The notes under the pieces are model-generated. The model was not told the origin of the DNA, did not search any database, and worked only from the letters and a program-made list of their open reading frames with translations. The translations under genes and the position numbers were made by a program. Source: Oscillospiraceae bacterium (GTDB taxonomy: Bacteria; Bacillota; Clostridia; Oscillospirales; JAAYXM01). Taken from it: DNA of 41,052 nucleotides. Position 1 is the stretch's first letter, and each line of letters starts with the position of its first letter. The DNA is taken from NCBI GenBank assembly GCA_017409405.1, contig JAFQSU010000083.1, positions 1-41,052 of the forward strand. The letters are read 5' to 3'. Shown here in pieces: positions 1-41,052 of the stretch.

Positions 1-216
1 AACCCGACAATCACTCTTGCATTCAATGCAGAAGAGCAGAAGGTAGTAGATGAGTATCAGACAGCGATAACAAACTACGCACAGGAAATGATAACAAAGT
101 TTATCTTGAAGCAGGAGCCGATGTCAAAGTATGACGAGTTCGTAGAAAACCTCTATGACATGGAGCTTGAAAAGCTTCTCGCAGCATACGAGTCGGCATT
201 CGCTCGCGTAAAGTAA
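1..216 (+). CDS. Extracellular solute-binding protein, C-terminal fragment (cut by window edge)
   Basis: The first 71 codons are open in frame 1 and end in a stop. The tail KLLAAYESAFARVK closely resembles the ends of the solute-binding protein at 24241-25800 (LLALYETAYNKVK) and of the fragment at 39530-39871 (LGAYESAYNRVK). The segment FILKQEP matches FVIGQRP and FILGQEP in the same two proteins. This is therefore the C-terminus of a family 1 (LplA-like) sugar-binding lipoprotein of an ABC importer. The N-terminus and any neighbouring permease genes lie outside the window. A terminator hairpin follows 16 bases after the stop. Confidence 0.8.
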   Translation, partial: NPTITLAFNAEEQKVVDEYQTAITNYAQEMITKFILKQEPMSKYDEFVENLYDMELEKLLAAYESAFARVK

Positions 217-232
217 AACAGAATAAAAATAA

Positions 233-261
233 AGAGGAGATGTGAAAATCACATCTCCTCT
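233..261. terminator. Terminator hairpin A, left copy (target duplication of mobile element copy 1)
   Basis: A 29-base palindrome with arms AGAGGAGATGTGA and TCACATCTCCTCT and a 3-base loop sits just after the stop at 216. The same 29 bases recur exactly at 518-546, on the other side of the element at 262-517. The ancestral single hairpin would have served as a bidirectional terminator between the converging genes ending at 216 and 557. Confidence 0.85.
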
Positions 262-517
262 CAGCGTGTCGATAACCCTATCGACACGCTGAGAGACTGT
301 CCAAAAAGGTGTGAGATTACCCGAATGGAACCCGAAGGCGTATGTGTATACTCCGAGAGGTGACATTCGGGCAAAATAAGCGGAAAATCCCTTGAAGTTC
401 GACACTTCAAGGGATTTTAATATGCGTGCATTTGCTTTTGACCAATGTTTGTTTTACGAAAAAACTCTCTTTAAATTTTTCCTCCGCTTATGCTCTCACG
501 CCTTTTTCGACAGTCTG
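262..517 (-). mobile_element. Miniature inverted-repeat element, copy 1 (256 bp)
   Basis: This block matches, in reverse complement, the blocks at 39902-40158 and 40914-41052. Read on the minus strand it begins CAGACTGTCG and ends CGACACGCTG, so its outer ends are imperfect inverted repeats (CAGACTGTCG against CAGCGTGTCG). A second inverted repeat lies inside: AGACTGTCCAAAAAGGTG near 294 against a matching AGACTGTCGAAAAAGGCG on the other strand near 500. Between 262 and 291 is an internal hairpin with arms CAGCGTGTCGATA and TATCGACACGCTG. Another strong hairpin (arms AAAATCCCTTGAAGT and ACTTCAAGGGATTTT) lies near 385-419. It encodes no transposase, so it is a non-autonomous element mobilised in trans. 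An exact copy of the host terminator hairpin flanks it on each side. Confidence 0.85.
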
Positions 518-546
518 AGAGGAGATGTGAAAATCACATCTCCTCT
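518..546. terminator. Terminator hairpin A, right copy
   Basis: This is an exact duplicate of the 29-base hairpin at 233-261. On the minus strand it lies 10 bases past the stop of the AraC gene at 557-1471 and should terminate that gene. Confidence 0.8.
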
Positions 547-556
547 TTGCTATTAA

Positions 557-1471
557 CTATTTCTTTTCATCAAGCCATTTCCATCTGTTGAGTTGTTGGT
601 GCAGCCTTGAATGTCTCGGAAAAGTGTCCTCGCGGAACTTTTTTGGTGAGATGCCGAAATGCTTTGTAAAAAGCTTTGTGAGCTGAGAACGGTCATAAAA
701 CCCACATTCCGAGGCTATTTCCTCAAGTGTTTTTTCTGCCGTCATAAGCAAGGCCCGAGCATGGTTTAGCCTGACGCTCAGAAGAAACTGCATGGGGCTT
801 ACACCTGCAACTGCACGGAAGTTCTCTGTATACATGGTACGAGACATTGCGGCAACGTTGCAAAGCTCTGCTATTGTAACCTTTTCGGCATGCTTTTCTA
901 TCATGTATTTTATTGAAGCGGTAATTGCGTCGGCTCGCTCTTTGATAAGGTTAAAACCGTTGTTGTTTACAGAGTCTGAACACATTAGACGTAAAAGATC
1001 TGCTGTGAGTTCGGCTAATCGGTCAAAACACATGTCGTGATGTTTTCTGAATTCGGACGTCATCTGCCGTATTATAGCATCGGCATCATCTTTCTTTTTG
1101 CCTGAAAATTTTGTATGGATTGAAAGTGAACGCTCCTCAAAACGGGCATGCTTGTTGGAGTATGAGAAAAAACGGTGACCGCGGTCTGAGAGGAAGCTGT
1201 CGAAAAACGATATGGTAACAACTATCGGGGTGTCCTCAGAGGTGCTCGTGTCGAGATAATGCTCGGTATAGGGAAGACAGATTGTGCAGGTGCCGGGCTC
1301 GAGAAGATGCGATTTCCCGGCGAAGGTTACGCTGGGAGTGCCTGCGAGCACATAAAAAATCTGCGTGTAATAATGTACGTGCAGAGCATCCGTTTTTCTT
1401 GAAACGTCTGTTTCAACTGTAATAGGAAGCTTTTGAATGGTATTCAATATTGAGTTTGTAAGAACAAGCAT
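557..1471 (-). CDS. AraC-family transcriptional regulator
   Basis: The 304-aa protein has an N-terminal sensing half with a cupin-like start (TDALHVHYYTQIFYVLAG, about residues 27-44). The C-terminal half is a typical AraC double helix-turn-helix, from about residue 185 (AITASIKYMIEKHAEKVTIA) to the signature ASECGFYDRSQLTKLFTKHF near residue 270. Start choice: the ATG at 1471 lies 8 bases after GAGGTG. It is divergent from the secreted protein gene at 1759, so control of set 1 (1759-14169) in response to a sugar is the natural inference. AraC-type proteins beside glycan genes usually activate them. The effector cannot be told from the sequence. Confidence 0.9.
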   Translation of the reverse strand: MLVLTNSILNTIQKLPITVETDVSRKTDALHVHYYTQIFYVLAGTPSVTFAGKSHLLEPGTCTICLPYTEHYLDTSTSEDTPIVVTISFFDSFLSDRGHRFFSYSNKHARFEERSLSIHTKFSGKKKDDADAIIRQMTSEFRKHHDMCFDRLAELTADLLRLMCSDSVNNNGFNLIKERADAITASIKYMIEKHAEKVTIAELCNVAAMSRTMYTENFRAVAGVSPMQFLLSVRLNHARALLMTAEKTLEEIASECGFYDRSQLTKLFTKHFGISPKKFREDTFPRHSRLHQQLNRWKWLDEKK

Positions 1472-1510
1472 TTACATAACACCTCGCTTTATTATTAAGG
1501 ATACGCCCCA

Positions 1511-1557
1511 CATGTCATTCTGAGCGAAGCCGTAGGCGCAGTCGAAGAATCTCCATG
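1511..1557. repeat. Dispersed intergenic repeat (TCATTCTGAGCGAAG type), copy 1
   Basis: TCATTCTGAGCGAAGC is followed, after a short spacer, by GTCGAAGAATCTC. The block begins and ends with CATG and can fold imperfectly (ATTCT against AGAAT). Related blocks occur at 21368-21397 and 25914-25952, each upstream of a secreted-protein gene of this locus. From general knowledge, this TCATNCTGAG...TCGAAGNAT family is scattered through intergenic DNA of many bacteria. Its function is unknown. Confidence 0.6.
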
Positions 1558-1648
1558 TTATTCATTATAGCATAACTATAACATAACAAAATTTATTTTT
1601 CAACAAACCCGAGTCCTTGGAGTAAAGGAAAAATATTGAAACGTACAA

Positions 1649-1695
1649 TAGTACACGTTTGGTGTTTGAATTAGTACGTAGGTTTGTCTTAAAAT
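1649..1695 (+). promoter_or_regulatory. Putative promoter and regulator half-sites for the 875-aa protein gene
   Basis: TTGAAT (1666-1671) and TAAAAT (1690-1695) are 18 bases apart and could be -35 and -10 boxes. TAGTAC occurs twice, at 1649-1654 and 1672-1677, in direct orientation 23 bases apart. That is about two helix turns, the usual arrangement of AraC-type half-sites around a -35 box. The divergent AraC gene at 557-1471 is the candidate binder. This rests only on pattern reading. Confidence 0.35.
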
Positions 1696-1758
1696 ATAAA
1701 ATGTAATAAGGCGCAGGACGCGCTTGATATATAAAATACATTTTCAGGAGGAATAGAA

Positions 1759-4386
1759 ATGAAAAAAATTTTATCTGTTATTCTCGCGGTAATGCTCGTT
1801 GTAAGCATACTGCCGACAGCCTTTGCAGGCACAAAGGATTGTAATTATGTTTTTACATGCGGTGCAATTGGTAAGTCTGCACAGATTGCTCATGTAAATC
1901 AAATAGGAGAAGCACTTTCAACCGAAGGCCACTACTATTCTTCTTATAATAACTCAAATAAGTGGGTGCTTGTCGGACGCAGAAGCGGCTACGGCGGTTT
2001 TACGAGAGCTGCTTTTATGGACTTTACGCTGTCGAGTGCAGGAACGCTTCCGGCTGCGAACACCAACAACGGCTTTGTAATTAAGCTCAATGTTCCTGAG
2101 TCCGGCATATATTCTCCGAGTATTTCGTATAACAAAGCTAATCTCGGTATGAAACTGAAGTTTTATATCGTAGATACAGATACGACGGAATTCCAGTCAA
2201 GCCAGGTAACAGTAGATTCAAACGCCAGCATTTCAACTGTTATAAACACCTTAAAAGCAGCAGGAGATAAATACCTGCTTGGAGAAATTGATACATATAC
2301 AAACTCTGCGGATGCAAATCCGGCAACTCTGAATACGGTTTATCTTGAAGGTGGAGATTATTGGCTTGTAGCCGAGATGAGTGGACTCAACGCAGAGCTG
2401 ACTACTGCACAAAAATATACCGTTCAGCTTAAGAGCCTTTCTCTTACGGAAACTCCGGCAACGGGCATTGTTCTTGATAAAGAAACAGTAACTCTCGATG
2501 TTGAAGAAGAAAGCGAGCTTTCGGCTGTTGTTTCGGGTGCAGGCGGAACACTTACTGCCGCAAAGGTTATATATGAAAGCAGCGCACCGTCTGTTGCAGC
2601 TGTTGATGCCGAAACAGGAAAGATAACGGCAGTTTCCGCAGGTGATGCGGTAATAACAGCTACGGTTGCGGGGTATCCCTCTGTTGCCGATACCGTTTCG
2701 GTTAAGGTAAATGCCGCAGATGTTCCCGGTGATTATGACTACAACTTTAACTTCACACCGCTCGGTGCGGCAAGTCAGTTCGGCTACAAGGGTTACACAA
2801 CATATGCCGACTTCGGCGAGTATGCCACAAACTTTGACCTTACAAAGTCTTCGGGCAAATGGGCTTTTGTCGGTCGTCAGCAGAGCTATTCGGGCATGAT
2901 AAGAGAGACATTTTCACACATAAGCCAAAAAATTACCAATATCCAAAACTCAATTTACAACGAGGGCTTTGCTCTTAAGATTTACGTTCCCGAAGCGGCG
3001 AAGTATTCGGTAACCTTCAACTGGCTCACGGCGTCTAACGGTATGGGCGCGAAGCTCTGGCTCGTTGATGCCGCGACCCCGGGATATACGACAGAGGATT
3101 TGAGTGATGTAACGGTCGGAAACGACACAAAGAACGGAAACATATCTGCCGCAATCGCCAACGCAAAGGATGAGTGGTATCTCGGAGAGATAGACACAAA
3201 CGGACCCAACAGCGGAACCCGTGACCGCCATGCTACATACGAAAACGTAAACCTTAAGCAGGGTGATTATATCCTTCTTATAAAGATGAATGTTACAGAC
3301 AGTCTTACAGCTCAGGCATCAGACGAAGGACAGCTTTATTTTACGGCTCTGAACCTTGATGAAACGGGTGAGTATGAAGCTCCTGCTCCGGCAGATAGTG
3401 AGAATGAGACGGTTTCGTTCTCTGCAATCGCAAGCACGGGCGACCTTGACGCTATCGAGGGTATTGAAAGCGTTATAAACGGAGAGGCAAGCCGAGGTGA
3501 CACAGTCACGCTTACGGCAAAGAACATAGATGACTACAAGTTTATTGGCTGGAAGCGCGGCAGTGCCGCAAACGGCAAGTTCATCACCGGCGCACCTCAG
3601 GAAAACTTTGAGTTTACGATTCTCACAAACACCTGTCTGACTGCAGTGTATGAGCCGATTACACCGGATAGTGCAACGGTAGAGTTCTGGAACGAAAATG
3701 GCGAATTTCTTGAGAGCAAGCCTCTTGATGAAAGCTTTGTTATTCCCACGAAGCCTGCACTTCTGCTTACGGGCTTTGAGTTTGATGACTGGTATGTTGC
3801 AGACGGCGTAAAGCTTTCTGACGAAATAGAAGGCTTAAAGCTTATAAACGCAGTTCACCGTGCAGTCGCAAAGTACAACGATTCGGAAGAAACCTTTACG
3901 GTAACCGCTTCTGTCGGAACAATGGCAGAGCCGTTCTTTGAAAAGACCGACTGCGTATACGACGAGCTTGTACCGCTCAAGCAGGATGAGGCAGGCACAT
4001 GGCTTCGCAACGGCAAGGTCGTTGCATACGGTAAGGAATATAACTACCGTGTATGGGGCGATGCTGAAATCTCCTATATTTCAGGAACAGCAGGAAAGCG
4101 TCCGGTGGCATATCTTGAATACAGCGAGCTTCATGACGCATGCATGGTAGAGTATGATGCGGCAGGAAAGCCGATAATTGAGGCAGGTATCCTCTTCTCA
4201 TCGTCAGGAACACCGACGGTTGACGGTGCAATGCAGAAGTTCACTTCTCAGAGAAGCACATCACGCGGTCAGTTCACAGCAAAGCCGACAGTTGATACCT
4301 ACACCGTAGCACGCGGATATATCGTATATGACAACAACGGTACATACGAAGTGGCATACAGTGACGTTATCAATATGGCACAGTAG
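1759..4386 (+). CDS. Secreted modular protein (type A modules, Big_2-like, repeat tail), 875 aa
   Basis: A Sec signal peptide (MKKILSVILAVMLVVSILPT, then AFAG) opens the protein, with AGGAGG 9 bases before the ATG. Domains in order: type A module about residues 28-234, Big_2 Ig-like domain about 236-318 (ESSAPSVAAVDAETGKITAV), a second type A module about 325-535, then two InlB/listeria-repeat-like units about 548-705 (GWKRGS, LTAVYEP), and a C-terminal unit about 709-875. There is no enzyme, lipobox or SLH anchor. The type A modules match those of the 2896-aa lyase that starts 75 bases downstream, and stretches of DNA such as the 25 bases around 2035 are identical to that gene. The last 330 residues correspond unit for unit to the end of the 916-aa protein at 21475-24225. 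A glycan-binding or accessory role at the surface is inferred; no family was recognised for module A. Confidence 0.8.
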   Translation: MKKILSVILAVMLVVSILPTAFAGTKDCNYVFTCGAIGKSAQIAHVNQIGEALSTEGHYYSSYNNSNKWVLVGRRSGYGGFTRAAFMDFTLSSAGTLPAANTNNGFVIKLNVPESGIYSPSISYNKANLGMKLKFYIVDTDTTEFQSSQVTVDSNASISTVINTLKAAGDKYLLGEIDTYTNSADANPATLNTVYLEGGDYWLVAEMSGLNAELTTAQKYTVQLKSLSLTETPATGIVLDKETVTLDVEEESELSAVVSGAGGTLTAAKVIYESSAPSVAAVDAETGKITAVSAGDAVITATVAGYPSVADTVSVKVNAADVPGDYDYNFNFTPLGAASQFGYKGYTTYADFGEYATNFDLTKSSGKWAFVGRQQSYSGMIRETFSHISQKITNIQNSIYNEGFALKIYVPEAAKYSVTFNWLTASNGMGAKLWLVDAATPGYTTEDLSDVTVGNDTKNGNISAAIANAKDEWYLGEIDTNGPNSGTRDRHATYENVNLKQGDYILLIKMNVTDSLTAQASDEGQLYFTALNLDETGEYEAPAPADSENETVSFSAIASTGDLDAIEGIESVINGEASRGDTVTLTAKNIDDYKFIGWKRGSAANGKFITGAPQENFEFTILTNTCLTAVYEPITPDSATVEFWNENGEFLESKPLDESFVIPTKPALLLTGFEFDDWYVADGVKLSDEIEGLKLINAVHRAVAKYNDSEETFTVTASVGTMAEPFFEKTDCVYDELVPLKQDEAGTWLRNGKVVAYGKEYNYRVWGDAEISYISGTAGKRPVAYLEYSELHDACMVEYDAAGKPIIEAGILFSSSGTPTVDGAMQKFTSQRSTSRGQFTAKPTVDTYTVARGYIVYDNNGTYEVAYSDVINMAQ

Positions 4387-4399
4387 TTAAAAATCACCG

Positions 4400-4423
4400 T
4401 AGGGGAGAGTTATCTCTCCCCTA
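4400..4423 (+). terminator. Hairpin between the 875-aa and 2896-aa protein genes
   Basis: Arms TAGGGGAGAG and CTCTCCCCTA surround a 4-base loop. Only a weak T tract follows (CTTTTG after 10 bases), so it may be a partial terminator or an mRNA-processing/stabilising hairpin that sets the ratio of the two products. Confidence 0.5.
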
Positions 4424-4461
4424 TTGCGGACTTTTGAGATATCGTAAAAGGAGAAAAGTAT

Positions 4462-7400
4462 ATGAAAAACAGGCGAGTTATATCTCTGCTTCTTGCGCTT
4501 TGCATGGTACTTTCATACATTCCGTCATCGCTTGCGGCAGACGGATTTGAGGGTGAAACCTACACATATGATTTCACATGCACGGCGCTGGGGCTTTCGT
4601 CGCAGGTTGCCCATCTCGCACAGACGAACACGACAACGGCGACAGACGGGCATTATTACACATCGCAGAATGCGTACAAAAATTCAAACAAGTGGGTGCT
4701 TGTTTCACGCAGAAGCGGATACAGCGGTTTTACACGTACCGTGTTTATGGACTTCACTCTGTCGAGTGCAGGAACGCTTCCGGCAGCAAACACAAATAAC
4801 GGCTTCATAATAAAGCTCAACGTTCCGACAACGGGCAAGTTTTCGCCGAGCCTTTCATACAACAAGCATGCAAAAGGTATGAAGCTTAAACTGTACCTCG
4901 TGCCGGTGGAGACCGAGGGGTTTGAAGCATCAAAGATTGCCCTTGCTCAGGAATCAACACCGTATGTTTCTACTGCTATTGACCTTGCAAAGGCAGCAGG
5001 GGATGCGTACTACCTCGGTGAGGTGGACACCTACACCAACGCTTCAGATTCCGTTCCGGCAACGCTCGCAACAAAGAATTTAAACGGTGGAGATTACTGG
5101 CTTATATGTGAGATGAGTGGGCTTAACTCTGCTCTTACCAAAGCCGATACATATACTGTTCAGCTTAAGAACTTTGTGCTCCGTGAGCTTCCGGGTATGA
5201 AGGTTACCTTTGAGAAGAACGCATATGTTCTTGGTGTTGGCGGCAGTGATACTGTTGTTGCCACTGCAAGCGATGATTCGGGCATCGTAAACGGTGCGGA
5301 GTTTGTATTTGAAAGCACTGATACATCTGTTGTGACTGTTGATGCAGACGGAAAAATAACGGCACACAAGGCAGGCAGTGCAAAAATCAAGGCTACCGTA
5401 AAGAGCACAAAGTACGCAGAAAGCGTGCAGGTCATAGTAAAGGCGGCAGGTGATACCGAGGTCGCAAATAATGAGTACAAGCTGCATTCGGGTGTTCTTA
5501 AAACTGATTTAAAAAACACTGTAATAAAATCAGATTATGCGGCAGCGCTCAATTACAACACGCTTGACACCACAACAGCACCGTGGGCGTACAACGCACA
5601 CGCAGGAACAACAACTTTTAACCTCACAAATACAAGGACGATGGTAGAGGTGAAGAGTGCTTCGCTCGGCAGTGCGTTTTATGCAGTTAAGGTGAGTGTC
5701 GCAAAGGGCGGACTCTATGATATGGATGTTTCGTTCCTTTCGCACAAGTGGGGTATAGGTGCAGATGTATATGTGTTCCCGACATCAGAAATTACCGGGA
5801 ACACCGTCAAGGTGGCTGACCTTACAGCCAAGACGCCTTGCGGAGATATCGACACCTACGCATCGGGCGGTAACGGAACGACCACTACGGCGACGGATTA
5901 TGTCGGCAGGGTTAACATCCCGGATGCAGGAGACTATTATGTTGTAATCTTCTTTAAATCAAATGCAGCCGGAGTATGGGATACTGCACGTTCATCGCAG
6001 TATGCATACCTTACGGGAATTACTCTGCGTGAAACCGCACCGTCCGTAACTGTGTCCTGCCTCGATTTGATTGAGGTAGGAACCCCTGCTTCCGTCAGTG
6101 CGGTAATGAAGGATATCGACGGAAACATAATAGCAGATGCAGAGATTACATATAAAAGCTCGGACGAGAGTGTTCTTTCTATTGAAAACGGAGTTGCAAC
6201 CGCACACAAAGAGGGCAACATTACAATAACGGCGACAGCCGTAGACAACGGCACGAAGCTTTCCGCAAAGGGAAGTGCGCCCGTTGAGATAATAGACCCC
6301 AATGTTGAACTGCCTGAGCACAATTATGTATTTACATATCATGCTCTTGGCGTAGACTCGCAGGTTTCTCAGGAGGGACATGTTCCGCTCGGCGATTATT
6401 ACAGTACCTTTGATACGTCAATATCGTCCAAATGGGCGTTTGCAGGAAGACGTGCAAGCTATCACGGCTATTTCAGAGACACCTACGCCGATTTCTCTCT
6501 GGCGGAATCCGACGTAGACAATCACGAAACAATGGCTCCGGGATTTTTGTTCAAGATTCAGGTGGAAAAGACCGGTATATATACACCGAAGCTTGAATAC
6601 AACATTCAGGATTTCGCACTGCGTGCGGATATGTATCTTGTTCCAGTAACCGAGGGCGGTATTTTTGCCCCCGAAAAGGTTATAGGTCACAGCAACCCTA
6701 ACGTTGCCGCTGCGGTAAAGGAGCTTCGCAGCAGTGACAAGTGGCACATAGGAACGGTTACTACATATTCCTCGAAGATTCCGGATGTGTATAAGAACGT
6801 ATACCTCAAAAAGGGGGACTATTTCCTCTTCTTTGTTCCCAATGGAAGCACGTATATGGGCTCAAGCGGCAGATATTATCTGTATCTGAGAAGCTTTTCA
6901 CTTAAGAACCCGACTGTTACCGTTGATGTGGAAGGAAAGGATTCTGTCGGTATCGGTGATGAAATGCAGCTCTCATGGACGGTAAGAGACCCTAAGGGCA
7001 ACATTATTCCTGATGCAGAGGTTACATTTGAAAGCTCTGATACAAAGGTTTTGCGCGTTGATGTCCAAACCGGTGCAGTTACGGGCGTTGACCTCGGAGA
7101 GGCAACCGTATACGCAAAAACGGTTATCGGCGATAAGGAGTATACGGGAAGTATAGATATTTCAACGTATGTTGTACAGTTTGGAAGCATCAAGGCAGAG
7201 GCCGCTCCCGTTGAGGTAGGACAGGGAAATGCAACGGAGATTGTTCTGACAGGATACCTTACCAACGGAGAGGAGACCGACATAAGCACAGCGAGAAAGG
7301 TGTTTAGCTCAAAAACACCCGAGATTGTCGAGGTTTCAGAAAACGGAATTGTCACTCCGCTTCGTGCAGGTAAGGGCGAGGTTGAGGTTGTTGTTATAAA

Positions 7401-10400
7401 AGACGGAATCGCCGCAACCACAACTGTCGAAATAACGGTCACGGACAGCAGCAAGCTTTCATCGCTCACACTTACGGGTGCCGATGAGGTAGGATATCTC
7501 CGTGATGCGACACTTACCCTTACTGGTGAAATGTCAAGCGGATATGGTGCAGACATAAGCGCTTTCGATGTTAAGTGGGAGCTTACCGCTGTGGAGAACG
7601 GCGAGGGTCAGGTAATTGACGGCGGAATCGTTCTCGAAGACGGCGGCAAAGTCTGCGGAATAACAAAGGGCGCGTGTGCAACCGTTTCTGCATATGTTGA
7701 TGTTGAGGGAAATATAATCCGTTCAAACACGATTAAAATTACCGTAGGCGAAACCGATCTTCGTGATTTCATGGTAAACTTCAAGGAGACGAAGGAAAGC
7801 AACCACAAGCTTATAAAGCTTGAAAACGAGGGCTGGGAAATCGACTATGCGAAGTCGTTTGCAAACATATCTCCGCAAATGTACAACTTCGGTATGTTTG
7901 TTCACACAAACGCACCGGGGCAGAAGCTTGTTATACGCATAGATGTTCCGTATACAGGCGTTTACAACGTTTCGTTCGACGGAAGAGCATACGGAATAGA
8001 GGGTGCGGAGGATATCGACATATATGTTGACGGAACATATGTCGGTGATTACGCGTTCTATGACAGAGGTCTTACGATAGCAGGTTCCGTTAAAAGCCTG
8101 CGTACGGTTTACCTTGAAAAGGGCGTACGTGAAGTAACCTTTGTTGTAGGAGATAAGAACGAAATTTCAGGAAACTACAGATTCATTCCGTCCACAATGC
8201 GTTTTGCGGCAAAGTACAGGATGCCTGCAATCCGTGAGATAATAACGGATAAGGAAGAAATAACCATAGCAAAGGGTGAGAGTGAGAATTTGGGAACAAA
8301 GCTTCTCACCGATGACGGTTTTGTTTACGAATGGGAAAAGGCTCTTGATGGAGAGGCAGACCCACTCACTGAGGTGACATATTCCGTAAACGATGAGGGA
8401 AAGGATGTTCTTTCAGTAGATGCTCTCGGCAACATAACTGCGCTTTCTGAGGGAGCTGCAACCGTAACCGTAACGGTTACATCAAATAAGGGCACGTCCG
8501 ATGTAACAACGAAGACGAAGGAAATTCCCGTCACGGTAGGAAGCGAAATTCCGACAGCGGATAAGGTGTTATCTGTCATTGAGATAACTCACGGTTCACT
8601 TGTTATGAGTCTTAAGAGTGATGGCATAACTCTCGGCTTTGCCGGAAAGAACAAGCTCGGCAACGAGGTTGCAATCCCCGATGGTGCAACCGTTGTATGG
8701 GAAAGCAAAAACGAAGATGCTGCTACCGTTTCTGGCGGAAAGGTAATACCGCACGGCTACGGCACGTCAGAAATTACGGTGTCGGTAACTCCTGACGGCG
8801 GTGAGACGATAGTGTCAAAGCCAATAACCGTATCTGTCAGAGAGGGAAAGACAAAGCGCACATATTATACTCAGAGCAAGGTGGATGCGGCGCAAGACAA
8901 TATCGGAAAGTACGACTGGGCGAAAAATATTCAGAAAGCGGCGGTTACGGCAGCTGATAATTATTTCGACAGAAGCCTTGATGAATGGTGGAAGATGATT
9001 CCGTCAAACGATATTCCGCGTGCTACAACCGTAGGAATGAGCGGAGACCCGGATGCATATATATGCCGTTACTGCAAAACCAATCTCAAGCAGGAATACA
9101 GCGTATATCCGTGGATTGTAGACCCGTTCAACAATCCGTGGAAGATACAGTGCCCTGAGTGTAAGCGACGCTTCCCGTCAAACGACTTTGCTTCGCTTTA
9201 CAATCTTGTTGTTGAGGAATACGGAGAATATAACGTAGAGCTTGCACACAAAATGAACGACGAAATTGTCGAAAAATCCGGCGGAAGTATTGACTATCTC
9301 AAAAACACGGCGTATCCCGAGGTCGGAAGCGCAGGTTCTCTCGTAAAGCTTACCGGCAAAGAAACCGTTGAAGGTTGGGGCGTTGACGACGGTCTCGGTT
9401 ATGATACCGGCAGAGTGTATTCAAACGGGACGAAAGAGATTCATACATATCTTGCATACTTTGTGCATTTCGGATACTGGTACAATTATGGGACAAACTC
9501 CGCTCAGATGATACAGGCAATAAACACTCTTGCAGATGCTTATATCTATACGGGCGATGAAAAGTACGGCAGACTCGGCGCAATTCTCGTTGACCGAATT
9601 GCAGACCTGTATCCCGACTATGAAATTGAGCCGTGGAAGAATCTCGGATATTACAATCAGGGCGGAGCGCGAGGCAAGATACTCTATAATATCTGGGAGT
9701 GTGCCCTTGCAGAAGATCTTGCAATTGCATACGATGCGCTATTCCCTGCATTTGACGATCCTGAGGTTATCGAGTTTGTTTCCGAAAAGGCGAACAGATA
9801 CGGATATACCGACAAGCTGACCGATGTTTCCGACGGTGAGGGTACGGTAAAGAAGGTAACGGGCGAGACTCTCAGAAGCAATGTTGAAAACAACTTCTTA
9901 AGAGAAATTTTCGACGCTGCCCAAAATTCAAAAATAAGAGGCAACTTCGGCTTCCACCAGTCTACCGTAGCGGCTGCAGGTGTTGTCCTTGACACGCAGC
10001 CGGATACAAATGCAATGCTCGACTGGGTGTTCAATAACGGAAGCTCGGGCGATACCTACAATACAGGCGGAAACATCAGTGAATCCTTGATTGATCTCGT
10101 ATCGCGCGACGGTCAGGGTAATGAATCCGCTCCGTCCTATAACAGAATATGGTTGACAGAGCTTGCAGCTCTTGCCGATATTCTTGCGGAATATGACGCC
10201 TATAAGGGCTTTGATATCTGGAATAATCCGAAGTACTTTACTATGTGGCGCTCATATAACCCGATGACGCTTGTAAGACGCGGCGTTGCTCCGATAGGTG
10301 ACTGTGGCCTCACGGGAAGCTTTGAAGCATATCCCGACAGCCCCGAAGGCTTGCTTGAGGCATACAGACATGCAAAAGAACTCCACGAGGACACTGCGGT

Positions 10401-13152
10401 TGAAATAGCACAGCTTTTCTATCAGCTACATACGCTCACCAACAAAGATGTCAAGGGAATCCATTATAATATATTTACCGAAAACCCTGAAAGCGTCGAG
10501 CAGGAGATAGAGGACATAATCGAAACACACGGAGAATATCCCGATTATGACAGAAGTTCAATGCTCACCGGCTACGGCTTTGCAGCACTTCGCGCAGGAA
10601 CTCTGCACGAAACGGTGGGTGCAGATGTAATCAGAGATACAACCCGTGACTTCTGGATGTATTTCGGAGGTGCTGCATCGCATTCACATTACGATACACT
10701 CAATATAGGCGTTGAAGCATACGGCATAAGTCTTTCTCCCGATAACGGATACCCCGAACAGACAGGACACGACCCGAACAGAGCACAGTGGACGAACCCG
10801 ACACTTTCCCATAACGCAGTTGTCGTGAATGAGGTGTCACAGCTTAAAAATCAGTTCCCGGCAAAGCCTCTGCATTATGACGGGAAAGACACACGCGTAA
10901 AGGTTATGGATGTCGATGCATCTGATACATATATTGAAACGGATGAGTATCGCAGAACTGTGGTAATGGTGGACTATGATGACGAAATTTCTTACGGTAT
11001 CGACTTCTTTAAGGTACGTGGCGGAAATGACCACCTGTACTCCTTCCATGCTGCAAGTGAAGAAGTGTTTGACTGCTCGGAGGAAATCGACTTCTTTGAA
11101 CAGCCGGGCGGTTCGTATGCAGGCATAGATGTTCCGTTTGGCAATGATCCGCAGACGAATCAGAGTTCGTCATATGTAAAGCTCAAATATCCGATAGGCT
11201 ACACATGGCTGTTTGATGTGCGGCGTGCAGACAATCCGGGACTTTCTGAGTTCTTCGTCGATTATAATATAATTGATATGCAGAACTATTCGCGGAACAA
11301 TAAAAAGATGGATATACATCTTCGCATGACCATGGTAAACGATTTTGAGCCTGACGAGATTACGCTTGCAAAGGGCTATCCTCCGCGCAAACCTAAGAAC
11401 CAACAGTATCTTGATTATATGCAGTATATGCTTGTGCGTCGTAAAGGCCGTGACCTTAACACTCTGTTTACGACAGTTATCGAGCCGTATAATAAAGAAC
11501 GCTATATAAAGGAAATTAAGCCTGCGACCGTAACCGCTTCTGAAGATACGGGAACGGACAAGGCATCTGCTGTCAAGGTTACGCTTGCCGATGGCAGAAT
11601 TGATTACATTGTATACGCTCAGAATAACGATATCACATATACCGTAACTGATAACGAAACGGGTTACAGCTTTGCCTTCTCCGGATTTGTCGGAGTGTGG
11701 ACGGTAAAACCCGACGGAAACGGCGGATATGTGAACGTATACAGCTACATAAACGATGGAACGACGATAGGCGAAGGCGAATTCCTTGTTGACGGAAAAA
11801 GCGCATCAATAAAAGGATGTGTTACAGATTTTACGGTAGAGCCTGCATTTGACAACTACATTGATGTGGAGTTTAACCGCACGCTCTCGGATGAAGAGGC
11901 ACAGAGCCTTGTTGACTGCATGATAAATGTCGAGTCTGAAGAACCGGGCAACGCTGCATACGTAATAAAAGACGTTCTCAACTTTAACGGTAACAGCGCT
12001 CGCCTTGATATAGGTGCAGTAACTACCGTGAACTCATATAAGGACAGGAGTAATATCAATGGTGGCTACAATTATGACATAGCTGCCGGGAAAGCCTTTG
12101 AGATTGCCCTCTCATATGAGGAGAACGGCGCACCTAAGCTTTCAGACCCCGGAAAGCAGAGTGTAACTGCAGGAAGCTCAATTGCGGTACAGCTTACAGC
12201 AACGTCTGATGACGGACCGATAATGTTTGAACCGCGTACAATACCGAGAGGTGCAAGCATTGATAGCAACACAGGCAAATTTACATGGAAGCCGGATGCA
12301 TCTCAGGTCGGAGATAACCTCGTAAGCATAGATGCTGTTGATGTGCTTGGCAGAAGAACTACACAACATTTCACCGTAACCGTTTACGGTGCAACAACCG
12401 GTTCACCATCACAGAGTGAGGACGGCACGGGTTCAACTGATACCACCGATACACCGTCCGGCGGCGGTGGTGGCGGAGGCGGCGGTGGCGGTGGTGCCGC
12501 ACCTGCCCCCGATACGGACGAAAATGTAGGAGACGATGATGAAAGCCTTCCCCTTGAGGAGAAGGTGCCGAGCGAAGGCGAGGCGGATGAGGTGGAAAAT
12601 GGCGACACGGCAAATATCCGATTCACTGACCTCGGAGACCACGCCTGGGCATCCGATGCAATCAACGAACTTGCGAAAGCAGGCATCATCAAGGGAACAA
12701 GTGAGACCATGTTCTCACCTGCTGCCAATATAACGAGAGCTGATTTTGCACTGCTTCTTGTCAGAGCGTTCAATCTTGAATCCGACAATACCGAAAACTT
12801 CGCAGACGTAAGCGAGACCGACTACTTTGCCGCTGAGCTTGCAATAGCCCGAAATACGGGAATAGTCGGCGGAATAGGTGATAACAAGTACGCACCGAGA
12901 AGCACCATAACCCGTCAGGACATGATGGTAATAGTATACCGAGCTTTGACAAAGCTTGGAATGGAGTTTGCAATAGAAGAGGTTGATTATCCTGATATTG
13001 AAGCTGTTGCACCGTACGCAAAGGATGCGGTCAAAGCGCTTATAACGGCAGGCTTAGTCAACGGCAAAAACGGACTTGTCGAACCTGCAACATACACAAC
13101 CCGTGCAGAGGTTGCAGTACTTGTCAAAAGAATACTGGACTATGTAAACTAA
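4462..13152 (+). CDS. Giant cell-wall-anchored heparinase II/III-type polysaccharide lyase, 2896 aa
   Basis: A signal peptide (MKNRRVISLLLALCMVLSYI, then PSSLAA) is preceded by AAAGGAG. Residues 30 to about 1450 hold three type A or A-like modules (about 35-250, 340-525, 617-815) alternating with Big_2-like Ig domains, then a CBM-like segment (about 1105-1260) and more Ig domains. The lyase occupies about 1475-2540. It has a four-cysteine ribbon, CRYC at 1535-1538 and CPEC at 1564-1567 followed by FPSND; the motif NESAPSYN near 1894; HSHYD at 2074-2078; and SHN at 2116-2118. The H-x-H-x-D plus HN pattern is the heparinase II/III hallmark. A putative-Ig domain (about 2555-2650, WKPDASQ) leads to a 12-glycine and acidic linker, then three SLH domains (2719-2896) that bind secondary cell-wall polymer. 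It probably cleaves a uronate-containing polysaccharide by beta-elimination at the cell surface. The substrate is not deducible. Confidence 0.9.
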   Translation: MKNRRVISLLLALCMVLSYIPSSLAADGFEGETYTYDFTCTALGLSSQVAHLAQTNTTTATDGHYYTSQNAYKNSNKWVLVSRRSGYSGFTRTVFMDFTLSSAGTLPAANTNNGFIIKLNVPTTGKFSPSLSYNKHAKGMKLKLYLVPVETEGFEASKIALAQESTPYVSTAIDLAKAAGDAYYLGEVDTYTNASDSVPATLATKNLNGGDYWLICEMSGLNSALTKADTYTVQLKNFVLRELPGMKVTFEKNAYVLGVGGSDTVVATASDDSGIVNGAEFVFESTDTSVVTVDADGKITAHKAGSAKIKATVKSTKYAESVQVIVKAAGDTEVANNEYKLHSGVLKTDLKNTVIKSDYAAALNYNTLDTTTAPWAYNAHAGTTTFNLTNTRTMVEVKSASLGSAFYAVKVSVAKGGLYDMDVSFLSHKWGIGADVYVFPTSEITGNTVKVADLTAKTPCGDIDTYASGGNGTTTTATDYVGRVNIPDAGDYYVVIFFKSNAAGVWDTARSSQYAYLTGITLRETAPSVTVSCLDLIEVGTPASVSAVMKDIDGNIIADAEITYKSSDESVLSIENGVATAHKEGNITITATAVDNGTKLSAKGSAPVEIIDPNVELPEHNYVFTYHALGVDSQVSQEGHVPLGDYYSTFDTSISSKWAFAGRRASYHGYFRDTYADFSLAESDVDNHETMAPGFLFKIQVEKTGIYTPKLEYNIQDFALRADMYLVPVTEGGIFAPEKVIGHSNPNVAAAVKELRSSDKWHIGTVTTYSSKIPDVYKNVYLKKGDYFLFFVPNGSTYMGSSGRYYLYLRSFSLKNPTVTVDVEGKDSVGIGDEMQLSWTVRDPKGNIIPDAEVTFESSDTKVLRVDVQTGAVTGVDLGEATVYAKTVIGDKEYTGSIDISTYVVQFGSIKAEAAPVEVGQGNATEIVLTGYLTNGEETDISTARKVFSSKTPEIVEVSENGIVTPLRAGKGEVEVVVIKDGIAATTTVEITVTDSSKLSSLTLTGADEVGYLRDATLTLTGEMSSGYGADISAFDVKWELTAVENGEGQVIDGGIVLEDGGKVCGITKGACATVSAYVDVEGNIIRSNTIKITVGETDLRDFMVNFKETKESNHKLIKLENEGWEIDYAKSFANISPQMYNFGMFVHTNAPGQKLVIRIDVPYTGVYNVSFDGRAYGIEGAEDIDIYVDGTYVGDYAFYDRGLTIAGSVKSLRTVYLEKGVREVTFVVGDKNEISGNYRFIPSTMRFAAKYRMPAIREIITDKEEITIAKGESENLGTKLLTDDGFVYEWEKALDGEADPLTEVTYSVNDEGKDVLSVDALGNITALSEGAATVTVTVTSNKGTSDVTTKTKEIPVTVGSEIPTADKVLSVIEITHGSLVMSLKSDGITLGFAGKNKLGNEVAIPDGATVVWESKNEDAATVSGGKVIPHGYGTSEITVSVTPDGGETIVSKPITVSVREGKTKRTYYTQSKVDAAQDNIGKYDWAKNIQKAAVTAADNYFDRSLDEWWKMIPSNDIPRATTVGMSGDPDAYICRYCKTNLKQEYSVYPWIVDPFNNPWKIQCPECKRRFPSNDFASLYNLVVEEYGEYNVELAHKMNDEIVEKSGGSIDYLKNTAYPEVGSAGSLVKLTGKETVEGWGVDDGLGYDTGRVYSNGTKEIHTYLAYFVHFGYWYNYGTNSAQMIQAINTLADAYIYTGDEKYGRLGAILVDRIADLYPDYEIEPWKNLGYYNQGGARGKILYNIWECALAEDLAIAYDALFPAFDDPEVIEFVSEKANRYGYTDKLTDVSDGEGTVKKVTGETLRSNVENNFLREIFDAAQNSKIRGNFGFHQSTVAAAGVVLDTQPDTNAMLDWVFNNGSSGDTYNTGGNISESLIDLVSRDGQGNESAPSYNRIWLTELAALADILAEYDAYKGFDIWNNPKYFTMWRSYNPMTLVRRGVAPIGDCGLTGSFEAYPDSPEGLLEAYRHAKELHEDTAVEIAQLFYQLHTLTNKDVKGIHYNIFTENPESVEQEIEDIIETHGEYPDYDRSSMLTGYGFAALRAGTLHETVGADVIRDTTRDFWMYFGGAASHSHYDTLNIGVEAYGISLSPDNGYPEQTGHDPNRAQWTNPTLSHNAVVVNEVSQLKNQFPAKPLHYDGKDTRVKVMDVDASDTYIETDEYRRTVVMVDYDDEISYGIDFFKVRGGNDHLYSFHAASEEVFDCSEEIDFFEQPGGSYAGIDVPFGNDPQTNQSSSYVKLKYPIGYTWLFDVRRADNPGLSEFFVDYNIIDMQNYSRNNKKMDIHLRMTMVNDFEPDEITLAKGYPPRKPKNQQYLDYMQYMLVRRKGRDLNTLFTTVIEPYNKERYIKEIKPATVTASEDTGTDKASAVKVTLADGRIDYIVYAQNNDITYTVTDNETGYSFAFSGFVGVWTVKPDGNGGYVNVYSYINDGTTIGEGEFLVDGKSASIKGCVTDFTVEPAFDNYIDVEFNRTLSDEEAQSLVDCMINVESEEPGNAAYVIKDVLNFNGNSARLDIGAVTTVNSYKDRSNINGGYNYDIAAGKAFEIALSYEENGAPKLSDPGKQSVTAGSSIAVQLTATSDDGPIMFEPRTIPRGASIDSNTGKFTWKPDASQVGDNLVSIDAVDVLGRRTTQHFTVTVYGATTGSPSQSEDGTGSTDTTDTPSGGGGGGGGGGGGAAPAPDTDENVGDDDESLPLEEKVPSEGEADEVENGDTANIRFTDLGDHAWASDAINELAKAGIIKGTSETMFSPAANITRADFALLLVRAFNLESDNTENFADVSETDYFAAELAIARNTGIVGGIGDNKYAPRSTITRQDMMVIVYRALTKLGMEFAIEEVDYPDIEAVAPYAKDAVKALITAGLVNGKNGLVEPATYTTRAEVAVLVKRILDYVN
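12460..12495 (+). repeat. Poly-glycine coding tract in giant lyase 1
   Basis: Twelve consecutive glycine codons (GGC/GGT/GGA) form a simple GGN repeat between the Ig-like domain and the SLH region. The 3607-aa lyase has eleven at 36140-36172. Repeats of this kind can change length by slippage, which would change the spacer between the enzyme and the wall. Confidence 0.85.
12541..12595. repeat. Intergenic-type palindromic repeat embedded in the linker of giant lyase 1
   Basis: The minus strand reads CCACCTCATCCGCCTCGCCT, then TCGCTCGGCACCTTCTCC, then TCAAGGGGAAGGC. This is the look of the short palindromic repeats found between genes in gut Clostridia. Here it lies inside the reading frame and encodes LPLEEKVPSEGEADEVE. 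A nearly identical block sits at the same place in the second lyase (36215-36269). That it is a genome-wide repeat is inferred from memory of such sequences. Confidence 0.5.
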
Positions 13153-13160
13153 GTTGTATG

Positions 13161-13184
13161 GGCTTCTCTGTTTTCAGAGAAGCC
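13161..13184 (+). terminator. Hairpin after giant lyase 1
   Basis: GGCTTCTCTG and CAGAGAAGCC surround a TTTT loop 9 bases after the lyase stop. No T tract follows and the next ribosome site is about 20 bases on, so read-through into the oxidoreductase gene is likely. It may act as a partial terminator. Confidence 0.5.
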
Positions 13185-13218
13185 TGTGCTTTGCAAAGCT
13201 TTCAAAGGAGATATTACT

Positions 13219-14169
13219 ATGAAAAAAATCGGACTTGTAAGAATGGATACATCACACCCGTTCACATACGGACGTGTTATGGATGAAAATCCTGAGCTTG
13301 GCCTTGCATATACCATGGTATATGATGACGGCTTCCGCACCGACGAAGAAGTTGAGTGGTTTGTGAAGAAATGCGGCATGGAGGGAAGGGCAAAAACAAT
13401 TGAAGAGCTTGCCGATAAAACTGACGTCGGATTTATTCAGGGCTGCAACTGGGATAAAAAGTTTGACTATGCCCGTCCGTTTATAGAGCGCGGAAAGCCG
13501 GTGTTTATCGATAAACCGTTTGTCGGCAGCGTCAAGGATATTGCACGCGTCCGTGAGCTTGTGAAAAACGGTGCAAAAATTCTCGGCTCGTCTGCATCAC
13601 GGTATGCGCATGAGATAAGTGATTTTCTTGCATTGCCTGTTGCGGAGCGAGGAGAGATTCTTTCCGTAAACATCATAGCCGGTGTTGATGAATTCAACTA
13701 TGCATCAAATGCGTGTGAAGCGCTTTCCGAGATTGCGGATTCCCGTGCGGTATCATGCCGTTATATCGGCAGTGCCGAGCGTGACGGCGGTAAGTGCGAG
13801 CTGTTCTGCGTCCGTTTTGAGAACGGGGTAGTGGGTACATATTGCGTATGCCTCACAAAATGGCATCCTTTCCGCGTGACGATTATGACAACGAAGACCT
13901 CGTGTATATTTACCATAGACTCTGCGGCTGTGTATAAGTCCATTCTTTCACGCCTTTCCGAGTCGCTTCATACAGATACCGTAAAAACCGCAGACGTTGA
14001 GCGTCTTATCAACGTAACGGAGTTTATGCTCTGCGGAAAGAGAAGCCGCGATTTTGAAAACGGCAGGGAGGTAAAGATTTCAGAACTTTCACCCGACGAT
14101 TATTTTGACGGGGACGAGTTTGAAAGATACTACGAAGCACATGCACCAATGATATATTGCGACAGATAA
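13219..14169 (+). CDS. Gfo/Idh/MocA-like oxidoreductase family protein, 316 aa
   Basis: I start it at 13219, where AAAGGAG lies 8 bases upstream; a longer in-frame start at 13186 lacks a ribosome site. The fold assignment rests on an N-terminal Rossmann-like half with VFIDKPF in the place of the family EKP motif (about residues 94-100), followed by an alpha/beta C-terminal half (residues about 120-316). The usual N-terminal GxGxxG is replaced by LVRMDTSHPF, so NAD(P) binding may be altered or lost. The gene follows giant lyase 1 after 66 bases and probably shares its transcript. A role in converting a sugar released by the lyase is inferred. The substrate is unknown. Confidence 0.75.
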   Translation: MKKIGLVRMDTSHPFTYGRVMDENPELGLAYTMVYDDGFRTDEEVEWFVKKCGMEGRAKTIEELADKTDVGFIQGCNWDKKFDYARPFIERGKPVFIDKPFVGSVKDIARVRELVKNGAKILGSSASRYAHEISDFLALPVAERGEILSVNIIAGVDEFNYASNACEALSEIADSRAVSCRYIGSAERDGGKCELFCVRFENGVVGTYCVCLTKWHPFRVTIMTTKTSCIFTIDSAAVYKSILSRLSESLHTDTVKTADVERLINVTEFMLCGKRSRDFENGREVKISELSPDDYFDGDEFERYYEAHAPMIYCDR

Positions 14170-14175
14170 AAGACC

Positions 14176-14269
14176 GCCCCACTTTGTGGGGCAGCCCGTA
14201 AAATATATGCGGTTGGCAAACCGTTTCGGCGCGCCTTGAGGCGCCGCCAACATAATAGCCTTATAGGCT
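14176..14269. other. Cluster of three hairpins between convergent genes
   Basis: Three inverted repeats follow each other. GCCCCAC/GTGGGGC is at 14176-14192. A nested structure at 14212-14251 has outer arms GTTGGC/GCCAAC and inner arms GGCGC/GCGCC. AGCCT/AGGCT is at 14257-14269. None has a clear T tract. They probably form the bidirectional transcription end for the genes converging at 14169 and 14300. The nested GC-rich part could instead be the remnant of a repeat element. Confidence 0.5.
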
Positions 14270-14299
14270 TAGTGCAATGTCAAGGATATAAGGGGAAAC

Positions 14300-15319
14300 T
14301 CAATCTAACTTCGGGGGATAGCATATCAAGATATCAGCATCTTTAAATACAACATCATCACAATTTGCTGATATGAAATATTTATCTCCGCGACATAGTT
14401 CTGTCTTTTCATCTTTATAAATCATGTTTCCGGATGAGAGTGCAATCACCGTGACGAAGCTGTCTTCGTTCAATGTGTATTTTTGACAGGTTATTCTGTC
14501 CAAAGCAAAATAAGGCGTGTCAAGATAGGAAATGAGCGTATGCTTTGCGTATGTAGCCTCGTTCGATACATTTCCTTTTAAAAAGTGTGCATCAATTATT
14601 TCCTCACGGCTTTTAGGCGTGTAATCAAAGCAATCGAGCATATTCTCATAACCGACACCGTAGTGGATTTGCTCGGGAGTGTAAACAAGCCCCGATACAG
14701 TGGTAGTCTCTGCACGCATCGTATAGTCCGACGGTTCCTGTATCTCAAGCAGAAAACACCCTTCGCCTATGGCATGCGGCATACCGCCGGTGACGAGAAT
14801 AACATCTCCTTCGTGCACATCAAATCTGTGCATTGCTTCAAGCATTCCTGTAATATCCTGACTGTTGAAAAGGTCTTTGAATTTCTCTCGCGTAACCTCG
14901 GGCTTAAAGCCAAGGTATACGCAAGCGCTATCCGCAGCCCCCAAAACATACCAGCACTCTGTTTTTCCGTACTCTGAATTAAAATGCTTCCTTGAATACT
15001 CCTTTGTCGGATGTACCTGAATACCCAGACGCTCGGCAGCATCAAGGTACTTAATCAGAACTCCGGCATCACTTCGGCCTTTTCCAAAATCAGAAGGGTT
15101 CACTACATCAGTAATCAACTGCAGCTTGCCGCCACACTCAACACGCGTTATACCTTCGTTTTTCACATATTCTTTGTTTTTTGCTTCGCAAAAGGATGAT
15201 ATCCAATCTTCGGGATAAAAGCTGTTTTCACAATGCGACTTTCCCAAAAACGCATCAAGACGTTTTCCACCGGTATAGGTTCTTCGTACTCTTGTTTCAT
15301 ATTGTTTTAACGGTTTCAT
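14300..15319 (-). CDS. manA: Class I mannose-6-phosphate isomerase
   Basis: The 339-aa protein is a cupin-type phosphomannose isomerase, which interconverts mannose 6-phosphate and fructose 6-phosphate in the cytoplasm. The zinc-site residues are visible: Q101 and H103 in GIQVHPTKEYS, E121 in GKTECWYVLGA, and H182 in GGMPHAIGEG. The family strand LLEIQEPSDYTMRAE follows. The length fits short class I bacterial enzymes. The start ATG at 15319 is preceded by a GAGAGG ribosome site that lies in the 3' arm of an inverted repeat (15321-15361). It is divergent from the AraC gene at 15451, which may control it. In this locus it would feed mannose released from the polysaccharide into glycolysis. Confidence 0.88.
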   Translation of the reverse strand: MKPLKQYETRVRRTYTGGKRLDAFLGKSHCENSFYPEDWISSFCEAKNKEYVKNEGITRVECGGKLQLITDVVNPSDFGKGRSDAGVLIKYLDAAERLGIQVHPTKEYSRKHFNSEYGKTECWYVLGAADSACVYLGFKPEVTREKFKDLFNSQDITGMLEAMHRFDVHEGDVILVTGGMPHAIGEGCFLLEIQEPSDYTMRAETTTVSGLVYTPEQIHYGVGYENMLDCFDYTPKSREEIIDAHFLKGNVSNEATYAKHTLISYLDTPYFALDRITCQKYTLNEDSFVTVIALSSGNMIYKDEKTELCRGDKYFISANCDDVVFKDADILICYPPKLD

Positions 15320-15320
15320 A

Positions 15321-15361
15321 GTATGTCCTCTCTTTCAAAATTAATGAATTCAAGGACATAC
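15321..15361 (-). promoter_or_regulatory. Leader inverted repeat overlapping the manA ribosome site
   Basis: On the minus strand the leader has perfect 9-base arms GTATGTCCT and AGGACATAC around a 23-base loop, ending one base before the manA ATG. The 3' arm covers the end of the GAGAGGAC ribosome site, so pairing would mask it. This could be a translational control hairpin or an operator for the divergent AraC protein. Confidence 0.4.
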
Positions 15362-15450
15362 TAACATGCAGAAATTCTCTTTTCTTTTTGTATTTTTCGA
15401 AAAAAGTTGCAAAATTTTAGATATTATATTATTATACTGTTGGTGATATT

Positions 15451-16257
15451 ATGAATGGCATATATAAATTTGAACGTAACTTTCTCGGAAACAACAGTAT
15501 TGTAATTAAAAAGAAAACCGTGCATACATCATTTAAAAACCATTGGCATAACTACTATGAAATAATGTATTACAGCGGATGCACGGGAAGGTGCATATTA
15601 AACGGAAATGAATGGTCAATAGATGGGGCTTGCCTCTTTTTTTTGACCCCAACGGATTTTCATAGAATTGAGACCGATGACAACAAAAACGCATATTCAA
15701 TAAATATTTCATTTACCGAAAACGCAGCAGATAATGCTCTTCTCGGCTTGATTGGGAGAACTCCGCAGGTTGTTCAAAGCGTTCCGGACAGTGTTTCGTC
15801 GCTTATATCAGATATGCATGGAGTTTTTGAGGGAAGAACGACCTTTCGTGAGAAGCGTCTCTATCATATGTTGAATATTCTGCTCATGGACATATATACC
15901 TACGGCGAACGTGACATCAGAAAAACACCGGAAATACATCCGATTATAAATGATGCGATAATGTACCTTGTTACGAGTGAAAAGAGAGATTTCACTCTTG
16001 CCGAACTTTCGAAAAGGTACAATCTCTCGGAAAGCTATTTTTCGCATCTGTTTCATCACCAGACAGGTGTAACTGTTAAGCGATACATAAACGAGCTCAA
16101 AATCGAATACGCAAAACGTCTGCTTGAAGATAGTGCGATGTCAATTCTTGATATTTGCTATGAAGCAGGGTTTAACACAACTTCGCACTTTATACGAGTG
16201 TTTAAATCCGCCACAGGAAAAACACCGTCCGAATATCGTTCTGAGTTCAGAAAGTAA
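15451..16257 (+). CDS. AraC-family transcriptional regulator
   Basis: The 268-aa protein has an N-terminal cupin sensing domain (HTSFKNHWHNYYEIMYYSGC, about residues 25-44, the usual H-x-H-x-x-x-E metal/sugar pocket pattern). The C-terminal AraC DNA-binding domain covers about 165-268, with LSESYFSHLFHHQTGVTVKR as the first helix-turn-helix and ICYEAGFNTTSHFIRVFKSA as the second. It is divergent from manA with 131 bases between, so manA is a likely target. A strong bidirectional terminator separates it from the next AraC gene, which faces it. Confidence 0.9.
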   Translation: MNGIYKFERNFLGNNSIVIKKKTVHTSFKNHWHNYYEIMYYSGCTGRCILNGNEWSIDGACLFFLTPTDFHRIETDDNKNAYSINISFTENAADNALLGLIGRTPQVVQSVPDSVSSLISDMHGVFEGRTTFREKRLYHMLNILLMDIYTYGERDIRKTPEIHPIINDAIMYLVTSEKRDFTLAELSKRYNLSESYFSHLFHHQTGVTVKRYINELKIEYAKRLLEDSAMSILDICYEAGFNTTSHFIRVFKSATGKTPSEYRSEFRK

Positions 16258-16280
16258 AAGAAACATACCCATATAGCAAC

Positions 16281-16312
16281 TAAGCAGGCGGTTTGACTAA
16301 ACCGCCTGCTTA
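16281..16312. terminator. Bidirectional intrinsic terminator
   Basis: Perfect 14-base arms TAAGCAGGCGGTTT and AAACCGCCTGCTTA enclose a 4-base loop, with AAAATTTT following. It lies between two convergent AraC genes ending at 16257 and 16325. Confidence 0.85.
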
Positions 16313-16324
16313 AAATTTTCACAG

Positions 16325-17167
16325 TCACTGCATGTGTTCTTTTCTCAGCTGTGACGGGGACATGCCGAAATGTTTGCGAAAACAGTTTGAAAAATACTGT
16401 TCATCCGAAAATCCGCAGATATCAGAAATACGGTTTATTTCATGCTTCGTTTCATACAGAAGAAGCTTGGCATAATTTAACCGTAAATCCTTTATATACG
16501 ACATAACAGTAGAGCCTGTTACACTTTTGAATTTACGGCAGAAATACACTTCCGAATATCCGAATCTGTTGCTGAGTGCTGAAGTGGTTATATTTTCACA
16601 GAAGTGTTTGTCGATATACTCGAGAACCTCCTTGAATCTGCTGTCAATAAGGCTTGTCATGCTCTCCCTGCTCAGGCATTTACGGTAAAAATGACCGAGG
16701 AGAGAGTAGACTAAGCTTATAGAAATCAGTACATCCGCAGCATCCTGAGAATCAGCGATGGCGCGGAGTGAGTCGAAAATGTTGATTATATCCCGGTCAT
16801 CGGTCAGATTGATAAATGAAACCTCATGCTCCGGGATTTTTTTTAAAAACATCGGAGTGGCAGGAGTGTTGTTATAAAAGCTACCTATGTCAAACATTAT
16901 GCAATCGTAAAATACGCCTTGCTCATGCGCAAAGGCGTGGTGCGCCTGTCGCGGATTTATAATGACAAGCTGCCCCGGCTTAGCTGTGACACGCTTATCG
17001 CCAAAGTTTATATCCATTGCACCTTCATACACGCGCAAAAGCTCCATTCTTTCGTGCCAATGCATAGGAAAGCACTCCTCACCGGGTGTTTTTCGTCTGT
17101 CGGGGAGAAGTCTTATCATGTTTCGGTTGAAAGTGGGTATAACTATCTCTTTTTCCATAATATTCAT
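16325..17167 (-). CDS. AraC-family transcriptional regulator
   Basis: I start it at the ATG at 17167, about 7 bases after AGAGGT; a GTG codon at 17176 would overlap that ribosome site. The 280-aa product has an N-terminal cupin domain (CFPMHWHERMELLRVYEGAM, and PGQLVIINPRQAHHAFAHE) and a C-terminal AraC domain. The latter reads SNRFGYSEVYFCRKFKSVTG in the first helix-turn-helix and ISDICGFSDEQYFSNCFRKH in the second. It is divergent from the isomerase/oxidoreductase operon at 17334-19102, its probable target, across a 166-base intergenic region. No clear promoter pair was seen there. Confidence 0.9.
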   Translation of the reverse strand: MNIMEKEIVIPTFNRNMIRLLPDRRKTPGEECFPMHWHERMELLRVYEGAMDINFGDKRVTAKPGQLVIINPRQAHHAFAHEQGVFYDCIMFDIGSFYNNTPATPMFLKKIPEHEVSFINLTDDRDIINIFDSLRAIADSQDAADVLISISLVYSLLGHFYRKCLSRESMTSLIDSRFKEVLEYIDKHFCENITTSALSNRFGYSEVYFCRKFKSVTGSTVMSYIKDLRLNYAKLLLYETKHEINRISDICGFSDEQYFSNCFRKHFGMSPSQLRKEHMQ

Positions 17168-17333
17168 GCTATACACCTCTGCCGTGTTGGTACAGGTACA
17201 TTATATATGCGCTTTTGATATGTGTCAATGCTACGAAATGTAATAGGTTAAAATTTTACAAGTTCTGGTGAAAATATCCACTGTTATAAGCTTTTTTACT
17301 GTGATAAAATCAAATAAAGAACGGAGGATTGTT

Positions 17334-18209
17334 ATGAAAATAGGAACAATGATAAAGTGCAACAGCAGCGGACAGAGCAACGTGACTATTGATGATATTG
17401 AACGCAAATTCCGTGAGCTTTCAGAAAACGGCTTTGATAACTGCCAGTTTTGCAGCTGGCTTCCGTCTGTCTGGACTGATGAGAACGCGGAGAAGATAAA
17501 CGGATTTGTGAAAAAATACGGCGTTGAGATTTCCGCATTCTGGTGCGGCTGGGAAGGACCGAACACATGGAACTTCTACGACGGGCAGTATACGCTCGGT
17601 CTTGTCGCTCCTGAGTACCGTGCAATGAGAGTTAAAAACCTCTGCGACGGAGCGGATTTTGCAAAAAAGCTCGGAGTGACGGATGTTGTAACCCACATGG
17701 GCTTTATTCCGGAAAATCCAAACGACTCTAATTTTATGCCGATGTGCATTGCCATTCGCACGGTTGCAAAGCATCTTGAAGCAAACGGGCAGAATCTGCT
17801 TTTTGAAACGGGGCAGGAGACCCCGGTTACAATGCTGCGTTGCTTTGAAACTGTTGGGTGCGACAACCTTTTCGTAAATCTCGACACCGCAAACCTCATC
17901 CTTTACGGCAAGGCAAATCCGGTAGATTCGCTTGATGTTTACGGCAAATACGTCCGAGGTATCCACGCAAAGGACGGGCATTATCCGACAAACGGGCATG
18001 ATCTCGGTCGTGAGGTGAAGATAGGCGAGGGAAGGGTTGATTTCAAAGCACTGTTTATCCGCCTTCATGAGCTCGGCTATGACGGTTGTGTAACCATAGA
18101 GCGTGAGGTAAGCTCCGCAGCAGAGGAAAATCGTGATGTTTTGGAAGCGAGAGATTATCTTAGAAAAATTATTGATGAAGTTTACGGAGGCAGAAAATGC
18201 TTAAAGTAG
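17334..18209 (+). CDS. Sugar phosphate isomerase/epimerase (xylose-isomerase-like TIM barrel), 291 aa
   Basis: I start it at 17334 behind a CGGAGGA ribosome site; an in-frame upstream ATG at 17268 has none. The protein belongs to the AP-endonuclease-2/xylose isomerase-like TIM-barrel family. The four metal ligands expected for that family are present: E158 (LFETGQE), D184 (VNLDTAN), H211 (GIHAKDGHYP) and E256 (VTIERE). These enzymes epimerise or isomerise sugars and sugar acids. The next gene overlaps its end by 13 bases, so the two are translationally coupled and likely act in one pathway, with the dehydrogenase making or using a keto-sugar. The exact substrate is unknown. Confidence 0.85.
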   Translation: MKIGTMIKCNSSGQSNVTIDDIERKFRELSENGFDNCQFCSWLPSVWTDENAEKINGFVKKYGVEISAFWCGWEGPNTWNFYDGQYTLGLVAPEYRAMRVKNLCDGADFAKKLGVTDVVTHMGFIPENPNDSNFMPMCIAIRTVAKHLEANGQNLLFETGQETPVTMLRCFETVGCDNLFVNLDTANLILYGKANPVDSLDVYGKYVRGIHAKDGHYPTNGHDLGREVKIGEGRVDFKALFIRLHELGYDGCVTIEREVSSAAEENRDVLEARDYLRKIIDEVYGGRKCLK

Positions 18210-19102
18210 CAATTGCAGGTCTGGGTGTTATGGGACAGACCCACGAAAGTGCGTGGAAAAATGTATCTGATGCAGAGGTAACGGCTGTTTTTGATGCTGT
18301 ACCGGAATTGCTTGAAAAGTATTCATACGCCAACGCATATACGGATTTTGATAAAATGCTCGAAAAAGAGGAGCTTGATATAATCGACATCTGCCTGCCC
18401 ACAACAGCGCATACCGATTTTTCTCTTCGTGCTATGAAAAAAGGGATAAATGTAATCTGCGAAAAACCGATTTCTTTAAACCGTGAGGATGTAAGCCTTC
18501 TCTATGAAACGGCGGAGAAAAACAATGTCAAATTCATGGTCGCACAGTGCGTCCGTTTTACAAGTCCTTACGAAATATTTAAGAAGATATATGAAACAAA
18601 ACGGTTCGGAACTCTTCTTTCCGGCGAAATGCGCCGTCTCGGAAAGGTTCCCGGCAGACGGTGGATGCTTGACCCGAAGCTTTCCGGTGGCGTCACCTGT
18701 GATTTGCATATCCACGACGCAGACGCGATTTTATATATTTTCGGGAAACCGGAAAAGGTACATTCCTTCCGTTCTCAGCGCAAGGAGCAGGACTATGTCC
18801 ATGCAGTTTACGAATACGCCGATTTTTCGATAAATGCATCTGCTGCATGGTATGCCGCACCGTATGAGTTCACCTATGGCTTTACGTTCCAGTTTGAGCG
18901 CGCGGTTGTCGCACTGGAAAACGGAAAGTTTAACGTGTTCACCGATGAAAAGCTCGGTGAGGACGAATATATCCCGGACGGCTTGAATCCGTATGAAAAA
19001 GAGCTTTCATATTTTGTTGACTGCGTTATAAACAATGCCTCATGTGATAAGGTAAAGCCGCAGGAACTTGAAACGGTGCTTGATATTGTGAAGCAGCTTT
19101 AA
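18197..19102 (+). CDS. Gfo/Idh/MocA-family NAD(P)-dependent oxidoreductase, 301 aa
   Basis: The N-terminal Rossmann fold is canonical: VAIAGLGVMGQTH (dinucleotide loop at 8-13) and the family EKP motif at 89-91 (VICEKPISLN). The catalytic region GGVTCDLHIHDAD lies at 164-176, with the conserved aspartate and histidines. The substrate is probably a sugar, sugar acid or inositol. The start overlaps the isomerase gene and has GGAGG 7 bases upstream. Its stop is 2 bases from the end of the AraC gene on the other strand, with no terminator hairpin between them. Confidence 0.9.
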   Translation: MLKVAIAGLGVMGQTHESAWKNVSDAEVTAVFDAVPELLEKYSYANAYTDFDKMLEKEELDIIDICLPTTAHTDFSLRAMKKGINVICEKPISLNREDVSLLYETAEKNNVKFMVAQCVRFTSPYEIFKKIYETKRFGTLLSGEMRRLGKVPGRRWMLDPKLSGGVTCDLHIHDADAILYIFGKPEKVHSFRSQRKEQDYVHAVYEYADFSINASAAWYAAPYEFTYGFTFQFERAVVALENGKFNVFTDEKLGEDEYIPDGLNPYEKELSYFVDCVINNASCDKVKPQELETVLDIVKQL

Positions 19103-19104
19103 GT

Positions 19105-19956
19105 TTATTGCTTGCCTGCTGCTGACTTCCGGTATTCCTTTATTGTCATACCGTATTTTTTCTTAAAGGCTTTCATGAAATAATGCTCATCGCGAAAACC
19201 GACAGCACGGCACAGCTCACTGACAGTGTAATTGTTCTTGCGCAGAAGCTCGGATGCTGCGCAGAGTCGGGTGTCCGAAAGATATGCCACAGGTGTCATA
19301 CCGACATATTCGCGGAAAAGCCGGCTTAAATGCTGTGGGCTTATAAAAAGCATCTTTGAAATATCAACTGCGGAGAAGTTCTCGTGGCTGCAATTTAGCT
19401 TTATCAGCCTTTTTGCATTCTCTATCAGCTCACTGTATGAGGCGTCAAAGGTATGAGATATCGCATTATTATCGTGTTCCAATGCGATAATCTTCATCAC
19501 AACCGAAAGCACTGTATAGTATAGTGTGGTGTTTGTTGACTCTATAGAAGAAAACAGCTCATCAAAAAGTGCAGTTATTTCTTCTGATTGCTTTGCCGGT
19601 TTAACGGGTAGCTCGGCATCAAGTCCGAGTTTTTTACCGACATCAAATTTTGACTCTTCGTTAAAATTTACCCAATAATACTGCCACGGGTTCTCTTCGT
19701 CCGGATAATACATGATCGCTTCATTTTTCGGTATAAAGAAGAAATCTCCCGGACCGATGTCATACTCCTTTTTGCGGATGAAGAGCTTTCCTCTTCCGCT
19801 TCTGACATAATGAAGCGAATCCCATGAGTATACTCTGAAAGAATTCCATCCTTCTACATAGTGGAAATCGTTATAGCCTATCATTCTTAAGCAGAAAATA
19901 TCATCTGTACCACTGCGGAAACGTATCTCTCTTTTTGGACTTGTCGGCTCTGCCAT
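19105..19956 (-). CDS. AraC-family transcriptional regulator
   Basis: The 283-aa protein has an N-terminal cupin-type half (VRSGRGKLFIRKKEYDIGPG, then DFFFIPKNEAIMYYPDEENP and WQYYWVNF). That sequence is typical of sugar-sensing AraC proteins of Firmicutes glycan loci. The C-terminal domain has DISKMLFISPQHLSRLFREY and ELCRAVGFRDEHYFMKAFKK. AAGGAGG lies 8 bases before the ATG. It is divergent from the GH109-like gene at 20113, the first gene of set 2, and is the best candidate regulator of that set. Confidence 0.9.
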   Translation of the reverse strand: MAEPTSPKREIRFRSGTDDIFCLRMIGYNDFHYVEGWNSFRVYSWDSLHYVRSGRGKLFIRKKEYDIGPGDFFFIPKNEAIMYYPDEENPWQYYWVNFNEESKFDVGKKLGLDAELPVKPAKQSEEITALFDELFSSIESTNTTLYYTVLSVVMKIIALEHDNNAISHTFDASYSELIENAKRLIKLNCSHENFSAVDISKMLFISPQHLSRLFREYVGMTPVAYLSDTRLCAASELLRKNNYTVSELCRAVGFRDEHYFMKAFKKKYGMTIKEYRKSAAGKQ

Positions 19957-20079
19957 GTCTTTCGCCTCCTTTTTCTTTATCTTACCATATCAAGAAATAA
20001 ATTACAATGTGATGTTCAAAAAAGACACAAAACGAAACAAAAATTCCATTTTATTATATGATTTGATGTGATATCATTC

Positions 20080-20088
20080 TGTTATAAT
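20080..20088 (+). promoter_or_regulatory. Extended -10 promoter element upstream of 20113
   Basis: TGTTATAAT is a consensus extended -10 box. It is 24 bases before the ATG, and AAAGGAAAT is the ribosome site. No good -35 sits at 17 bases. The palindrome TGATATCA lies just upstream and could be part of an operator. Confidence 0.55.
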
Positions 20089-20112
20089 GGTTTATATTGA
20101 AAGGAAATACCT

Positions 20113-21336
20113 ATGAAGAACATTCGTTTTGCAGTCTGCGGAGCCGGACGGCGCGGAATGATGCTTACGCGCGACATCCTCGTTTCACTTCCGGGTGTTG
20201 AGGTTTGTGCGGTGACAGACCCGTATGCCGATAAAGCTGAAGAGCTTGCAGATACAGTAAAAGAAAAAACAGGCTCACGCCCGAAGGTTTATGCAGGCCA
20301 TGAAGAGCTTTTCGATGCTGAAAAGCCTGATGCCGTTCTGGTCGCTACAAGCTGGGACGCTCATGTTCCGGTTGCAATAAGCGCGATGGAGCGGGGGGTT
20401 GCAGTTGCACTTGAGGTTGGTGCGGTATATAACGAAAGAGAATGCCGCGATCTGATTGATACATATGAGAGAACAAAAACACCGTTCATGCTTCTGGAAA
20501 ACTGCTGCTTCGGTAAGGAAGAGCTTCTCGCAACGGCAATGGCGCGTGACGGTCTTTTCGGCGAAATCGTTTATTGCCACGGCGCATATATGCACGACCT
20601 TCGTGACCAGGTGGCTTACGGAGAAAAAGAGCGCCATTATCGCAACGGTGAATATTCAAATTACTGCCGCGATAATTACCCGACGCATGACCTCGGCCCC
20701 ATTGCAAAGCTTATCGGTATCAACCGCGGAAACCGTATGGTGTCGCTCTCAAGCCGCGCATCAAAGGCAAGGGGCATAAATGAGTTTGCAAAAACTAAAG
20801 ATGACCTTGCTGAGATGGTGACACGTGAGTTTCGACAGGGCGATGTTGTTGAAACTATCATCACCTGCGAAAACGGCGAGCTTATAAGCCTTCGCCTTGA
20901 TACCACGCTTCCGGCATATTACTCCCGTGAGTTCACTGTAAGAGGAACAAAGGGACTGTATAAGCAGGATATCAATTTTGCGGCGTTCGACGGCGACGAA
21001 ATGGACCACGGCGGCAGAATTGAATATATGATAAAAGAAGTTAATAATGCAACAAAGTACCATGACAAATATCTGCCGGAGATGTGGAAGAATATCACGC
21101 CCGAGATGATAGAGTCCGGTCACGGCGGTATGGATATCTTCGAGTTTGAAGCTTTCTGTGACTGCCTGCGAACCGGCAAGGAAATGCCGATAGACGTATA
21201 CGACGCCGCGGCATGGATGAGCATAGCTTATCTTACCGAACAGTCAATAGCACAGGGTGGTGCATCGGTAGAAATCCCCGACTTTACAAACGGTGCATAT
21301 AAAACCCGTCCGCTAAAGGATGTTATTGAGCTTTAG
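20113..21336 (+). CDS. Gfo/Idh/MocA-family protein resembling GH109 NAD-dependent glycosidases, 407 aa
   Basis: The N-terminus has a Rossmann loop FAVCGAGRRGMM (residues 6-17). The usual EKP is replaced by ALEVGAVYN (about 99-107). Residues 188-205 read NYPTHDLGPIAKLIGINR and continue GNRM. This is close to the YPTHGLGPVA...INRGDR signature I recall from GH109 enzymes, which hydrolyse alpha-N-acetylgalactosaminides by a transient NAD-dependent oxidation. Its length (407 aa) also fits GH109 better than plain oxidoreductases (about 300-350 aa). No signal peptide is present, so it would act on imported oligosaccharides. It stands at the head of set 2. A dehydrogenase function remains possible. 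Confidence 0.8.
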   Translation: MKNIRFAVCGAGRRGMMLTRDILVSLPGVEVCAVTDPYADKAEELADTVKEKTGSRPKVYAGHEELFDAEKPDAVLVATSWDAHVPVAISAMERGVAVALEVGAVYNERECRDLIDTYERTKTPFMLLENCCFGKEELLATAMARDGLFGEIVYCHGAYMHDLRDQVAYGEKERHYRNGEYSNYCRDNYPTHDLGPIAKLIGINRGNRMVSLSSRASKARGINEFAKTKDDLAEMVTREFRQGDVVETIITCENGELISLRLDTTLPAYYSREFTVRGTKGLYKQDINFAAFDGDEMDHGGRIEYMIKEVNNATKYHDKYLPEMWKNITPEMIESGHGGMDIFEFEAFCDCLRTGKEMPIDVYDAAAWMSIAYLTEQSIAQGGASVEIPDFTNGAYKTRPLKDVIEL

Positions 21337-21367
21337 GAGAGATTGGCACACCCTGAGCGACAACGCT

Positions 21368-21397
21368 GTCATCATGAGCCTGTCGAAGGATTCCCCC
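21368..21397. repeat. Dispersed intergenic repeat (CTGAGCNTGTCGAAGGAT type), copy 2
   Basis: GTCATCATGAGCCTGTCGAA continues GGATTCCCC. This is a variant of the TCATNCTGAG...TCGAAG family seen at 1511-1557 and 25914-25952. It lies about 80 bases upstream of the 916-aa secreted protein gene. Confidence 0.55.
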
Positions 21398-21474
21398 TCG
21401 GGTGCGGCACACAAAAAATCATGCAGAAATGCATTTTAATATAAATAAAAACAAAAACAGGAGGAACAAACAAA

Positions 21475-24225
21475 ATGAAAAGATTTATTTCACTTATCCT
21501 CGCAATCATTATGGTAGCTGCCATGGTGCCCGGTATGGCACTCGCAGCGGTAGAACCCGCCCCGATAGAGTATAATATTACCCTTGACGCTCTCACTGAT
21601 GTAGCAAGAACAACATATGCAACTTCGGTAGCTTATAATAAGCTTTCATATGTAAGCTGGCTTACAAAGAATAACAGTGGCGTTGAAGGTGCACTGCTCG
21701 ACCCGGATAAAACTGAGGCTTATGAGCTTCACAGTAGAGAAAGTGGTTCGGTTATGAGCGGCATTGAGTTGAAAGATTACGGCCTCAATCCTACTTTGAT
21801 TGTTGCAACCAATATGGAAGAAAAAATCAGCTCAGTAGATAAAATCACCGCTTATAATAATTTTAACTTTTATATCAAAATTAAGGTTCCGACTTCGGGA
21901 ACTTACGCAATTTCTCTTGCAAACAATGCTGCCATTGGAAAATTTTCTGATATTTATAAAAATTCCGCAAAAAACGAGCTTACAAAAGCGGCAATAACTG
22001 ATGTATATCTCAGTAAGGTTAAAGAAGAGCATCTTGCATCTTCGAGTGCTGCCGGCATAGGTAACTACAAGTCTGAGCTAAATGCAATCGTCGCCGACAG
22101 CAGCAAATATCTTGGAAGGTACGACTCACGCATACTTGGTGAAGAACAGAAATTTGCAACGAACGGTCAGTACCTTGAAGCAGGAGAGTACTTCCTTGTA
22201 TTTAATGTTAATGAGACTACAACAAAGCTTCATACAGATTATTATTACAGATCATATGACGCTGATGCTACGAACCCTGCAAAAACCTATATCTATCTTC
22301 AGTTCAATCTCTCGGATATAACGCTCACTCCAATCCTTCCGGCGAGAACGCATGAATATGTTATAGCTCGCGAAGCATTAACGGACGGTAATAATACAAA
22401 AGATCACGGCGATAGTGATTACTGGAAGGTAAGCTGGATTCCAAAGGATACTAACACTGCGGCATTGCTTGATCTTAATAAGACCGATGCATACGAGTTG
22501 AGTGCACGTATCGGTTCAATGAGGGATAATTCTTCAAGGCTGGGTGTTAATGCGTATTATTCACAGTTCTTGGTAAACAACTGGGTTGTTACGGCTGTTG
22601 AAAAATACGCAACTGATGCAGATGCTTGGGCGGCTGCACGAGAGACAAAAAGTACATATCCTAACTATACAAATGGAAATATCCAGTACGGTATAAGGCT
22701 GAAGGTAGAAAGACCGGGCACATATACACTCTCTCTCAAGAGCCTGCCTCTGTCAGATATCAGAGACAATTACTCAAAGTTATTTTCTACTACAAGTGAA
22801 TTTACAGCCGGCGCGGTTACAAAGGTATACTTTGCGAAGGCTGCGGCAGATACTACAAGCAAACAAAACAGTCGCACACAGGAAAACGCTGCTCTCAATA
22901 ATTCTGAATACAGTTCGAAGTATATAGGACTCTATGATTCGAGAATAGAAGAAACACAGGAGTACGGAGATACGGAAATTACCATTCCGGAAGCAGGTGA
23001 GTATTATGTCATATTCAAAGCAGATGAAGACTGCTCGGATGCTTCAAAGGGCGGAAACTCTCGCATGTATGAAAAGCTTTCCTTGAGTCAGACAACTGAA
23101 AACGACGTAACAACTTATAAATATACCGCTCAGGAATTCCAGCTCTTTGTCCTCTCTAATATCACCCTCACTCCCGTTGAAGAAGCTCCGGCTGAGTCCG
23201 AAGAAGAGACAGCCATGAAGGAAGCTCCGGCTGAAGAGGTGGAAGAAGACCTTTCAGAAACGGCAGATGTAAAGGTTGTCGGCATAAATGCAGAAGATGC
23301 TGCTGACACAGGTCTTTCCGGCGCGGTACAGAACATATCTGCAAACCGCGGAGAAACCGCAGAAGTAACGGCAAAAGAAGTCCCGGGCTATGAGTTCCTT
23401 TACTGGGGCAAGGGTCTCGGAACAGAACACAGCATAGTTTCAACCGACCCGACATACACGGTAAAGGCTACCTCGGGCGGCACATGGCTTTATGCATACT
23501 ATAAGAAGACAGATTCAACAGCTGTTTCAGTTCTCTTCCTCGACTCAAACGGCGATGAAATCACAAAGAGTATGGTAGCAAGCGACAGCGCACTCGCAGC
23601 ACCGTCAGCACCGTCTGCACCGGGTGCACCCCAGTTCCTCGGCTGGAAGATGCCGGGCGATGAAAAGACCTACTCGGCAGAAGAGGTTGCAGAGCTCACA
23701 GCAACGGGCGACAAGATGGTATTCGTCGCACAGTTTGCTCCGGCAGAAGAAAAGGCAGATATCACAGTAACAGAAAACGGCACTCCGCATGCGAAAAATT
23801 ACTACTACGGCGAACCTGTTTCGGTAACAGCAGAGGCAACGTCCGGCACAAAGAACTTTGCATACTGGAAGAAGGGCGACGAGGTAGTAAGCTTTGATAG
23901 AAACTATACATTCAGAGCATGGGAGTCCTGCTCACTCACAGCAGTATACCTCGACACGGTTCCCGATGCAGGTACACTCCGCAAGATAATCATCAAGGGT
24001 AATGTTGCAGAGTTCATCGGACTTGACACAGGCGTTGCAGAAAAGGGAATTATCTTCAGAGATACCGATGCAACAGCGGTAACACTCGGCAACGCAACAC
24101 ACAAGATTGCAATGACAACCACAGGAAACCACCTCTCCTTCAACAATGACCTTACAGGCAACGGTGCAACAAACTTCATGGGATATGCAATCCTCACAAA
24201 CGGCAACGTAATTTACGATAAGTAA
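21475..24225 (+). CDS. Secreted modular protein (type B modules, repeat tail), 916 aa
   Basis: A signal peptide (MKRFISLILAIIMVAAMVPG, then MALAAVEP) follows ACAGGAGG. Two type B modules (about residues 30-285 and 290-562) match those of the 3607-aa lyase, for example VSWL followed by LD-KT-AYEL and KVYFAKA motifs. The tail has a Glu/Ala-rich linker (565-590), InlB-like repeat units (about 595-830, SGGTWLYAYYKK, CSLTAVYLD), and a final unit (836-916, AEKGIIFRDTD...MGYAILTNGNVIYD). This is the same order as in the 875-aa protein of set 1. There is no enzyme and no wall anchor. Codon choice shifts near position 23160 from AAT/TAT/GAT-rich to AAC/TAC/GAC-rich, suggesting that the two halves have different histories. 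A glycan-binding accessory role is inferred. Confidence 0.8.
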   Translation: MKRFISLILAIIMVAAMVPGMALAAVEPAPIEYNITLDALTDVARTTYATSVAYNKLSYVSWLTKNNSGVEGALLDPDKTEAYELHSRESGSVMSGIELKDYGLNPTLIVATNMEEKISSVDKITAYNNFNFYIKIKVPTSGTYAISLANNAAIGKFSDIYKNSAKNELTKAAITDVYLSKVKEEHLASSSAAGIGNYKSELNAIVADSSKYLGRYDSRILGEEQKFATNGQYLEAGEYFLVFNVNETTTKLHTDYYYRSYDADATNPAKTYIYLQFNLSDITLTPILPARTHEYVIAREALTDGNNTKDHGDSDYWKVSWIPKDTNTAALLDLNKTDAYELSARIGSMRDNSSRLGVNAYYSQFLVNNWVVTAVEKYATDADAWAAARETKSTYPNYTNGNIQYGIRLKVERPGTYTLSLKSLPLSDIRDNYSKLFSTTSEFTAGAVTKVYFAKAAADTTSKQNSRTQENAALNNSEYSSKYIGLYDSRIEETQEYGDTEITIPEAGEYYVIFKADEDCSDASKGGNSRMYEKLSLSQTTENDVTTYKYTAQEFQLFVLSNITLTPVEEAPAESEEETAMKEAPAEEVEEDLSETADVKVVGINAEDAADTGLSGAVQNISANRGETAEVTAKEVPGYEFLYWGKGLGTEHSIVSTDPTYTVKATSGGTWLYAYYKKTDSTAVSVLFLDSNGDEITKSMVASDSALAAPSAPSAPGAPQFLGWKMPGDEKTYSAEEVAELTATGDKMVFVAQFAPAEEKADITVTENGTPHAKNYYYGEPVSVTAEATSGTKNFAYWKKGDEVVSFDRNYTFRAWESCSLTAVYLDTVPDAGTLRKIIIKGNVAEFIGLDTGVAEKGIIFRDTDATAVTLGNATHKIAMTTTGNHLSFNNDLTGNGATNFMGYAILTNGNVIYDK

Positions 24226-24240
24226 TGGGAGGAAAAACAA

Positions 24241-25800
24241 ATGAAAAGATTAACAGCTCTTATTCTTGCAGGCATTATGCTTTTTGCACTTTGTGCATGT
24301 ACGGGAAGCACCGGAAAAATTTCCGGCGAAGTGTCATACGACATCCCCGAGGGAAAAGCAGTTCCCGACGATGCAGTAATTAACGTAACAATCGCAAGCC
24401 ATGCTTCCTGGCCTTATCAAGATGACTGGGCAGTATGGAAGTACATTCGTGAAGGCATCGGCGGAACAATCAACGTTAACGCAGTACCTGCAACAGATTT
24501 TGCAACAAAGTTTCCGCTTATTATGGCATCCAAGGACGGTATGCCCGATGTATTCGGCTTCCAGGGACGTCCTGTAGGCTTTGCAGATTACTGTGAGCAG
24601 GGCGCATTCGTAGCGCTTGACGACTATCCGGAACTTGTGAAGGACTATAACGATTTCTGGGATAGCCTCCCCGAGGATCAGCAGGAATACAGAAACGTCC
24701 GCAAGAGCCCGGTAGACGGCAAGATTTACTTTGCACCTATCTACGGCACAGAGCGTTCTACAAACGTCCGCGCATGGCTCTACCGCAAGGACATCTTTGA
24801 AAAGCACAACCTTGAAGTTCCGACGACAACCGAGGAACTTTACCAGGTTTCAAAGAAGCTTAAAGAGCTTTATCCCGACTCATATCCGTTCTCAATGCGC
24901 GCAGGCATGCAGAACCTCGGCGTAATCGGTTCAACATGGAAGCCGAACTTCCGCCCGAGAGCCTACTATGATTTTGAGAACGAGAAGTGGAGCTACGGTG
25001 CAACGGAAGACACAATGCTTGAGATGATTACATTCCTCAAAAAGATGTATGACGAAAAGCTCATCCCTGCAGACTTCTTCAACATCAACGCTACAACCTG
25101 GCAGGAGCTTGTCACGACAAACCGCGGCTTTATCATGCCGGAGTATCAGGTAAGAATCGACTTCTTCAACAACCTCGCACGTCCGACAAATCCTGAGTTC
25201 ACAATGGCAGTTATGACTCCGCCTCACGCAGACAACGGCGTAGGTATCTCCATGCTCAACAAGTGGAACTATGACCCGATGGGCTTTGCTGTATGTAACA
25301 CCGGCGATGAAGGCAGAGTAGCAAACGCAATGCGCTACGTCAACTGGTTCTACTCCGACGAAGGTTCCGACGCAGTCAGCTGGGGTAAAGAAGGTGAAAC
25401 CTACGAGGTAGTAGACGGTGAGAAGAAGTTTATCATCGGTGAGGGCGAGACCATGGAGGTTATCTACGGCTTCCAGACAATTGGCTCATATCTCCGCCTT
25501 GACCCCGAGGCAGTAGACGCATCACAGTCGAAGGAAATTTCGGATGTAACAGACTTCATCCTTGAGAATACATACCCGAAGCTTGATCCGACGGTATACC
25601 TTGAGTTCTCACCTGAGGATGCGGCGCTTCTTGCGGATTATGACACGTCAATTAAGACCCATGTAGATGAGAATATCCAGAAATTTGTTATCGGTCAGCG
25701 TCCGCTTTCCGAGTGGGATGAGTTCCAGGCAGAGCTTTCCGAGCTTCCGATTGATGACCTTCTCGCTCTTTATGAAACGGCATACAACAAGGTAAAATAG
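24241..25800 (+). CDS. Extracellular solute-binding protein (family 1, LplA-like lipoprotein), 519 aa
   Basis: The N-terminus is a lipoprotein signal with lipobox LCAC, cysteine 20 being the attachment site. The mature part starts with a short linker and then NVTIASHASWPYQDDWAVWK, typical of large sugar-binding proteins of the LplA type. GFQTIGSYLRLD and FVIGQRPLSEWDEF lie near the C-terminus. It would sit on the outer membrane face and deliver oligosaccharides, presumably lyase products, to an ABC permease. The gene starts 15 bases after the 916-aa protein gene with a GGGAGG site, so the two are co-transcribed. No permease gene is in the window. The closest relatives here are the fragments at 1-216 and 39530-39871. 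Confidence 0.92.
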   Translation: MKRLTALILAGIMLFALCACTGSTGKISGEVSYDIPEGKAVPDDAVINVTIASHASWPYQDDWAVWKYIREGIGGTINVNAVPATDFATKFPLIMASKDGMPDVFGFQGRPVGFADYCEQGAFVALDDYPELVKDYNDFWDSLPEDQQEYRNVRKSPVDGKIYFAPIYGTERSTNVRAWLYRKDIFEKHNLEVPTTTEELYQVSKKLKELYPDSYPFSMRAGMQNLGVIGSTWKPNFRPRAYYDFENEKWSYGATEDTMLEMITFLKKMYDEKLIPADFFNINATTWQELVTTNRGFIMPEYQVRIDFFNNLARPTNPEFTMAVMTPPHADNGVGISMLNKWNYDPMGFAVCNTGDEGRVANAMRYVNWFYSDEGSDAVSWGKEGETYEVVDGEKKFIIGEGETMEVIYGFQTIGSYLRLDPEAVDASQSKEISDVTDFILENTYPKLDPTVYLEFSPEDAALLADYDTSIKTHVDENIQKFVIGQRPLSEWDEFQAELSELPIDDLLALYETAYNKVK

Positions 25801-25833
25801 ACATAACAGATAGTATTTATTGATTATCTGCGT

Positions 25834-25896
25834 ACAGAGGGATATAGTTTCCTCCCCTCTGTAAAAAAACAAATAGCCACCGAGCTTTCGGTGGCT
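25834..25896 (+). terminator. Two hairpins after the solute-binding protein gene
   Basis: ACAGAGGG/CCCTCTGT (25834-25862) is followed by an A tract. Then AGCCACCGA/TCGGTGGCT (25875-25896) is followed by GTTTGT. The second is a plausible terminator for the 916-aa/solute-binding protein operon, which would leave the 3607-aa lyase with its own promoter. Confidence 0.6.
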
Positions 25897-25913
25897 GTTT
25901 GTGGCAAAGCCCC

Positions 25914-25952
25914 TGTCATTCTGAGTGAAGCGGAGAGGAATCGAAGAATCTC
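25914..25952. repeat. Dispersed intergenic repeat (TCATTCTGAGTGAAG type), copy 3
   Basis: TGTCATTCTGAGTGAAGCGG, then AGAGGAATCGAAGAATCT. This is a clear relative of the block at 1511-1557. It ends 53 bases before the start of the 3607-aa lyase gene. Confidence 0.6.
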
Positions 25953-26005
25953 ATACAGAAATCCGCTCGCTGAATTAAATGGCACGACTTACCAAGGAGG
26001 TATAT

Positions 26006-29000
26006 ATGAAAAAAAGAATTTTATCTTTGATACTTTCGGTTTGTATGCTCGTCTCGCTTCTGCCGATAAACGCTCTTGCGGCGGTTGTTCCCGAGTCTGC
26101 ACCGATAGTTCCGATTGAATATGATATATCGACAAATGCGCTTACCGAAGCGGCAAAAGCGACTAAGTACGATAACAACACGCTCGGTCTTGTCAGCTGG
26201 CTTGCAAAGGGCAGTGCAGAAGCGGCGACTCTCGATGTGCCGGCAAAAACTGCTGCATATCAGATGACGAACCGCATCGGCAGTATGAAGGATAACAGCC
26301 CGACACTTCTTGAAAAGGGCTTTTCATCGCAGTTTGTTGTCGATGCATGGAGTGATGTAGGAGGAACTCCGACCTTCTCAAACCATGCAGACCATTCAAA
26401 CTACACGAAGGGTCTTATAGTATACGGCGTCCGTCTTAAGGTTCCGGCAGGAAAATACACACTTTCATTAAAAAACGACTTTGCAATCGGTGATGTTGCA
26501 AACACCTTCAAGTCAAACGGTGCTTTCACCAAGGGCGCGGTTACCAAGGTGTATTTCGGCAAGGCAGAAACTAATGCATCTTCATCGTCAGAGGCTTTCT
26601 CTGCCGCAAAGGCAGTTGTCAGCGAAGACAACTACCTCGGCTGGTACAGCTCTATGGATTTGTCACAGACAACATCCTATGCAAAAGAGCTTACGGTTTC
26701 GGAAGACGGAGAGTATTTCGTGACATTCGTGGCAGATGCCGACAGCCTTACGAAGAATGGCGACTGCTATTTCAGAGATACGGGCTGGGCATTCCAGCAG
26801 TTTTATCTCTCCGGCATCACCCTCACTCCCGTTCCTCCGGAAGGATATATCCTCTATGATGAGGCAAACTACGACATTACGTCAGGTGCGCTTACAGATA
26901 CGGCACTTACGGATCACGGTGCAGGTGCAAGCTTTGACGGAAATGAGCTCAGTAAGGTCAGTTGGCTTGCAAAGGGAAGTGTTGCAAATGCCGCACTTGA
27001 CCTTACAAAGACTGACGGCTATGAGCTTGAAGCCCGTAAAGGCGGCTCGACTGATACAAGTCTTACACTGGGTAACCTTGGCTTTAACGGCAGATTTATA
27101 AGCGAATGGCGTGACAAGGATGCAACTACGGGAGCGATAAGTGAACCGACAAACGGATATTGTCGTGAAGAATCTCCGTATGTCTATGGAATTAAAATAA
27201 ACGTTCCGAATGACGGTGAATACACACTCTCACTTAAAAACAACTACACGTCCGACGATATCGACAACTCATATAAGGTAAAAGGTAAGTTTGCGCGCGG
27301 TGTTGCCGCAAAGGTAACACTTACAAGAGTACAGCCGGCTGATGTTGCGACCTCGGCAGCACTCGGACAGGCAGCAACGAACCTACAAATTAAAAACGCA
27401 CTTGCGGCTTCTTCAAGCACGCACGAGCTTGGCTGGTACGACTCTACAAAGCTTGCGATAGATGAGAATACGCCGTATATAACAGATTTTGACAAGAAGT
27501 TAAAGCTTTCTGCAGGTGAATATTTCGTAGTCTTTGAAGCAAACACCGAAAGTCTTGAAATCAATCCCGAAGAGCTTACTGTCAATGATCAGGCAAAGGC
27601 ACAGTTCTTCTGTGTTTCGGGCATTTCGCTCCGCAGTGCTCTTCCGAAGGCATATTCGGGATATACTGCGGTCTATGACCTTACGTCTGCAAGCGACTTT
27701 AAGACCGCGACATATGAAAAGACTAACAACCTCTGGCAATTTGCAGGTACAGATGCGGATAACGCTTCTTTCACCACGGGTACAAACTCCGTTTCGTTTG
27801 ATATCGGCACGGAAAGTTTTGCTGAGGTTGAAATCAACGTCCCGGTAAAGGGAAGATACAGAATAAACTTAAGCCACGAAAAGGCAGACCTCGGAGCGGT
27901 AGGCGCTGTGTATATCAACGGCGAAAAGCTCGGCACGGTTGACTACTCAAAGGCAAGCGGCGACAATTACGTTGGCACCTATGAGTTTGAGTCTGCCGGC
28001 AAGTATAAGGTTAAATTTAAGGCAGAGGGCGGCATCGGAACGGCACAGACCCCCGGCACGCTTACTCTCTACGGTGGTGGAAAGCGCGCACTTGTAAATG
28101 CAGAGCTTTCGCTTTCTGACAATGTTCTCTCCGTTTCGAGAGCATGGCTTTCCGACGGCAGTGAAGCTGATGCTTCAAAGCTTTCTGTAAAGTACAGTAT
28201 TGACGGTACGGCATCTGCTGAAATTGACAAGAACACGGGCGTTATTACGCCGAAGGTCAACAGTGAATTCACAACGCTCTATGCAACGATTTCGCTTGAT
28301 GGAGTTTCAGTTGACTGTGAGCTTTATGCAAATGTTGTTAAAGACTTGCCCGAGTCGATGAAGGGGAATATTGACACCATTGTATACAACATCACGTCTG
28401 ACGTTCTCTGGAGTGGTGCTTTGGGCACCGACAACAGCGGAGATGATGAAACTAAGGACGCATACGACACTCAGACTGCAGACGACCTCATATCTAACAA
28501 CGAGCTCGGATATATAAGCTGGCTTGCAAGACTCAAAAACCCTGAGCCGGCGCTCGATCTCACAAAGACGGCTCCGTATCAGCTCGGATACCGTCTCGGC
28601 GGATCGGTTGACAACAGCCCGGCACTTTATGTAGAAGGTTTTGTTTCACAGTTTGTCGTAAAGCAGTGGAATCCCGGCGATGACATTACTACGGCGGAGC
28701 CCATACGCGACAACTACGGCACAAAAAACAAAATTTTATATTCAATCCGCCTTAAGGTGGACGAGCCGGGCAAATATAAGCTCGCACTTAAAAACAGCTT
28801 CACGAAGGACAGCACAAGGATTCACACGACCTTCAGAACTGACGGCGAGTTTACAAAGGGCGCAGTTACGCAGGTACACTTTGCAAAGGCAAAGGATGCC
28901 GCGGCGGACAATGCATACACGACTCCGGCAAAGGCGGCAGAATCCCTTGACGAAAACGCAGTCACACTCGGTTGGTACGACAGCCGAAGACTTGCACAGA

Positions 29001-32000
29001 ACGCAAACACTCCTGCAGTAACCGAGTTTGACACTGTTCTCGACATTGCCGAGGCAGGGGAGTATTACGTCTACTTTGAGGGCAATAACGAAAGCCTTGA
29101 GAAAAACTCCGATGTATACTACAGAAATGATGGAAACAATAACTCATGGTTTCAGCAGTTCATGCTTTCGGGCATTGAACTTGTGCCTGTACTTCCGACA
29201 GGATACTCCGGCTCGACTGCGGTATATGACCTTACTGTCAGCGATGTCTTTGAAAATGCAACGTATGATAATACGGGTAAGTTCTGGGCATTTAAGGGAA
29301 CGGATGCGCAGAGTGCGGTCTATAACGTGAGCGAAAATGCTGTTTCCTTTGATGTCGGAACTGATGCTTACACAGCGGTAGAAATCAACATTCCGGCAAG
29401 CGGTAAATACAGAGTCGGTCTTGACTATGCTACAAGCCCGGACGGCGGTGTCGGTGCGGTTTATGTTCTTGACCCGGGAACTTCTGACATTGCCGCATCC
29501 CTTTCGGACTCAACAGAGCTTGGTGCAGTTAACTACCATGCTCCGCAAAAAGGAACGGGAACAACGGTTCTTGGTGAATACAGCTTTACAGTGCCCGGAA
29601 AATACATCGTTGTATTCAAGTATAAGAGCGGCACAGGTACACTTCAGTCACCTAAAACAATCACACTTGACGGCGGCGACAGTAGTGACGTGCTCATGGA
29701 TATTGAACTCAACCTTTACGGCGAACAGATTGTTGTAAACGGCATTCTTACAGACGGAACTGATGCAAACCTCACAAACGCTGACATCACCTACAGAATT
29801 TCTGACGGGGCATCCGCAACCGTTGATTCGCTTACAGGTGTTGTCACACCGGTGCTTGAAAGTGAAGATACAACCGTTTGGGCGGAGGTTACGCTTGACG
29901 GTATGAGTCTTAAAAAAGAGCTTGCGGTAAAAATCAAAAAGACCGAATACTCAAAATACACGCTCACATACGATTTTGCAACCGTTGACGGTGTGACGGA
30001 CGGCCACAAGATTACCTATGGCGACACGATGCGCTTCTGGGAATTTGAAGCTGAAAACGGTGATTTTGCAATAAGCAAGCAGAGCTACGGTTTGCGTGCC
30101 GATGCAGTTCCCGGAAACTGGTTTGCACTGAAGTTTTACGTTCCTGCAGTGGGAACATACCATACCGAGCTTCTTCGCTCCACCGCGTCATACGGCGGCG
30201 ACAGTGAGATGTACGTCCTTCCGGCAGGCGCGGACATTGAGTCAGCAATAAACGGTGGAAGTGCAAAATATCTCGGCGAGATAAAGTCATATTCAGCTAT
30301 GTTTGGTGAGAACACACTGCAGCTTCTTGACAATATCACGTTTGATACAATAGGAGAATATATCGTGGTATTCCGCTCAACAGATGTAGGCGGCAAGGGA
30401 CAGTCAAGCATCATGCCCGGAAAATTAAGCTTTGTCGGCGGTGGAAATCCGGCACTTACAAGTGTTATCACCGATCTTGATGAGGTTGTTGTAAACGTTG
30501 GCGCAAGCAGAGTTCTCACGGTTATTCAGAGTATGCAGTCTGACTATGTAGCGGCATTTGAAAGTGCATATGACGTTACATTTGAAATAGAGAACACGGA
30601 TATCGCAAAGGTATATGATGACGGAACTGTCGCAGGCCTTGCGGTGGGAGAGACTACACTCACCGTTACTGCTGTTATGGGAGATACGGTAGCAGTTAAG
30701 AGTCATAAGGTAAAGGTGCTTCCTCGCGGCTATGCAGGCTACACCTTAAAGTATGATTTTGCAAATGTGCCCGTATTTGAAGAAACAACCTATGAAAGCA
30801 CGCACAATTTCTGGCAGTACTACGGCTCGGATGCCGACTGGACGGCTGTTGAGGTAAATATTCCCGAAGCAGGTAAATATGCACTAAGCACAGATGCAGG
30901 CTTTAGCGGTGAAATTTACATAGGCACAACGGTTGACAATGTTCAGGCTGTCAGCGGTGAATGCGCATTTGCGACAGCAGGAAGCTATCTTGTTATGTTT
31001 AAAAACTCCGGTGGGGCAGTGCCCGAAACGCTGACGCTTTACGGTGGTGACGGCGCAGTCCTCATGGGTGTCGACGTTGCATATGCAGATTATATGGCTT
31101 ACGTTTCAAACGCATACATGTCCGACGGCACAAGTCTTGATGTGACAAAGGCTGACATAATGTACAGCATTGCTGACTTTGAAAAGGGTGCTGTAATAAG
31201 CGAAAACGGTAAGGTATTCCTTGCTGACGGAGGAAAGACCTCCATTTTCGCCGACGTCACCTATGAAGGAAAAACAGTTCGAGGTGAGGTTTCGGTTGAC
31301 CTTCCGGCGGCAGACCCTGATACCATGAAGGCAAGCGGTGAGTCGGTTCTCTACAACCTTGTAAAGAGAAGCACAAGCTGGCAGGGACATAACGGAAACA
31401 AGACATACATCGGATATATAACCTATGATATGACCGACGGGAACTGGGAATGGTACATGACCGATAAATCAAACCCCACAACCATGGCTTATTCCTCCCC
31501 TCGCGTTGATATTACAGGAAACGAGCGTCTTGAAATCAATCTTGATGCAAACAACTGGCTTGCACTTAAGATCAAGGTTCCGGCAGAAGGCCGTTATTGG
31601 ATAAACGAAAAGTCCAGCCGTACATCAAGATTAAAATCATTGTATATTGACACAGGTAAGCTGTTCTTTATTCCGGTAGGTGCAAGTATTGAGGAAATTG
31701 AAGCTTCACTCACGCCTGAGACAATGGCAGGTAAGATATCATATCTTGATAACTCACTTGATGCGTGGACAGTTGTGTCTGAAGATTTAGGCTCGGTATA
31801 CTTCCCTGAAGCAGGCGAATACCTTATGGTATATCAGGAAGCACTCGGCCTCAATGCAAAGCGCGTAGAGCCGATTGACGTATCGCTCGACGGTACAAAC
31901 CGTGTCCGCTTCCTTGATATTGAGGTTGATGGCGGAAGCGAGCTTGCGGCAGGCAGTGAGGCAGACCTCGCTATCCGCGCAAGGCTTCTTGACGGCACGC

Positions 32001-35000
32001 TCATAGACGGTGCCGATGCAACAGATGTAACATACAAGTGGAGCTCAAGTGATGAGAGTGTTGCAAAAGTATCTGACGGCAAGCTCGTTGCAGTCGGCGA
32101 CGGTACGGCACTCATCACGCTTGAAGCTGTATATCCGGACAACGTTACGGTAAAAACGGTTGAGAGAATAAATGTTATTGAGTCTGCAACTGTTGTTGGT
32201 ATCGAGATTGTCGGCGACAAGATGGGGTTTGTTGACCGTTATATTCCGCTTTCCGTAAACCTCGTGTTTGACACGGGCACAACAAAGGCACTAACAGGCA
32301 CGGCTGTCATGTATGCCGCAGAGGGTGACGGTGCAGACGTTAAGGGCAATTCCGTATCAAGCTCAAAGCCGGGAACAATCAAGGTGTCGGCAAGCGCGAT
32401 ATATCAGGGGGCAGAGTACAATACGGAGACACCCCTTGAAATAGAGTTTAAAGCGCACACAATGAAGAGTGAGCCGAGCTACTATACCTACGACAGGCTC
32501 GCGGCACTCCGTGAAAATGCAGAAAAGTACGACTGGGTACAAAGTCAGATTAAGAGTGCTAAAAAGTCCGGTGATACAGCTCTTGAAAACTTCGACCGTA
32601 TCTATGAGATGCTTATCCCCGAGGGGCTTCCGCGTGCAACGCGTCCGGCACTCCGTGAGGATCCGGAATATAATCTTTGCCATTACTGCGGCGCAAATGT
32701 CAGCATGTTTGGTGATTTCACCATGAACATGTACACGAATCCGTGGAAAATACAGTGTCCCGATTGCAGGCGAAACTTCCCGTCAAACGACTTTGGAAGC
32801 TTCTATAAAATCGGTCTTGACGAGCACGGCTACTTTGACGTTACACGTGCACGTGAGCGCCATCACAATATGCTTACTCACGGATCACTTGATGCAGTCT
32901 GTGACTGCGTAGATATACCGATCGAGGAAAAGAGCGATGCGTGGTATGACTTCTACGGCTACGGCGACCCCAACGGTTATCTCTACAATGAGGCGTATAC
33001 CGAGCTTTGGGCAGACAGCTCAAAGGATACTTATAACAAGGACCCGTACAAGGGTGTCGAGGTGGATGGAGCACGCTGGGGTGTTGATGACGGTTGGGGA
33101 TATGACACCGGCAGAATTCACCCGAACGGAGTAGCGGAGGTTCACACATATATTGCGACCTATCTGTATGTAGGAGCAGTCAATGAGGTGAACTATGCAA
33201 TACGTAACCTTGCCCGTGCATACGCATATACCGGCGAAGAAAAGTATGGCATTCAGGGAGCAATTCTCCTCGACAGACTTGCAGACGTTTATCCCGACTA
33301 TTCAACGCATCTGTTCTTTGATAAGGGCTTTGCGACAGGCGGCGGCGGTACAGCCTACGGTAAGGTAAAGGGAACGATAGGTGATTCGTCATACATCATG
33401 TATCCGCTTGAAGCAGCAGACGCGTTCTTCCCGTTGCTTGTCAATGAAAACGAAACACTTCTTAAAGCGCTTCAGGAAAAGGCGAAGGAGTTTAATCTCG
33501 AAAACCCAAAAACAACAGGCGAGCACGTCTGGCAGAACTGGGCAGATGGTATCGTACGCGAGACCTTCCGCGCAGCAAAGTCAGCGGATATTTACGGTAA
33601 TGTCGGTTATCAGGAACGCGCAGTATCTCTCGCAATTTTGGTGCTTAACTCAAAGCCCGAAAGCGATGAGATGGCAGAATGGCTGTTTGCGACTGGCGGC
33701 AGAATAACGCGCGACGACGGCACTTACTACTGCCCGGGCGGCAACCTCGGCGCAATGATTATGAATGTCCTCGACCGAGACGGCAATGGTAACGAATCTT
33801 CACCGTCATACCACTCTGGTTGGGTGCCGATGCTTCAGTCGTGTGCAGAATATCTGAACATGTATACCGATGACCCGAAGTATAACTTGTTCAAGAATCC
33901 GAAGTTTGCGCAGCTGTTCATCTCGCAGATTCCTCTTGTTCTTGTAGATGACCACACTGCACAGATAGGTGATACCGGTTCTCCGGCAGATAACGAGATT
34001 CAGCTTTCAGCAAGCAGCAGTGCGTTTATGGAGCTAAAAGACACACCGCTCGGCAATATTATTGCAGAAGAGCTCTACCGTGAAAACGGCTACACTGCGG
34101 AAGGACTTCGCTATGATATGTTCACGCATGACCCGGAAAGGCTTGAGCGAGAGGTTCTTGAAAGAATCGACCTCGGCGATGGTATTCTCCGCGAAAGCAC
34201 GATGCTTACGGGCTATGGCTTTGCAGTACTTCGTGACGGTGCCGAGAACGGTGACAAAAACACTGCGACGTATACCAACAATATGCGTGATTGGTGGATA
34301 TACTTCGGTTCAAATCAGCATCAAATGTCGCACACGCATAAGGATACGCTCAACCTCGGCTTTGAGGCATACGGTCTGAACATGGCACCGGATCTCGGAT
34401 ATCCCGAGGCAACGGGCGCAAACCTTAATCGCTTCCAGTGGATAAGACAGACTATTTCACACAATACCGTTACAGTAAACGAAACTGCGCAGATATATAA
34501 TCAGCGAAAGCTCGGTCCGATGCATTTTGACGATTCCGGCGACATAAAGCTTATGGACATCGACGGTCACATGGCGTACGACGCAACGGATATCTACCGC
34601 AGAACTCTTGTTTCGGTAAATGTCGGTGCAGATGTTTCCTATGCGGTTGACTTCTTCCGTGTAAAGGGCGGTCATGACCATATTTACAGCTTCCACAGCC
34701 AGTCTGATGAGATTTATGAAACAGTAGGACTTGACAATATCGAGTATCAGACGGATAACGGTAGGGCAGACGGCAACTATATCGGTTCGTATGCAGGTGC
34801 GGATGTAAAGTTCGGCGACGATCCGAGCCTCAGTTCAAGTAAGTTTACTTACCCCGGCGGCTATACATGGATGAAGAATGTGCGCCGTGATACAAGCGGA
34901 GTGTCAAGCTTCACGGTTGACTTTAACGTGACCGACTTCAGAAAGGTGCTTAAGGACGGTAAGGACCTTCATCTCCGCATGACGATGCTAAATGACGGCT

Positions 35001-36829
35001 ATCCGCTTGATGAGGTCGCACTGACAAGCGGTTATGTTCAGAACAGTTCTCATGAAACCACTCCCGGAGTTATGCCTGAAACCTTTGAATACGTCCTTGC
35101 AAGACGTAAAGGAACAAATCTTGACACCCTCTACACAACGGTCTTTGAACCGTATAGGAACAACCGCTATCTTACAGAAATGTCAGACGTTCCGGTAGAA
35201 ATGTCACCGTCAAGCACGGCAAGCGAGGGTAAAGATGACATAGCTAAGGCTGTAAAGGTAGTTCGCACAGACGGACGTGTTGACTATATCGTCTATGCGA
35301 CAAACAACAATGTTCTGTATACCGTAACGGATAGCGAGAACGGAATAAGCTTCAATTTCCGTGGGTTTGTCGGAGTTTACAGCGTAAACGCAGACAAGAA
35401 GAACATATATAGCTATGTAAATGACGGTGATATTATCTGTAATACTGCAGATATGCAGAGCTACACACCGCATGACTACAAGGCATATACCGGCACTGTT
35501 GATAGCTTCACAAAAGAGCTTTCATGGGAAAACAAGATATATGTAAAGACAAGTGATACTGTTGACACATCAAAGATTATCGGCAATGCAGTGTATGTAA
35601 ACAACGACGGAGTACAGAGTGGTGCATACATGATAAAGGATGCAGTGCAGAACGGAGATATTCTTGAACTTGATATAGGAACTGTTTCAGCTATAAGAAG
35701 TTATGCGGATGTTAACGACTTTGACAAGGGTTATGTGTATAACATAGGCATAGGTCAGGGTGTTACTATTCCGATATCAAATATTGAGGATTATGGGCCT
35801 CGGTTTGATAAGGCGTATGCTGAAGAAGACTTTACTGCGACTGCAGGAAGCACATTCACAACAACAATCAGTGCAATGGCTGAAGATCTTGCAAAAGTAA
35901 GCTATTATGGTACAAATATCCCGAGAGGAGCAACTGTTGACGAGAACACGGGAAAGGTGACATGGAAGCCTGATGCAAGTCAGACGGGCAACAATCACTT
36001 CCAGATAACGGCGCGTGACGAGTACGGACGTGAGAACACCGAGAGCTTTATCGTAACCGTCTACGGATCAACGACAGGTTCACCGTCAACGGGTAATGAT
36101 AGCACGGATTCAACCGAAACTCCGTCAGGAGACACCTCCGGCGGTGGCGGCGGTGGAGGTGGCGGCGGTGGCGCCGCACCTGCCCCCGATACGGACGAAA
36201 ATGTAGGGGATGATGAAGGCCTTCTCCCTGAGGAGAAGGTGCCGAGCGAAGGTGAGGCGGATGAGGCGGAAAATGGCGATACAACAAACCTCCGCTTCAC
36301 CGACCTTGGCTCCCACGCCTGGGCAGAGGATGCAATTAACGAGCTTGCAGAAAAGGGCATCATCAAGGGAACAAGTGATACCACCTTCTCACCGTCTGCC
36401 AATATCACACGAGCAGATTTTGCACTGCTTCTCGTCCGCGCATTTGACCTTAAGTCGGACAACAACGAAAACTTTGCAGATGTTTCGGCTTCTGATTACT
36501 TCGCAGCCGAGCTTGCAATAGCACGAAATACAGGCATTGTCGGCGGTATAGGTGATAACAAGTATGCACCGCGCAACACTATAACCCGTCAGGATATGAT
36601 GGTAATAGTATATCGCGCATTGCAGAAACTTGGTGTAGAACTTGAAATCGCAGATGTTGATTATGAGGATTTTGCAGATGTTGCAGACTATGCACAGGAT
36701 GCAGTAAAAGCACTCATAACGAGCGGTCTTGTAAACGGTAAGAACGGTAAAATAGCTCCGACCGACTATACGACTCGTGCAGAGGTTGCAGTATTGCTTA
36801 AACGCATGCTTGACTACACAGCAAAATAA
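26006..36829 (+). CDS. Giant cell-wall-anchored heparinase II/III-type polysaccharide lyase, 3607 aa
   Basis: I start it at 26006, with AAGGAGG 5 bases upstream; an in-frame ATG at 25979 has no ribosome site and would spoil the signal peptide (MKKRILSLILSVCMLVSLLP, then INALAA). Type B modules lie at about 35-285, 286-550 and 790-1070. They alternate with beta-sandwich units beginning AVYDLT or LKYDFA and with Big_2-like Ig domains up to about 2160. The lyase spans about 2175-3260: cysteine ribbon CHYC (2225-2228) and CPDC (2251-2254), NESSPSYH (Y2602, H2603), HTHKD (2776-2780) and SHN (2818-2820). Next come a putative-Ig domain with WKPDASQ, an 11-glycine and acidic linker, and three SLH domains (3428-3607). 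It should be wall-bound and cleave an acidic polysaccharide by beta-elimination. It parallels the 2896-aa lyase but carries mostly unrelated N-terminal modules, so it probably binds a different glycan or glycan region. Confidence 0.9.
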   Translation: MKKRILSLILSVCMLVSLLPINALAAVVPESAPIVPIEYDISTNALTEAAKATKYDNNTLGLVSWLAKGSAEAATLDVPAKTAAYQMTNRIGSMKDNSPTLLEKGFSSQFVVDAWSDVGGTPTFSNHADHSNYTKGLIVYGVRLKVPAGKYTLSLKNDFAIGDVANTFKSNGAFTKGAVTKVYFGKAETNASSSSEAFSAAKAVVSEDNYLGWYSSMDLSQTTSYAKELTVSEDGEYFVTFVADADSLTKNGDCYFRDTGWAFQQFYLSGITLTPVPPEGYILYDEANYDITSGALTDTALTDHGAGASFDGNELSKVSWLAKGSVANAALDLTKTDGYELEARKGGSTDTSLTLGNLGFNGRFISEWRDKDATTGAISEPTNGYCREESPYVYGIKINVPNDGEYTLSLKNNYTSDDIDNSYKVKGKFARGVAAKVTLTRVQPADVATSAALGQAATNLQIKNALAASSSTHELGWYDSTKLAIDENTPYITDFDKKLKLSAGEYFVVFEANTESLEINPEELTVNDQAKAQFFCVSGISLRSALPKAYSGYTAVYDLTSASDFKTATYEKTNNLWQFAGTDADNASFTTGTNSVSFDIGTESFAEVEINVPVKGRYRINLSHEKADLGAVGAVYINGEKLGTVDYSKASGDNYVGTYEFESAGKYKVKFKAEGGIGTAQTPGTLTLYGGGKRALVNAELSLSDNVLSVSRAWLSDGSEADASKLSVKYSIDGTASAEIDKNTGVITPKVNSEFTTLYATISLDGVSVDCELYANVVKDLPESMKGNIDTIVYNITSDVLWSGALGTDNSGDDETKDAYDTQTADDLISNNELGYISWLARLKNPEPALDLTKTAPYQLGYRLGGSVDNSPALYVEGFVSQFVVKQWNPGDDITTAEPIRDNYGTKNKILYSIRLKVDEPGKYKLALKNSFTKDSTRIHTTFRTDGEFTKGAVTQVHFAKAKDAAADNAYTTPAKAAESLDENAVTLGWYDSRRLAQNANTPAVTEFDTVLDIAEAGEYYVYFEGNNESLEKNSDVYYRNDGNNNSWFQQFMLSGIELVPVLPTGYSGSTAVYDLTVSDVFENATYDNTGKFWAFKGTDAQSAVYNVSENAVSFDVGTDAYTAVEINIPASGKYRVGLDYATSPDGGVGAVYVLDPGTSDIAASLSDSTELGAVNYHAPQKGTGTTVLGEYSFTVPGKYIVVFKYKSGTGTLQSPKTITLDGGDSSDVLMDIELNLYGEQIVVNGILTDGTDANLTNADITYRISDGASATVDSLTGVVTPVLESEDTTVWAEVTLDGMSLKKELAVKIKKTEYSKYTLTYDFATVDGVTDGHKITYGDTMRFWEFEAENGDFAISKQSYGLRADAVPGNWFALKFYVPAVGTYHTELLRSTASYGGDSEMYVLPAGADIESAINGGSAKYLGEIKSYSAMFGENTLQLLDNITFDTIGEYIVVFRSTDVGGKGQSSIMPGKLSFVGGGNPALTSVITDLDEVVVNVGASRVLTVIQSMQSDYVAAFESAYDVTFEIENTDIAKVYDDGTVAGLAVGETTLTVTAVMGDTVAVKSHKVKVLPRGYAGYTLKYDFANVPVFEETTYESTHNFWQYYGSDADWTAVEVNIPEAGKYALSTDAGFSGEIYIGTTVDNVQAVSGECAFATAGSYLVMFKNSGGAVPETLTLYGGDGAVLMGVDVAYADYMAYVSNAYMSDGTSLDVTKADIMYSIADFEKGAVISENGKVFLADGGKTSIFADVTYEGKTVRGEVSVDLPAADPDTMKASGESVLYNLVKRSTSWQGHNGNKTYIGYITYDMTDGNWEWYMTDKSNPTTMAYSSPRVDITGNERLEINLDANNWLALKIKVPAEGRYWINEKSSRTSRLKSLYIDTGKLFFIPVGASIEEIEASLTPETMAGKISYLDNSLDAWTVVSEDLGSVYFPEAGEYLMVYQEALGLNAKRVEPIDVSLDGTNRVRFLDIEVDGGSELAAGSEADLAIRARLLDGTLIDGADATDVTYKWSSSDESVAKVSDGKLVAVGDGTALITLEAVYPDNVTVKTVERINVIESATVVGIEIVGDKMGFVDRYIPLSVNLVFDTGTTKALTGTAVMYAAEGDGADVKGNSVSSSKPGTIKVSASAIYQGAEYNTETPLEIEFKAHTMKSEPSYYTYDRLAALRENAEKYDWVQSQIKSAKKSGDTALENFDRIYEMLIPEGLPRATRPALREDPEYNLCHYCGANVSMFGDFTMNMYTNPWKIQCPDCRRNFPSNDFGSFYKIGLDEHGYFDVTRARERHHNMLTHGSLDAVCDCVDIPIEEKSDAWYDFYGYGDPNGYLYNEAYTELWADSSKDTYNKDPYKGVEVDGARWGVDDGWGYDTGRIHPNGVAEVHTYIATYLYVGAVNEVNYAIRNLARAYAYTGEEKYGIQGAILLDRLADVYPDYSTHLFFDKGFATGGGGTAYGKVKGTIGDSSYIMYPLEAADAFFPLLVNENETLLKALQEKAKEFNLENPKTTGEHVWQNWADGIVRETFRAAKSADIYGNVGYQERAVSLAILVLNSKPESDEMAEWLFATGGRITRDDGTYYCPGGNLGAMIMNVLDRDGNGNESSPSYHSGWVPMLQSCAEYLNMYTDDPKYNLFKNPKFAQLFISQIPLVLVDDHTAQIGDTGSPADNEIQLSASSSAFMELKDTPLGNIIAEELYRENGYTAEGLRYDMFTHDPERLEREVLERIDLGDGILRESTMLTGYGFAVLRDGAENGDKNTATYTNNMRDWWIYFGSNQHQMSHTHKDTLNLGFEAYGLNMAPDLGYPEATGANLNRFQWIRQTISHNTVTVNETAQIYNQRKLGPMHFDDSGDIKLMDIDGHMAYDATDIYRRTLVSVNVGADVSYAVDFFRVKGGHDHIYSFHSQSDEIYETVGLDNIEYQTDNGRADGNYIGSYAGADVKFGDDPSLSSSKFTYPGGYTWMKNVRRDTSGVSSFTVDFNVTDFRKVLKDGKDLHLRMTMLNDGYPLDEVALTSGYVQNSSHETTPGVMPETFEYVLARRKGTNLDTLYTTVFEPYRNNRYLTEMSDVPVEMSPSSTASEGKDDIAKAVKVVRTDGRVDYIVYATNNNVLYTVTDSENGISFNFRGFVGVYSVNADKKNIYSYVNDGDIICNTADMQSYTPHDYKAYTGTVDSFTKELSWENKIYVKTSDTVDTSKIIGNAVYVNNDGVQSGAYMIKDAVQNGDILELDIGTVSAIRSYADVNDFDKGYVYNIGIGQGVTIPISNIEDYGPRFDKAYAEEDFTATAGSTFTTTISAMAEDLAKVSYYGTNIPRGATVDENTGKVTWKPDASQTGNNHFQITARDEYGRENTESFIVTVYGSTTGSPSTGNDSTDSTETPSGDTSGGGGGGGGGGGAAPAPDTDENVGDDEGLLPEEKVPSEGEADEAENGDTTNLRFTDLGSHAWAEDAINELAEKGIIKGTSDTTFSPSANITRADFALLLVRAFDLKSDNNENFADVSASDYFAAELAIARNTGIVGGIGDNKYAPRNTITRQDMMVIVYRALQKLGVELEIADVDYEDFADVADYAQDAVKALITSGLVNGKNGKIAPTDYTTRAEVAVLLKRMLDYTAK
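36140..36172 (+). repeat. Poly-glycine coding tract in giant lyase 2
   Basis: Eleven glycine codons in a row sit at the same place as the twelve in giant lyase 1 (12460-12495). Confidence 0.85.
36215..36269. repeat. Intergenic-type palindromic repeat embedded in the linker of giant lyase 2
   Basis: The DNA (CCTTCTCCCTGAGGAGAAGG, then TGCCGAGCGAAGG) is nearly identical to 12541-12595 and encodes LLPEEKVPSEGEADEAE. The part CCTTCTCCCTGAGGAGAAGG is itself an inverted repeat. Confidence 0.5.
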
Positions 36830-36837
36830 GAATACAA

Positions 36838-36870
36838 TTTGGGAGGCGGGATTTCTCACCGCCTCCCAAA
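36838..36870 (+). terminator. Hairpin terminator after giant lyase 2
   Basis: Perfect 12-base arms TTTGGGAGGCGG and CCGCCTCCCAAA enclose a 9-base loop 8 bases after the stop codon. The tract after it is A-rich rather than T-rich, so it may stabilise the transcript end as well as stop transcription. Confidence 0.6.
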
Positions 36871-36957
36871 AAACAAGGTGATGTTCATGCTGATAATTCA
36901 GAGTGAAATCCTTTGACGGAAAAATAATATAACAGATTTATGTGGGGAGAAAAGTCA

Positions 36958-37890
36958 ATGAAAAATTACAGAGTTTTTGATGCACATTGTGATACTATGA
37001 GGGTTGTTTGGGAAAAGAACGAAAATCTAAAAGAAACCTCGTGTATGGTCGGACTGAATATGCTGAAGAAGTATTCCGGATTCACTCAGATTTTTGCAGC
37101 GTGGATAAATTCAAAAGAGGGAAATCCTCTTGCACAGGCCGTTTGTATTGCAGATAAATTTTATGAAGAAATTTCACGGAATCAACTTACTCCGATTTTT
37201 GACGCAGAAACGCTTACTGACGTTGTAACAGGCAATAAGCTTGGTGCAATTCTCGCTTTGGAAGACGGAGTGGCACTTTGCGGAGATATACGCGTGCTTA
37301 ATATGTTACATAAGCTTGGTTTTCGTGCAGTTACGCTTACGTGGAACGGCTCAAACGAACTCGGTGACGGAGCAGTTGACAGCGAAGGCAAAGGTTTGAC
37401 TGCATTCGGCAAGGATGTTGTGAGAAAAATGAATGAGCTTGGAATGGTTGTTGACGTCTCTCATTTGTCTGAGCGCGGCTTTTGGGATGTTATTGAGCTT
37501 TCGAGCAAACCGATTATGGCATCTCATTCAAATGCAAGAGCAATCTGCGACCATCCGAGAAACTTGTCCGATGAACAGCTTCGGGCACTTATAAAAAACA
37601 ACGGGGCGGTCGGAATTAATCTTTATAATGTATTCCTTAATGGGACAAACGACGCATCAATGACAGATGTTATACGTCATATAGAGCACATTCTGTCTCT
37701 CGGAGGAGAAAATATCATCGGTATGGGCGCAGACTATGACGGGATGGATTTCGCTGCTAAAGGAATTGAAAATGCAGGCAAACTGTGCTGTCTTTTTGAT
37801 GAACTTTCAAAGCTTGGATATAGCGATGAATTGATAGAAAAGCTCACATATAAAAACTTTGTAAGAGTATTTTCTGAATGCTTAAGATGA
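36958..37890 (+). CDS. Membrane dipeptidase family (peptidase M19) protein, 310 aa
   Basis: I start it at 36958, 7 bases after GGGGAGA; the ATG at 36940 overlaps the ribosome site. All five zinc-site residues of the M19 family are visible: H10 and D12 (FDAHCDTM), E102 (LALEDG), H169 (VDVSHLSERG) and H190 (MASHSNAR). The family strand AICDHPRNLSDEQLRAL follows. Enzymes of this family hydrolyse dipeptides, often with a C-terminal D-amino acid. There is no signal peptide, so it is cytoplasmic. Its position in a polysaccharide locus is odd, although M19-type genes are seen beside Gfo/Idh/MocA genes in Clostridia. It may act on a peptide-like part of the imported material or be a bystander. Confidence 0.9.
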   Translation: MKNYRVFDAHCDTMRVVWEKNENLKETSCMVGLNMLKKYSGFTQIFAAWINSKEGNPLAQAVCIADKFYEEISRNQLTPIFDAETLTDVVTGNKLGAILALEDGVALCGDIRVLNMLHKLGFRAVTLTWNGSNELGDGAVDSEGKGLTAFGKDVVRKMNELGMVVDVSHLSERGFWDVIELSSKPIMASHSNARAICDHPRNLSDEQLRALIKNNGAVGINLYNVFLNGTNDASMTDVIRHIEHILSLGGENIIGMGADYDGMDFAAKGIENAGKLCCLFDELSKLGYSDELIEKLTYKNFVRVFSECLR

Positions 37891-37953
37891 ATTTAACGAG
37901 TGAATGTCCTTATGAAATTTCCTAAATAAGAATTCAGTAAAAGGAGTATGAAT

Positions 37954-38958
37954 ATGAACATAGCATTTTGGGGATATCGGCACGGTCATACAGGTGCGAT
38001 TTACAAAGAGGCAAAAATGAATGCCAAAATAAATATAGTCGGAGCATTTGAAGCAGCCGAAGAAGGAAGAAAGCTTGCCGAAAGTGTGGGAGTGGAATTT
38101 AACTACTCATCCGCTGAGGAGCTCCTTGCAGATGAAAGAGTTGATATTGTCAACATAGGCGGATATTATACTGAAAGAGGCGCTCAGGCTATTGCCGCAC
38201 TTAGGGCAGGAAAGCATGTTTTCTGTGATAAACCGCTTTGTACAAGCCTTCAGGAACTTGATGAAATAGAAGCACTTGCAAAAGAGAAAAATCTTTTTGT
38301 CGGTTGTGATTTTACCATGCGCTTTGAAAACGGTATGCGCACTGTAAGAGAAATGATCATGCGCGGCGATATCGGGGAAATAGGTGCGATAAATCTTACA
38401 GGACAGCATGCACTTATGTACGGCTCACGTCCTATGTGGTACTTTGAAGAGGGTAAGCATGGCGGAACAATAAATGATATTGCGATTCACGCAGTTGACC
38501 TCGTGCGTTTTATTTCCGGTCTCGGTGTCAAGAAGGCAACAGCGGCACGTACATGGAATCACTTTGCAACAGAAGTACCGCATTTTCATGATTGCGGTCA
38601 GTTTATGGCAGAGCTTGACAACGGTGCTGGCTTTACCGGGGATGTGTCATATGCTGCTCCTGCAAGCTGCGGACCGAAACTTGAAACGTATTGGAGATTC
38701 ACAGTCTGGGGAACAAAAGGTGTAATTGAATACAAATATAAGGGTGGACCTAAGACCGAAAATGATGATGAAAGACGCGTTTTTGTAGCACTTGAAGGAA
38801 GTGACGGGTTTGTTGCTGTTCCAAAGTCAAAGTATGAGACAAGCGGGCTTTCTGAGTTTATAAAGGAAGTCGGCGGAGAGAAAAATCTTCTCAGCTCCAC
38901 AGTAGAAACCTTTAAAAGCACACGTGATACATTGCGGATACAAGCGGCTGTGAAATGA
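37954..38958 (+). CDS. Gfo/Idh/MocA-family oxidoreductase, 334 aa
   Basis: I prefer the ATG at 37954, which is 7 bases from AAAGGAG; the one at 37948 is a single base away from it. The Rossmann start is MNIAFWGYRHGHTGAIYKEA, without a standard GxGxxG. The family motif appears as VFCDKPLCTS (DKP for EKP). The catalytic region is GGTINDIAIHAVDLVRF, with the expected aspartate and histidine. This places it near the 316-aa protein at 13219, which also has DKP and an unusual N-terminus and also follows a giant lyase. The reaction is probably NAD(P)-dependent oxidation of a sugar derivative. It follows the dipeptidase gene by 63 bases and is likely co-transcribed with it. Confidence 0.87.
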   Translation: MNIAFWGYRHGHTGAIYKEAKMNAKINIVGAFEAAEEGRKLAESVGVEFNYSSAEELLADERVDIVNIGGYYTERGAQAIAALRAGKHVFCDKPLCTSLQELDEIEALAKEKNLFVGCDFTMRFENGMRTVREMIMRGDIGEIGAINLTGQHALMYGSRPMWYFEEGKHGGTINDIAIHAVDLVRFISGLGVKKATAARTWNHFATEVPHFHDCGQFMAELDNGAGFTGDVSYAAPASCGPKLETYWRFTVWGTKGVIEYKYKGGPKTENDDERRVFVALEGSDGFVAVPKSKYETSGLSEFIKEVGGEKNLLSSTVETFKSTRDTLRIQAAVK

Positions 38959-38994
38959 GAAGTAAGCACATAGTATGTTGAACAAGCGAGTTTT

Positions 38995-39537
38995 TTACAT
39001 TCCGAGATTAGGTATATGCTCTGAAAATACCGTAGGGGTTTTGCCTGCAAAAAGCTCACTTGCATTTCTTGCAAAATCTTCGCAGGTCAGGTCACGGTTG
39101 CGTATGATGCTTGGTGGGCATATAAAAGAGATTTCATAAAGCCAGATTCCGCTGTAGCCGACATCCTTGAAAGTTTGCAGAATGTTTTTCCAATCAAGCT
39201 TTCCCTCGCCGGGGAGCCAATGTCTTTCGTTTATAAAATCGTAATCTGAAATATGCGTAGTAATGATCTTGTTCCCGAGCTTATGTATAAAATCAACGGG
39301 GTTTTCGCTGAGAAGATGATTGGTGTCGAAGCAAACTCTCAGTCTGTCGTCTACGCTTATAAGCTCTGAAATTTCATCCGAATTTCTACCGAGACATGTC
39401 CTCGGCAAATCCTCAACAGCTATCACGCCTCCTTGCTTTGACGCAAATTCGGAAAGTATACCGAGGCCTTCTTTGGCGCGCTCCATTCTGGATTGTCTGT
39501 CCTCGTCCGGTATAGGTTCACCGCCTAATACAATGTA
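38995..39537 (-). pseudogene. Sugar isomerase/epimerase (TIM barrel), N-terminus missing
   Basis: The minus strand reads GGEPIPDEDRQSRMERAKEG and continues to the stop at 38995. The metal-ligand pattern of xylose-isomerase-like TIM barrels is present (E in VIAVEDLPR, D in RVCFDTNH, H in ITTHISDYDF, E in LYEISFI). Only about 180 residues remain of an expected 270-290. Upstream of about 39537 homology stops, and an in-frame stop occurs at 39550-39552, inside the sequence of a different gene read on the other strand. An ATG at 39486 could give a 163-aa product, but it would lack the first strands of the barrel. It is a broken gene or a contig misjoin. Confidence 0.75.
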
Positions 39538-39871
39538 CGGATTCCAGCTTTACGGTTCTTTCTGCAGACTTGACCCGTTAGCAGCAGAGGCGGTACAGTC
39601 TGAAACTACACTTGAGAGCGAGTCGATTCTCCGTGAACACACTCTCCCGTATTATCCGGTAACCTTGTGGCTTGATTTCAATGAAGAAGAGCAGTCAGTT
39701 ATTGACATGTACAAGACAGGACTTCTGACATATACAGATGAAATGATGCTTAAGTTTATTCTCGGTCAGGAACCGATTTCGAACTTTGATACTTTTGTAG
39801 AAACTGCCAAGGAAATGGGTGTCCAAGAAGTTCTCGGTGCATATGAATCTGCGTATAACAGAGTAAAGTAA
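39530..39871 (+). pseudogene. Extracellular solute-binding protein, C-terminal fragment
   Basis: From about 39530 the plus strand reads TMYGFQLYGSFCRLDPLAAE, matching VIYGFQTIGSYLRLDPEAVD of the complete protein at 24241-25800. It continues in register through FILGQEPISNFDTF to YNRVK and a stop. About 400 N-terminal residues are missing. Upstream in the same frame the DNA belongs to the isomerase gene on the other strand, so any in-frame ATG there (for example at 39320) gives antisense sequence. No ribosome site or signal peptide exists. Hairpin C follows 6 bases after the stop. Confidence 0.85.
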
Positions 39872-39877
39872 GAAAAA

Positions 39878-39901
39878 ACATGGACTCGTACGAGTCCATG
39901 T
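39878..39901 (+). terminator. Terminator hairpin C, left copy
   Basis: This is a perfect 24-base palindrome (arms ACATGGACTCGT and ACGAGTCCATGT). It is repeated exactly at 40159-40182 on the far side of mobile element copy 2. Confidence 0.85.
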
Positions 39902-40158
39902 CAGACTGTCGAAAAAGGCGCGAGAACATAAGCGGAGAAAAAAATTAAAGAGAGTTTTTTCGTAAAACAAACATTGGTCAAAAGCAAATGCACGCATATT
40001 TAAAATCCCTTGAAGTGTCGAACTTCAAGGGATTTTCCGCTTATTTTGCCCGAATGTCACCTCTCGGAGTATACACATACTCCTTCGGGTTCCATTCGGG
40101 TAATCTCACACCTTTTTGGACAATCTCCCAGCGTGTCGATAGGTTTATCGACACGCTG
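39902..40158 (+). mobile_element. Miniature inverted-repeat element, copy 2 (257 bp)
   Basis: It starts CAGACTGTCG and ends CGACACGCTG. It equals the reverse complement of copy 1 apart from scattered substitutions and one extra T near 40002. The terminal hairpin with arms CAGCGTGTCGATA and TATCGACACGCTG (one change in the loop-proximal part) is at 40129-40158. An open frame from 39988 to 40194 (VSNFKGFSAYFARMSPLGVY and onward) crosses it and has a counterpart in copy 1. I regard it as non-coding chance because it begins without a ribosome site and ends in flanking DNA. Confidence 0.85.
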
Positions 40159-40182
40159 ACATGGACTCGTACGAGTCCATGT
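40159..40182 (+). terminator. Terminator hairpin C, right copy
   Basis: This is an exact duplicate of 39878-39901, followed at once by a T tract (TTTTTT), which makes it a textbook intrinsic terminator. The T tract is only at this copy, so the original hairpin with its T tract lies here and the left copy is the duplication product, cut off from the T tract by the element. Confidence 0.88.
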
Positions 40183-40198
40183 TTTTTTACTTAAAGGA

Positions 40199-40227
40199 TT
40201 GAGTTTAGCCGTGGTATATGTTATAAT
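40199..40227 (+). promoter_or_regulatory. Vegetative promoter of the dfx-rubredoxin operon
   Basis: TTGAGT (40199-40204) and TATAAT (40222-40227) have the ideal 17-base spacing, about 97 bases before the desulfoferrodoxin ATG. The promoter lies just after the duplicated terminator, so the element has not separated it from its genes. Confidence 0.75.
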
Positions 40228-40323
40228 CTAAAAAGAACTTGATTCGGTTTATGGATAAAAAGAGCTTTGAACTCACATAAAAGAAAAAAGATTAAATATA
40301 ATAAGAATATTGGAGGTATTAAG

Positions 40324-40707
40324 ATGAAAGAAAAAAGATTTTTTATTTGTGAGCATTGCGGAAATATTGCAGAAAAAATTCACGATGCCGGTGTTCCGAT
40401 AGTTTGCTGCGGAGAAAAGATGTCAGAACTAAAAGCAGGAGTTGTTGAAGCCAGCCGTGAAAAGCATATTCCGGTTGTAAATGTTTCGGAAAATAAGGTT
40501 ACGGTTGTTGTCGGCGAGGTTTTGCATCCGATGACTGATGAACACAGCATTACTTGGGTTTGTCTTGAAACTGATCGCGGAAGCCAACTTAAGACATTGT
40601 CCGCAGGGGATGAGCCTACCGTTTCTTTCTTATTGAGTGATGAGACCGCAGTTGCAGTGTATGCATATTGTAACTTGCATGGTTTATGGAAAGTAGAAAT
40701 AAAATAA
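40324..40707 (+). CDS. dfx: Desulfoferrodoxin (superoxide reductase), 127 aa
   Basis: I start it at 40324, with GGAGG 7 bases upstream; the upstream ATG at 40267 has no ribosome site. The N-terminal desulforedoxin-like domain has four cysteines (C9, C12, C28, C29) for the rubredoxin-type iron. The C-terminal domain has the superoxide-reducing iron site: H48 (REKHIP, with the catalytic lysine K47), H68 and H74 (GEVLHPMTDEHSITW), and C116 and H119 (CNLHGLW). It is therefore a two-iron class enzyme, which reduces superoxide to hydrogen peroxide in the cytoplasm of anaerobes. Rubredoxin, its usual electron donor, is encoded 15 bases downstream. Confidence 0.95.
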   Translation: MKEKRFFICEHCGNIAEKIHDAGVPIVCCGEKMSELKAGVVEASREKHIPVVNVSENKVTVVVGEVLHPMTDEHSITWVCLETDRGSQLKTLSAGDEPTVSFLLSDETAVAVYAYCNLHGLWKVEIK

Positions 40708-40722
40708 CGGAGGTGAAAATAA

Positions 40723-40881
40723 ATGAAATATATTTGCGATGTATGCGGATGGGTATACGACGAAGCGGTCGGCGATCCGGATAACGGAATTGCTGCCGGC
40801 ACAAAGTTTGAAGATCTTCCTGAAGACTTTGAATGTCCGCTTTGCGGCGTCGGTAAAGATAGCTTCAGCCCGGAAGACTAA
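40723..40881 (+). CDS. Rubredoxin, 52 aa
   Basis: The small gene begins [20 protein letters not shown] and ends with DSFSPED. The two iron-binding loops are CDVCG (C5, C8) and CPLCG (C38, C41). The length is the family standard. An ACGGAGGTG ribosome site lies 7 bases before the ATG. It is an electron carrier and, in this operon, the likely donor to the superoxide reductase encoded just upstream. A hairpin terminator follows 6 bases after the stop. Confidence 0.96.
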
Positions 40882-40887
40882 AAAATC

Positions 40888-40913
40888 ACAGGAGAGACAT
40901 TTGTCTCTCCTGT
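40888..40913 (+). terminator. Terminator hairpin D after rubredoxin
   Basis: Arms ACAGGAGAGACA and TGTCTCTCCTGT enclose a 2-base loop. The third element copy begins immediately after its last base, as in the other two insertions. If the pattern holds, a second copy of this hairpin lies beyond the window. Confidence 0.8.
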
Positions 40914-41052
40914 CAGACTGTCGAAAAAGGCGCGAGAGCATAAGCGGAGGAAAAATTTAAAGAGAGTTTTTTCGTAAAACAAACATTGGTCAAAAGCAAA
41001 TGCACGCATATTTAAAATCCCTTGAAGTGTCGAACTTCAAGGGATTTTCCGC
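40914..41052 (+). mobile_element. Miniature inverted-repeat element, copy 3 (cut by window edge)
   Basis: It begins CAGACTGTCG and matches copy 2 with three mismatches over the 139 bases visible, counted by eye. It is in the same orientation as copy 2. Confidence 0.85.

What the first reader, a model, noticed from the sequence alone, without database searches (positions are those of the whole stretch)
233..546. Mobile element flanked by an exact duplication of a whole terminator hairpin
The element at 262-517 is bracketed by two identical 29-base stem-loops, and the direct repeats end exactly where the stem ends. At the other complete copy (39902-40158) the direct repeats are 24 bases of unrelated sequence, again exactly one complete palindrome. 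At the third (40914 onward) the element starts at the last base of a 26-base hairpin. The duplication length therefore follows the hairpin rather than a fixed number. Established knowledge: IS1630 of Mycoplasma fermentans (IS30 family) targets and duplicates inverted repeats of variable length. Inference: this is a non-autonomous relative of such an element in Clostridia, and it specialises in transcription terminators, a safe landing site that leaves a working terminator on each side.
Basis: partly seen in the sequence, partly recalled or inferred. Interest (0 to 1): 0.8.

Follow-up and report, generated by a model that had tools for sequence, protein, structure and literature searches.

The report
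Terminator-duplicating IS1182-type miniature transposon
A small transposon with dozens of copies inserts at the base of transcription-terminator hairpins and leaves a complete copy of the hairpin on each side; it is a stripped-down relative of the IS1182 family (not IS30), which probably recognises the folded shape of the DNA rather than a sequence.

Summary
The ~256-bp element has dozens of copies in its own genome and diverged relatives in two congeners. At 99 of 107 outer junctions a palindrome ends 0-2 nt from the element (22 of 6000 random window positions do so). The target duplication is the whole palindrome, centred on it in 49 of 55 measurable cases, 17-39 bp long, just 3' of genes, with an A- or T-tract outside. 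The IS30 inference is wrong: the own genome and congener G004 carry partners with the same 16-nt ends, the same hairpin-abutting insertion and an IS1182-family transposase start. Eighty related IS1182 loci from named Clostridia were examined and show the same habit. A natural empty site exists for a distant IS1182 element: Listeria plasmid pLM5578 has one hairpin, pLIS32 (flanks 100% identical) has two around the IS. Best mechanism: joining at the 5' feet of an extruded cruciform, so gap repair copies the whole hairpin; the cruciform step is inferred. Published IS1272 (same family) deletes the hairpin instead. 'A working terminator on each side' is only partly right: each copy keeps its T-tract only on the outer side. 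One end of the miniature element carries a hairpin that looks like a captured former target.

The parts
233..261 (.). Left copy of duplicated target palindrome (AGAGGAGATGTGAAAATCACATCTCCTCT), site 1
262..517 (+). Miniature element copy 1 (256 bp, no transposase gene)
262..291 (+). Left-end hairpin CAGCGTGTCGATAACCCTATCGACACGCTG; its first arm acts as the outer left terminal repeat; possible captured former target
294..309 (+). Inner (older) left terminal repeat AGACTGTCCAAAAAGG
501..517 (+). Right terminal repeat CCTTTTTCGACAGTCTG (reverse complement CAGACTGTCGAAAAAGG; first 16 nt as in the autonomous IS1182-type partner)
518..546 (.). Right copy of duplicated target palindrome, site 1
39878..39901 (.). 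Left copy of 24-bp palindrome ACATGGACTCGTACGAGTCCATGT, site 2
39902..40158 (-). Miniature element copy 2 (257 bp)
40129..40158 (-). Left-end hairpin of copy 2
40159..40182 (.). Right copy of 24-bp palindrome, site 2
40888..40913 (.). 26-bp palindrome ACAGGAGAGACATTTGTCTCTCCTGT downstream of the rubredoxin gene, site 3
   Evidence: rubredoxin PF00301
40914..41052 (-). Miniature element copy 3, cut by the contig end

Best explanation
The element is a miniature inverted-repeat element mobilised by a resident IS1182-family insertion sequence with the same terminal repeat (CAGACTGTCGAAAAAG). Shown: the transposase family of the partner, the shared ends, insertion at the base of terminator-type palindromes, and duplication of the whole palindrome whatever its length and sequence. 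[quoted passage not shown] On linear duplex these points lie 17-39 bp apart, but at the base of a cruciform they are next to each other, so one active-site geometry serves hairpins of any length. Filling the two single-stranded hairpin gaps makes two complete copies. Terminators are hit because they are the main strong, extrudable palindromes between genes, which also makes the insertions nearly harmless.
For: Junction statistics 99/107 against 22/6000. Duplications centred on the palindrome in 49 of 55; pairing 96-100% from the second base inwards, falling to about 38% three bases outside. 49 of 52 sites have a gene 3' end facing the hairpin, median 14 nt; A/T-tract test 85% against 13% for random positions. 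Same-ended autonomous partner in the own genome at three contig ends, each next to a palindrome, with the first 20-22 residues identical to the G004 transposase start. The G004 N-terminal 95 aa match NCBIfam IS1182 at 98.5 bits; full-length relatives score 397-403 against a cut-off of 270. 80 named Clostridia loci: exact palindromic duplications in about half, a different palindrome at each end in many others. Natural empty site in Listeria: one hairpin in pLM5578, two around the IS in pLIS32, flanks 100% identical. Orthologous rubredoxin loci of G003, G005 and G006 have no element, and G005 and G006 show a single hairpin there.
Against: No exact empty site is available for G000 itself, because one genome per species is held. 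The G000 transposase is collapsed at contig ends and only its start is seen. Mobilisation of the miniature element by that transposase is inferred from shared ends and shared target choice. The cut is not always at the outermost complementary base (69% and 62% of the first and second bases outside also pair), so the boundary is near, not exactly at, the end of self-complementarity. Terminator function is predicted, not measured.
Confidence: 0.85

Rival explanations
1. Non-autonomous relative of an IS30-type element such as IS1630, which binds the two arms of an inverted repeat and duplicates it.
For: [quoted passage not shown] four copies with 16-, 23-, 25- and 26-bp duplications).
Against: No IS30 transposase in G000, G003, G004 or G006; only two fragments below the family cut-off in G005, without these ends. 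Elements with these exact ends encode IS1182-type transposase.
Confidence: 0.03
2. The transposase recognises the palindrome as ordinary duplex, as a symmetric dimer with one subunit per arm, without extrusion.
For: A symmetric dimer would also explain duplications centred on the palindrome.
Against: Arm length, arm sequence and loop length (0-8 nt) vary widely while the cut stays within about 0-2 nt of the stem base; a duplex reader would have no mark for the outer end of the arms, and cuts 17-39 bp apart have no fixed spacing on B-form DNA.
Confidence: 0.25
3. The flanking hairpins are part of the element rather than duplicated target.
For: Nearly every copy carries them.
Against: Their sequence differs from site to site while the element is conserved (90-98% within G000); the Listeria empty site holds exactly one copy; orthologous loci in congeners hold a hairpin without an element.
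Confidence: 0.01
4. IS1272-like stem-loop replacement: the element replaces the target hairpin by its own.
For: Same transposase family; IS1272 and TnSha1 insert at terminators (PMC4923244, PMC5678879).
Against: IS1272 deletes the hairpin and makes no duplication; here two whole copies are kept.
Confidence: 0.02

Closest known systems
IS1182 family in general (e.g. ISEfa7 of Enterococcus faecium); review statement that some members target palindromic sequences (Siguier, cited in PMC4923244 and PMC5678879)
   Same: Transposase family (NF033551), type of ends, palindromic targets; ISEfa7-like, Listeria plasmid and Streptococcus phage copies read here also abut or duplicate a palindrome
   Different: Transposases only about 48% identical to the Clostridia group; the miniature derivative and its extra end hairpin are not described in the papers that could be searched
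IS1272 / TnSha1 (Staphylococcus, IS1182 family)
   Same: Targets terminator hairpins by structure, no sequence consensus; IS1272 also shows tandem duplication at its left end (PMC5678879)
   Different: Deletes the hairpin and leaves no target duplication; here the hairpin is duplicated. Wan et al. (PMC5678879) drew this outcome as a hypothetical pathway b
IS1630 (Mycoplasma fermentans, IS30 family)
   Different: Different transposase family; a convergent outcome
Group IIC introns (own knowledge) and REP-targeting insertion sequences (PMC1525189)
   Same: Use hairpins or terminators as landing sites
   Different: Different chemistry or target; no whole-hairpin duplication known to me

Membership tests
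IS1182 family | Transposase matches the IS1182 model above its cut-off | tested here: met
   Full-length same-ended relatives 397-403 bits, cut-off 270; the G004 partner is a fragment at 98.5 bits; the G000 partner is only 20-22 residues, 100% identical to it
IS1182 family | DUF772 plus DDE_Tnp_1_6 domains | tested here: met
   Both above cut-off in L157, L165, L170; DUF772 in the G004 fragment
IS1182 family | Shared terminal inverted repeats between miniature element and autonomous partner | tested here: met
   CAGACTGTCGAAAAAG in both within G000 and G004
IS1182 family | Mobilisation of the miniature element by that transposase | not testable with these tools
   Needs a transposition assay
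IS30 family (IS1630) | IS30-type transposase associated with these ends | tested here: not met
   None in G000; fragments in G005 below cut-off and without the ends
IS30 family (IS1630) | Duplication of inverted repeats of variable length | tested here: met
   a shared behaviour, not evidence of descent
IS1272-type stem-loop replacement | Loss of the target hairpin and no target duplication | tested here: not met
   Two whole copies at 55 sites; Listeria filled/empty pair
Miniature inverted-repeat element (MITE) | Short, multicopy, terminal inverted repeats, target duplication, no coding capacity | tested here: met
   254-258 bp full-length copies in G000, 90-98% identical to each other; no transposase in them

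The most novel reading that the evidence does not exclude
An IS1182-type transposase that senses DNA shape (an extruded cruciform) and joins at the 5' feet of both hairpins, giving a target duplication with no fixed length. In addition, its miniature derivative gained a new left end by capturing one of its own duplicated target hairpins, whose outer arm resembles the terminal repeat.
Probability: 0.45. Interest if true: 0.65.

Novelty: new variant of a known kind. Interest (0 to 1): 0.5.

Why it matters
Two groups of one transposase family end in opposite ways at the same kind of target: IS1272 deletes the hairpin, this group duplicates it. That makes the question of how a DDE transposase reads DNA shape directly testable with natural sequence pairs. 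It also documents a family of elements that use terminators as low-cost landing sites, and it explains much of the fragmentation of this draft genome, since many contigs break inside the element.

Tried and rejected
IS30 origin. PF13751 in the own genome found nothing because the transposase is collapsed at contig ends; PF05598 in the genus and then the 95-aa fragment found the partner. Rfam match of the element: only sub-threshold hits, taken as chance. L052 was dropped as a chance match without element body. The idea that copy L008 has a hybrid autonomous right end was dropped: it differs by a point change only. The idea that loop inversion between the two hairpin copies reveals the transposition chemistry was not adopted: there are at least six inversions in G000 (L005, L014/L043, L016/L034, L019/L030, L028/L048, L033/L047) but none seen in G004, G005 or the autonomous relatives, so later template switching inside the palindrome is more likely. 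The automatic labels overstate inversions, because A/T tracts outside the hairpin pair as well; the loops were read by eye. Phage records gave no empty site for the Listeria locus. The Siguier 2014 review could not be read.

Full report
Observation. The three window copies are as described. Copy 1 is bracketed by two identical 29-bp palindromes (233-261, 518-546), copy 2 by two identical 24-bp palindromes (39878-39901, 40159-40182), and copy 3 starts directly after a 26-bp palindrome and runs off the contig. The window's genome (G000, 1.94 Mb in 90 contigs, 88% complete) has at least 40 places matching the element and 54 exact occurrences of the 16-nt end. Many contigs start or stop inside it, so the assembly breaks at this repeat.

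Statistics. I took every outer junction in G000 and in congeners G004 and G005 and asked whether a palindrome ends there. It does, 0-2 nt from the junction, in 99 of 107; 6000 random positions of the window interior give 22. The eight exceptions include decayed or rearranged copies such as L006, L010, L017, L110 and the diverged L026. Full-length G000 copies are 90-98% identical to each other and 69-82% to the congeners' copies, so the rule holds across diverged lineages of the element at unrelated sites.

Partner element. The G000 genome holds three contig ends (C4, C11, C83) with CAGACTGTCGAAAAAGTCCAGCGAGAGCTGGGC placed directly after a terminator-like palindrome and followed by an open frame whose first 20-22 residues are identical to the transposase start of G004. 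G004 shows the same left end twice, next to GATGGGTTCAATCaaatcGATTGAACCCATC and another hairpin, with up to 95 residues of transposase, and the right end with AGCTGTGGCAGAATgtATTCTGCCACAGCT after it. The fragment matches the NCBIfam IS1182 model (98.5 bits over its N-terminus) and DUF772; full-length same-ended relatives score 397-403 bits against a cut-off of 270 and carry DUF772 and DDE_Tnp_1_6. No IS30 transposase is present in G000.

Generality. A scan of 84,980 genomes with an alignment of seven such transposases gave 80 loci from named Clostridia. Direct repeats, all but two of them exact, flank 42 of them by the first search. After re-registering the ends, 55 duplications (autonomous plus miniature) could be measured: 17-39 bp long, 49 centred exactly on a palindrome, pairing 96-100% from the second base inwards, 75% at the outermost base, 69% and 62% at the first two bases outside, then near 38%. 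They include complete genomes (Chakrabartyella piscis, Oscillibacter valericigenes, Claveliimonas bilis), so this is not an assembly artefact.

Terminators. Of 52 sites with enough flank, 49 have a gene 3' end facing the hairpin, median distance 14 nt, and 85% have at least five T after or five A before the hairpin within 8 nt, against 13% of random positions. These are the features of intrinsic terminators; termination itself was not tested. After insertion the left copy is followed by transposon sequence instead of its T-tract (2.3 T in 8 nt against 4.6 after the right copy). For a gene read towards the element, the first intact hairpin-plus-tract of the target is therefore the far copy. The pair insulates the element; it does not simply leave a working terminator on each side.

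Empty sites. For a related element (transposase about 48% identical, same type of ends) the Listeria plasmid pLIS32 carries the IS between two copies of AGACAGCCGCAATGGCTGTCT, while pLM5578 (flanks 100% identical) and pLIS40 (99.75-100%) have one copy and no IS. In the window's genus, the rubredoxin loci of G003, G005 and G006 lack the element, and G005 and G006 show a single hairpin after the gene.

Different hairpins at the two ends. Several loci have a perfect palindrome at each end but not the same one. In Thermocaproicibacter melissae (G198, identified through plasmid NZ_CP101828 of the same 19,378-bp length) a chromosomal copy and a copy on the 19,378-bp circle carry two hairpins in exactly reciprocal combination. 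This is what recombination between two IS copies would give; it suggests the circle was excised from, or integrated into, the chromosome by such a crossover.

Mechanism. The duplicated length has no fixed value, so the two joining points cannot be a fixed distance apart on duplex DNA. At the base of an extruded cruciform the two 5' feet are adjacent whatever the hairpin length. Joining there and filling the gaps yields two whole hairpins. Wan et al. (PMC5678879) sketched this as pathway b, and proposed joining at the 3' feet, with loss of the hairpin, for IS1272. Furi et al. (PMC4923244) also report hairpin deletion by IS1272. The present group therefore shows the other outcome in the same family. 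The cruciform itself is inference.

Left-end hairpin. In all three species the miniature element begins with a 29-30-bp hairpin (CAGCGTGTCGA...TCGACACGCTG) followed within a few bases by a second terminal repeat. That is the layout of any target junction of this element, and the outer arm matches the terminal repeat at 12-13 of 16 positions (read directly from the sequences). The simplest reading is that an ancestor inserted at such a hairpin and later moved with one of its two copies. An alternative is a palindrome formed by two abutting ends. Neither is proven.

Novelty. The transposase family, palindromic targeting within it, and whole-inverted-repeat duplication by another family are published. 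Whole-terminator duplication by IS1182-type elements with a filled/empty pair, the multi-species data, and the miniature derivative with an extra end hairpin were not found in the papers searched. The main insertion-sequence reviews could not be read here, and long palindromic duplications may be recorded in ISfinder, so the novelty claim is modest.

Noticed in passing
G000 loci L005, L014/L043, L016/L034, L019/L030, L028/L048, L033/L047: The loop of the hairpin is inverted in one of the two copies, while the stems agree. L020/L032 show a paired change in both arms as well. Probably template switching within palindromes after insertion.
   Followed up: partly
L044:1010-1075, L050:1009-1025, L051:1003-1019: Same terminal repeats next to palindromes but with unrelated interiors: other non-autonomous or truncated elements of the same system.
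   Followed up: partly
L157 and L164/L291 (Thermocaproicibacter melissae chromosome and 19-kb circle): Two IS copies carry two hairpins in reciprocal combination, as expected from recombination between IS copies that excises or integrates the circle.
   Followed up: yes
window 39902-41052: Desulfoferrodoxin and rubredoxin genes are bracketed by two copies of the miniature element in the same orientation, each with its own terminator hairpin.
   Followed up: no
window 4462-13152 and 25979-36829: Two giant open frames (2896 and 3616 aa) with S-layer homology, bacterial Ig-like and heparinase II/III-like domains: probably surface-anchored polysaccharide-degrading proteins.
   Followed up: partly
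L122:1-1815 (G004 C95): A different IS1182-type element with ends GGGGCTGTAGCAAAA and a 511-aa transposase; its target habit was not examined because it lies at a contig start.
   Followed up: no
L165-L170, both ends of the autonomous elements: The transposase frame ends inside or next to a hairpin just before the right terminal repeat, and another hairpin follows the left repeat, so the IS carries terminator-like structures at both ends.
   Followed up: no
L282:2350-2450 (E. faecium plasmid NZ_CP034945): An ISEfa7-like copy sits at an imperfect palindrome near the coding end of a BMP-family gene, so targets may not be terminators only.
   Followed up: no

Follow-up and report, generated by a model that had tools for sequence, protein, structure and literature searches.

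The question raised by this locus is whether a short palindromic repeat of the intergenic kind has become protein linker in the surface lyases that carry it. The window, by which we mean the whole stretch of 41,052 nucleotides analyzed here from an Oscillospiraceae bacterium, was first read from sequence alone; that first-pass annotation placed a palindromic block in frame in the linker preceding the SLH domains at 12541, with a second copy near 36215-36269, and described it as present in both lyases. These claims held: the block spans 12541-12597 and its second copy 36215-36268, both lie before the SLH domains, and "both lyases" is correct because both genes encode SLH proteins with a heparinase II/III-like C-terminal domain. 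Table 1 lists the features; slot 1 is the linker before SLH1 and slot 2 the linker between SLH2 and SLH3. The pattern GAAGGTGCCGAGCGN{0,12}GGCGGATGAGG has two matches in the window (12561-12592 and 36235-36266) with 0 expected from 100 shuffles. Because slot 1 is of low complexity, it is not possible to say exactly where the inserted block begins and ends.

Table 1. Positions in the window of the two SLH-anchored lyase genes and their linker features.
Feature	Position	Strand	Remarks
SLH-anchored lyase gene 1, 2896 aa	4462..13152	+	Big_2, Hepar_II_III_C, He_PIG, three SLH
Captured module A in linker slot 1 of lyase 1, read as ESLPLEEKVPSEGEADEVE	12541..12597	+	In frame; elsewhere the genome has 5 more SLH copies, near-identical, and 7 diverged ones
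Module A hairpin head, near-palindrome CCTTCCCCTTGAGGAGAAGG	12546..12565	+	Lyase 1
Module A directional tail GGCGGATGAGG	12582..12592	+	Lyase 1
Lyase 1 anchor, three SLH domains	12622..13149	+	
Lyase 1 linker slot 2 (SLH2-SLH3), without captured repeat, TKLGMEFAIEEVD	12949..12987	+	Position computed from ungapped anchor
SLH-anchored lyase gene 2, 3616 aa	25979..36829	+	
Captured module A in linker slot 1 of lyase 2, read as EGLLPEEKVPSEGEADEA	36215..36268	+	
Module A hairpin head, near-palindrome CCTTCTCCCTGAGGAGAAGG	36220..36239	+	Lyase 2
Lyase 2 anchor, three SLH domains	36296..36820	+	
Lyase 2 linker slot 2, without captured repeat, QKLGVELEIADVD	36623..36661	+	Position computed from anchor

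The annotation took the block, here called module A, for a captured intergenic repeat, a reading to be refuted if the genome held no other copies or if homologues encoded the same residues with dissimilar codons. Neither condition refuted it, and capture is supported: other copies were found, mostly outside genes, and sister species encode the same residues with nearly identical DNA. A genome-wide blastn search with a 72 nt query gave 32 matches at E ≤ 10, of which six are in SLH linkers at 93-100% identity (the two of the window and four more linkers), seven are outside recognisable genes at 82-89% over 48-58 nt (E 5e-16 to 1e-7), and the remaining 19 are shorter. One non-coding copy (L013), read in the frame of the window, gives LPLEGKVPRDEADEVE. 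An ORF of at least 70 aa spans 8 of the 18 non-SLH copies of modules A, B, and C examined, and a Pfam search of the four longest of these ORFs (101-258 aa; shorter ones were not included) found no family. Module A is present in 19 of 117 genomes of the order and in 12 of 73 genera, other families included; of the 59 relatives, 13 gave SLH anchor matches at E ≤ 1e-25. Its units are about 30-60 nt, as are those of B and C, and some non-coding copies are parts of longer composite palindromes. The composite units resemble inverted pairs. Two other origins were tried and rejected: cmscan of six loci at E ≤ 1 matched no known RNA family, and no match was found in the phage collection.

The annotation had missed other, unrelated repeats captured in these linkers. 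Across 129 SLH anchors from four congeneric genomes, at least three unrelated repeats are present in slot 1, slot 2, and the C-terminus taken together. Two of these repeats are read in more than one frame, and a nested 84-nt element lies inside some of them. Module A encodes peptides of the type SLPLEEK... (slots 1 and 2) or KMPSPRGEGG... (slot 2), while module C gives PPLPKGRGTVEDGGGI, ASLALKGGGPSNDGGGI, or VQREGDRSAVEG depending on the frame. Since near-identical DNA encodes different peptides, protein-level convergence is ruled out as the cause. The module B copy that occupies slot 2 in G000:C38 shares 98% identity with the one at C89:7773-7818 over a length of 46 nt (E 1.5e-16), and module C also occurs in another genus (G006). 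By our reading of the sequence, the C89 copy adjoins a gene start, just upstream of it. Coding copies of A, B, and C were found only in SLH anchors, apart from those of B in RAYT-like genes. The stop codons of modules A and C are consistent with insertion of DNA: the consensus TGA of module A is CGA in the frame where TGA would stop; the consensus TAA of module C has been displaced from the frame by one additional base in the six slot-2 copies of G003 read in frame 0, and serves as the actual stop codon in four genes ending ..YKASLA*. One G004 copy with the nested element (L375) meets a stop soon afterwards, near a contig end, so capture may sometimes cost SLH3.

These data show that coding and non-coding copies share their identity, that they are read in different frames and retained in frame, and that a palindromic repeat can be both intergenic and in frame within ORFs while homologues without the insert exist in slot 2. 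Capture of mobile non-coding palindromes as linker protein, from several unrelated repeats and in several frames, is very probably the correct explanation; that the direction was from intergenic DNA to gene is inferred. Chance or low-complexity resemblance could be invoked because the linker is compositionally biased (poly-Gly, acidic), but this is practically excluded by the E values of the non-SLH module A copies and of module B, and by near-identical DNA in different frames. It could also be argued that the repeats arose in SLH genes and that the intergenic copies escaped from coding DNA, as the most similar set of copies in the genome is in SLH linkers. However, the non-coding copies are more diverse, form part of larger composite palindromes, and are present in other families of the order; module B falls within a family of GTAG palindromes and module C extends to G006. 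We regard such an escape as very unlikely.

The counts of captured anchors are limited by how the anchors were sampled. We used 54 of 59 tallied matches in G003 (only the 59 best candidates were scored and more may exist), 31 of 47 in G004, and 15 of 57 in G001, the last hand-picked with a leaning to longer spans; 17 anchors were added via repeat searches and 12 kept, and loci L054, L350, L365, L372, L384, and L388 are absent from the set. With this bias the 65 captured anchors among 129 are not a prevalence. Less biased values for slot 2, by the motif rule, are 12/17 (G000), 21/54 (G003), and 14/31 (G004). By the same rule slot 2 lacks a capture in 64 of the 129; three of these (L204, L243, and L214), missed by the rule, look captured by eye and all three are in the captured hairpin group below. 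Anchors cut by contig ends were labelled by re-reading rows, and the search pattern for module C missed 2 of 10 copies (L127 and L342). For the SLH anchor tree, L204 and L243 were relabelled captured, and 127 of 129 anchors were taken, omitting two with weak right halves. Resolution of this tree is poor, with 6 of its 124 branches starred, and thus independent captures cannot be counted. The labels change 50 times on it, against a mean of 61 when shuffled; either many separate events or shuffling between paralogues would fit these numbers.

Captured linkers retain hairpins in their DNA beyond what synonymous recoding leaves (z -2.8 vs. -0.46). Counted linker by linker, the hairpin exceeds that of synonymous recodings in 82% of the 68 slot-2 linkers with capture, compared with 15% of control windows and 9% of the 43 linkers without. 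The captured group was picked by DNA match to palindromic modules, therefore the excess, which is shown, confirms retention and is not a discovery. In the window, the copy at 36215 is clearly beyond recoding (4 of 500 recodings as low), the copy at 12541 only weakly so (47 of 500). A 14-aa slot-2 form, VGFGIYDEP, looked by eye like an old GTAG palindrome; it was not counted as captured because, over 18 anchors, its hairpin does not exceed recoding (z -0.42, 6% at p ≤ 0.05). The excess could mean that the linker DNA persists because of what it does as nucleic acid, either as an mRNA hairpin pacing translation or folding between domains or as a recombination hotspot that shuffles SLH anchors among catalytic parts, with the peptide incidental. 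In favor of this are the hairpins themselves, the single orientation described below though both are open, the weak tie between insert type and the flanking SLH tree, as recombination would give, and the near-identical 72-nt blocks common to paralogues. Against it, about half of the anchors are without capture and have no excess of hairpins in their slots, a young palindromic insert will form a hairpin even if it has no function, and a pN/pS near 1 measures no DNA-level constraint. We consider such a role unlikely.

The annotation had further proposed that the block serves as an acidic spacer, a plausible role that has not been demonstrated. Taken as a whole, slot 1 is acidic, with a mean net charge of -9.3 across 60 residues, while the net charge of slot 2 is the same with capture (-2.15) and without (-2.11), which argues against selection for acidity there. 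Between genomes, the slot-1 block of 20 anchors has pS 0.096 and pN 0.086, a ratio near 1, and it evolves almost neutrally. Structure models give pLDDT <50 for slot 1 and for the captured stretch of slot 2, and the slot-1 block is predicted to be disordered. No reverse copy of the directional marks occurs in the 129 anchors, even though reverse frames are open in 21/21 (A), 19/21 (B), and 15/24 (C) and forward frames in 8, 13, and 12, respectively. Purely neutral insertion does not predict a single orientation. It is the support for positive selection on the peptides, whereby forward frames would suit wall anchoring, since reverse frames are open as often or more. But one and the same slot is served by several unrelated peptides, the charge of slot 2 does not differ with capture, and pN/pS is near 1, so this explanation too appears unlikely.

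We return to capture as a tolerated spacer, the likeliest role of these linkers, with spacer function inferred. In the mechanism we propose, module A, a small intergenic palindrome, would have inserted in frame into the poly-glycine, acidic linker that precedes the SLH domains in an ancestral surface lyase. It may then have spread among paralogues via gene duplication and gene conversion, a spread that is inferred, and would persist as an almost neutral, disordered spacer. SLH linkers of this family tolerate and accumulate repeats, of at least three unrelated kinds in slot 1, slot 2, and the C-terminus taken together, sometimes with a nested second element.

The annotation cited the Rickettsia palindromic element (RPE) as a known case of coding capture. 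The kind is indeed already known, from RPE and intragenic REPs, and the present case is an unusually rich new variant. RPEs are palindromic repeats that occur both in intergenic DNA and, in frame, inside protein genes, where the extra peptide is tolerated (PMC2229807), and the same trait of intergenic and in-frame coding copies is found here. RPEs, however, are 105-146 bp and occur in many different conserved proteins of Rickettsia, whereas the present units of about 30-60 nt, several of them unrelated in sequence, are crowded into the same linkers of one paralogous surface-protein family of Oscillospiraceae/Clostridia MAGs; no RPE sequence was compared. ERIC/RU-1 and the 107 bp Correia MITEs are likewise small and mobile, and their open frames have become fused to ORFs (PMC2229807), in enterobacterial and Neisseria hosts unlike the one here, and their sequences were not compared either. 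We found no report of palindromic repeat capture in Clostridia in the literature searched. The case for palindrome capture has so far rested largely on isolated insertions found here and there, most of all in Rickettsia. The present gene family supplies dozens of parallel examples next to sisters without capture, with several repeat families, several frames, nested insertions, and stop-codon hazards and uses, so that neutral, selected, or element-driven capture can be compared.

Mobilisation of the repeats is inferred, and a candidate exists for one kind only. Module B, which begins with GTAG, and its variants have this tetranucleotide joined to a palindrome; neither GTAG nor CGTC tags are present in modules A and C, which also lack a candidate mobiliser. 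Intragenic REPs and REP-supplied stop codons have been reported for GTAG REPs, whose RAYT genes are flanked by GTAG repeats (PMC3733652). The likeness to such REPtrons lies in the GTAG palindrome of module B and the presence of Y1/RAYT-like genes, and we infer that the GTAG kind is mobilised by a RAYT-type transposase. PF01797 (RAYT-type transposase) was found in 4 of 5 genomes searched, and the match to NF047646 REP_Tyr_transpos has E 3e-18 at 66 bits against a cut-off of 80; no RAYT-like match was found in G003, G004, and G006, all of which carry these repeats. A module B query gave 37 matches at E ≤ 10 in its own genome, coding ones included, where the criterion for GTAG REPs is >100 per genome. 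In G001, three lyase linkers have captured a palindrome that agrees with the one inside the genome's own RAYT gene at 25 of 26 positions, the best of 21 RAYT genes; in the genome of the window, module B matches the own RAYT palindrome at 22-23/26, which is not always the best match. A bolder reading, no more than possible at present, is that SLH linkers in this genus are a standing landing site for REP-type elements, where RAYTs, with the matching inverted GTAG pair inside their own genes, would seed genome-specific palindromes that continually give new linker peptides. In a REPtron the GTAG REPs flank the RAYT gene. Here, 23 of 27 scored RAYT-like genes of the order have an inverted GTAG pair of the module B kind within their own reading frame, and the two halves of this inverted pair change together. 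This raises the question of how a RAYT would recognise the gene that encodes it, or be regulated by that gene.

Both SLH-anchored lyase genes of the window encode surface proteins that combine Ig-like domains and a heparinase II/III-like C-terminal domain with three SLH domains at the C-terminus (the anchor), and in both a poly-glycine/acidic linker with a block of module A lies before the SLH domains (table below). At the DNA level, module A, one of three unrelated short palindromic repeats (A, B and C), has CCTTCCCCTTGAGGAGAAGG as its hairpin head and GGCGGATGAGG as its directional tail.

Table. Window genes, their module A blocks and the loci of a nested element
Feature	Position or loci	Description
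Lyase gene 1	4462-13152	surface protein, 2896 aa
Module A block, lyase 1 linker	12541-12597	ESLPLEEKVPSEGEADEVE
Lyase gene 2	25979-36829	surface protein, 3616 aa
Module A block, lyase 2 linker	36215-36268	EGLLPEEKVPSEGEADEA
~84-nt element	L371, L374, L376, L378-L386, L390-L393; L373	congeneric genomes G003 and G004; L373 in G006, another genus

When a 72-nt query was searched against the own genome (G000; 1.94 Mb, 87.8% complete, with the window as contig C78), we obtained 32 matches at E<=10. Six lie in SLH linkers (C78 twice, C73, C82, C51 and C84), seven are full-length copies outside SLH linkers with 82-89% identity, and the remaining 19 are shorter. The seven copies are embedded in mosaics of small palindromes, and several of them belong to composites of ~120-130 nt in which the copy makes up one half and the other repeats the head in inverse orientation; the copy at C54:3609, read in the window's frame, gives LPLEGKVPRDEADEVE. 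An ORF of at least 70 aa spans 8 of the 18 non-SLH copies of A, B or C examined and none spans the other 10. The four longest of these ORFs, at 101-258 aa, returned no match in a Pfam search. A further repeat that is common between genes, with GATTCTTCGACTGCGCTCAGAATGACA as its type, adjoins modules A, B and C at L014, L068, L071, L077 and other intergenic loci of this genome.

The window anchor has 18 matches in the own genome at 68-100% identity and three more, truncated at contig ends, at 64-67%, and linker content varies among these anchors. Slot 1, the linker before SLH1, carries module A or a form of module B (VGEGVPALPS), or lacks both. Slot 2, between SLH2 and SLH3, reads LGVELEIADVD or similar without a captured (in-frame) repeat, VGEGLSALPxTDEV with module B, KMPSPRGEGGPLAVDEV with module A in another frame, and VQREGDRSAVEGL with module C. 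Non-coding counterparts were found for module B (C89:7773-7818, 98% over 46 nt) and module C (C89:12011-12064, 89% over 54 nt; C82:2533, 87%).

Of 59 relatives, 13 have anchor matches at E<=1e-25; the congeneric genomes G001, G003 and G004 contain 57, at least 59 (scored matches only) and 47, respectively. SLH-anchored proteins are thus much expanded in these ruminant-gut genomes, with ~47-59 or more close anchor copies each versus ~19 in G000. We extracted 129 anchors (17 from G000, 62 from G003, 35 from G004 and 15 from G001), and by a DNA motif rule 65 of them have a captured repeat in slot 2, a selective sample and not a prevalence. In a scan of the named genomes (80 loci), all insertions of at least 5 aa relative to the 176-aa anchor fall after query residues 109-123, i.e., in slot 2. 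The head of module A is found in two frames among the anchors; the head and the tail of module C are each read in two frames, hence three different peptides, PPLPKGRGTVEDGGGI, ASLALKGGGPSNDGGGI and ASLVQREEDRHTAVEGL. Three G001 genes (L252, L253 and L256) have a further slot-2 form, KIEKRNDTQVV(P/S)Y, that matched no module.

Stop codons are present in some of these frames. The module A consensus has TGA in the KMPSPRG frame, where captured copies have CGA. The module C consensus has TAA in the ASLA frame, and each of the six frame-0 slot-2 copies in G003 carries one additional base; this base is already found in one non-coding copy (L362), so such variants exist outside genes too. In four G003 SLH genes (L165, L198, L202 and L212) module C supplies the last residues (..YKASLA) and the TAA stop.

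In 10 of the 129 anchors, the A or C hairpin harbours a nested element of ~84 nt, itself with a GATAGTCCGGTGGACTATC hairpin, and linkers there reach up to 57 aa. It is nested in A and C both intergenically and in SLH linkers; by our reading, 8 of the 24 places that hold it are non-coding composites and all others are anchors, intact or truncated at a contig end. At L375 (G004:C98:28543-28637), slot 2 has A plus the nested element, and the anchor's frame then soon meets a stop close to the contig end, with possible loss of SLH3.

Hairpin energy was compared with 100 synonymous recodings using the codon usage of the anchors themselves. Captured slot 2 (n=68) gave a hairpin z of -2.81 with 82% at p<=0.05, versus -0.46 and 15% for control windows taken within these SLH domains and -0.12 and 9% for uncaptured slot 2 (n=43). 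For the slot-1 module A block (20 anchors), pN/pS (ratio of means) was 0.90 between genomes, 1.24 within G000 and 0.76 within G003. Directional marks in anchors are all forward (0 reverse); the reverse strand of non-coding copies is open at least as often as the forward. In structure models built from a 27-row alignment, the window anchor has a mean pLDDT of 68.6 with residues 1-15 and 17-68 below 50, and in the C73 anchor residues 175-183, inside the captured stretch, are below 50; such low pLDDT is consistent with a flexible spacer without proving it. In the anchor tree 6 of 124 branches are starred, with 50 changes versus a shuffled mean of 61; this tree is too weak for counting capture events.

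The best-supported mechanism, which we consider likely, has four steps: small palindromic repeats would insert into SLH linkers; in-frame insertions would survive, as proposed here, because SLH3 has to stay in frame; captured copies would then spread along with paralogues; and the captured peptides would drift almost neutrally as spacers. Among 117 genomes of the order, 19 contain module A. A mobiliser, the REP-type transposase RAYT, is proposed for module B only; none has been identified for A and C.

In-frame palindromic repeats within proteins have a precedent in Rickettsia, and in-frame MITEs in enterobacteria and Neisseria (PMC2229807). Intragenic GTAG and CGTC REPs and stop codons supplied by REPs have also been described, as have two Xanthomonas species whose recB genes carry different REPs at nearly the same position, and tolerance of REPs by linkers has been suggested (PMC3733652); the section of that paper bearing on it lists Proteobacteria, Cyanobacteria, Chloroflexi and the PVC group as carriers of GTAG repeats. 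As far as the literature searched shows, the new features are the accumulation of several kinds of unrelated repeat in the same linkers, their reading in more than one frame, the nesting, and an inverted GTAG pair within RAYT-like ORFs, whereas the RAYT genes reported in that paper have GTAG repeats on their flanks (PMC3733652).

RAYT-driven capture of module B is plausible, though not shown, from the following observations. Module B starts with GTAG, and a PF01797 gene of the own genome (C73:180-656) holds it twice inside the ORF, once per orientation. RAYT-like genes were found in 18 of 117 genomes of the order (30 loci, 27 scorable, L421-L447), and 23 of the 27 have two GTAG palindromes inside the ORF, one forward and one reverse, each at its own fixed position. 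Over 20 variable bases, the paired palindromes agree at 17.0/20 within a gene versus 7.9/20 between genomes, a within-gene agreement reached by 0 of 10,000 permutations. Finally, GTAGGGCGTGCCGCCCCCGGCACGCC, the palindrome captured in slot 2 of three G001 lyases (L251, L257 and L258), matches the palindrome of the G001 RAYT gene L436 at 25/26 bases.
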